Source: Bacteroidetes bacterium HGW-Bacteroidetes-16 (GTDB lineage Bacteria; Bacteroidota; Bacteroidia; Bacteroidales; F082). Taken from it: a stretch of 37,939 bases of DNA. Where the stretch lies: NCBI GenBank assembly GCA_002840975.1, contig PHDN01000015.1, positions 148,326 through 186,264 of the forward strand, in the 5' to 3' direction. Below, piece after piece: positions 1-37,939 of the stretch (the first letter of the stretch is position 1; each line of letters starts with the position of its first letter). The position numbers and the translations under genes were made by a program. Below the pieces are notes generated by a model that searched no databases, had not been told where the DNA came from, and was given only the letters and a program-made list of their open reading frames with translations.

Positions 1-47
1 TTACCTTTTTTACAATAAAGTGTTGCTAAAGTAAAAGGAACTCTTTT

Positions 48-156
48 TTGCAGCTGGCTAAAGCCAAGCTGCAAGGGATTGATTCTAAGGAGTTTTATTC
101 ATTTAAGATGAATTTGTTTATTGGCCATCCATTGCAGTCTGGCTTTAGCCGACTGC
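48..156. repeat. Inverted pair of REP-like hairpins
   Basis: Two stem-loops, at 48-74 and 134-156, are built on the cores GGCTAAAGCC and GGCTTTAGCC, each extended by an outer GCAG..CTGC stem with a single bulged base. The reverse complement of the second has the same architecture as the first, including the bulged A after GCC, so they are two copies in opposite orientation about 60 bp apart. This is the layout of bacterial REP/BIME elements. They lie downstream of carB and could also help end its transcript. Family assignment is inference because only one pair is visible here. Confidence 0.55.
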
Positions 157-198
157 CCCTCCCAATAAAAATATTTCCAAAGTAAAACCTTGAAAGAA

Positions 199-3100
199 TT
201 AATATTCATCCCAGCTTTTTATACTTAAATCGCTCATTTTATATTTGGTAATGGCATAAATAAAAGCACTGGCCAAGCGCGCATTGGTGATGAGAGGAAC
301 ATTGAAGTCAACTGCCGCACGGCGGATCGTATAGTCATTGTTTAACTCTTCTGTACTCAGGTTTTTGGGGATATTAATCACCAAATCAATTTTTCTTTCT
401 TTAATCATCTGGTATGCATTAGGCGCCTGATCAATATCCGGCCAATTGACCATCATCGATTTAATTCCATTTTTTTTGAAGAAATCGTGCGTTCCTTTCG
501 TAGTGAATAACTTATAACCATTTTCGATAAGGAGATTCGCACTTTGCAAGAGTTCAGTTTTCGATCGTGTGGGCCCTGAAGAAATTAAGATGTTTTTTTC
601 AGGAATGCGGTAACCTACGGCCAACATACTTTTTAGAATAGCTTCGTAGTAATCATCACCAATACAACCCACTTCTCCTGTTGACGCCATGTCGACACCC
701 AACACAGGATCGGCTTTACTCAATCTCGAAAACGAAAACTGAGAGGCTTTTACACCAATATAATCGATATCGAAAAGGGTTTTATTTGGTTTCTCCACCT
801 TCTCACCCAGCATGATCCTTACCGCGATATCAATAAAATTGGTTTTGAGTACTTTGCTTACAAACGGTAAACTTCTGGAAGCCCGCAAATTACATTCAAT
901 CACCTTGATATCGTTGTCTTTGGCCAGGAACTGTATGTTAAACGGACCACTGATGTGAAGTTGTTCGGCAATCAGGCGACTTATTTTCTTGATTCTGCGC
1001 AAGGTTTCTACATACACTTTCTGTGGCGGAAACATGATGGTTGCATCACCCGAATGCACTCCTGCAAATTCGATATGTTCAGAAATGGCATAAGCGATAA
1101 TCTTTCCGTCATCTGCCACCGCGTCCATTTCTATTTCTTTGGCATCGGTGATAAACCTCGACACCACCACCGGATATTGTTTTGAAACCTGGGTGGCCAG
1201 ATTGAGAAAATGTTCCAGCTCGTCGCGGTTAGAGACAATGTTCATGGCCGCACCGGAAAGCACGTAAGACGGTCGGACCAACACAGGAAAACCCACTTCA
1301 TGGGTGAAATCGATGATTTCTTCCAGAGAGCTGAGTTCCTTCCATTCAGGCTGATCGACTCCCATTTTGTCGAGCATTTCCGAGAACTTAAAGCGGTTTT
1401 CGGCCCGGTCGATGTGCAGCGGACTGGTGCCTAAAATAGGAACCTTTTGTCTGTACAACCGCATGGCCAGGTTATTTGGGATCTGACCTCCGGTGCTCAC
1501 AATCAATCCTTTGGGAAGTTCCAGTTCCGAAATATCCAGGATGCGTTCCAGGGTAAGTTCCTCAAAATATAACCTATCCGAAACATCGTAATCAGTGCTC
1601 ACCGTTTCAGGATTGTAATTCACCATAATGGACCGGTATCCGCATTTTTGAACTGTTTGAAGGGCATTTACACCCGACCAGTCGAATTCAACACTGCTGC
1701 CGATGCGGTAGGCTCCTGAGCCCAGTACCATTACTGATTTCCCATCTCGCTCAAAATAAATATCATGCTCTGTTCCATGATACGTAAGGTACAAATAATT
1801 GGTTTTTGCAGGATGTTCAGCAGCGAGTGTGTCGATTTGTTTTACATACGGAATTATCCCCTGATATTTTCTGAATTGTCTGATATCCAATATGTCATCA
1901 TCATTTTGACCAATGATTCTATTGCTGAAGAGAAGACGTGCAAGCTGGAAATCAGAAAACCCTGCTTGTTTAGCTTCAAGCAACAGTCCTTTAGGAAGCT
2001 TTTCAGGCCCGGAATAGTTCATAAGTTCGTGTTCCAGTTGGCTGATATTTTCGAGTTTGTGCAAGAACCAACGGTCAATTTTCGTCAAGTCATGCACTTC
2101 TTCCACAGATATGCCCTGGCTAAAAGCCTGGGCAATGGCAAAAATTCTGGAATCTGTTGGATTATGAAGGGCCTCTCGCACATCGGGTATCATCATTTCG
2201 TTATTGGCAGCAAAACCATGCATGCCCATTCCAATCATTCGTAAACCTTTCTGAATGGCCTCTTCAAAGCTACGCCCAATGGCCATTACTTCGCCTACAC
2301 TTTTCATTGAACTGCCCAATTCTCTGGAAACACCTACAAACTTACTCAAATCCCAACGGGGAATTTTCACCACCAAATAATCCAACGCGGGTTCAAAAAA
2401 CGCAGAAGTGGTTTTGGTGATGTTGTTTTTAAGCTCGTGCAAGCCGTATCCCAGGCCAAGCTTGGCAGCCACAAAAGCCAAAGGATATCCGGTGGCCTTG
2501 GAGGCAAGGGCGCTCGAGCGCGAAAGTCGGGCATTGACTTCAATCACCCGATAATCTTCCGATTCGGGATCGAGGGCGTATTGCACATTACATTCTCCCA
2601 CAATACCCACCGCCTTTACAATTTTTATGCTCAGTTGTCGTAGTTTATGATATTCCCTATTGGTCAGTGTTTGCGATGGAGCCACCACGATACTTTCACC
2701 CGTGTGGATACCCAATGGGTCGAAATTCTCCATGTTACAAATTGTAAGACAATTGTCGTATCGGTCGCGGACTACCTCATATTCCACCTCTTTCCAGCCT
2801 TTCAACGATTCTTCCACCAAAATCTGAGTGGAATAACTAAATGCTTTATTGGCCAATTGAATTAATTCTTCATTGGTATTGCAAAAGCCGCTTCCCTGAC
2901 CTCCTAAAGTAAATGCTGCCCTTATAATAAGTGGAAAGCCAATAATTTCTGCTGCTTCAAGTGCTTTTTCAACGTCTGTTACCGCAATGGATTTGGGTGT
3001 TTTAACATGAATCTCGGACAATTTTTTCGAAAACATCTCCCTGTCTTCAGTTTCGATTATTGACTCTACGGGAGTTCCAAGTACCTGAATTCCATACTTC

Positions 3101-3420
3101 TCAATAATACCTGATTTATGGAGAGCGATGCCACAGTTCAGTGCAGTTTGTCCGCCAAAGGCCAGCAGCAGCCCGTCAGGTTTTTCTTTTTCGATGATCC
3201 GTTCCACAAAATAAGGCGTTACCGGCAGGAAATAAATCTTGTCGGCCATGCCTTCGGATGTCTGCACTGTGGCAATGTTCGGATTGATCAGGATGGTAAA
3301 AATCCCCTCTTCCTTCAGGGCCTTCAACGCCTGAGTTCCACTGTAGTCAAACTCGCCTGCTTCACCAATTTTCAGTGCACCTGAACCCAACAGCAGTACT
3401 TTTTTTACCTTGTTTTCCAT
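199..3420 (-). CDS. carB: Carbamoyl-phosphate synthase large subunit
   Basis: This subunit uses ammonia passed from CarA, bicarbonate and two ATP to make carbamoyl phosphate for pyrimidines and arginine. At 1073 aa it matches the usual length. The internal duplication is plain: GSGALKIGEAGEFDYSG near residue 12 opens the first ATP-grasp half, and GSGAYRIGSSVEFDWSG opens the second. The C-terminus, from about residue 930 (ILISSGPTRSK onward), is the MGS-like allosteric domain. The start overlaps the end of carA by 16 nt, so the two are co-transcribed and probably translationally coupled. Expression would fall under the leader described upstream of carA. Confidence 0.98.
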   Translation of the reverse strand: MENKVKKVLLLGSGALKIGEAGEFDYSGTQALKALKEEGIFTILINPNIATVQTSEGMADKIYFLPVTPYFVERIIEKEKPDGLLLAFGGQTALNCGIALHKSGIIEKYGIQVLGTPVESIIETEDREMFSKKLSEIHVKTPKSIAVTDVEKALEAAEIIGFPLIIRAAFTLGGQGSGFCNTNEELIQLANKAFSYSTQILVEESLKGWKEVEYEVVRDRYDNCLTICNMENFDPLGIHTGESIVVAPSQTLTNREYHKLRQLSIKIVKAVGIVGECNVQYALDPESEDYRVIEVNARLSRSSALASKATGYPLAFVAAKLGLGYGLHELKNNITKTTSAFFEPALDYLVVKIPRWDLSKFVGVSRELGSSMKSVGEVMAIGRSFEEAIQKGLRMIGMGMHGFAANNEMMIPDVREALHNPTDSRIFAIAQAFSQGISVEEVHDLTKIDRWFLHKLENISQLEHELMNYSGPEKLPKGLLLEAKQAGFSDFQLARLLFSNRIIGQNDDDILDIRQFRKYQGIIPYVKQIDTLAAEHPAKTNYLYLTYHGTEHDIYFERDGKSVMVLGSGAYRIGSSVEFDWSGVNALQTVQKCGYRSIMVNYNPETVSTDYDVSDRLYFEELTLERILDISELELPKGLIVSTGGQIPNNLAMRLYRQKVPILGTSPLHIDRAENRFKFSEMLDKMGVDQPEWKELSSLEEIIDFTHEVGFPVLVRPSYVLSGAAMNIVSNRDELEHFLNLATQVSKQYPVVVSRFITDAKEIEMDAVADDGKIIAYAISEHIEFAGVHSGDATIMFPPQKVYVETLRRIKKISRLIAEQLHISGPFNIQFLAKDNDIKVIECNLRASRSLPFVSKVLKTNFIDIAVRIMLGEKVEKPNKTLFDIDYIGVKASQFSFSRLSKADPVLGVDMASTGEVGCIGDDYYEAILKSMLAVGYRIPEKNILISSGPTRSKTELLQSANLLIENGYKLFTTKGTHDFFKKNGIKSMMVNWPDIDQAPNAYQMIKERKIDLVINIPKNLSTEELNNDYTIRRAAVDFNVPLITNARLASAFIYAITKYKMSDLSIKSWDEY

Positions 3421-4493
3421 GATTCTGTGTTTTTGATAAATTCTCCAAATAAAAAGGCTGTGTCGGTTGGACCGCTGGATGCTTCGGGATGAAATTGGGT
3501 GGTTAATATCTGTTTGCTCTTGTGTTTAATGCCTTCGTTACTGCCATCGTTCAGGTTGGTAAACCACACTTCCCAGCCGTTTGGTAAATTGTTGGCATCC
3601 ACGGCATAACCATGGTTTTGTGAAGTAAGATAAGCCTGATTGGTTCCGGCCATCAAAACAGGTTGGTTATGACTTCGGTGTCCGTATTTGAGCTTATAGG
3701 TTTGCGCTCCGGCAGCCAGAGAAACCAATTGATGTCCTAAGCAAATTCCAAAAATGGGTCGATCCTCATTGATGGATTTCTTCAAATTCAAAATGGTGGT
3801 CTGGCACATTTCCGGATTACCGGGACCGTTTGAAATAAACAAACCATCGTATTCTTCCTGGCTGTAATCATAATCCCAGGGTACACGGATAATGGTGGTA
3901 TCATATTTTAATAAATACCTGATGATGTTGTTTTTTACTCCACAGTCAATCAGTAAGATGCGGTTTTTTCCATGACCATAAACGTGCTTCTCTTTGATGC
4001 TCACCCGGCTCACCAGGTTGTCGTGGTTGGGATCGTAAAACGGAATGTCCTGATCGAAAACCACTTTGGCCAATAGGACTCCTTTCTCCCGGATGTGACG
4101 GGTAAGTGCCCGGGTGTCGATGCCGAACAAAGCCGGGATATTTTCCTCTTTTAACCATTGGGCCAGACTTTTTGATGCATTCCAATGGTGGTATTTTTCG
4201 GAGTAATCGGAAATAATCAGTGCATTAACATGAATATGCTCCGACTCGAAATGGGCCAACAGGTTATCTTCGACAGTCTTTCCAGGAACGCCATAATTAC
4301 CAATAGAAGGGTAGGTGAGGACTAATATCTGTCCATTGTATGAAGGATCGGTAAGGCTTTCGGGATAACCGGTCATGGCCGTGTTAAATACGATTTCTCC
4401 GGCAGCGGCGGTCTCCGCACCAAACGAGAATCCGGAGAGCTGCATTCCGTCTTCAAAGATCAGGGTGGCTTTTCGGTAGTTTTTTTCTTTCAT
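3405..4493 (-). CDS. carA: Carbamoyl-phosphate synthase small (glutaminase) subunit
   Basis: CarA hydrolyses glutamine and feeds ammonia to CarB. The protein is 362 aa. The N-terminal CPSase small-chain domain (LIFEDG, FNTAMTGYPESLTDPSY) is followed by a class I glutamine amidotransferase domain. The nucleophile is Cys251 in GICLGHQ, with the His/Glu pair in QFHPEAS. The ATG at 4493 lies only 8 nt after a run of nine T that ends a strong hairpin, so the ribosome binding region abuts a terminator-like structure. Together with the short ORF ahead of it, this points to attenuation control of carAB. Confidence 0.98.
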   Translation of the reverse strand: MKEKNYRKATLIFEDGMQLSGFSFGAETAAAGEIVFNTAMTGYPESLTDPSYNGQILVLTYPSIGNYGVPGKTVEDNLLAHFESEHIHVNALIISDYSEKYHHWNASKSLAQWLKEENIPALFGIDTRALTRHIREKGVLLAKVVFDQDIPFYDPNHDNLVSRVSIKEKHVYGHGKNRILLIDCGVKNNIIRYLLKYDTTIIRVPWDYDYSQEEYDGLFISNGPGNPEMCQTTILNLKKSINEDRPIFGICLGHQLVSLAAGAQTYKLKYGHRSHNQPVLMAGTNQAYLTSQNHGYAVDANNLPNGWEVWFTNLNDGSNEGIKHKSKQILTTQFHPEASSGPTDTAFLFGEFIKNTESWKTR

Positions 4494-4501
4494 GTGGTAG
4501 C

Positions 4502-4528
4502 AAAAAAAAAGACGGCTAATGCCGTCTT
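4502..4528 (-). terminator. Intrinsic terminator/attenuator in the carA leader
   Basis: On the minus strand a perfect 8-bp stem AAGACGGC/GCCGTCTT with a 4-nt loop (ATTA) is followed directly by T; nine T in a row end 8 nt before the carA ATG. This is a textbook Rho-independent terminator in form. It lies after a promoter-like box and immediately after the stop codon of a 25-codon ORF, so it is better placed as a carAB attenuator than as the terminator of xth, whose stop codon is 160 nt upstream. A ribosome at the leader stop codon (4529-4527) would cover the 5' arm and block the hairpin. Confidence 0.75.
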
Positions 4529-4604
4529 AACGTATATGATAAGTAATTTGGTTCGCGTCGTTGGTATCCTGAGGATGTCCAGTTAAGATTCCCGTTTTTT
4601 TCAT
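4527..4604 (-). CDS. Putative 25-aa leader peptide of carAB
   Basis: A short ORF starts at ATG 4604-4602 (Met-Lys-Lys-Thr-Gly) and ends with Tyr-His-Ile-Arg then TAA at 4529-4527. The stop overlaps the first base of the attenuator stem. It begins about 25 nt after a TATATTTG box, so it would be the first ORF on the transcript. Six of its 25 residues are Gln, Asn or Asp and its last sense codon is Arg (CGT). These are suggestive for a glutamine-using, arginine/pyrimidine pathway, but no single codon is strongly repeated. A model like E. coli pyrBI, where translation coupled to transcription prevents termination, fits the geometry. Coding status is inferred from position; conservation has not been tested. 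Confidence 0.5.
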   Translation of the reverse strand: MKKTGILTGHPQDTNDANQITYHIR

Positions 4605-4628
4605 TGATGAATGAATAAGTTCGGGGTG

Positions 4629-4636
4629 CAAATATA
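4629..4636 (-). promoter_or_regulatory. -7 promoter box for carA leader transcript
   Basis: TATATTTG on the minus strand matches the Bacteroidota TAnnTTTG -7 consensus. Transcription would begin around 4620, giving about 16 nt before the leader ORF. No good TTG -33 box sits at the usual 19-21 nt spacing; the nearest is 25 nt away. Confidence 0.55.
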
Positions 4637-4687
4637 AACGAATGTTTTAAGCGGACTTTTCCAATGTTCAAAACTTTGTAAAAGTAA

Positions 4688-5455
4688 TTAAAACTCCAGT
4701 GTGATTCCTACCGGACAATGGTCGGATCCAATCATCTCCGGAAGGATAAAAGCCTCTTTTACATTGTCTTTGATGGAATGGCTCACTAGAAAATAATCAA
4801 TTCTCCAGCCCACATTTTTTGCACGGGCGTTAAACCGGTAACTCCACCAGCTGTAAGCCACTTCATCGGGGTGTAATAGGCGAAAAGTATCTACAAACCC
4901 ATTGCTGATCAGGTTGCTGATGCCATCTATTTCTACCTGGGTGTAACCTGCGGTCTTGTTGTAATTTGATTTGGGATGGGCCAGATCGATGGGTTGGTGA
5001 GCTACATTTAAATCGCCACACAGGACAACGGGTTTGGTTTTTTCCAGGTATTTAAGGAAAGCCATAAAATCGGCATCCCAGGTGGAACGATAGTCTAACC
5101 GTGCCAGTTCGCTGCCCGAATTGGGGACATAGACGTTTACCAAAAAGAATTGCTCGTATTCAGCAGTTAAAATACGCCCTTCCAGGTCGTGGTGTGCAAT
5201 GCCCATATCGCGTAACATTCGTAAAGGTGCCTGTTTCGTGACAATGGCAGTTCCGGAATAACCTTTCCGTTCGGCTGAATTACAATAAAATGAAAGTTCG
5301 CTGTGCTTTAAGACTTCTGCCACCTGATCGTCCTGGGCTTTGGTTTCCTGCAGGCAAAGTGCATCTGCATTCAGTTCGTTTATTTTATCGAGAAATCCTT
5401 TCTTTTCGATGGCCCGGATGCCGTTTACGTTCCAGGATATGAGTTTTAGTATCAT
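4688..5455 (-). CDS. xth: Exodeoxyribonuclease III (AP endonuclease)
   Basis: A Mg-dependent base-excision repair nuclease of the EEP superfamily. The protein is 255 aa from the ATG at 5455. Motifs in order: ISWNVNGIRA near the start, QETKAQ (metal-binding Glu), VYVPNSG, CGDLNVAH (Asp/Asn active site) and the terminal GSDHCPVGI (Asp-His). The frame is open further upstream, but the family begins with the KLISWNVNG strand, so the internal ATG is preferred. Its stop is 195 bp ahead of carA on the same strand; a promoter box and terminator lie between, so the two are probably separate transcripts. Confidence 0.95.
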   Translation of the reverse strand: MILKLISWNVNGIRAIEKKGFLDKINELNADALCLQETKAQDDQVAEVLKHSELSFYCNSAERKGYSGTAIVTKQAPLRMLRDMGIAHHDLEGRILTAEYEQFFLVNVYVPNSGSELARLDYRSTWDADFMAFLKYLEKTKPVVLCGDLNVAHQPIDLAHPKSNYNKTAGYTQVEIDGISNLISNGFVDTFRLLHPDEVAYSWWSYRFNARAKNVGWRIDYFLVSHSIKDNVKEAFILPEMIGSDHCPVGITLEF

Positions 5456-5530
5456 GAGTTTTAGTATTTTTAGCGAAAATAATAGAAAATGTCGTGGAGG
5501 AAGGGCGGAGTATAATTTTTTATTACGGAG

Positions 5531-5605
5531 GCACAAAGCACACGGAGGAAAGTATTCTTTTAATAAAACTGATTCAACTTCTCTTTGTTCCCGGTGGCTT
5601 TGTGG
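5531..5605. repeat. Short imperfect inverted repeat between genes
   Basis: CACAAAGC near 5531 faces GCTTTGTG near 5598, and the flanks (acacgg versus ccggtg) extend the symmetry. Words of this kind (cacaaagcac, tttgtggtt) recur in spacers of many Bacteroidota genomes, from memory. It could act as a weak terminator for the peptidase gene that ends at 5618 on the minus strand. Only one copy is visible in this window. Confidence 0.3.
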
Positions 5606-5617
5606 TTTTTCCCTACC

Positions 5618-7357
5618 TTATTTGGTAGTTTTACCGTTATACATTTTTGTGAAAACGTTGTCTACAGGCTCCCAAAGCTCAATTTTATTACCTTCCGGAT
5701 CCATGATGTGCACAAATTTACCATACTCATAGGTCTCGATTTCATCCAGAACGGTAACGCCGTTTTCTTTCAGTTCCTTTACCAGATCTTCCAGATTTTC
5801 AACCCGGTAGTTAATCATAAACTCCTTCTCTGATGGCTCAAAATAGGTAGTTTTTTCTGCAAACGGACTCCATTGTAAATATCCTTTTTGGTCAGGATTG
5901 TCGCTGCTTCTGAATTCAAAAAGCGATCCGTATTCGTTGGTCACCAGACCTAAATTATTATTATACCAATCGTTGAGCATTTTAGGATCTTTGCTTTTGA
6001 AAAACACACCTCCAATACCCGTTACTTTTTTCCTATTTTCCATTTCAATTTTAGATTTATGGTTTTCCTGCGAAAGCCATGCATGAATACTGTCAAGTAC
6101 TTGTTTTTGTTGGCCTTCCGGCAGATTGTTGATTCTGGTTCTGTGACTTCCCCCTTTTTTTACGATCTTAATGCTGTTGGTTTGACCATCCAAATCAACA
6201 GCAGTTGCCGACCAGGGATCATTTTCTCCGTAAATAAAGATCATATTTTTCGCCAGGTGGCGAAGATAGAAATCCACTTTATACATCAGGTCAGGTTCAA
6301 AAACCACCTGCTCACCTTTTGGGAAGGTGAAATCAAAAGTTGGGTTTGACTGATAAGAAGTATATTCTTTAAATGGCTTAATATCATATCCATAAAGACC
6401 AATTTCGTGCATGGCCTGATAAAAATAAGGTTGGAGTTTTTCGATGCCTTGGTTGGATATCCAGTCGATGCCGGCCACCTTGTCGAGGTGGTTTACCATG
6501 CGGGCAGCATTTTGACTTGAAGTGGGGATCTTGTCGCAGTCGATCGTACCCCACTGCCAGAAGGCGAAAGAGTATTCAAACACCAACAGGTCATAGGCTT
6601 TCTCAAAACCCATGGAATATGTGAGGTGCTTTTTATTGGCCAGATTAATAAATTCATCCAGGTATTTCTTCTTGTCTTTAAGCATGGTGAGCTGATAGTT
6701 GAGAACGGCGTTTCTACAAGCCGAATCACCAACCTCAGCTAAAAATGGGTAAACCCTTTTGTCTTCAGAAGAAAATGCCACTGGAGCCACATAAGGAACA
6801 CAAATATCGGCATCTTCGGGATAAAAGTACTTGAAGTAATTAACCGTCTGACCGCCTTTGCTGATGCCGGTTGCAATTAACTTTCCAGGATAGATTTCCT
6901 TAACGAACCCAGCAATGCGGTGGTGATCGGTGGCTGCATTTTCCACACTCAAAAACTTCCATGCCAGACTATCAGGTCTGGATTCGCTAAAATACCGGTG
7001 TTCAATGCATACCTGATTGGCATCGAGATATTTGGTAAGCTCGTATTCAAAGTCTTTTTCAGTAGCCGAATTGGCACCATAACCTTCGGTGATAAATACC
7101 ACCGGCTGGTCAAAATTCCGGTGTGAGATAAAAACCCGTTGATTAAATGAGTCAAGACAACCTCCATGATAATCAACAGGTTGATTAAAATAAACCATGT
7201 ATTTTTCACTAAAATCGGTGTTGGTTTCCAAAGGTTTAAATGAAAAATCGTAAGTAGATTTCAATTGATCGAGCCGCATCTTAAGAGGCTGTGCAAAAGC
7301 TGTTTGAAAACCAATACTCAATAATATGAGCAGCGAAAAGGTGTAGATTTTTTTCAT
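5618..7357 (-). CDS. Secreted S37-family peptidase fused to a VOC/glyoxalase-like domain
   Basis: Residues 1-22 form a signal peptide (MKKIYTFSLLILLSIGFQ..AFAQ). Residues to about 438 form an alpha/beta-hydrolase peptidase of the S37 (PS-10 tripeptidyl aminopeptidase) type. The candidate catalytic triad is Ser in GISKGGQT, Asp in YGENDPWSA and His in GGSHRTR. From Met439, 141 residues read as a complete VOC-fold protein (VTGIGGVFFKSKDP ... MDPEGNKIELWEP), normally a free cytosolic protein. A secreted peptidase with a cytosolic VOC tail is odd. One extra A in the tract at 6063-6066 would give a stop 13 nt before Met439, so two separate genes are the likely ancestral state. The start at 7357 is chosen because the signal peptide begins there. 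Confidence 0.8.
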   Translation of the reverse strand: MKKIYTFSLLILLSIGFQTAFAQPLKMRLDQLKSTYDFSFKPLETNTDFSEKYMVYFNQPVDYHGGCLDSFNQRVFISHRNFDQPVVFITEGYGANSATEKDFEYELTKYLDANQVCIEHRYFSESRPDSLAWKFLSVENAATDHHRIAGFVKEIYPGKLIATGISKGGQTVNYFKYFYPEDADICVPYVAPVAFSSEDKRVYPFLAEVGDSACRNAVLNYQLTMLKDKKKYLDEFINLANKKHLTYSMGFEKAYDLLVFEYSFAFWQWGTIDCDKIPTSSQNAARMVNHLDKVAGIDWISNQGIEKLQPYFYQAMHEIGLYGYDIKPFKEYTSYQSNPTFDFTFPKGEQVVFEPDLMYKVDFYLRHLAKNMIFIYGENDPWSATAVDLDGQTNSIKIVKKGGSHRTRINNLPEGQQKQVLDSIHAWLSQENHKSKIEMENRKKVTGIGGVFFKSKDPKMLNDWYNNNLGLVTNEYGSLFEFRSSDNPDQKGYLQWSPFAEKTTYFEPSEKEFMINYRVENLEDLVKELKENGVTVLDEIETYEYGKFVHIMDPEGNKIELWEPVDNVFTKMYNGKTTK

Positions 7358-7531
7358 GAAGCGAAAATAGGAAATTTGTAGCAATGAATACTGATCCTGG
7401 CCCGGTCAGAATGATTCACCTAATCGAGTGATAATTCGTTAAAAATCCTTAATCATGTTGATGATAAGTATTATCAAGTGAGAACATGCCTGGCCTAACC
7501 GGTAGAGGGATTAAATCGGTCACCACAAACA

Positions 7532-7560
7532 AATCCGTGTCCATCCGTCCAATCCGTGTC
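7532..7560. repeat. Triplicated ATCCGT word in spacer
   Basis: ATCCGT occurs three times within 29 bp (aatccgtgt, catccgtcc, aatccgtgt) just downstream of the rubrerythrin stop. I recall similar strings between genes in other Bacteroidota, so this may be a copy of a dispersed repeat. No function is evident. Confidence 0.3.
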
Positions 7561-7580
7561 ATCAGTGTTCTACCCCGACG

Positions 7581-8156
7581 CTAGTAATTTTCTTCCTTAA
7601 TTTCAAAGTAAGATTGTGGATGCAGACAGGCCGGGCATTTTTGGGGTGCTTTCTTGCCTTCGTGCAGATAGCCACAGTTGCGGCACTTCCAAACAATCTT
7701 GCCGTCGCGCTCAAAAACATGCCCTTCTTCCAGGTTTTTGTACAAAGTGCGGTACCTTTTTTCGTGTGCTTCTTCAACCCTGGCAATCATTTTAAAAGTA
7801 ACAGCCACATCCTTAAAGCCTTCCTCCTCGGCTATGCGGGCAAACTCGGGATACAATTCTGTCCATTCTTCATTTTCGCCATCGGCTGCAGCTTTCAAAT
7901 TTTCCAGCGTGGTGCCAATTTTTCCGGCAGGATAGGTGGCGGTTATCTCAACAGGTCGGCCTTCCAGATAGCTGAAAAAACGTTTGGCGTGTTCCTTTTC
8001 ATTCAGTGCAGTTTCGGCGAAAAGTCCGGCTATCTGTTCCAGCCCTTCTTTTTTTGCCTGACTGGCAAAATAATCATAACGCATCCGTGCCTGCGATTCG
8101 CCGGCAAATGCTTTTAACAGGTTTTGTTCTGTACGGGTTCCTTGTAGACTTTTCAT
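7581..8156 (-). CDS. rbr: Rubrerythrin
   Basis: A non-haem di-iron peroxidase that reduces hydrogen peroxide in the cytoplasm of anaerobes and microaerophiles. The protein is 191 aa. The N-terminal four-helix ferritin-like domain carries the iron ligands in FAGESQARMRY, ETALNEKEHAKRF and the EEAHEKRY repeat. The C-terminal rubredoxin-like zinc ribbon or Fe(Cys)4 site has the two pairs WKCRNCGY and KCPACLHP. It stands alone with its own TATATTTG box at 8176-8183. Its presence suggests an anaerobic or oxygen-stressed lifestyle. Confidence 0.96.
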   Translation of the reverse strand: MKSLQGTRTEQNLLKAFAGESQARMRYDYFASQAKKEGLEQIAGLFAETALNEKEHAKRFFSYLEGRPVEITATYPAGKIGTTLENLKAAADGENEEWTELYPEFARIAEEEGFKDVAVTFKMIARVEEAHEKRYRTLYKNLEEGHVFERDGKIVWKCRNCGYLHEGKKAPQKCPACLHPQSYFEIKEENY

Positions 8157-8175
8157 GTGTTCTTGATTTAGGTTT

Positions 8176-8183
8176 CAAATATA
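8176..8183 (-). promoter_or_regulatory. -7 promoter box of rubrerythrin
   Basis: TATATTTG on the minus strand ends 19 nt before the rubrerythrin ATG and matches TAnnTTTG. No clear TTG -33 box is at the usual spacing. Confidence 0.55.
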
Positions 8184-8384
8184 ACCTAATCGAGGCGTTT
8201 TTCCTATTTTAAAAATCGTGTGTATTTGATATTCAGTGATTTTACAATGGTAAATATGCAGATTTTCAGCTTCGTATATTCGTATTTTGATTGGTTTTAA
8301 ACTGTGATTTAACCCCTTTTAAAGGCCTTATGCAAAAGTTGCTTCCTGGTTTTTTCATATTTTTACCTCCCGAAAAAATAGCCA

Positions 8385-8933
8385 ATGAACCACGTAAATC
8401 AATCGCTTGTTGACCTTCTGATGGAGGAACATTCGGGGCAACGTTCTGAATTGATCGCCATGCTGGCTTTCGAAAAACCTGAAGTCTGTGAAGAATTGGT
8501 TCGCCTGACTTTTTCGAATGAGGAACCGCTTTCGCGAAGAGCAGCATGGCCACTGCGGAAACTCTATGACCATCATCCTGAAAAAATGATACCCTATATC
8601 GATTATTTTGTGCTTCAACTACAGGATGTAAAAAGTGAATCTGTATTGCGAACTATCTTGTCCATACTTTCCAGATGTACCATTCCGGAAGAATATCATG
8701 GAATGATGCTTGAGTTTTGCGAATCTAAAATGCTCAATGCCAACACTTCTATTGCCTCCGTGGCGAATTGTATTGATATTTACTACGCCATTGCTTCCGG
8801 TGAACCCGACTTGTTGCGTGAACTGGATTTGATGTTCGAAATTCTTCGGCCCACTGCATCAGCTGGCATCAAGTCGAAGATGGGAATTATTCATCGAAAG
8901 ATGAAGAAAACGACCTCGGAACGAGGGTATTAA
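8385..8933 (+). CDS. HEAT-like helical repeat protein of unknown function
   Basis: A 182-aa protein with no signal peptide or membrane segment. It is strongly helical, and its successive amphipathic pairs look like HEAT-type repeats: ELVRLTFSNEEPLSRRAAWPLRKLYDHH, then MIPYIDYFVLQLQ, then SVLRTILSILSRC. Such proteins usually act as scaffolds or binding surfaces. The spacer before the ATG holds TATTTTTA, a weak -7 candidate. It is 70 bp ahead of the CvfB-like gene, which has its own promoter box. I recognise no catalytic motif. Confidence 0.8.
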   Translation: MNHVNQSLVDLLMEEHSGQRSELIAMLAFEKPEVCEELVRLTFSNEEPLSRRAAWPLRKLYDHHPEKMIPYIDYFVLQLQDVKSESVLRTILSILSRCTIPEEYHGMMLEFCESKMLNANTSIASVANCIDIYYAIASGEPDLLRELDLMFEILRPTASAGIKSKMGIIHRKMKKTTSERGY

Positions 8934-8971
8934 TCCAAGGCAAAATCAATATGATGTATCCGTGCTTTGAT

Positions 8972-8979
8972 TACCTTTG
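8972..8979 (+). promoter_or_regulatory. -7 promoter box of the S1/CvfB-like gene
   Basis: TACCTTTG fits TAnnTTTG and lies 24 nt before the ATG at 9004. It overlaps the in-frame TTG at 8977, which argues that this TTG is not the start codon. Confidence 0.5.
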
Positions 8980-9003
8980 CAGCGAATCTCAGAATGGCAT
9001 CCT

Positions 9004-9840
9004 ATGGAAATTGGAAAGTACAATACACTCACAGCATTACGCTCGACGGATAACGGTTTTTACCTTGTAGATGCAGATAAAAATGAAGTCCTCCTTCCGA
9101 ATAAATATGTGCCTAAAGGTTTTACGGAAGGTGATGAAATTGAGGTGTTTTTATACCGCGATTCGGAGGATCGAATGGTGGCCACAACCGAGATGCCTGA
9201 CATTCAGTTACATGAATTTGGTATGCTTGAAGTGAGAGATGTGAACAAGGTTGGTGCCTTCCTCGACTGGGGGTTGGAAAAGGATCTGTTGGTTCCCTTT
9301 TCAGAGCAAAAATTCAGGCTGTTTCCCGGAAAAAAGTGCGTTGTGTTTTTAAAGTTGGATCAAAAAACCCAACGCCTGGTAGCCACTACCCGCATCGAAC
9401 ATTATCTGGAGCGCGATGATGTGGAACTTGAACCGGGTGAGAAGGTGGATTTGCTGATTTGCGAACCCACCGAAATAGGCATGCAGGTGATTATCAACAA
9501 CAAATACCTGGGATTACTTTATGATAATGAGCTTTTTCAGGCCGTCATGCCGGGTGAACATGTAACAGGCTATGTAAAAAGAGTGCGTCCCGATAAAAAA
9601 GTGGATGTCATGCTGCAGAGACCCGGTTACGAACATGTGGAGCCTGCGGCCCAAAAAATTCTGGATATACTCAAGGCCAACGATAATTTTCTGGGCATCA
9701 CCGACAAAAGTGAGCCTGTCATCATCCTGGCCAAACTTGAAATGAGTAAAAAGACCTTTAAAAAAGCCATTGGTGCTTTATACAAGCAGCACAGGATCCG
9801 CCTGGAAGAGGATGGGATTTATCTGATGGCGGAGGAGTGA
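9004..9840 (+). CDS. S1-domain RNA-binding protein, CvfB family
   Basis: A 278-aa cytoplasmic protein with tandem S1-like OB folds and a C-terminal winged helix. Visible elements are the N-terminal NEVLLPNKYVPKG, the second OB fold VRDVNKVGAFLDWGLEKDLLVPFSEQ, the third with GYVKRVRPDKKVDVMLQRPG, and a final helical domain KKTFKKAIGALYKQHRIRLEEDGIYL. This order matches the CvfB/YitL family (S1 repeats plus winged helix), known in Staphylococcus as an RNA-binding regulator of virulence factors. Its role in Bacteroidota is not established. The ATG at 9004 is preferred over the upstream TTG, which lies in the promoter box. Confidence 0.88.
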   Translation: MEIGKYNTLTALRSTDNGFYLVDADKNEVLLPNKYVPKGFTEGDEIEVFLYRDSEDRMVATTEMPDIQLHEFGMLEVRDVNKVGAFLDWGLEKDLLVPFSEQKFRLFPGKKCVVFLKLDQKTQRLVATTRIEHYLERDDVELEPGEKVDLLICEPTEIGMQVIINNKYLGLLYDNELFQAVMPGEHVTGYVKRVRPDKKVDVMLQRPGYEHVEPAAQKILDILKANDNFLGITDKSEPVIILAKLEMSKKTFKKAIGALYKQHRIRLEEDGIYLMAEE

Positions 9841-9883
9841 GGGAGTTTTGGATGTGATGACCGTATTCCTTTCTCATTTTTTC

Positions 9884-9891
9884 TACTTTTG
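9884..9891 (+). promoter_or_regulatory. -7 promoter box of lepB
   Basis: TACTTTTG followed by CACCC fits TAnnTTTG. Transcription would start near 9898, leaving a leader of about 70 nt before the lepB ATG. Confidence 0.5.
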
Positions 9892-9967
9892 CACCCATTA
9901 TCTCTTAACAAAAATTAACGCGTTGATAATAAGATAGCTGCTATCTTGCAGACAATTATTTAATCCA

Positions 9968-11488
9968 ATGAATATGCTCGCATTATTTGTATTAATCCCA
10001 TTATCTTTCACAATTCCAACGCTTTTCGCGTGGCCCATGTTTGTAAAAGCCGGTCGAAAAGGTTGGGAGTCGGCGGTGCCGTTTTATAACTTATATGTGT
10101 TTTTACTCATCATTAAAAAGCCCATGTGGTGGTATGCATTACTGCTTTTCCCGTTTTTAAATGTGTTTATGTACATGTTGATGTTGGTTGAACTGGTGAA
10201 ATGTTTTGGGAAGTATCATTTGTTAGATCAGTTTCTTGCCGTTGTAATTCCTTTTGTTTATCTGCCATACGTGTCAATAAGGGAAAACGCGCAATTTATT
10301 GATCCTGACGACCAGCCTGTCCGCAAGAAAACAGTAGTTCGTGAGTGGACAGATGCCATTATTTTCGCTGTGGTGGCCGCCACCATTATCCGTACTTTTT
10401 TGTTGGAGGCTTATACCATACCAACTTCTTCTATGGAAAAATCGCTGTTGGTAGGCGATTATCTTTTTGTGAGCAAGATTACTTTCGGCCCGAAAATACC
10501 CAACACGCCTATTGCTTTCCCATTCGTGCACCATACACTTCCGTTCACCGAATCGGTAAAATCGTATGTGGAATGGGTCAAGTTTCCTTTTTACCGTTTT
10601 CCGGGATTCCGGTCGGTTCGTCATAACGACGCAGTGGTGTTTAACTACCCCGCAGGCGATACCGTTTCCACACGCTTTCAGAGCAATGTGAGCTACTATA
10701 GCCTGATCAATGAATATGGAAGAAACCGGGTTTGGACGGATCATCGCAACTTTGGTGATATCGTTGCCCGTCCGGTGGACAAGCGCGAAAACTATGTTAA
10801 ACGATGTATCGGCCTACCGGGCGACACCCTCAAAATCATTAATCGTCAAGTATACTTGAATGGGGTAAAAGCAGAGAATCCTGAGAAACTGCAATATCAG
10901 TATCATGTGATTACTGATGGAAGCGGTATAAACCCCATAGTACTCAGTAAATTAGATATCACTGAAGGCTTCAGAACCAATGTGCCCGGAGACTTTGTCT
11001 ATAACCTCACCAATGAAAGCCGCGATGAGTTGGCCAAATTGCCGATCGTCAAATCGATTGAGCCTTTTAACGAGCCCGCGGGAAAATGGTTCCCGGAGAT
11101 ATTCCCCTATGATTCGGCCTTTAAATGGAACCGTGATAATTTTGGCCCTTTGTACATCCCTCAGCAAGGTGTTCCCATTCATCTTACCCTGACAAACCTG
11201 CCCCAATATACACGGGTGATTGAAACTTATGAAGGAAACAACCTGGAGGTGAATAACGGTCAGATATTAATTAATGGCCAGGCAACAACCACCTTCACGC
11301 CTAAAATGAATTACTATTGGATGATGGGTGATAACCGCCACAACTCTGCCGATTCGCGTTACTGGGGATTTGTCCCCGAGGACCATGTCGTGGGAAAACC
11401 CGAATTTGTTTGGCTTTCGCTCGACAAGGACAAATCATTGTTTGGTGGTAAAATCCGGTGGCAACGCCTTTTTACGGTCATCAATTAA
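9968..11488 (+). CDS. lepB: Signal peptidase I
   Basis: A membrane serine protease that removes signal peptides from exported proteins. It has 506 aa, much longer than typical bacterial enzymes but common for Bacteroidota. The N-terminus holds several hydrophobic segments (residues 1-105) and another transmembrane helix at about 130-147. The catalytic Ser155 is in IPTSSMEKSL and the general-base Lys278 in YVKRCIGLPGD. The GDNRHNSADSRYWGFV box is near residue 455. A large insertion lies between the Lys and GDNRHNS boxes. It has its own promoter and no close operon partners. Confidence 0.96.
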   Translation: MNMLALFVLIPLSFTIPTLFAWPMFVKAGRKGWESAVPFYNLYVFLLIIKKPMWWYALLLFPFLNVFMYMLMLVELVKCFGKYHLLDQFLAVVIPFVYLPYVSIRENAQFIDPDDQPVRKKTVVREWTDAIIFAVVAATIIRTFLLEAYTIPTSSMEKSLLVGDYLFVSKITFGPKIPNTPIAFPFVHHTLPFTESVKSYVEWVKFPFYRFPGFRSVRHNDAVVFNYPAGDTVSTRFQSNVSYYSLINEYGRNRVWTDHRNFGDIVARPVDKRENYVKRCIGLPGDTLKIINRQVYLNGVKAENPEKLQYQYHVITDGSGINPIVLSKLDITEGFRTNVPGDFVYNLTNESRDELAKLPIVKSIEPFNEPAGKWFPEIFPYDSAFKWNRDNFGPLYIPQQGVPIHLTLTNLPQYTRVIETYEGNNLEVNNGQILINGQATTTFTPKMNYYWMMGDNRHNSADSRYWGFVPEDHVVGKPEFVWLSLDKDKSLFGGKIRWQRLFTVIN

Positions 11489-11628
11489 TTAACTAATAGT
11501 TTGCCGGTGTTCGTGTCGAAATCGATTGTTATTAACAAATGACAGTTTTTTTCTGTTGGAAATTATTTGTATCCGACCTCTTTTTCTCAACAATCCTATA
11601 TATATTAGCTTTGTAAAGAGGGGTTTGT

Positions 11629-11636
11629 TACTTTTG
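11629..11636 (+). promoter_or_regulatory. -7 promoter box of the TPR-aroE run
   Basis: TACTTTTG followed by CAGC ends 32 nt before the TPR gene ATG. A TTG lies 15 nt upstream, which is closer than usual. Confidence 0.5.
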
Positions 11637-11668
11637 CAGCAAATTATTGAAAAGAGAGATCGCCAAAT

Positions 11669-13081
11669 ATGGACAGAGATTTTAGCTGGATTGATGATGA
11701 GGAATTGAAGGAGCTGATCGATCGCTTCGATGCCATGTTACAGCAAGAGAGTTGGAGCTTTTTTGATGTGGATGATTTTGAAATATTGATTGATTTTTTT
11801 CTTGAATTTCAGGATGTTGAATATGCCACCATGGCCATTGCCGAAGCACAAAGACAACATCCCAACAGCAATGCTTTTCAGGTAAGAAGCGCCCGGTTGC
11901 TTGCCGCCAACAGTAAATACTATGAGGCTTTGGAACAACTCAACGAGCTGGAACTAACCGAAGCCCCCGGAGAGGAAATTTTTCTTGCCAAGGGTGAAAT
12001 TTACAGCCTGATGAACAAACATGAATTGGCCATTGAAGAATTTCGTAAATCGATTCCATTCTCAGAAACACCTGAAGAAGTTTATGCTGCCATTGCTTTC
12101 GAATTTGAAAACATGGACGATTATACCAATGCCATCCTCAACTTGAAGGAAGCACTCAGAGTGAATCCTGCATCTGAAAACCTCATTCATGAAATCGCCT
12201 TTTTCTTTGAAACGACCTCTCGTTTCGAAGAAGCGATCGAGTTTTTTAAGGAGTTTCTCGATTTAAATCCCTATTCAGTTATGGCCTGGTTTAACCTCGG
12301 AATTTTTTATAACTCCATGTTTTTCTACGAAAAAGCCATCGAAGCCTATGAATATGCCCTGGCCATCGACGAAGAGTTTGCATCAGCCTATTTTAATATT
12401 GCGAATTCCTATTCAAATGTGGATGAATATCAGAAAGCCATTGAATTTTACACGGAAAGTCTGCGTTTTGAAGAGGTAGACCCGATTACCTATTTTTATA
12501 TTGGCGAATGCTACGAGAGCCTGTACGACACAAAGAACGCCATGTTTTTTTTCAATAAGGCAATCGAAGCGGATGAACTGATAGCAGAAGCCTGGGCAGG
12601 AATAGGAAGGCTTATGGTGAAACAGGACCAGGTGAAGACCGCCATCAATTACTATGAAAAAGCACTCGACCTACAGCCAGATGGTATTGATTTTTTATTC
12701 GAATTGGCTGAGATTTATTTGAAAATGAGTCATTGGGAAAAAGCAGAAGCATTGTATTCAAAAATTGTTGAGCTCGACAGCAGTGTGGTTGATGCATGGA
12801 TCAACCTTTCAGAAAGTGTATTGCCAAATGAAGGAACCCAGGGAGCCATCGACGTTATCGAAAGAGCACTCGAGAACAACAAAGACCAGGCTGCTTTGTG
12901 GTATCGATTAGCAGGATATCTTTACCGATCAGGTAAAGTTCAACAGGCGTATTTTTTTATTGAAACAGCCATGAAACTGGATGTTGAAAAAATCGAATTC
13001 CTGTTAGAATACCTCCCAGAACTCAACAATGAACCTCGCTTTAATGAATTGTTGTCTTTATATAAAAGCACACGTGATTAG
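11669..13081 (+). CDS. TPR-repeat protein
   Basis: A 470-aa soluble protein made almost wholly of tetratricopeptide repeats. At least ten units are recognisable, such as EVYAAIAFEFENMDDYTNAILNL, MAWFNLGIFYNSMFFYEKAI and AWAGIGRLMVKQDQVKTAI. Each shows the small residue-aromatic pattern of TPR helices. The N-terminus is acidic (MDRDFSWIDDEELKEL) and there is no signal peptide. It heads a plus-strand run with ALDH, DUF368 and aroE, with gaps of 43, 33 and 6 bp. It likely acts as a protein-interaction scaffold; the partner is unknown. Confidence 0.92.
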   Translation: MDRDFSWIDDEELKELIDRFDAMLQQESWSFFDVDDFEILIDFFLEFQDVEYATMAIAEAQRQHPNSNAFQVRSARLLAANSKYYEALEQLNELELTEAPGEEIFLAKGEIYSLMNKHELAIEEFRKSIPFSETPEEVYAAIAFEFENMDDYTNAILNLKEALRVNPASENLIHEIAFFFETTSRFEEAIEFFKEFLDLNPYSVMAWFNLGIFYNSMFFYEKAIEAYEYALAIDEEFASAYFNIANSYSNVDEYQKAIEFYTESLRFEEVDPITYFYIGECYESLYDTKNAMFFFNKAIEADELIAEAWAGIGRLMVKQDQVKTAINYYEKALDLQPDGIDFLFELAEIYLKMSHWEKAEALYSKIVELDSSVVDAWINLSESVLPNEGTQGAIDVIERALENNKDQAALWYRLAGYLYRSGKVQQAYFFIETAMKLDVEKIEFLLEYLPELNNEPRFNELLSLYKSTRD

Positions 13082-13124
13082 ATATATAGATTCTTATGAC
13101 GAAGTGCTTACTTAACTCACGGCT

Positions 13125-14504
13125 ATGATATCCAATAGTGAATTCATTTCCGTTTTCGACCGTCAGGGTGTTTTTTTTGCACAACAAAAAACGAAGCCTT
13201 TGTTCTTTCGGCTTGAGGCACTGCGGAAATTGAAGGCTGCGATTCTTCAATATGAACAGGAAATCATGCAGGCATTACAAGCTGATTTGCACAAATCAAA
13301 TTTTGAGTCTTATGCTACCGAAATTGGCTTTATCCACGAAGAAATTGGCTATCATCTGCATCACCTAAAACATTGGATTAAACCTGAGCGTGTATCCTCC
13401 TCTTTAACCTCTTTTCCGTCCAAATCCATGATACTCAGCGAACCCATGGGTCGGGTGCTGATTATTACTCCATGGAACTATCCTTTTCAATTGGTAATGG
13501 CCCCCTTGATAGGGGCCATCAGTGCAGGCAATACGGCCATTATAAAACCCTCCGAGATTTCGCAGCATACGGCTGCCATCATACAAAAAATTTTAAATGC
13601 AATTTTCAGCGATGAATTTATTGCTGTTTTCCAGGGTGATGCTTCTGTATCACAAGCACTTCTGAAACTTAAGTTTGATCACGTCTTTTTTACCGGAAGT
13701 CCACGGGTGGGGCAATATGTCATGCAGGAAGCTGCCAAACAGCTCATCCCTGTAACATTGGAGTTAGGTGGTAAAAGCCCTTGTATTGTGGACCGTGATG
13801 TAGACATTGAATTGGCTGCCCGCCGAATTGCCTGGGGGAAATTTCTGAATGCCGGACAAACCTGCATCGCACCCGATTACCTGATGGTACACGAAGCTAT
13901 TGCTGAGAAGTTTTTAGAAGCGTTGGTTCATGCAATTAAAACTTTCTATGGGGACGATCCATTTACCTCCGAAGCATTTCCCCGAATCATTACCAGGGAA
14001 AATACACTCCGGCTTGGTTCGCTCATCAATGGGTGCACAGTCTTTTATGGAGGGAAATTCATGGTGGATGAACACTATATGGAGCCGACCATCCTCACCG
14101 ATGTAAATCCCGACATGCCGGTGATGCAACAGGAAATTTTTGGACCTGTGTTACCGGTGATGTTGTTTTCAAACCTGGAGGAAGTAGTGGATTTTATCAA
14201 TAAAAGGCCAAAACCGTTGGCGTTGTATTGTTTTTCTAGCAACAGAAAATTTATTCACCGCGTATTACATGAAATACCTGCAGGAGGTGTTACCATTAAC
14301 GATACCCTCATGCACATAAGCAATAACAGGTTGCCATTTGGCGGAGTAGGAAATAGCGGCATGGGGCATTATCATGGTAAATTTTCTTTCGATCTCTTTT
14401 CCCATCGAAAATCTGTAATGGTCAGGGCAACCTGGCTTGATATTCCTTTGAGGTACGCACCTTTTGGTAAAAAATTAAACTATTTAAAAATGTTGATGAA
14501 ATAA
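13125..14504 (+). CDS. Aldehyde dehydrogenase (ALDH3-like class)
   Basis: An NAD(P)-dependent oxidation of aldehydes to acids. At 459 aa it has the short length of the class 3/fatty-aldehyde group. Motifs: PWNYPFQL (oxyanion/cofactor Asn), KPSEISQHTA, FTGSPRVGQYV, Glu213 in TLELGGKSP and the nucleophile Cys247 in NAGQTCIAPDY. The C-terminal NDTLMHISNNRLPFGGVGNSGMG segment is typical of ALDH3. The physiological substrate cannot be told from sequence. It lies between the TPR protein and DUF368 in one direction and is probably co-transcribed with them. Confidence 0.93.
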   Translation: MISNSEFISVFDRQGVFFAQQKTKPLFFRLEALRKLKAAILQYEQEIMQALQADLHKSNFESYATEIGFIHEEIGYHLHHLKHWIKPERVSSSLTSFPSKSMILSEPMGRVLIITPWNYPFQLVMAPLIGAISAGNTAIIKPSEISQHTAAIIQKILNAIFSDEFIAVFQGDASVSQALLKLKFDHVFFTGSPRVGQYVMQEAAKQLIPVTLELGGKSPCIVDRDVDIELAARRIAWGKFLNAGQTCIAPDYLMVHEAIAEKFLEALVHAIKTFYGDDPFTSEAFPRIITRENTLRLGSLINGCTVFYGGKFMVDEHYMEPTILTDVNPDMPVMQQEIFGPVLPVMLFSNLEEVVDFINKRPKPLALYCFSSNRKFIHRVLHEIPAGGVTINDTLMHISNNRLPFGGVGNSGMGHYHGKFSFDLFSHRKSVMVRATWLDIPLRYAPFGKKLNYLKMLMK

Positions 14505-14537
14505 ACTGGTAAAATTAACTGTTTGAAAATAAAGAGA

Positions 14538-15446
14538 ATGAAAGAATATTTAATATATATGTTAAAAGGAGTAGCGGTAGGCGTGGCCAATATAATACCT
14601 GGTGTTTCAGGTGGAACCATCGCGCTTATCACCGGTATATTTGAGCGGTTGATCGACTCGTTGAAATCACTGGGGTGGGGAGCTTTGAAGCTGCTTCTAA
14701 GCGGCAAATGGAAGGCATTTGTAGAAAAGACTGATCTGTATTTTTTAATATCATTACTCGTGGGGATTGTGTTAGCCATCGTGTTACTGGCGAGGGTGTT
14801 TGATTTTCTTTTCAGCCACTATCCCGTGTATATCTGGTCGTTTTTCTTTGGACTTATCCTGGCTTCTATCTTTTATGTTGGAAAGACGGTGGTAAAATGG
14901 TCGGTGTCGGCGATTATCAGTTTTATAGTTGGCACAATCATCGCACTGGTACTTACTTTTCTTACCCCAGCAACACAAAACAGTAACTTTTTCTATTTAA
15001 TTGCGTGTGGGGTTGTAGCGGTTTGTTCTATGATTCTACCCGGATTGTCAGGATCATTCGTGTTGTTGTTAATGGGTAATTATCAACTCGTTGCCATCGA
15101 AGCCATCAACAACCGCGACATAGGCATACTCCTTCCGGTGGCACTGGGTGCTGTGGGGGGATTAATTGCTTTCTCGCATCTGCTATCCTGGGTATTAAAA
15201 CATTTTAAAGATCAAACCATTGCCATTCTAACAGGTTTTATCCTAGGTTCACTTGGTGTAATTTGGCCATGGAAAGATCCCGTCATTCAGCTGTTTGGTG
15301 AAAAGGAAAAGGTAGTAGGTTATATTTATAATTTGCCTTCCATGAAGATGGAATTTTTTTGGGCATTGGTGTTGATGATCGTTGGAATTTTAGTGATTGC
15401 GCTCATGGAAAATAGCGCAAAAAATGTAGAAAAGGCGAAAGTATAG
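14538..15446 (+). CDS. DUF368 membrane protein, undecaprenyl-phosphate transporter family
   Basis: A 302-aa polytopic inner-membrane protein with about eight to ten hydrophobic segments. The family signature GVANIIPGVSGGTIALITGIFE lies near the N-terminus and a related motif (LPGLSGSFVLLLMGNY) sits in the second half, an inverted-repeat-like arrangement. DUF368 proteins (PopT) have been reported to recycle undecaprenyl phosphate across the membrane for cell-wall synthesis. The ATG at 14538 is chosen over an in-frame TTG 15 nt upstream because homologues start just before the first KGVAVG segment. Six bases separate it from aroE. Confidence 0.9.
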   Translation: MKEYLIYMLKGVAVGVANIIPGVSGGTIALITGIFERLIDSLKSLGWGALKLLLSGKWKAFVEKTDLYFLISLLVGIVLAIVLLARVFDFLFSHYPVYIWSFFFGLILASIFYVGKTVVKWSVSAIISFIVGTIIALVLTFLTPATQNSNFFYLIACGVVAVCSMILPGLSGSFVLLLMGNYQLVAIEAINNRDIGILLPVALGAVGGLIAFSHLLSWVLKHFKDQTIAILTGFILGSLGVIWPWKDPVIQLFGEKEKVVGYIYNLPSMKMEFFWALVLMIVGILVIALMENSAKNVEKAKV

Positions 15447-15452
15447 CTGGTA

Positions 15453-16199
15453 ATGGAATTATACGGACTCATCGGCAAAGAAATTAACCATTCTTTTTCT
15501 CCTGAATTTTTTAAAAAGAAATTTGCCAGATTTGGTTTGCGTGCCGATTATCGTTTATTTCCCCTTGAAAATATTGATCAACTGCCTGAGTTGATTGCTA
15601 CCCAACCTGATCTAAAGGGCTTGAATGTTACCATACCATACAAGCGGCTCGTTTCCCGTTTTTTACAGGAGATCGCTCCCTCCGCCTTGTATACCGGATC
15701 CGTAAATACCATTCAGGTAAAGCGCGATCGAAAAATATTCCGGTTGATTGGTTATAACACAGATATAATAGGTTTTGAGAAATCCTTGCTGCCTTTTATT
15801 AAGGGGCGGAAGAATCTGAAGGCATTGATACTTGGCGATGGGGGCAGTTCCCGATCCGTTTCATATGTGTTACGCAAGCTGGGTATTATCTTTATACATG
15901 TTTCGCGAACCCCGCAAAAAGTGAGTCAAATTAGTTATCAATGGATTACTCCTGACATCATGGCTGGCTACCATCTAATTATCAATACCACGCCTTTGGG
16001 AATGACTCCCCATGTGGAAACCCTGCCGGACATACCTTATTCGTTAATAACCCCCGATCACCTGATTTATGACGTAGTTTATAATCCAATGGAAACCGTT
16101 TTTTTGCGACGTGCCAGGGAACAGGGTGCTCAAATCAAGGGAGGACTTGAGATGCTTGAATTTCAGGCAGAAGCATCCTGGAAAATATGGAAGAAGTAG
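15453..16199 (+). CDS. aroE: Shikimate dehydrogenase
   Basis: Reduces 3-dehydroshikimate to shikimate with NADPH in aromatic amino-acid synthesis. It has 248 aa, slightly short of the usual ~270. The N-terminus GKEINHSFSPEFF holds the shikimate-binding serines, NVTIPYK holds the catalytic Lys, and NTDIIGF the partner Asp. The nucleotide loop reads GDGGSSRSVSYVL, where most enzymes have GAGGAARA, so Asp and Ser replace small residues. NTTPLGM and YDVVYNPMET close the domain. It is the last gene of the plus-strand run; a hairpin spans its stop codon. Confidence 0.95.
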   Translation: MELYGLIGKEINHSFSPEFFKKKFARFGLRADYRLFPLENIDQLPELIATQPDLKGLNVTIPYKRLVSRFLQEIAPSALYTGSVNTIQVKRDRKIFRLIGYNTDIIGFEKSLLPFIKGRKNLKALILGDGGSSRSVSYVLRKLGIIFIHVSRTPQKVSQISYQWITPDIMAGYHLIINTTPLGMTPHVETLPDIPYSLITPDHLIYDVVYNPMETVFLRRAREQGAQIKGGLEMLEFQAEASWKIWKK

Positions 16200-16216
16200 C
16201 GCTGACCACTTCTTCC
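16189..16216. terminator. Hairpin between convergent aroE and gcvP
   Basis: GGAAGAAGT (16189-16197) and ACTTCTTCC (16208-16216) form a perfect 9-bp stem with a 10-nt loop spanning the aroE stop codon. The two genes converge here, so it may serve either strand. No long T tract follows, so efficiency is uncertain. Confidence 0.45.
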
Positions 16217-16242
16217 AATGGTTCCTAAAATGATACTCTGAA

Positions 16243-19143
16243 TTATTTCCCCTGACCTTGTTCTGAATAGTTAGTCATAGGTAAGCATGAGCATAGGTTG
16301 CGGTCGCCATAAGCGTCATCAATTTTGGCTACCGGAGTAAAATATTTATTGTCGCGGACCCATTCGAGAGGGAAGGCGGCGCTTTCGCGCGAATAAGGCA
16401 TCTCCCAGTTGTCGCTGATGAGTATTGAAGCAGGATGCGGTGCATTGACCACCACATTGTTCTTTTTATCGGCCCGGCCCTCTTCAATTTCCCTGATTTC
16501 ATTTCGGATTTGCTTCATTGCCTGAATGAAATAATTCATTTCCGACAAGGGTTCACTTTCGGTAGGTTCTACCATCAAGGTGCCATGAACCGGAAATGCA
16601 ACCGTTGGGGCATGAAAACCATAATCCATAAGCCTCTTGGCGATGTCAATAGCCTGAACATCTGCCGATTTGCTGAACTGATTGCAGTCGAGGATCATCT
16701 CGTGGCCAACAAATCCATTTACCCCACGATACAAGATTGGGAAGTCCTCTTTCAGCTCGTTCATCATGTAGTTGGCGTTCAGGATGGCCATTTTGGTGGC
16801 TTCTTTTAGCCCATCACTACCCAACATTTTTAAGTAACCATAAGAAATCAATAGTACCAGTGCACTTCCGAAAGGAGCCGAAGCAACGGCATGGATGCCT
16901 TGCTGGCCTCCGGTGTTTTGGTATAGGTGACCTGGAAGAAATGGTTTCAGGTGTGAGGCCACACCAATAGGGCCTACCCCCGGGCCACCGCCACCATGAG
17001 GAATGGCAAAGGTTTTATGAAGGTTTAGATGGCAAACGTCGGCGCCAATAAAACCGGGGCTGGTAAGTCCAACCTGTGCATTCATGTTGGCACCATCCAT
17101 ATACACTTGCCCGCCATGTTGATGAATGATGTTAATAACCTGGCGGATACTTTCCTCAAAAATTCCATGTGTGGATGGATAAGTGATCATGATGGCAGCC
17201 AGATGCTCGGTGTGTTCTTCGGCTTTTAGGTTCAAATCATCGAGATCAATGTTCCCGTTATCATCGGTTTTTACCACTACCACCTCCAGTCCTGCCATGA
17301 CCGAACTGGCAGGATTGGTACCATGCGCAGAGGCTGGAATGAGGCAAATATTGCGGTGTTTTTGCCCGATGCTTTCCAGATAAGCTTTAATCACCAGTAA
17401 TCCGGCATATTCGCCCGCAGCACCTGAGTTGGGTTGAAATGAAATACCTGAAAAACCGGTGATTTTGCAAAGAATCTCAGTCATTTCTTCTATAATTTGC
17501 AAGTATCCCTCAGCCTGATTTTTTGGAACAAAAGGATGAATGTCGGTAAACTCAGGCCAACTGATGGGCATTAGTTCTGAAACCGCATTTAGTTTCATGG
17601 TACACGAACCCAACGGAATCATGGAGCGATTGAGGGCAATGTCCTTGTTTTCCAGCTTTTTCATATACCTCATCATGTCGGTTTCAGAATGGTAGCTATT
17701 GAATACAGGATGCTCCATAAAGGAGGACTTCCTTACCATAGAAGCCGGCAGGTTGGTTGTGGCATGGGCTTCAGCAGGTTGTACCTGAACGATGAATGTC
17801 ACTTGTTTGGCTGCTTTTGCCAGGATGGCGCTGATCAATGCGATGTCTTCTGCCGAGGTTGTTTCGTCCAGTGCAATGCCGATGTGTTTTTTGTCGTTAA
17901 AATACCTGAAGTTAACCCCATGTGCAAGCGAAATCTTCCTGATGGTGTCTGCATCCGTGGTTTCCGGAATAGACACATACAAGGTGTCGAAAAAATGAGG
18001 ATTTAATTGTTTGTATCCAAAGTTTTTAATGGTAGAAGCCAAATCCACTGCTAATCCGTGAATACCAAGTGCAATATTTTTAATTCCTTCTTTTCCGTGG
18101 TAAGCACCATACATTCCGGCCATGGTGGCAAGCAGTGCCTGGGCCGTGCAGATATTAGAAGTAGCTTTTTCGCGTTTGATGTGCTGTTCACGAGTTTGAA
18201 GAGCCATTCGTAAGGCATCATTGCCGTATTTATCTTTTGAGAGGCCAATTATCCGGCCTGGGATATTCCGTTTGTAATTCTCGGTAGTGGCAAAAAAAGC
18301 CGCGTGTGGACCACCAAATCCCATGGGGATGCCCAAGCGTTGGGTGGAACCAAAAACAACATCAGCACCCCATTCGCCGGGAGGTGTTAGTAATGCCAAA
18401 CTGAGAATATCGGCGCCTACGGCAACCGGAATTTGTTTGGATTTGGCCTCGCTGATGATGTCGCTGAAATCGAAGATCTCTCCTTTTTGGTCAGGGTATT
18501 GTACCATGCATCCAAAAACATCCTCACCAAATTCAAATTCAGAACGATCTACAATTACCAATTCAATATCCTTTTGTTTTGCCCTGGACTTGAGTACTTC
18601 GATGGTGTGAGGGAAAAGTACGTTGCTTACCAGAAATTTATTGGCGTTGCTTTTTACTTGAGACCTTGACCGTGAATGATAAAACATGAGCATAGCTTCG
18701 GCGGCAGCGGTACCTTCATCTAAAAGTGACGAGTTGGCAATGGGCATCCCGGTTAAATCAGAAACCAGGGTTTGGAAGTTGAGGAGTGCTTCCAGGCGGC
18801 CTTGCGAAATTTCAGCCTGATAAGGAGTGTAGGAAGTGTACCAGCCCGGATTTTCGAATATGTTTCGTAAAATCACAGGTGGAATGATGGTGTTGTAATA
18901 ACCCAATCCTATATAGGATTTAAAAACTTTATTCTTTTTCGACAAGTTTCTGATGTGGTTCAGGTAGTCGTATTCACTCATCCCGGCATCGCTTCCAATA
19001 CCATCGGGTAGTTGAATACTGGTTGGAACTGTTTTTTCAATAAGCTCTTTCATCGACTTTAAACCAAGTCGTTCGAGCATAAATTTCACCTCTTCCTGAC
19101 GGGGACCATTGTGTCGATTGATAAATTGATTGGAGATCATCAT
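16243..19143 (-). CDS. gcvP: Glycine dehydrogenase (decarboxylating), P-protein
   Basis: The PLP enzyme of the glycine cleavage system. It decarboxylates glycine and loads the aminomethyl group onto H-protein. At 966 aa it is the single-chain form, with two fused aminotransferase-like halves. The PLP lysine is Lys710 in NLHKTFAIPHGGGGPG. Other markers are the N-terminal FINRHNGPRQEEVKFML, YTPYQAEISQGRLEALLNFQT, PLGSCTMKLNA and VHGTLMVEPTESE. The start is one of two adjacent ATGs. The gcvT and gcvH genes are not in this window. It has its own promoter box at 19210-19217. Confidence 0.98.
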   Translation of the reverse strand: MMISNQFINRHNGPRQEEVKFMLERLGLKSMKELIEKTVPTSIQLPDGIGSDAGMSEYDYLNHIRNLSKKNKVFKSYIGLGYYNTIIPPVILRNIFENPGWYTSYTPYQAEISQGRLEALLNFQTLVSDLTGMPIANSSLLDEGTAAAEAMLMFYHSRSRSQVKSNANKFLVSNVLFPHTIEVLKSRAKQKDIELVIVDRSEFEFGEDVFGCMVQYPDQKGEIFDFSDIISEAKSKQIPVAVGADILSLALLTPPGEWGADVVFGSTQRLGIPMGFGGPHAAFFATTENYKRNIPGRIIGLSKDKYGNDALRMALQTREQHIKREKATSNICTAQALLATMAGMYGAYHGKEGIKNIALGIHGLAVDLASTIKNFGYKQLNPHFFDTLYVSIPETTDADTIRKISLAHGVNFRYFNDKKHIGIALDETTSAEDIALISAILAKAAKQVTFIVQVQPAEAHATTNLPASMVRKSSFMEHPVFNSYHSETDMMRYMKKLENKDIALNRSMIPLGSCTMKLNAVSELMPISWPEFTDIHPFVPKNQAEGYLQIIEEMTEILCKITGFSGISFQPNSGAAGEYAGLLVIKAYLESIGQKHRNICLIPASAHGTNPASSVMAGLEVVVVKTDDNGNIDLDDLNLKAEEHTEHLAAIMITYPSTHGIFEESIRQVINIIHQHGGQVYMDGANMNAQVGLTSPGFIGADVCHLNLHKTFAIPHGGGGPGVGPIGVASHLKPFLPGHLYQNTGGQQGIHAVASAPFGSALVLLISYGYLKMLGSDGLKEATKMAILNANYMMNELKEDFPILYRGVNGFVGHEMILDCNQFSKSADVQAIDIAKRLMDYGFHAPTVAFPVHGTLMVEPTESEPLSEMNYFIQAMKQIRNEIREIEEGRADKKNNVVVNAPHPASILISDNWEMPYSRESAAFPLEWVRDNKYFTPVAKIDDAYGDRNLCSCLPMTNYSEQGQGK

Positions 19144-19209
19144 ATTGTATTAACTAATTAATTGAATGATAACGGTTTAAATTGAGCAACCCTTGGAAGG
19201 TTGTGAATG

Positions 19210-19217
19210 CAAAAGTA
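19210..19217 (-). promoter_or_regulatory. -7 promoter box of gcvP
   Basis: TACTTTTG on the minus strand, followed by CATTC, lies about 66 nt before the gcvP start. The leader is short and I see no glycine-riboswitch-like fold in it. Confidence 0.5.
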
Positions 19218-19336
19218 TGAATCTTATTTCAGTTATTGCATTGTCGTGAGCATAGAAGTGTTATAAATTTCACAGTATTTTTTTATTTTTAACTCGTGAA
19301 ACTTGTTGTCATCCTATGTGTCAGGGTTTATAAAAA

Positions 19337-19364
19337 AAGGGAAGCCATTTACATAGCTTCCCTT
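19337..19364 (-). terminator. Intrinsic terminator of the pyrophosphatase gene
   Basis: Minus strand: AAGGGAAGC and GCTTCCCTT form a 9-bp stem (19364-19356 with 19345-19337) around a 10-nt loop. The stem is followed by a T-rich tail. It begins about 20 nt after the hppA stop codon. Confidence 0.8.
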
Positions 19365-19384
19365 CGATTAGCAATATTGGCGTC

Positions 19385-21823
19385 TTAGTTTTTAATTCTC
19401 ATTTTGTAGAATGAACGGTAAACAAAGTAAAGAGCAACAGCCAGAAATGCGACTCCAAAATAAGGTGCAACTACCCTAAATGCCGGTGAAATGGCAATCT
19501 CCATCGCTAACAAGCCAAATAATGTGGTGAACTTGATAATTGGGTTAAGCGCAACGGAAGAAGTGTCTTTAAAAGGGTCTCCCACCGTATCGCCAATAAC
19601 AGAAGCAGCATGTAAGTCAGTTCCCTTTTCCTGCATATCCACTTCAATCACTTTTTTAGCGTTATCCCATGCACCACCTGCGTTGGCCATAAATATGGCC
19701 TGGTACAGTCCAAAGAAAGCGATTGAAATCAGGTAACTTACAAACAATGAAACAGGAGCCGCTGCAAGTAGTTTTTCGGCGTCGCTCATTCCATCTGTCA
19801 AACCTATGGGCGCAGAAAGGAAAGCAAATGCCAGTGCAAATGAGAAAATAGCAATAAAGATGTTTAACATTCCTTTTTGAGCATACTGAGTACATATTTT
19901 TACAACAGCTCTTGATTTTTCAACATCGGCTTTTTTTGGCGCGTTGGGATCCAGATTAATATTGTCTTTAATATAGGCCACTGCGCGGCTGGCACCTGTG
20001 GTTACAGCCTGGATACTTGCTCCTGAAAACCAATAAATTACTGCGCCACCCAATAAAAACCCGAAAATAGTATACGGATTAAGCAGGTTTAGAATCTGTT
20101 CTGGTTTTATGCCCAACGAATGCTCTATGACCAGAATTAAAGCGAAAATCATGGTGGTCGCACCAACAACTGCAGTTCCAATCAATACTGGTTTTGCGGT
20201 TGCTTTAAAGGTATTCCCGGCGCCATCATTTGCTTCGAGGTAATATTTCGATCTTTCAAAATCGGGTGTAAAACCAAAATCCCTTTCAATTTCAGGTGTC
20301 ACAGTTTCAATATTTTCTTCTATCAACGACAACTCATAGATTGACTGAGCATTATCGGTTACCGGTCCATAACTGTCAACTGCAATTGTCACCGGACCCA
20401 TTCCCAACATCCCAAAGGCAACCAAACCAAAAGCAAAAATGGAGGGGTAGATCATAATGTCGCCAAGTCCATAATTAGATGCTTTGTAGGCAACAAACAT
20501 CAAAAAGAAGAAAACCATGCCTTGCCAGAAAGCACTAAAGTTACCCGCAACCAATCCTGATAGGATATTTAAGGAAGCACCGCCTTCTTTTGAAGCCTCA
20601 ACCACTTCTCTAACATGTGTCGATTTTGGGCTGGTAAATAATTTTGTAAATTCAGGAATAAGTGCTGCGCCAAGTGTACCCGCACTAATAATGATGGATA
20701 ATGGTATCCACAAACCATTATTCAGGTCGCCAATTAATAAATAACTTGCCATAAATGTAACCACCATTGATAGTAAAGAGGTAATCCAAACGAGGGAGGT
20801 CAATGGTTTCTCGAAATCCAGTTCGTCTACATGGCTGTATTTGGCTCTGGTAATAGCACCATTAATCCAGAACGAAGCAATGGATGTGATAATCATTAAA
20901 ATACGCATCACGAAAATCCAGGTCAACAATTGAATTTGTAAAGAGGCATCGGTTATGGCTAAAAGGATAAAAGAAATTAAAGCAACACCGGTAACACCAT
21001 AGGTTTCAAAACCATCTGCGGTAGGCCCGACGGAATCGCCGGCATTGTCACCAACACAGTCGGCAATTGTACCCGGGTTACGTGGATCATCTTCTCCAAT
21101 CTTAAAAATCACTTTCATCAAATCGGATCCGATGTCAGCGATCTTGGTGAAAATACCACCGGCAATACGTAAAGCAGATGCGCCTAGTGATTCACCAATA
21201 GCAAAACCAATAAAGCTCGCGCCGGCATATTCCCCTGGAACGAACATCAGGATGATCAGCATCATGATCAGTTCCAAAGAAATCAATACAACACCAATAC
21301 TCATTCCGGCATTCAATGGGATATTTAATAGTTTAATCGGCTTTCTTTCCAATGAGGCAAACGCCATACGAGAGTTCGCCAAAGTATTCATTCGGATACC
21401 AAACCAGGCTACTCCATAAGAACCTAAAATTCCAAGTACAGTCCAACCCAGGATCATTAACACGCCGGCAACACCGAATATATTCTCCCCATTTGCGTCT
21501 TTGGATAAAAAGCCAAAGTAAAACGCAACCGCAGTGCCAATAAATGCAAATAAAATGAGAATGAATTTGCCTTGTTGTATCAAATAGGTTTTTGAGGTCT
21601 CAAAAATAACCTGAGCCACGTCCAGCATCGACTGGTGAGCCCTGATCTTTTTCACCTGAACAAATTGGTAAAAACCAAAAAGAAGGCCTGCAATGGTGAT
21701 AAGGAACCCATAATAGAGTATAGTCTGGTTTTTTATTCCTTCTGGAATAACAAGGTCAGCCTCACTTGCTGTGGCCAATAAAGGTGCTGCAAATAAGGCC
21801 ATTAGGGAAAGAATTTTCTTCAT
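19385..21823 (-). CDS. hppA: Membrane-bound ion-pumping pyrophosphatase
   Basis: Couples hydrolysis of pyrophosphate to pumping of H+ and/or Na+ across the membrane. It has 812 aa and about 16 transmembrane segments. The substrate site is visible as EDDPRNPGTIADCVGDNAGDS, VDSYGPVTDNAQSI near the middle, and the distal DTVGDPFKDTSSVALNP. The usual DVGADLVGKVE segment reads DIGSDLMKVIFKIG here, as in the Bacteroides-type clade. In GNTFKATAK, Lys540 occupies the position where K+-dependent enzymes have Ala, which suggests a K+-independent pump; whether it moves H+, Na+ or both is not decided. Pyrophosphate from biosynthesis would be its fuel. Confidence 0.95.
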   Translation of the reverse strand: MKKILSLMALFAAPLLATASEADLVIPEGIKNQTILYYGFLITIAGLLFGFYQFVQVKKIRAHQSMLDVAQVIFETSKTYLIQQGKFILILFAFIGTAVAFYFGFLSKDANGENIFGVAGVLMILGWTVLGILGSYGVAWFGIRMNTLANSRMAFASLERKPIKLLNIPLNAGMSIGVVLISLELIMMLIILMFVPGEYAGASFIGFAIGESLGASALRIAGGIFTKIADIGSDLMKVIFKIGEDDPRNPGTIADCVGDNAGDSVGPTADGFETYGVTGVALISFILLAITDASLQIQLLTWIFVMRILMIITSIASFWINGAITRAKYSHVDELDFEKPLTSLVWITSLLSMVVTFMASYLLIGDLNNGLWIPLSIIISAGTLGAALIPEFTKLFTSPKSTHVREVVEASKEGGASLNILSGLVAGNFSAFWQGMVFFFLMFVAYKASNYGLGDIMIYPSIFAFGLVAFGMLGMGPVTIAVDSYGPVTDNAQSIYELSLIEENIETVTPEIERDFGFTPDFERSKYYLEANDGAGNTFKATAKPVLIGTAVVGATTMIFALILVIEHSLGIKPEQILNLLNPYTIFGFLLGGAVIYWFSGASIQAVTTGASRAVAYIKDNINLDPNAPKKADVEKSRAVVKICTQYAQKGMLNIFIAIFSFALAFAFLSAPIGLTDGMSDAEKLLAAAPVSLFVSYLISIAFFGLYQAIFMANAGGAWDNAKKVIEVDMQEKGTDLHAASVIGDTVGDPFKDTSSVALNPIIKFTTLFGLLAMEIAISPAFRVVAPYFGVAFLAVALYFVYRSFYKMRIKN

Positions 21824-22052
21824 AGTAACAATAATTATTTTAGATTAAACATATATTTCAATCGTTTGCGAAAGGATCGGCTAAAATAGAAATAATCAGT
21901 TAATTTGGATAAAAAACTTTAACTTTGTCAAAAATTGAATCAGAAACCTGATTGTTGCAACATTGAAGGTTTTTAACCTTTAGTAAATGTAGGTTGCTGA
22001 ATTGGTAGTGTGATTATATTAGAATTGGTTATTGCCTGGAGTTTATGTAGTG

Positions 22053-22060
22053 TATTTTTG
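22053..22060 (+). promoter_or_regulatory. Promoter of the bifunctional nuclease gene
   Basis: TATTTTTG with a TTG 18 nt upstream (22032-22034) fits the Bacteroidota TTG-N19-TAnnTTTG pattern closely. The predicted start is about 10 nt before the ATG at 22077. Confidence 0.6.
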
Positions 22061-22076
22061 AGATTTATTTATCGTC

Positions 22077-22670
22077 ATGAAGAAAAAACGACTCGAAATA
22101 GTGGGGATGTCATATAGTCAGTCACAAACAGGGGCTTACGCCCTCATTTTAGGATCACCTGGTGAAAAACGCCGACTGCCCATTATTATTGGTGGTGCCG
22201 AAGCACAGTCCATAGCCATGGAGTTGGAAAAAATGAAACCTGCCCGCCCACTTACGCACGACTTGTTCAAGAGCTTGGCCGATCATTTTATGATTTCTGT
22301 GAAGGAAGTGCTGATTAATAAGTTTGAAGAAGGGATATTTTTCTCCGTGTTGCTGTGTGAACACCTGGGCGAAATCACCGAAATCGATAGCCGTACTTCT
22401 GACGCGGTAGCCATTGCCCTGCGCTTTAATTGCCCCATATTTGTTGACGAAGCCATCCTGGAGGAAGCCGGTATCGTAATGGAAGATGAGCCCATCGGTG
22501 AAGATCCGGAGGCAGATATTGAACTGCCCAAAACCAGAAAGTCAAAAAGCCAGTATGCCGAGTTTACCGTAAGCCAATTGAATGAGATGCTAAAGTTAGC
22601 AATTGAAAAGGAAAATTACGAAGAAGCCTCGCACCTCCGTGATGAACTGAGCAAGCGGAACATGGAATAG
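22077..22670 (+). CDS. Bifunctional nuclease (BFN/DUF151) domain protein with UVR motif
   Basis: A 197-aa protein. Residues 1-130 form the BFN/DUF151 domain (GAYALILGSPGEKRRLPIIIGGAEAQSIAMELE ... EIDSRTSDAVAIALRFNCPIFV). Residues about 160-195 form a UvrB/UvrC-like helical hairpin (EMLKLAIEKENYEEASHLRDEL). The BFN name comes from a plant homologue with DNase and RNase activity; the bacterial function is not settled. The UVR hairpin suggests contact with a UvrB/UvrC-type or Clp-adaptor partner. It converges on the MFS transporter gene. Confidence 0.9.
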   Translation: MKKKRLEIVGMSYSQSQTGAYALILGSPGEKRRLPIIIGGAEAQSIAMELEKMKPARPLTHDLFKSLADHFMISVKEVLINKFEEGIFFSVLLCEHLGEITEIDSRTSDAVAIALRFNCPIFVDEAILEEAGIVMEDEPIGEDPEADIELPKTRKSKSQYAEFTVSQLNEMLKLAIEKENYEEASHLRDELSKRNME

Positions 22671-22735
22671 GTAACCGGTTGGACCGTGATTAATCCATTA
22701 ATTCGCCGTTCCCATGTTTTTAATACTCTTCCTTC

Positions 22736-23989
22736 CTAGTGCTTTAGCACTGCAACTTCATTTGGATGATGCTTATGTCTGAATAAAACAGCAAACAAAA
22801 TAGCCACTACCAATGAATAAGCAGCAAAGGTGAGCCATATCCCCTGCCATTCAAAATTACCGACAGCGTCCTTAAAATAATGATCAATCATTAACCCGCT
22901 GCTCCAACTTCCCAAAATTGCTCCAAAACCATTGGTCATCATCATAAATACTCCCTGGGCACTTGCGCGGATGCTTGAATCAGTTTGAGTTTCAACAAAG
23001 AGTGAACCCGAGATATTGAAGAAATCAAAAGCCATCCCGTAAATAATGTTCGAAAGAATAATCATCCAAAGTGCTTCGGCTGGATTTCCAAAACCAAATA
23101 GTGCAAAACGCAATACCCATGCTCCCATGCTGATCAGCATTACTTTTTTAATACCAAAACGCAATAAGAAAAATGGAATGGCCAGTATAAACAAGGTCTC
23201 CGACATCTGCGAAATAGACATGATGATTGCAGGATATTCAATTGTTAGTAAATCTGTATATGCTGGTACTTTTGCGAAATCGTGTAAAAAAGTATCTCCA
23301 TAAGCATTGGTTAATTGCAGAGACGCCCCCAACAACATAGAGAAGATAAAAAACATGGCCATCTTGCTGTTTTTGAATAGTGTAAATGCCTTCAGGCCCA
23401 ATGAATCGACAAACGATTTGCTTTCTCCTCCTTTGTGTACTGCACATTTTGGAAGGGTAAATGAAAATAATCCAAGAACCAGTGAAGCGCCGGAAGCAAC
23501 ATAAAACTGCATGGCTGAGGTTTCTATTTTCAACAAACTTACTGTCCACATCGCTACAATAAAGCCAATGGTGCCAAATACCCGTATCGGGGGATAGTGC
23601 TTAACAACATTTAAGTTGGCTCCATTCAAAGCTGAGTAAGCAACGGTTATAGCGAGGGAAATGGTTGGCATGTAAAAAACCATATTCAGCAGCATCACCC
23701 AAAAAAAAGTTGTTGGATCGTTTACCTTGGGTAACATAAACAACACTGCGGCACCCATAATGTGAAAAATTCCCAGCAGTTTTTCTGCATTGATCCACCT
23801 GTCGGCAATAATTCCAGCTATCGCCGGCATAAAGAGAGAAGCAATTCCCATGGTGGAGAAAATCACACCAAATTCAGTCCCTGTCCATTGTCTGTTTTGA
23901 AACCAATATCCGCCAATAGTGATTAGCCATGCTCCCCAAATGAAAAATTGAAGGAAGTTCATGATGGTAATCTTTAACTTTATACCCAT
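22736..23989 (-). CDS. MFS transporter, nucleoside:H+ symporter-like (NupG/XapB type)
   Basis: A 417-aa inner-membrane protein with 12 predicted helices. The N-terminus KITIMNFLQFFIWGAWLITIGGYW and the loop GIIADRWINAEKLL are characteristic of the nucleoside:H+ symporter branch of the major facilitator superfamily. The frame is open upstream, but the ATG at 23989 lies 35 nt after a TATATTTG box and begins at the first helix, so it is the likely start. It diverges from thyA and folA; import of nucleosides would fit the nucleotide metabolism next door, although the substrate is not proven by sequence. Confidence 0.88.
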   Translation of the reverse strand: MGIKLKITIMNFLQFFIWGAWLITIGGYWFQNRQWTGTEFGVIFSTMGIASLFMPAIAGIIADRWINAEKLLGIFHIMGAAVLFMLPKVNDPTTFFWVMLLNMVFYMPTISLAITVAYSALNGANLNVVKHYPPIRVFGTIGFIVAMWTVSLLKIETSAMQFYVASGASLVLGLFSFTLPKCAVHKGGESKSFVDSLGLKAFTLFKNSKMAMFFIFSMLLGASLQLTNAYGDTFLHDFAKVPAYTDLLTIEYPAIIMSISQMSETLFILAIPFFLLRFGIKKVMLISMGAWVLRFALFGFGNPAEALWMIILSNIIYGMAFDFFNISGSLFVETQTDSSIRASAQGVFMMMTNGFGAILGSWSSGLMIDHYFKDAVGNFEWQGIWLTFAAYSLVVAILFAVLFRHKHHPNEVAVLKH

Positions 23990-24024
23990 TGTGTATCGTT
24001 TTTGGAGAAATACGTTAATTTTGG

Positions 24025-24032
24025 CAAATATA
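24025..24032 (-). promoter_or_regulatory. -7 promoter box of the nucleoside transporter
   Basis: TATATTTG followed by CC on the minus strand, 35 nt before the ATG at 23989. It lies in the divergent spacer shared with thyA. Confidence 0.55.
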
Positions 24033-24130
24033 ATCGAAATCAAACGTTGACCATGTATTGTGCGTGGCTCGTTTGAAAATAAGCCCGCAGGTAGACCTGA
24101 AGCTTTGTAAAAAACTTGAATAGTATTTTT

Positions 24131-24955
24131 ATGCACCAGTATTTAGACCTTTTGTTGCATGTGGTTGAACACGGAAACAGGAAAACCGATCGTACCGGAA
24201 CGGGAACTCTATCTGTTTTTGGACATCAGATGCGCTTCAATCTGGAAGATGGGTTCCCCATGCTTACAACCAAAAAACTTCACCTGAAATCCATTATTTA
24301 TGAATTGTTGTGGTTTTTGGCTGGCGACACCAATACAAAATACCTGAATGATCATGGTGTGAAGATTTGGAATAGCTGGGCCGATGAAAACGGAGATCTC
24401 GGACCTGTTTATGGCGCTCAGTGGAGAAATTGGAATGGCGAAGGAATCGACCAGATAAAGGAAGCCGTACATCAGATAAAAACCAATCCCGACAACCGCC
24501 GCATCATCGTTGCTGCCTGGAATCCGGGGGTCCTGCCCCTTTCGGGGAAAACCTTTTCCGAAAACGTAGCTCTGGGCAGGGCCGCCTTACCACCTTGTCA
24601 TGCATGGTTTCAGTTTTATGTTTCGAATGGAAAACTCTCTTGCCAGTTGTATCAGCGAAGCGCCGATATCTTTTTAGGCGTGCCATTCAACATTGCTTCC
24701 TATGCGCTACTGACCATGATGATGGCTCAGGTAACTGGTTTAAAACCAGGTGATTTTGTTCATACGTTTGGTGATGCACACATCTATTTGAATCATATGG
24801 ATCAGGTGAAACTCCAGTTGAGCCGGGAACCACGAAAGCTTCCAAGTATGAACATCAACCAATCAGTAAATGACCTGTTTTCATTTCAGTTTGAGGATTT
24901 TGAACTGACCGGTTATCAACCGCATCCCCACATAAAAGGTGAAGTTTCTGTTTAG
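24131..24955 (+). CDS. thyA: Thymidylate synthase
   Basis: Converts dUMP and methylene-tetrahydrofolate to dTMP and dihydrofolate. The protein is 274 aa from the ATG at 24131; an in-frame TTG 15 nt upstream is less likely. Motifs: [26 protein letters not shown], the nucleophile Cys156 in [32 protein letters not shown], and [10 protein letters not shown]. Compared with the E. coli type there is an insertion of about ten residues ([15 protein letters not shown]) just before the active-site Cys. It is followed 15 bp later by folA, which recycles its dihydrofolate product. Confidence 0.98.
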
Positions 24956-24970
24956 CTAATTATAATTTTG

Positions 24971-25474
24971 ATGAAGGAACAAAAAGATATTTCCATTATT
25001 GTGGCCATTGCTGCCAACCAGGCCATCGGAAAAGACAATGATCTGCTGTGGCATATTTCGTCCGATTTAAAACGCTTTAAGCAAATTACCGAAGGAAACC
25101 CGGTGATTATGGGTAGGCGTACTTTTTATTCGCTCCCCAGACGACCACTTCCCAATCGGTTGAACATGGTAATCACCGATATACCAGGTGAAACCATCGA
25201 TGGGTGCGTAATGGCCTATTCCATAGAAGATGCCATCGCAAAAATGCCAGGGGATAAAGAGAATTTCATCATAGGTGGTGGTTCTATCTACGCACAATTT
25301 TTACCAAAAGCAAACCGGTTGTATATCACACGTGTGTTAAAAGAATTCGAAGCCGATACCTTTTTTCCGGAAATTCCGGAGAATGAATGGGAATTGATTT
25401 CTGTGGAGAAAATTACTGATGATGTTCAAAATGATTTTATTTACGCTTTTGAGATCTATAAGAGAAAAGCTTAA
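24971..25474 (+). CDS. folA: Dihydrofolate reductase
   Basis: Reduces the dihydrofolate made by ThyA back to tetrahydrofolate with NADPH. It has 167 aa. Motifs: IVAIAANQAIGKDNDLLWH (Met20-loop equivalent), DLKRFKQITEGNPVIMGRRTF, LPNRLNMVITD, and the NADPH loop FIIGGGSIYAQFLP. The acidic active-site residue is Asp in SSDLKRF. ATG 24971 is preferred to the TTG immediately before it. The 15-bp gap after thyA indicates an operon. Confidence 0.97.
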   Translation: MKEQKDISIIVAIAANQAIGKDNDLLWHISSDLKRFKQITEGNPVIMGRRTFYSLPRRPLPNRLNMVITDIPGETIDGCVMAYSIEDAIAKMPGDKENFIIGGGSIYAQFLPKANRLYITRVLKEFEADTFFPEIPENEWELISVEKITDDVQNDFIYAFEIYKRKA

Positions 25475-25504
25475 TTTGGAAATCCGGAAATATATAAGGT
25501 GTTG

Positions 25505-26035
25505 CTAATTAAGCAATTCGTTTATTGTCTCTTTCATTTCGTTGAATTCGATGGGATCGTATAAGCGGGTGAGGAAAACAATTTTTCCTTCTTTATCGAT
25601 GACCACATTGCGGGTAATCCCGCTTTTAGGATAGGCAAACTGGTTAAAATGATCACCTCCAGGATCAAGTGCCATGGGATAGGTGATTTTCATTTGCGTT
25701 ACAAAGTCTTCCACCTTATCCAATGGTTCATCATAATCCACACCTATCAGAATGAAATCCTTGTTTTTATTGGGTTGCCAAATTTCATTTTCCAGGTGAG
25801 GCATTTCTTTCCTGCAAACAGAACACCAACTGGCGGTAAACTGCAGTACAACTACCTTTCCGTGTAGGTTGGCGAGGGTGATAGTATCGCCAGTAGTTAG
25901 GATCAGGGTGAGGGGAGGGGCTACATCGCCGACCCGCACATGGTACCCGCGATCAGGATCTTGTTTTACCTGCTGAGCTACGATGAAACCGGAGTGGAGC
26001 AAAAAGCTGAGAAGTATTATGAAACATTTAATCAT
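25505..26035 (-). CDS. TlpA/ResA-like thiol:disulfide oxidoreductase
   Basis: A 176-aa exported protein. Residues 1-20 form a signal peptide (MIKCFIILLSFLLHSGFIVA). The mature part is an AhpC/TSA-TlpA thioredoxin fold with the redox pair Cys71 and Cys74 in SWCSVCRKE, preceded by VGDVAPPLTL and followed by VDYDEPLDKV and GITRNVVIDKEGKIV. It probably reduces disulfides of periplasmic proteins such as apocytochromes. The start at 26035 is chosen for the signal peptide and because the -7 box is 15 nt upstream; the frame upstream of it is open but unlikely to be used. Confidence 0.9.
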   Translation of the reverse strand: MIKCFIILLSFLLHSGFIVAQQVKQDPDRGYHVRVGDVAPPLTLILTTGDTITLANLHGKVVVLQFTASWCSVCRKEMPHLENEIWQPNKNKDFILIGVDYDEPLDKVEDFVTQMKITYPMALDPGGDHFNQFAYPKSGITRNVVIDKEGKIVFLTRLYDPIEFNEMKETINELLN

Positions 26036-26050
26036 TTTATCAATTTTTGT

Positions 26051-26058
26051 CAAAGATA
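26051..26058 (-). promoter_or_regulatory. -7 promoter box of the TlpA-like gene
   Basis: TATCTTTG on the minus strand ends 15 nt before the ATG at 26035. Confidence 0.5.
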
Positions 26059-26167
26059 CTAAATGAGGAATTCCATCACTATATAGCATCATAAGAAGAA
26101 ATTATGGCGAAAATGAGTATAATGCAATTAAAAATGGGGATGGAGTTGGTTTAGTTGTCCTTTTTTT

Positions 26168-26175
26168 TATTTTTG
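26168..26175 (+). promoter_or_regulatory. Promoter of tRNA-Met
   Basis: TATTTTTG followed by CACCC, with TTG exactly 19 nt upstream (26146-26148). This is the best match to the Bacteroidota promoter consensus in the window, 12 nt before the mature tRNA. Confidence 0.7.
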
Positions 26176-26187
26176 CACCCTCAAATC

Positions 26188-26261
26188 GGCGGGGTAGCTC
26201 AGTTGGTTAGAGCGTCGGATTCATAACCCGGAGGTCTCGAGTTCAATTCTCGATCCCGCTA
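26188..26261 (+). tRNA. tRNA-Met (CAT anticodon)
   Basis: A 74-nt cloverleaf: acceptor GGCGGGG pairing with TCCCGCT (G-T at both ends), D arm GCTCAGTTGGTTAGAGC, anticodon loop TTCATAA, and T arm TCGAG-TTCAATT-CTCGA. An A-C mismatch closes the anticodon stem at 31/39. The 3' CCA is not encoded and would be added by a tRNA nucleotidyltransferase, for which a candidate gene lies at 31616. The initiator-type GGG/CCC anticodon stem is absent, so an elongator Met is likely; a lysidine-modified Ile2 cannot be fully excluded. Confidence 0.93.
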
Positions 26262-26263
26262 CA

Positions 26264-26298
26264 AAAAGTCCTTTAAACCATTGGTTTAAAGGACTTTT
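26264..26298 (+). terminator. Terminator of tRNA-Met
   Basis: A perfect 16-bp inverted repeat (AAAAGTCCTTTAAACC with its complement) surrounds a 3-nt loop and ends in TTTT. It starts 2 nt after the tRNA. Its A-rich left flank makes it potentially bidirectional, so it may also end the minus-strand gene at 26344. Confidence 0.85.
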
Positions 26299-26343
26299 GT
26301 CATTTTATGCTTTTCACAAGTTTTTTATTAAAAACACAAGTAG

Positions 26344-27432
26344 TTAAAAATCAAGCTCATCAGCCCAATTAAGCAGGGTATTTTTATCATTGGCAGGAAG
26401 AGCCATGAGTATGATATACATATCATGGTTGTTATATTTAATCAGTAGCGCATTGGTGGTTGTTCCATCTTCTTCTAATAATCCATAGCGCATGGTGCGG
26501 CCAAGATGGGTAAATTCTTCAAAACCGGAAAATTCATTTTCCTGACTATCCACATTTTCCATGGAAGTGGCAACCACGGTTACCATTTGGTTCATCCCTT
26601 TCATGTATAAAGCAAAATGTTGTCCTTCCTGATTCAGGATCATTCCACGGGAATATCCCACCGGATTAAAAGCGAGCACCACCTTCTTAAAGTCTTCAAA
26701 TGGATAGGAAACCGCCACAACATCCATTTCTTCATCATTGCCATTTTTCAGTTCATTTCCTATGTATTCGCCGTTTTCGTCATAGGTTCCCGTCATTAAA
26801 TCATGCGTTATCTGGGTGAGGTCCTCTATCACAATTCCTTTTGGTGGTTTGAACTTACCGGGTGGAATGAGAATGTTCTCTTCAAATTTTACAGCAATTT
26901 CATTTGCTTCGATGCCCAAAACCTTACCTTGCGATTTTAGCGTTATACCTTCATAAATCCATGATTTAGTGCCCATAACTTCCACAATATCGCATGTTTT
27001 GCCAAGTATCATTTCCGTGCCCACAAGGTTGCCTCCCATGCTGTTCAGGAGGTTCTTTCCCATTTCTTTTCGCTCGTCTTCAGTCATTTGGCTTATGAGC
27101 TGCTGGTTCAGGTCGTAAAACTCATTTTTCATTTTTGTGCCTGTTTTATCTAACAGATCAATGTGATACACCTCCGTGCCTGTTATAATGACAAGTTTAT
27201 GTTCTGTGGATTCACTCTTTACACCAAGCATGATTGTCACCCTTTTCACCTTGGTTTCCTCATACGAATTGTAGCCGTAATCGTTGAACCAAACACTTTT
27301 AATACCGGTTATATTTCCTGTGAGTTTGTACTCTATGTGCCCTGATTTCACTGCAAAGCGGTTTGATGTCTGAGCGAAGATTCCAAGCATCAGCAGGTTA
27401 AATACGCTTAAAAGCGCCATCATTTTATTCAT
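26344..27432 (-). CDS. Exported protein of unknown function
   Basis: A 362-aa protein with an N-terminal signal peptide (MNKMMALLSVFNLLMLGIFAQ). The mature part begins with a beta-rich region (SGHIEYKLTGNITGIKSVWFNDYGYNSYEETK) and has IYEGITLKSQG and FEENILIPPGKFKPPKGI, which resemble DUF4412-type periplasmic proteins of Bacteroidota. The second half (about 230-362) looks like a separate compact domain. One Cys (GKTCDIVEV) is visible and there is no catalytic motif. It stands alone with a putative promoter about 110 bp upstream. Function unknown. Confidence 0.8.
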   Translation of the reverse strand: MNKMMALLSVFNLLMLGIFAQTSNRFAVKSGHIEYKLTGNITGIKSVWFNDYGYNSYEETKVKRVTIMLGVKSESTEHKLVIITGTEVYHIDLLDKTGTKMKNEFYDLNQQLISQMTEDERKEMGKNLLNSMGGNLVGTEMILGKTCDIVEVMGTKSWIYEGITLKSQGKVLGIEANEIAVKFEENILIPPGKFKPPKGIVIEDLTQITHDLMTGTYDENGEYIGNELKNGNDEEMDVVAVSYPFEDFKKVVLAFNPVGYSRGMILNQEGQHFALYMKGMNQMVTVVATSMENVDSQENEFSGFEEFTHLGRTMRYGLLEEDGTTTNALLIKYNNHDMYIILMALPANDKNTLLNWADELDF

Positions 27433-27748
27433 CCTGAATTTTCAAAATAGACCTTACTACACTTTAAATTACGTACCAAAGGATTATTTCTGTCAAATCA
27501 CCATGTGCCGTAATCAATTGTTTACTGGTTAATTGCGTGCAAAAATAGTAAATTTGAGAATTTGATTTTAATTTAATTTTACTTGCTTTAATTTATTTTA
27601 CTGAGTTAGAATTTATTATCCGGATGAAGGGTCGATTACTTTTAAACGGCTGTTAAAAAAATGTTATTTCTTGTTTACTTGTTTTGATATGTGGTTGAAT
27701 TGCTGTTATTTTGTCGCCTATTTATAATAATTCTAAATTATAGCAAAA
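27433..27748. other. Divergent spacer with overlapping promoter boxes
   Basis: These 316 bp separate two divergent genes for exported proteins. TATTTTTG on the minus strand (27547-27540) and TAAATTTG on the plus strand (27549-27556) lie back to back, which could tie the two promoters together. A second weaker plus-strand candidate, TTATTTTG, lies near 27709. The spacer is very AT-rich, and I see no ORF, RNA or repeat in it. Confidence 0.45.
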
Positions 27749-28819
27749 ATGAAAAAGTTTTACCAATTTCTAATTGTTCTCTCATTGCCGGTATCGTTGA
27801 TGCTTTATAGCTATTCAACCGGAAGTCCGGGAGGTAAAACCGGTTCTCCCGGCGATGGGGGTTCAACCTGTACAGATTGCCACGCCGGAACGGCTCAATC
27901 TCAATCTTCATGGATTACATCCACCATTCCTTTTTCCGGTTATACTCCGGGTGAAACTTATCAGGTAACCGCTACCGGTGTTCATCCAGGTGTGGTAAAA
28001 TTTGGTTTTGAGCTCACTTCTGAAAATGTGTTTGGTACAAAAATCGGAACCTTCGTCATTACAGACGCCACTCGTACACAATTAGCCAATGGTGGTAAGT
28101 CAGTAACCCATAAGTTAGCTGGTACCACCCCCACGGGGAACTCCAATACCTGGACGGTGGATTGGACTGCTCCTGCCTCGGGTACCGTGCGTTTTTATGC
28201 CGCGTTTAATGCGGCCAATGGCAATGGTAACAACAATGGTGATATCATCTATACCTCATCACTTACAGTGAATGAATTGATATTAAATCCTGCAATTACC
28301 GGTGTAGACCCGGATCATGCTCCCCTTGATTTCAATGGTGATCTCAGCATTTCAGGGCAAGATACCGATTGGCAAAATGGTGTGTCTAACGTTCGGTTTG
28401 TTTATCACAATGATCCAGGGGTGTTTTTCGAAGCCGTTGGAATTACCGTCCAGAGCAACACGGAGCTCACCGTTTCAGTCACAATTGCTAATAATTTAAC
28501 CATTGGGTCGTACGATGTTTGGGTAGATGACCTGGTGCTGGAAAACGGGTTTATGGTCGATCAACTCGATGGTGTTGAGACTTTCGATCTTGTAAAGAGC
28601 CTGGAGCTGTATCCCAATCCGGCAGCTGATTTTCTCACTGTTAAAGTTCCACAAGGTGCTGACATCAGCGTGGTGGATATGCAAGGACGTTTGATGATGA
28701 ACTTTTTAGCTCATCAACAGTCGATTCAATTGGATGTGACGGGTTTTATCCCTGGGTATTATTTCTTAACTGTTCAGATGAACGGAGAAACGACCACCCG
28801 AAAATGGCTTAAAAAGTAA
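27749..28819 (+). CDS. T9SS-secreted protein with c-heme motif and choice-of-anchor-V-like domain
   Basis: A 356-aa protein. A signal peptide (MKKFYQFLIVLSLPVSLM) is followed by a Gly-rich stretch and a c-type heme motif CTDCH (Cys41, Cys44, His45). Next is a beta domain (about 50-175; GETYQVTATGVHPGVVKFGFEL) like the reelin-related choice-of-anchor V domain, then an IPT/Ig-like beta domain. The C-terminus from about 285 is a type IX sorting domain: LELYPNPAADFLTV, DMQGRLM, GYYFLTVQMNG and a basic end KWLKK. It is predicted to be exported to the cell surface by the T9SS. A surface electron-transfer or redox role is possible but unproven. Confidence 0.88.
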   Translation: MKKFYQFLIVLSLPVSLMLYSYSTGSPGGKTGSPGDGGSTCTDCHAGTAQSQSSWITSTIPFSGYTPGETYQVTATGVHPGVVKFGFELTSENVFGTKIGTFVITDATRTQLANGGKSVTHKLAGTTPTGNSNTWTVDWTAPASGTVRFYAAFNAANGNGNNNGDIIYTSSLTVNELILNPAITGVDPDHAPLDFNGDLSISGQDTDWQNGVSNVRFVYHNDPGVFFEAVGITVQSNTELTVSVTIANNLTIGSYDVWVDDLVLENGFMVDQLDGVETFDLVKSLELYPNPAADFLTVKVPQGADISVVDMQGRLMMNFLAHQQSIQLDVTGFIPGYYFLTVQMNGETTTRKWLKK

Positions 28820-28853
28820 GCCCATCGGAGAATGCTTCAAAATTATTCAACAG

Positions 28854-28894
28854 CCATCCCGACTATGTATAAACATAACATAAAGTTGGGATGG
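28854..28894 (+). terminator. Terminator after the T9SS protein
   Basis: CCATCCCGAC and GTTGGGATGG form a 10-bp stem with one G-T pair and a 21-nt loop, followed by TTTGTTTTGTTG. It begins about 35 nt after the stop codon. Confidence 0.6.
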
Positions 28895-28916
28895 TTTGTT
28901 TTGTTGAGCTTTTTTT

Positions 28917-28924
28917 TAACTTTG
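28917..28924 (+). promoter_or_regulatory. Promoter of the zinc-ribbon gene
   Basis: TAACTTTG with TTTG 18 nt upstream (28895-28898) fits the Bacteroidota consensus. It ends 16 nt before the ATG at 28941. Confidence 0.6.
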
Positions 28925-28940
28925 GTGCAAAAACAAGGTT

Positions 28941-29294
28941 ATGGAACATGCATGTTTGGAGTGTGGAACAAGACTTTTAGGTCGGATCGATAAAAAATTC
29001 TGTAACGATCAGTGTCGGAATGCATATCACAACAGGGAAAACCGAGATGATGATTCATTTATCAGGAATATTAACAGCATCTTGCGTAAAAACAGAAATA
29101 TTCTGAAAGAGCTGACTCCTGATGGAAAATCTAAGGTGAAAAAACATCAGATGGAACAACACGGGTATAACTTTAAGTATTTCACCCATGTATATAAAAC
29201 CAAGGAAAAGCGGGTTTATTACTTTTGTTACGAGCATGGGTATCTTCCGCTAGAAGATGATTATTTTGCCTTGGTGGTCAACAAGGAGATATAA
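28941..29294 (+). CDS. Small zinc-ribbon protein of unknown function
   Basis: A 117-aa basic cytoplasmic protein. The N-terminus holds a treble-clef or zinc-ribbon module, CLECGTRLLGRIDKKFCNDQC, with four Cys as CxxC and CxxxC, followed by RNAYHNR. The rest is basic and helical (SILRKNRNILKELTPDGK) and ends in an aromatic beta section (YNFKYFTHVYKTKEKRVYYFCYEHGY). Similar orphan proteins occur widely in Bacteroidota, and a nucleic-acid-binding role is a reasonable guess. A strong promoter and terminator make it a single-gene unit. Confidence 0.85.
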   Translation: MEHACLECGTRLLGRIDKKFCNDQCRNAYHNRENRDDDSFIRNINSILRKNRNILKELTPDGKSKVKKHQMEQHGYNFKYFTHVYKTKEKRVYYFCYEHGYLPLEDDYFALVVNKEI

Positions 29295-29299
29295 AAAAG

Positions 29300-29319
29300 G
29301 CCCGGGACGAATTCCAGGC
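29300..29319. terminator. Bidirectional terminator between convergent genes
   Basis: GCCCGGGA and TTCCAGGC form an 8-bp stem with one mismatch and a CGAA loop. AAAAAA lies on the left and GTTTTA on the right, so it can serve both the zinc-ribbon gene and the HD gene. Confidence 0.6.
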
Positions 29320-29341
29320 GTTTTATTGAAAATGAATTAAC

Positions 29342-29893
29342 CTAAACAATTAACCTTTCCTTAAAAGGCAGAAAAGTCATAAAATCAGCATGGTGCACCA
29401 GGTAGGCTTCGGTGGTTCTTTTGACCATATTGCCTTCACCGGCATGTGTTGCGATGATGTGACAGACTTCTGCCGGAACACCGGCTTCCTCGGCAAGACT
29501 AACTCCTGAGAACGGGTGACGCAGGTATTTTCCGTAAGACCCCTGGACAGCTTTGCCGTGGTCGTCGAGTTCGTATTCGAGTAATTTACCCACATCGGCC
29601 AATATGGCTCCTGCCACCAATACATCAATATCCACAGGCAATTCGCCATGATACATGGCATTGATTTTATCACCCGCATCTTTGGCGATATGCACCACCG
29701 AACGCTTGTGGTCCATGAAGGTAACTTTCAGGTCGGGTCCACACAGAAGCGTAAATGGAATCCTGTTCAGGTCATCAGAAGTTAATACGCTTTTTTTGAG
29801 CGCCAACTCCCAGGTTTTGGCAGTTTGCTCCCTTAATTCCTTATTTTGAATCCAATCCAACTCAGGCCACAGTTGATGCACTTTTTTATCCAT
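29342..29893 (-). CDS. HD-domain protein lacking the HD signature histidine
   Basis: A 183-aa cytoplasmic protein with the helical HD/HDIG fold. The expected order of metal ligands is visible in part: His68 (VVHIAKDAG), the signature region GAILADVGKLLEY with Ala99-Asp100 where His-Asp is usual, then His126 (YLRHPFSG), His150 (ATHAGEG) and Asp170 (VHHADF). Most HD phosphohydrolases need the His-Asp pair for their metal, so this may be inactive, use another metal arrangement, or belong to a subfamily that lacks it. It ends near the terminator at 29300 and lies 33 bp downstream of the dehydrogenase gene, probably co-transcribed with it. Confidence 0.82.
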   Translation of the reverse strand: MDKKVHQLWPELDWIQNKELREQTAKTWELALKKSVLTSDDLNRIPFTLLCGPDLKVTFMDHKRSVVHIAKDAGDKINAMYHGELPVDIDVLVAGAILADVGKLLEYELDDHGKAVQGSYGKYLRHPFSGVSLAEEAGVPAEVCHIIATHAGEGNMVKRTTEAYLVHHADFMTFLPFKERLIV

Positions 29894-29926
29894 ACCTTTA
29901 TATGCTATTGATCTGGTTTATCTAAA

Positions 29927-31126
29927 TTATAGTTTCGCGATAATGGCATCTGACATTTGTTTGGTGGAAGCGGCTCCGTGTTCGATCACATCGGCTTTCC
30001 CACGCATTTTCATCATGTCATAGGTGCGCACCTTACCTTCGGCAATTACTTCAGCAATCGCCTTGCGTATTTTGGCTGCCCGGGCATTTTCGTCAATGAA
30101 ATCGAGCATCATACAGGCCGATTCAATCATCGCGATTGGATTAACAATGGAAACGGGATAATCAGCATATTTAGGTGCTGATCCATGTGTGGGTTCGAAA
30201 ACGCCAATACCACTGTCGTTGAATTGTGCCGAACAGGCAAATCCAAGTCCGCCAATGAGTCCTGCAAAACCATCCGATGCGATGTCGCCAAACATATTAC
30301 CCGCCACAATTACGCCATAATCTTCAGGATTTTTGGTCAGCCACATCATCTGTGCGTCAATATTGGTGTTCCATAACTCAATATTGGGATAGTCGGCTTT
30401 TTGCATCTGCTGGGCCATTTTGTACATCATACCGGAAGTTTCCCTGATGACGTTTGGCTTTTCGCAAACAGTAACCGATTTATAATTGTATTTTTTTGCG
30501 TGCTCAAAAGCGGCACGCAGGATGCGCTCTGTGGCTTTTTTGGTGAAAATACGTGTAGATATTGAAATTTCTTCCTTCCGGGTAGCACCAAAGTTTTTCA
30601 CAAACTTAGGATGTGTTAACAGTGCCTCATATACTTGTGCCGGAGGATTCGACCATTCTACCCCACCATAAAGGCCTTCTGTATTCTGACGGAAGATCAC
30701 TACATCCACAACGGGTTCTTCTATCGTGTTGCCAACCCCGCGGCGGACAAAGTTCAGTGGGTTGCCGGTATAAGAATGGCATGGTCTAATGCAAATATCC
30801 AGGTTGAAGTGTTGTCTTAATCCAACAATTGGCGAGGAATATACCAGTTTTTTTTCCTTTAGTTCAGGGGCCAGTTCCTCAAATGCCGCATCTTTTGGTT
30901 TTGAAGTAATTGCGCCAAAGAGGGCTATTTTGTGTTTTTCAAGTAATTTTATGGTGCGTTCAGGAAGTGGATTTCCTTCGGTTTTCCAAAATTCCCATCC
31001 AATATCACCGTTAACATATTCTGCTTCAAATCCGGCGGCATCAAGCACCCTGATGGCTTCATCTAAAACCGCTTTACCAATACCGTCGCCCGGAAGGGCT
31101 ACAATTGTTCTTTTTGCCATAGTCAT
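29927..31126 (-). CDS. Isocitrate/isopropylmalate-family NAD-dependent dehydrogenase
   Basis: A 399-aa beta-decarboxylating dehydrogenase, for which isocitrate dehydrogenase is the best guess. PGDGIGKAV opens the fold. The substrate region SSPIVGLRQHFNLDICIRP keeps Ser98, Arg104 and Arg114, the equivalents of E. coli Icd Ser113, Arg119 and Arg129, but has Ile100 in place of Asn115. NTEGLYGGVEW, the GNMFGDIASDGFAGL motif (metal Asp) and EPTHGSAPKYAD follow. The Ser favours isocitrate, while the missing Asn leaves homoisocitrate or a related acid open. Two ATGs (31126 and 31120) are possible starts. It is followed by the HD gene on the same strand. Confidence 0.85.
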   Translation of the reverse strand: MTMAKRTIVALPGDGIGKAVLDEAIRVLDAAGFEAEYVNGDIGWEFWKTEGNPLPERTIKLLEKHKIALFGAITSKPKDAAFEELAPELKEKKLVYSSPIVGLRQHFNLDICIRPCHSYTGNPLNFVRRGVGNTIEEPVVDVVIFRQNTEGLYGGVEWSNPPAQVYEALLTHPKFVKNFGATRKEEISISTRIFTKKATERILRAAFEHAKKYNYKSVTVCEKPNVIRETSGMMYKMAQQMQKADYPNIELWNTNIDAQMMWLTKNPEDYGVIVAGNMFGDIASDGFAGLIGGLGFACSAQFNDSGIGVFEPTHGSAPKYADYPVSIVNPIAMIESACMMLDFIDENARAAKIRKAIAEVIAEGKVRTYDMMKMRGKADVIEHGAASTKQMSDAIIAKL

Positions 31127-31242
31127 TCAAATTATCAGGTTAGTATCTGAAGCAGCAAATATACGAAGGTAAAGGATTCTTCAGTTGACCTTGATTACAA
31201 AAATGGTGGGTTTTGGTATTTTTGAGTGATTATAAATAAGGG

Positions 31243-31534
31243 GGTAGGCAGGAAAGTTCAAAGTTTAAAGTTAAGAGTTTAAGGTTACCTATCTGCCTGA
31301 TTTCCTGCCAGCAGGTAGTCAGGAAAGGTGAGATTATCCTTTATTTCGATAGACTTAGATTGAAATCTCAGGTCACATTGTTGGTTATGCTTATGGCATT
31401 GTAAAAGTGCAAAGGGCGTACACGTACAATTTGCGATGGAATTTATATCATGCAGACAGATGGCACCCGGTAAATAGAACTCACAGGAAAATATCCTGAC
31501 CAACTTATAACTAAATTTCACTTTCCTGCCTACC
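31243..31534. repeat. MITE-like block with 15-bp terminal inverted repeats
   Basis: GGTAGGCAGGAAAGT at 31243-31257 is repeated as its exact complement at 31520-31534, 262 bp apart. Inside, 31296-31325 contains further CCTGCC/GCAGG palindromes. Directly outside the right end lies TACCGGCCAGGTA, another short palindrome. The form is that of a small non-autonomous mobile element or remnant. No target duplication is obvious, and no transposase is present. Confidence 0.4.
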
Positions 31535-31602
31535 GGCCAGGTAGGTAACTTTAGGCACTTTTAACTCCCTTCCCATCCCGGTTCACTATAGGCACTTTTT
31601 AT

Positions 31603-31610
31603 TATTTTTG
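31603..31610 (+). promoter_or_regulatory. Promoter box of the cca-miaA unit
   Basis: TATTTTTG lies only 5 nt before the ATG at 31616, so the transcript would begin at or next to the start codon: a leaderless or nearly leaderless mRNA. Confidence 0.5.
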
Positions 31611-31615
31611 CATCT

Positions 31616-33097
31616 ATGTTAAACTATGCTGATCGGTTAAATCATGGTTTTTTCAAAACCATTTCACAGGTATGTACACAGATGAATGTGAAGGCCTTTG
31701 TGATTGGTGGTTTTGTACGCGATATTGTGCTCGGACGACCATCTAAGGATGTTGATGTTGTGGTGTTGGGGAGTGGAATTGCTGTGGCCTCAAAAGTAGC
31801 TGAGGCACTGGGGGCAGGAGCGCATGCTAAGTATTTTAAGAGTTTTGGAACTGCCATGGTCAGGGATGGAGATTGGGTGATCGAGTTCGTGGGTGCTCGT
31901 CGTGAATCGTACCGGACCAATTCCCGCAAACCCATCGTGGAAAATGGCAGTTTGTCAGATGATCAAAACCGGCGTGATTTTACTATTAATGCGCTGTCGT
32001 TGAGCTTGCAATCAAAGGATTTCGGGAATTTGCTGGATCCTTTTAATGGTATCAGCGATATTGAAGATAAAGTGATTCGTACGCCTCTTGATCCTGACAT
32101 TACATTCTCAGATGATCCACTAAGGATGATGCGTGCTATCAGGTTTGCCACACAATTGAATTTTACAATCGATAAAAACACCTTCGAAGCCATTGGTCGC
32201 AATAAAAATAGAATCCGCATTATTTCCCAGGAACGGGTGATTGATGAAATGAACCTGATCGTGATGGCTAAAAAACCATCAGTAGGTTTTAGGTTGCTTG
32301 AAGAAACCGGGTTGTTGGGTCTTATTTTTCCCCAGTTTGTTGCGCTCAAAGGAGTGGAGATGATGAATGGCATGGCTCACAAGGATAATTTCTATCATAC
32401 ATTGGAGGTGCTTGATAACTTGTGCGAAAAATCAGATAACCTGTGGTTGCGTTGGAGTGCCGTTTTGCACGACATTGCTAAACCTGTTACCAAGCGATTT
32501 GAACCGAAAATAGGCTGGACCTTTCACGGACATGAATTTATTGGCGCCAAAATGGTTCCGGGCATCTTTAAGCAACTCAAGTTGCCCCAAAACGAAAAGT
32601 TAAAATACGTGCAAAAGATGGTGCAGCTGCACTTACGTCCCATTGTACTTGCCCAGGAAATAGTAACCGATTCTGCCATACGCCGCTTGCTTTTTGATGC
32701 CGGCGATGATATCGACGATTTGATGATGTTGTGCGATGCCGATATCACCTCTAAAAATGAAGTCAAGGTGAAACGGTATCTTAAAAATTTTCAGCTGGTC
32801 CGTCAGAAGCTGAAAGAGGTAGAAGCCAAGGATAAAATTAGAAACTGGCAGCCTCCCGTTACCGGTGAAGCCATCATGGAGACTTTTGGGCTCAACCCTT
32901 CAAAAATCGTTGGCGATTTAAAATCAATTATCCGCGAAGCCATTTTGGACGGCGAAATTGGTAACAATTTTGAGGAAGCCTATGCTTTTTTGCTTGAGGA
33001 AGGAAAAAAGAAAAAACTTCACCTAAAGAATCTGGTCAACCCACCGGTAAAAATTATTCCCATTCCTGATCCAATTGATGGCACTCCAAACCAATAA
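31616..33097 (+). CDS. CCA tRNA nucleotidyltransferase / polyA polymerase-type enzyme with HD domain
   Basis: Adds or repairs the 3' CCA end of tRNA; the tRNA-Met in this window lacks an encoded CCA and would need it. The protein is 493 aa. The class II nucleotidyltransferase head shows VIGGFVRDIVLGRPSKDVDVVVLG (DxD metal site) and DFTINALS. DDPLRMMRAIRFATQLNF is the neck. The central HD domain shows WSAVLHDIAKPVTKRF and HGHEFIGAKM. The C-terminus (about 420-493) is a helical tail. The head plus HD layout matches Bacteroidota CCA enzymes. The reading frame overlaps miaA by 20 nt. Confidence 0.92.
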   Translation: MLNYADRLNHGFFKTISQVCTQMNVKAFVIGGFVRDIVLGRPSKDVDVVVLGSGIAVASKVAEALGAGAHAKYFKSFGTAMVRDGDWVIEFVGARRESYRTNSRKPIVENGSLSDDQNRRDFTINALSLSLQSKDFGNLLDPFNGISDIEDKVIRTPLDPDITFSDDPLRMMRAIRFATQLNFTIDKNTFEAIGRNKNRIRIISQERVIDEMNLIVMAKKPSVGFRLLEETGLLGLIFPQFVALKGVEMMNGMAHKDNFYHTLEVLDNLCEKSDNLWLRWSAVLHDIAKPVTKRFEPKIGWTFHGHEFIGAKMVPGIFKQLKLPQNEKLKYVQKMVQLHLRPIVLAQEIVTDSAIRRLLFDAGDDIDDLMMLCDADITSKNEVKVKRYLKNFQLVRQKLKEVEAKDKIRNWQPPVTGEAIMETFGLNPSKIVGDLKSIIREAILDGEIGNNFEEAYAFLLEEGKKKKLHLKNLVNPPVKIIPIPDPIDGTPNQ

Positions 33098-34025
33098 ACA
33101 AGGATTGCTTGTGGTGATATCCGGACCTACCGCTTCGGGAAAAACTTCGATGGCGGTAAAACTGGCAAAGCATTTCCATACGGAAGTGATTTCGGCCGAT
33201 TCGCGCCAGTTTTATCGCGAAATATCTTTAGGGACTGCTGCACCGACTCTGGAGGAAATGCAGGGTGTACCTCACCATTTTGTGGGGCATCTTTCTATTG
33301 CCGGGGAGTACAATATGTCGAAATTTGAGGAGGAGGTGCTCGATTTATTAAAATTTAAATTTCAGCAACACGATGTCATGATTATGGTGGGAGGCTCAGG
33401 TTTATACCTGGATGCCGTTTGCAAGGGCATCGATCAGTTGCCTGACCCTGACCCAAAATTGCGCGTTAGTCTGATTGAAAAATTTAACAATGAAGGAATC
33501 GAAGGTCTCCGTTTATGGCTAAAAGAACTTGATCCTGATTATTATAAGGTAGTCGATACCAATAACCGCATGCGTTTGATGCGTGGCATTGAAGTGTGTG
33601 TGCAAACCGGATTGCCATATAGCCTTCAAAGGCTTCATACAGCTCAGATACGTCCATTTCATATTTTGAAATTTGGAATAGACTTGCCACGTGAGATGTT
33701 GATCGAAAGAATTCAGCAACGTACTGATAAAATGTTACAGACAGGTTGGATTGACGAGGTCAAAGCTGTGTTTCCTTATCGTCATCTCAACGCCCTCAAT
33801 ACGGTGGGATACAAAGAGTTGTTTGCTTATTTGGCTGGAGAATGGTCACTAGAGCAGGCTGTCGAAAAAATTAAAACGAACACTCGCCGTTATGCCAAAA
33901 GGCAAATGACCTGGCTCAGACGAGATATAGAGGTTCATTGGATTGATGGCAGAGATGTAGAGGAAGCCGCAATCAGCATGATCCAACTGATTGAAGTGAA
34001 ACGTTCGTTTTTAGCAAAGGATTAG
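33078..34025 (+). CDS. miaA: tRNA dimethylallyltransferase
   Basis: Transfers the dimethylallyl group to A37 of tRNAs reading UNN codons. It has 315 aa. The P-loop GPTASGKTSMAVKLA is followed by the catalytic-site SADSRQFYREISLGTAAP, VGGSGLYLDAVCKGID, and the tRNA-binding end NTVGYKELFAYLAG ... NTRRYAKRQMTWLRRD. The ATG at 33078 overlaps the end of the CCA-enzyme gene and is preferred to the TTG just before it. Overlap of two tRNA-maturation genes suggests coupled expression. Confidence 0.97.
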   Translation: MALQTNKQGLLVVISGPTASGKTSMAVKLAKHFHTEVISADSRQFYREISLGTAAPTLEEMQGVPHHFVGHLSIAGEYNMSKFEEEVLDLLKFKFQQHDVMIMVGGSGLYLDAVCKGIDQLPDPDPKLRVSLIEKFNNEGIEGLRLWLKELDPDYYKVVDTNNRMRLMRGIEVCVQTGLPYSLQRLHTAQIRPFHILKFGIDLPREMLIERIQQRTDKMLQTGWIDEVKAVFPYRHLNALNTVGYKELFAYLAGEWSLEQAVEKIKTNTRRYAKRQMTWLRRDIEVHWIDGRDVEEAAISMIQLIEVKRSFLAKD

Positions 34026-34380
34026 TTTTTCCCTCTCGATTGATTCATTCTGAAATTAATCGATGACATCCATTTCTTCTTGCAAAACCGTCAATATCCT
34101 TTGGTAAATTTTATTCAAATACAACATTGATTTCTTCTTCATACATAACTTCATGAATTATTGTTGGCGTGTTGTTTTTTGGTGACTACCAACGGTTTGT
34201 GTGCAGGTGTATGTAACCCTGTGTTGTGCCTGCGGCAAGGCTATTACGCTTGCACGCTGTTACCAACTGGTGTTCTGTTTCTTGTTTGGTAAACCTGTTA
34301 AAAATCAGGTTTTTCGGCCATTGCAATTTTGCATTTCATTATTTTACTGTCAGTTCCTATATACTACGGTTGAGTTCTCA
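34026..34380. other. 355-bp spacer with attC-like hairpins
   Basis: No gene. The first half is plain AT-rich DNA. From about 34165 to 34290 it becomes hairpin-rich: TTGGT-GACT-ACCAA at 34179-34192, then CGGTTTGTGT (34193-34202), then GCAGG/CCTGC and GCAAG..CTTGC pairs, then ACCAACTGGT near 34264. The 10-mer CGGTTTGTGT recurs at 37066-37075 beside the next solitary gene. The spacer marks the switch from housekeeping genes to the accessory tail. Confidence 0.45.
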
Positions 34381-35067
34381 TTAAATAGGCTTTGCAATGA
34401 TATAAACCCTTTTCATAACACTGCCAAAAAGAAGCGCATCGTACCACATATAATAGAAACGTTGGGCATTGAACCATGTTATACCATCGGGATTGTCATC
34501 ATGATAATCGTAAGGATCAGCAAAAATGATTACATCATCCATGATATTTTTCGGATCCCGAATATCATAACCGATTACAAGTACCCAATGACCACCCCAA
34601 TCGCTCCATTCTACAAGTGTTGGAATACTGTCAGCCAGGTTTTCCTGAAGCATTTTAAGTGAACCTTCCTGATGCCATGCTGCTTCAAAGCCATTGTTAT
34701 TGAGCCAGACAGTCATTTGTTCAGGATTAGTCCCAATTACAGAACTTGTTCCCATCTCTGAGGCAATGTTCATTTCATTGCCTTGCCTGCCATAATACCT
34801 TAATAATGAGACAACAGCTGCAGGGCCACAAGTATATTCCGTGGTTTGCAGGTGTGAATTAACATCAAGGAATGTAAGACTCTCAATAGGATAGAGAGGC
34901 CTGATGTTTGTCACATAATAGCGGATACTTTCTGGAACAACAGGCTTGTTCTCGCAATCGTTTTTCTTGCACCCTGTGAATATTAAGAAGAAAATTACGG
35001 TGAACATAAGGCTGTTAAATTGATTCATAGGTTTCATATTTGCCATATTGCTTTCAAGAGTTATCAT
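34381..35067 (-). CDS. C39-like cysteine peptidase lipoprotein
   Basis: A protein of up to 228 aa. A hydrophobic segment ending in the lipobox IFTGC (Cys33) indicates a lipoprotein. The body is a papain-like C39_2 fold: Cys80 in TTEYTCGPAAVVSLLRYYG, His160 in GGHWVLVIGYD and Asp184 in FADPYD, with Gln74 as likely oxyanion residue, so the catalytic set is complete. Four in-frame Met codons lie at residues 1, 8, 11 and 14; the later ones give a more normal signal peptide. It is solitary, between hairpin-rich spacers, as expected of a cassette gene. The substrate is unknown; there is no adjacent ABC exporter, so bacteriocin processing is not indicated. Confidence 0.82.
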   Translation of the reverse strand: MITLESNMANMKPMNQFNSLMFTVIFFLIFTGCKKNDCENKPVVPESIRYYVTNIRPLYPIESLTFLDVNSHLQTTEYTCGPAAVVSLLRYYGRQGNEMNIASEMGTSSVIGTNPEQMTVWLNNNGFEAAWHQEGSLKMLQENLADSIPTLVEWSDWGGHWVLVIGYDIRDPKNIMDDVIIFADPYDYHDDNPDGITWFNAQRFYYMWYDALLFGSVMKRVYIIAKPI

Positions 35068-35221
35068 ATATTGTGAAATGTATTTTGTAAAAATACTTAT
35101 TATGGTTTGTTCGGATTGATTATTCGATGCTATTAATCTTATTCTTTAGTACAATTTCATTCACTTTGGTTTACTTATCAAATTAATGTCTATCGTTTCT
35201 ATCTCTTACATTGCCGCCAAC

Positions 35222-36944
35222 GTCAGTCCGTCTAATAACCTCTCTCAATATCAATTCTGTTGCAAAATCGCCCTGCTAAAATAGGTGTTAAATCCTTTCT
35301 GCGATACGCAAATATTTGATAGTAAAAATGGAGTAGACATTTTAGGTCTCGCCAAAACGGCACTATGGAAGCCAAAACTGACCCTAAAACAGCAAAAAAT
35401 GCAAAGAGATATCTCCTAAATACATCTATATCAATTATATTCATAATTCTGCGCAGATTATAGGCTACAAACATTAGCCCCACATCGGCTGAGGCTCGCT
35501 TCATCGTTTTTTTGGTCATGATGTAACTAAATCCCCATTGGCGTTTAATCGTTCCATAGGGATGTTCCACAATGGCCTGCCGTCGGCGGTAATAGTTTTG
35601 GTTTTGTTGGATGCGGTCTCGGTTGGCTTCGATGAATTCGGTGTATTTGTTTCGCTGAACTATCTTCCCGTTTTTCGCTGACTTTGTACATAACTCCTTC
35701 ACAGTACACGCTTTACAGTCTGTTGTTTTGTATTGCTTAAAAGGCGCTGATTTGCTTTCGTACCATGTGCCATTTGTATGCAATTCCGATCGTTGCAGGC
35801 ACACATAATAATCTCCTGAGGCTTCGTAGCGAAAATTTTCCACATTGTAGGCTTGGTCAGGCGCATTGGCTGCTACTGCCGGAACAGCCACTAAAACCTC
35901 TACGCCAAGTCGGTTGGCTATGGCAAACTCACTTCCTGTGTGGTAGCCTTTATCGTAAAGTGTCTTGAAATCGTTAGTTCTTAGTATTGTTTTGGCTCTG
36001 GGCAACATCTTACCCATAGCTTTGCTGTCGTTTTCGTTGGTTACATTGTAATCGATGGGGATATTGTGTGTGGAATCAACCGTTGTTTGCACATTATAGG
36101 CTACTTCGGTGATGTTGTTGCGCGTTATCATCTGTCGGCTTTCGGGATCGGAGGTGGAGATTTGCACTTGGCCGCTTTCGTTAAGCTGGTTTTCAAGCTT
36201 TTTATAATCTTCTTTCCTCTGCTCATGCTTGGCAATCTCTTGCTCAATCTGCTGCTTATCATCGCCATCACTTTGGGCCAAGGCTTTTTGGTATTCGTCC
36301 AATTTGTTTTGGATATACTCCAAATGCCGGTCGATTTTCTTTTGGTTGTAGTTATTCTTTTTGCTGTTTTGAGCACGGAGTTTTGTGCTGTCCCCGGCCA
36401 GAAGTGTACCCCCTATCAACTCAAAATACTTTGCTATTTCAACGGTTTTGCGAAACACTCGCTTAATGGCTTTGGGATTGTCCCGGCGGAAATTCGAGAT
36501 GGTGTTATGGTCGGGCTTGAGGTTTTTGAGCAACCACATCACTTCTATATTGCGGTAGCACTCTTTCTCCAACTGCCTCGACGAACGGATGCGATTCAGA
36601 TAACCATAGATGTAAAGTTTCAACAAATCCCCTGGATGATATGCCGGACGACCATTGTCCACATATTCCATATCAAATCCAAGCTCTTCCAACTTCAAAC
36701 TATCCACAAATGCATCAATCAACCGAACTTCATTGTCAGACTCAATAGCTGCATCAAGCGAAACCGGAAAAAGGCTTGTTTGACCTCTGTTTTGTCCTAT
36801 TATATACTTCATTGATTGTCAATTTATTAATATATAGTGAAAATACTAAAAAACTGAATATCTGCATATTAATAACCCTAAAACTTATCAACAATCTGAA
36901 GCTAATTTTTGTGGTTTGCGGTAGGGGTTTTTAGACAGTCTGAC
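35222..36944 (-). mobile_element. IS1182-family insertion sequence
   Basis: A 1.72-kb element with imperfect 19-bp terminal inverted repeats (16 of 19 matching): GTCAGTCCGTCTAATAACC at 35222-35240 and its counterpart GTCAGACTGTCTAAAAACC read inward from 36944. A single full-length transposase gene fills it, and its stop codon lies within the left repeat. Outside the ends, CCGCCA (35215-35220) and TGGCGG (36948-36953) are themselves complementary, so the element appears to have entered the loop of a small hairpin. No conventional direct target repeat is visible. Confidence 0.85.
35232..36812 (-). CDS. IS1182-family transposase
   Basis: A 526-aa DDE transposase, apparently intact. The N-terminal DUF772-like region runs YHPGDLLKLYIYGYLNRIRSSRQLE ... 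DHNTISNFRRDN. The catalytic acids are Asp141 (LAGDSTKLRAQ), Asp287 (LYDKGYHTGSE) and Glu416 (VEHPYGTIKRQWG). A coiled, Lys/Gln-rich insertion lies at about 150-215. A Cys cluster DCKACTVKELC at about 366-375 precedes the Glu. The C-terminal 70 residues after the MTKKTMKRASADVGLMFVAYNLRR core are hydrophobic. Frame and motifs suggest it is still active. Confidence 0.96.
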   Translation of the reverse strand: MKYIIGQNRGQTSLFPVSLDAAIESDNEVRLIDAFVDSLKLEELGFDMEYVDNGRPAYHPGDLLKLYIYGYLNRIRSSRQLEKECYRNIEVMWLLKNLKPDHNTISNFRRDNPKAIKRVFRKTVEIAKYFELIGGTLLAGDSTKLRAQNSKKNNYNQKKIDRHLEYIQNKLDEYQKALAQSDGDDKQQIEQEIAKHEQRKEDYKKLENQLNESGQVQISTSDPESRQMITRNNITEVAYNVQTTVDSTHNIPIDYNVTNENDSKAMGKMLPRAKTILRTNDFKTLYDKGYHTGSEFAIANRLGVEVLVAVPAVAANAPDQAYNVENFRYEASGDYYVCLQRSELHTNGTWYESKSAPFKQYKTTDCKACTVKELCTKSAKNGKIVQRNKYTEFIEANRDRIQQNQNYYRRRQAIVEHPYGTIKRQWGFSYIMTKKTMKRASADVGLMFVAYNLRRIMNIIDIDVFRRYLFAFFAVLGSVLASIVPFWRDLKCLLHFYYQIFAYRRKDLTPILAGRFCNRIDIERGY

Positions 36945-36949
36945 GGATG

Positions 36950-37075
36950 GCGGTATGAAAAGTTGCCGATTGCGGGCGATTTACTGTCAAGTTACACAAA
37001 AGTTGAAGCGGGCTTCAATCTTTGAATAACCTGCTGTCCTGGCAATTTTTTATACCGCATGTTAGCGGTTTGTGT
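36950..37075. repeat. Large folded attC-like site
   Basis: An outer 18-bp imperfect stem pairs GCGGTATGAAAAGTTGCC (36950-36967) with its partner ending at 37058; 16 of 18 match as complement and the two exceptions are G-T pairs. Inside it sits a perfect stem TTGAAGC-GG-GCTTCAA (37003-37018). CCGC-ATGTTA-GCGG (37055-37068) and CGGTTTGTGT (37066-37075) follow. The size, about 120 bp, and the nested fold resemble integron attC sites such as the Vibrio repeats, but the canonical R' and R'' core sites are not clear. The site was interrupted on its left by the IS1182 element. Confidence 0.45.
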
Positions 37076-37094
37076 CTTTTTATTGATTTCGTTT

Positions 37095-37832
37095 TTATAC
37101 TCTTTCAATTTTTTCTTTTTTCCAAAATTTTCCAATCAATAGCCAAAGTACAATAGAAATACCTAATCCTATAGTTTTATGTTTGGTCATCTCTCCATTT
37201 GATGTCGTCAAAATAATTAACGAATGCAGTCCTGCTGATGCCAGATATGACTTAGTCTCGTTGGCAAACTGGCACAATAAAAATGTACTTGCAATACAAA
37301 TAAGAAGAAACCATGTAAAATCGAAACTAGTGTCAAACCTGAAATGCCAAGCCCACCATAAAGTTCCAATTATCAAACTATAAATAATTTTGTTTGCAAA
37401 CCGTAATATGTCAAGTAAATAACTTCTCCAAAATATTTCCTCCGTAATAGCATAAATTAGAGCTATAAATGAAAATGCAAGACCATAGCTATGTTCATTT
37501 ATTTGAATGTCATTATTTATTCCCATAGTGGTAAAAACTAATATAGGAACTAAGGAAATCACAATGTTTTTTACATTGCTGTTGCCAAATAAAGTAATTG
37601 TATGGTTAAGATTTTTGTCGTATTTAAATGCAAATAAAGCTGCAACAAGCGTTCCGATACCTGCTGGTAAAAAAGACCAGTTTTTGATAATCAGTCCATC
37701 CATCAATTTTTGATATAATGGGGTAAGATAACCTGAATTAAAAAGTCCTGATATGGAAAACGCTATTGCATAGAAAAGAAACACTCGTATCCAAGATATT
37801 TTTGAATTTATAGTCATTGTTTTAAATATCAT
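37095..37832 (-). CDS. CPBP-family intramembrane metalloprotease
   Basis: A 245-aa polytopic membrane protein with about seven hydrophobic segments. The CPBP (Rce1/Abi) motifs are present: Glu131-Glu132 and Arg136 in TEEIFWRSYL, His163 in WWAWHFRF, and a final His in SAGLHSLII. These residues form the glutamate/histidine active site of the family. Some members protect against bacteriocins and others act in phage defence or protein processing. The gene is AT-rich compared with the housekeeping part and solitary beside the folded site at 36950, as for a cassette gene. Two nearby ATGs (37832 and 37817) are possible starts. Confidence 0.86.
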   Translation of the reverse strand: MIFKTMTINSKISWIRVFLFYAIAFSISGLFNSGYLTPLYQKLMDGLIIKNWSFLPAGIGTLVAALFAFKYDKNLNHTITLFGNSNVKNIVISLVPILVFTTMGINNDIQINEHSYGLAFSFIALIYAITEEIFWRSYLLDILRFANKIIYSLIIGTLWWAWHFRFDTSFDFTWFLLICIASTFLLCQFANETKSYLASAGLHSLIILTTSNGEMTKHKTIGLGISIVLWLLIGKFWKKEKIERV

Positions 37833-37939
37833 TTACTTAATTTTGTTTGGCTGCTGGACATGTTCGTTAAGATACATCCTTTACAAAAGTTATAGATTAG
37901 ACTTTACACTAAATTAGTTTCTAACCTTACTGATTTTTC

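Follow-up and report, generated by a model that had tools for sequence, protein, structure and literature searches.

A candidate translation-coupled attenuator upstream of carAB, with a counterpart at pyrBI, in a family of the Bacteroidales

Organisation of the carAB leader

The window analysed here is a 37,939-nt stretch of contig PHDN01000015.1 from Bacteroidetes bacterium HGW-Bacteroidetes-16 (family F082, order Bacteroidales), whose genome (G000) comprises 3.94 Mb and is 96.6% complete. The carA and carB genes lie on the minus strand of the window, and the leader described in this study lies in the 194-nt gap between carA and the nuclease-family gene upstream (Table 1). The first-pass annotation of this DNA had described a promoter box, a short open reading frame (ORF), a hairpin, a T tract and the carA start in that order. 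Every part was found, on the minus strand; of the nine T said to follow the hairpin, all nine are present, the first two pairing within the stem and the other seven following it. The box matches the consensus TAnnTTTG given for the Bacteroidota primary sigma factor (PMC7366714; PMC9723704, section 15). The last two bases of the leader TAA are the first two bases of the terminator stem, and 8 nt separate the end of the T tract from the carA ATG (4493).

Table 1. Features of the carAB locus in the window
Feature	Position	Strand	Details
-7 promoter box TATATTTG	4629..4636	-	from sequence; identical in the four same-genus species with carA
Predicted start region CCCC-G	4622..4626	-	putative +1 C4624 (n5 after the box); G4622 (n7) is the first purine
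5'-terminal hairpin	4591..4625	-	predicted fold; outer CCCG/CGGG, inner UUCAUU/AAUGAA with the leader AUG
Leader ORF, 25 codons (MKKTGILTGHPQDTNDANQITYHIR)	4527..4604	-	ATG 4604-4602, TAA 4529-4527
Intrinsic terminator hairpin AAGACGGC-ATTA-GCCGTCTT	4509..4528	-	8 bp (5 G-C), 4-nt loop
Terminator T tract	4502..4510	-	nine T
carA, carbamoyl-phosphate synthase small subunit, 362 aa	3405..4493	-	PF00988 and PF00117; TIGR01368 over cut-off
carB, carbamoyl-phosphate synthase large subunit, 1073 aa	199..3420	-	CPSase domains; overlaps the carA end
Endonuclease/exonuclease/phosphatase family gene, upstream	4688..5536	-	ends 51 nt before the promoter box

As no promoter fits between the terminator and carA, carA transcripts that begin at the box must read through the terminator. 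The hairpin was also considered as the 3' end of the nuclease gene. This was rejected, since the promoter box, 51 nt past that gene, and the leader intervene and the hairpin lies about 159 nt past the nuclease stop codon.

Frequency of the leader elements in the genome

A strong terminator ending no more than 45 nt from an ATG was found for three of the 303 genes with enough upstream sequence in approximately 438 kb of the genome. Inspection by eye showed that the other two lie behind the end of an upstream coding sequence, within about 30 nt of it, which makes the carA terminator the unusual one of the three. The stem and T tract pattern GACGG..CCGTCTTTTT has three matches in the 3.94-Mb genome (one for the reversed-pattern control), and these are the carA leader, the pyrB leader and an apparently ordinary 3' terminator. 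A general terminator scan of positions 1-19000, half of the window, gave 21 patterns against 20.3 expected and is uninformative; with no overall enrichment of such patterns there, the carA hairpin might be a constitutive partial terminator, or a processing site, that lowers carAB output without regulation. When the window was scanned against Rfam at the gathering score, the sole match was a tRNA elsewhere, and no known riboswitch or T-box leader was detected.

Taken by itself, the leader ORF of the window is not significant, as its frame is open to the hairpin foot in 36% of dinucleotide shuffles. Its significance comes wholly from the relatives.

Conservation of the carA leader in the family

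In the family, 149 members were searched for carA. A match below 1e-60 was obtained in 56 genomes and the upstream region was read for 50 of these, the remaining six being five partial matches and genome G059. At 43 of the 50 loci a terminator lies upstream of carA, its stem being in most cases (A)GACGG..CCGTC(T); the terminator finder returned none for the other seven, which belong to genera g3 and g10. Leaving out these seven, three loci in which no box was recognised (L008, L013 and L018) and one without an ATG that satisfied the rule below, 39 leaders were testable. The ORF was taken from the first ATG at least 6 nt after the box, it was scored as reaching the hairpin foot if its stop lay at most 6 nt ahead of the core stem, and expectations were obtained from shuffles. 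By this rule the ORF reaches the foot or beyond in 34 of 39 leaders (14.5 expected) and runs through the terminator in 26 (10.2 expected).

When the furthest-reaching ATG was scored by genus, the ORF ran through the terminator in nine of 13 genera, ended at the foot in three and stopped early in one. Among the failing leaders, L007 and L020 stop 12-15 nt ahead of the hairpin and L011 combines another terminator with an early stop, while in L023 and L051 the frame of the first ATG ends early and another ATG reaches further. Allowing any ATG to open the through-running frame gave a weaker test than the first-ATG rule (30 against 14.0 expected for carA; 42 against 11.8 for pyrB, described below). 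The formal P values of the first-ATG test, 4e-11 for carA and 9e-25 for pyrB, are inflated because species that are not independent were treated as such; G007 and G069, for example, share identical leaders (L050/L164 and L214/L216).

The comparison of carA upstream regions that had been proposed as a check on the leader thus found the short ORF and the hairpin kept in most genera of the family and in all four species of the window's genus that have carA. In these four the box, the hairpin, the ORF length and the stop position are all kept, the last two being identical in 4/4; the fifth species of the genus, G042, has no carA. Elsewhere in the family the first ATG follows the box by 8-29 nt and the ORF mostly crosses the terminator. 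In the window's genus it ends at the hairpin foot and does not cross, an arrangement that is compatible with blocking of the hairpin and less compelling.

Of the 26 carA leaders whose ORF runs through, 16 end on or beside the carA start, and the overlap of leader stop and gene start in the form ATGA was considered as a sign that the two are translationally coupled. This sign was rejected, since any frame that ends in ATGA overlaps automatically where carA begins with ATGA.

The same arrangement at pyrBI

The pyrBI operon of the same genome (pyrB over the TIGR00670 cut-off, pyrI over that of TIGR00240) is preceded by the box TATCTTTG, a 43-codon ORF and the terminator AAAGACGGTC..GACCGTC-T8. 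Here the leader ORF crosses the terminator and ends 12 nt before pyrB, which is the full pyrL-like form. Fifty pyrB leaders were read from the 138 family genomes with pyrB, two of them from g15, by far the largest genus. Five were dropped: L202 at a contig end, L190 and L198 with no terminator by the finder, and L195 and L204 with no recognised box. In L198 a hairpin is visible by eye despite the miss of the finder.

Under the first-ATG rule, 43 of the 45 testable pyrB leaders have an ORF that reaches the foot or beyond (12.5 expected), and in 40 it runs through the terminator (10.3 expected); L196 and L208 stop early. By genus and furthest-reaching ATG, the ORF runs through in 14 of 15 genera and is foot-only in one. 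E. coli pyrBI, passed through the same script as a positive control, was scored with its pyrL frame crossing its terminator. The distance from ATG to hairpin falls between 66 and 90 nt in 71 of 84 tested leaders (29/39 for carA, 42/45 for pyrB), and is 78 nt in the carA leader of the window and 89 nt in E. coli pyrBI.

The likeness to E. coli pyrBI drawn by the first-pass annotation is therefore apt, and is strengthened by the pyrL-like leader at this genome's own pyrBI operon. Box, ORF, terminator and spacing can be read from the sequences compared here, as can the absence of space for a further promoter, the conservation between genera and the sharing with pyrBI.

The leader peptide and amino-acid sensing

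The leader of the window had been described as rich in Gln, Asn and Asp and as ending in an Arg codon. It is not notably rich in the former (2 + 2 + 2 of 25 codons), and the terminal Arg, present in the window, is His in L003, one of the four same-genus species with carA. Leaders of different genera encode unrelated peptides, and their ORFs do not keep to one frame across the terminator. In close pairs of leaders, 68 codons have changed non-synonymously and 29 synonymously, the changes at codon positions 1, 2 and 3 numbering 34, 36 and 51. By these counts the specific peptide appears hardly to be selected and the open frame alone to be kept, which fits pyrL-type control by the mere passage of a ribosome. 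The lack of peptide conservation argues against Arg or Gln sensing and against an arrest peptide, and both codon-specific sensing and peptide arrest were rejected on this ground.

In an attenuator of the trp type, scarce charged tRNA would stall the ribosome at the Arg or Gln codons of the leader and an alternative antiterminator would form. Arginine synthesis is fed by the carAB product, the window's leader has two Gln codons besides the terminal Arg, and leader-peptide attenuators have been suggested for amino-acid operons of Flavobacterium (PMC9723704). Against this, no common codon run was seen by eye in the leaders listed, neither the last Arg nor the peptides are conserved, and no antiterminator appears in the single minimum-energy fold computed for the leader of the window. 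Moreover, pyrBI, which has no role in arginine synthesis, carries the same device, and the gene for ornithine carbamoyltransferase (argF) in the same genome has no such leader as judged by eye. We consider amino-acid attenuation very improbable.

The start tract and the 5'-terminal hairpin

According to section 15 of PMC9723704, the promoter box of a flavobacterium spans -12 to -5, so that the fifth nucleotide after the box (n5) is the expected +1. In Bacteroides, transcripts usually start with purines (45% A, 41% G; PMC7366714). Among the 89 carA and pyrB leaders of the family counted for this region, seven with boxes placed by eye, 88 have a pyrimidine at n5 and all 89 have a purine at n7. 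The pattern YYY-R at n4-n7 occurs in 79 of the 89 leaders as compared with 14 of 87 control boxes, and with 4 of the 23 controls that have TTG near -33; the control boxes are pattern matches rather than proven promoters and include the carA box of the window.

The start tract pairs with a downstream arm to give a predicted 5'-terminal hairpin. A start at n5 rather than n7 gains at least 2 kcal of hairpin stability in 65/89 leaders and in 3/87 control boxes, one of the three being the window's carA box. The tract of a leader fits its own arm better than the tracts of other leaders do in 74 of 89 cases (5 equal), and it beats other pyrimidine tracts in 24 of 28 gene-by-genus groups, with one group worse. 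In the predicted folds n5 forms C-G pairs in 64 leaders and U-A pairs in 10 (15 unpaired), while n6 forms C-G in 46, U-A in 28 and A-U in one (14 unpaired). This covariation of tract and hairpin suggests that a start-site switch like that of pyrC may be wired into the attenuator.

In most leaders, as judged by eye, the 5'-terminal hairpin contains or encloses the leader AUG. Opening the AUG region is predicted to be at least 1.5 kcal harder from an n5 start in 38 of 46 pyrB leaders and 17 of 42 carA leaders; for the four carA leaders of the window's genus the two starts differ by less than 1 kcal. The mean probability that the AUG is unpaired barely differs with the start (0.39 vs 0.43), the AUG being partly paired either way. 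The outer helix is no longer than 3-4 bp in the window's genus, where the choice of start hardly alters access to the AUG; three of the four carA leaders of this genus show no hairpin gain from an n5 start. On these predicted folds, the signs of a start-site layer stand out clearly at pyrB and are weak in the carA leader of the window.

A 5' hairpin of this kind could also be the binding site of a regulatory protein (a putative PyrR analogue) or of a small molecule that controls the terminator, the ORF being incidental. The covariation of the hairpin across genera and its specificity for these leaders are what such a site would display. A search with one PyrR model (NF003549), however, gave no hit at E <= 1e-3 in the genome studied and none over the cut-off in 41 genomes, and the window has no Rfam match. 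As judged by eye, the loops and sequences of the hairpins vary widely and share no constant recognition core, and an incidental ORF would not be expected to run uninterrupted across the terminator in 40 of 45 pyrB leaders. Control by such a binder therefore seems unlikely to us, and control by leader translation is the reading we follow below.

Other pathway genes and distribution of the leader

At 30 pyrE loci of the family, neither a terminator (0/30) nor a hairpin gain from the start tract (0/30) was found, and YYY-R was present in three. The pyrE ATG begins exactly at n5 in 17 of the 30, as in a leaderless mRNA. Neither a box nor a terminator was found within 170 nt before the gene at the 22 readable of 23 pyrD-like loci, of which 15 exceed the cut-off of the family model, none of those 15 being from the window's own genome. 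The absence of the terminator from every pyrE leader, together with the joint conservation of promoter, ORF, spacing and terminator at two operons of the pathway, argues against an unregulated terminator or processing site before carAB; this explanation we rate as slightly less likely even than a dedicated binder.

In other families of the order, only scattered candidates were found, in 68 pyrB loci (of 136 hits) and 99 carA loci (of 101). In a sample of the phylum, a similar pyrB was present in just 4 of 148 genomes, the genome studied included, and statements on distribution are therefore confined to the order.

Proposed mechanism

We consider it probable, from the arrangement and its conservation, that the carAB leader is a translation-coupled transcription attenuator serving pyrimidine control, comparable to those of E. 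coli pyrBI and pyrE, and that the same holds at pyrBI. Transcription would begin directly past the TATATTTG box. Without a ribosome close behind RNA polymerase on the 25-codon leader, the GACGGC hairpin would form and transcription would stop at the T tract before carA. If pyrimidine nucleotides were short, the polymerase would slow in the U-rich stretch ahead of the hairpin, or the shortage would favour a purine start that makes the leader AUG easier to reach, or both. A timely ribosome, resting in the window's genus on the TAA at the foot of the hairpin, would then block the hairpin and carAB would be transcribed. In most relatives the ribosome would instead read through the hairpin, as at pyrBI, and the pyrBI operon of the same genome would be subject to the same mode of control. 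We infer that the ORF is translated, that transcription and translation are coupled in this phylum, that UTP or CTP is the signal and that control runs in this direction.

Control of pyrBI type needs a UTP-sensitive pause in a U-rich stretch before the hairpin. Over the 15 nt that directly precede the hairpin the fraction of T is 0.44, as compared with 0.25-0.28 further upstream, A being little changed; the enrichment, which lies beside a terminator, is modest and may be due to something else. No demonstration of transcription-translation coupling in the Bacteroidota was found in the literature searched.

The earlier proposal that carAB is set by the progress of a ribosome through the leader, sensing pyrimidine, glutamine or arginine supply, thus stands in part. 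An attenuator controlled by leader translation is supported by the conserved pairing of ORF and terminator, and the signal is likely to be pyrimidine supply. Sensing of arginine or glutamine is left unsupported by the unrelated peptides, the 68 against 29 codon changes and the presence of the device at pyrBI and its absence, as judged by eye, at the ornithine carbamoyltransferase gene.

A more tentative extension, which we regard as possible and somewhat more doubtful than not, is a two-stage pyrimidine switch at pyrB and carA, in which a nucleotide-sensitive choice of the first RNA base, C or U as against a purine 2 nt further on, would decide whether a 5'-terminal hairpin hides the leader AUG, and translation of the leader would in turn set the terminator.

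Relation to known systems

Attenuation at E. coli pyrBI and its need for coupling are established (PMC5021804). The leaders described here share with pyrBI/PyrL a short ORF, a gene-proximal intrinsic terminator, a similar spacing and the pathway served, and in the own-genome pyrB leader and most carA leaders of the family the ORF likewise crosses the terminator; pyrL has 44 codons and the own-genome pyrB leader 43. They differ from E. coli pyrBI in that the device is also present at carAB, the promoter is of a different type, a 5'-terminal hairpin encloses the leader AUG, and the phylum lacks Shine-Dalgarno sequences, a statement that PMC9723704 (section 15) makes for flavobacteria. A further difference is that the carA ORF of the window's genus stops at the hairpin foot; the carA leader of the window is not a strict member of the pyrL type, because its stop codon precedes the hairpin.

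At E. coli rph-pyrE, a terminator is suppressed when translation ends at its foot. A stop at the foot is what we propose for the window's carA leader, but the translated frame in E. coli is the whole gene rph, whereas here it is a 25-codon leader with its own promoter. At pyrC and pyrD of E. coli and Salmonella, a C start gives a 5' hairpin that hinders translation, and a purine start downstream weakens it (PMC7818426). The pyrimidine tract followed by a purine, and its pairing, are conserved in the leaders of the family; in pyrC and pyrD the start codon so controlled is that of the enzyme itself, whereas here it is putatively that of a leader ORF upstream of a terminator.

For carA itself, a Rho-independent terminator between start site and gene has been described in Pseudomonas, and attenuation involving pyrimidine was proposed; a leader peptide was reported for P. 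aeruginosa, and no leader ORF was seen in P. syringae, according to the account in PMC4997734. The ArgR sites at that promoter are a difference, and we liken the two systems by this description only (PMC4997734). For E. coli carAB, the account in PMC6245113 gives P2 as free of attenuation and P1 as subject to UTP-dependent reiterative transcription. In line with the first-pass annotation, no attenuator of the kind proposed here was found described for this phylum in the open-licence literature searched, but attenuation of carA has been proposed in Pseudomonas (PMC4997734). The layout resembles that of pyrBI and, so far as open-licence texts show, such a candidate device is new to the Bacteroidota.

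Implications

The proposed attenuator would offer a repressor-free account of pyrimidine control in a family for which the search of 41 genomes, relatives among them, gave no PyrR. With it, a single reporter and a single mutation of the start codon would suffice to test transcription-translation coupling in the Bacteroidota, and a pyrBI-like solution may have arisen here independently of that in E. coli. If the start-site layer is true, two nucleotide-sensing principles would act as a relay within about 110 nt of DNA. If the two-stage switch is true, the principles of pyrC and pyrBI, separate in E. coli, would be joined in that one relay, and tight coupling of transcription and translation in the Bacteroidota would be implied.

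Leader ORFs and terminators of carA and pyrB

In genus g15, the largest genus of the family sample, a clear carA was not found in the family genomes searched (one weak match is listed), and the pyrB leader ORF crossing the terminator was kept in both members examined (L227 and L229). Leader ORFs at carA and pyrB terminators also occur, in a scattered manner, in other families of the order: the ORF crosses the terminator at carA loci L113, L123, L128 and L138, and ends at or in it at carA loci L068 and L141 and at pyrB loci L279, L294, L296, L299, L300 and L276 (the last judged by visual inspection alone). Among these six carA and six pyrB loci, no resemblance to the studied family was noticed.

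At four further pyrB loci of other families (L235, L248, L242 and L232), the upstream coding sequence apparently stops just 5' of a GC-rich hairpin and T tract lying only 23-41 nt from pyrB, a gap too short for a separate promoter. By analogy with E. coli rph-pyrE, where translation of a full gene ending at the terminator foot suppresses the terminator, these may be attenuators of the same type.

Other genes of the window and genome

Features of the window and of its own genome
Feature	Location	Strand	Basis
ORF with peptidase S37 match (PF05576) and C-terminal glyoxalase-like stretch (PF00903)	window 5618-7384	-	domain matches
Knotted carbamoyltransferase YgeW (L167)	own genome, contig C32		TIGR03316 over cut-off

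The peptidase S37 ORF is possibly a fusion with the glyoxalase-like stretch, or two genes joined via a TTG start. The ygeW gene lies closely downstream of another ORF, and its product, together with PyrB and the ornithine enzyme, makes three carbamoyltransferases in this genome.

Start context of pyrE and carA

No terminator was present before pyrE at the 30 family loci (L324-L353). The ATG lay at n5, exactly 4 nt past the TAnnTTTG promoter box, in 17 of them and at n6 in a further three; judged from this placement, pyrE mRNA is probably leaderless in the family, and the 17 loci hint that transcription starts at n5.

The GACGG attenuator was missing at carA of genus g3 (L008-L010, L012, L014, L021 and L031). 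Across these loci and L033 of genus g10, the pyrimidine-tract/purine start context was retained in 8/8, and a hairpin gain (at least 2 kcal, start at n5 versus n7) was seen in only two. With the attenuator missing but the start context kept, a start-site layer may control carA directly in genus g3.
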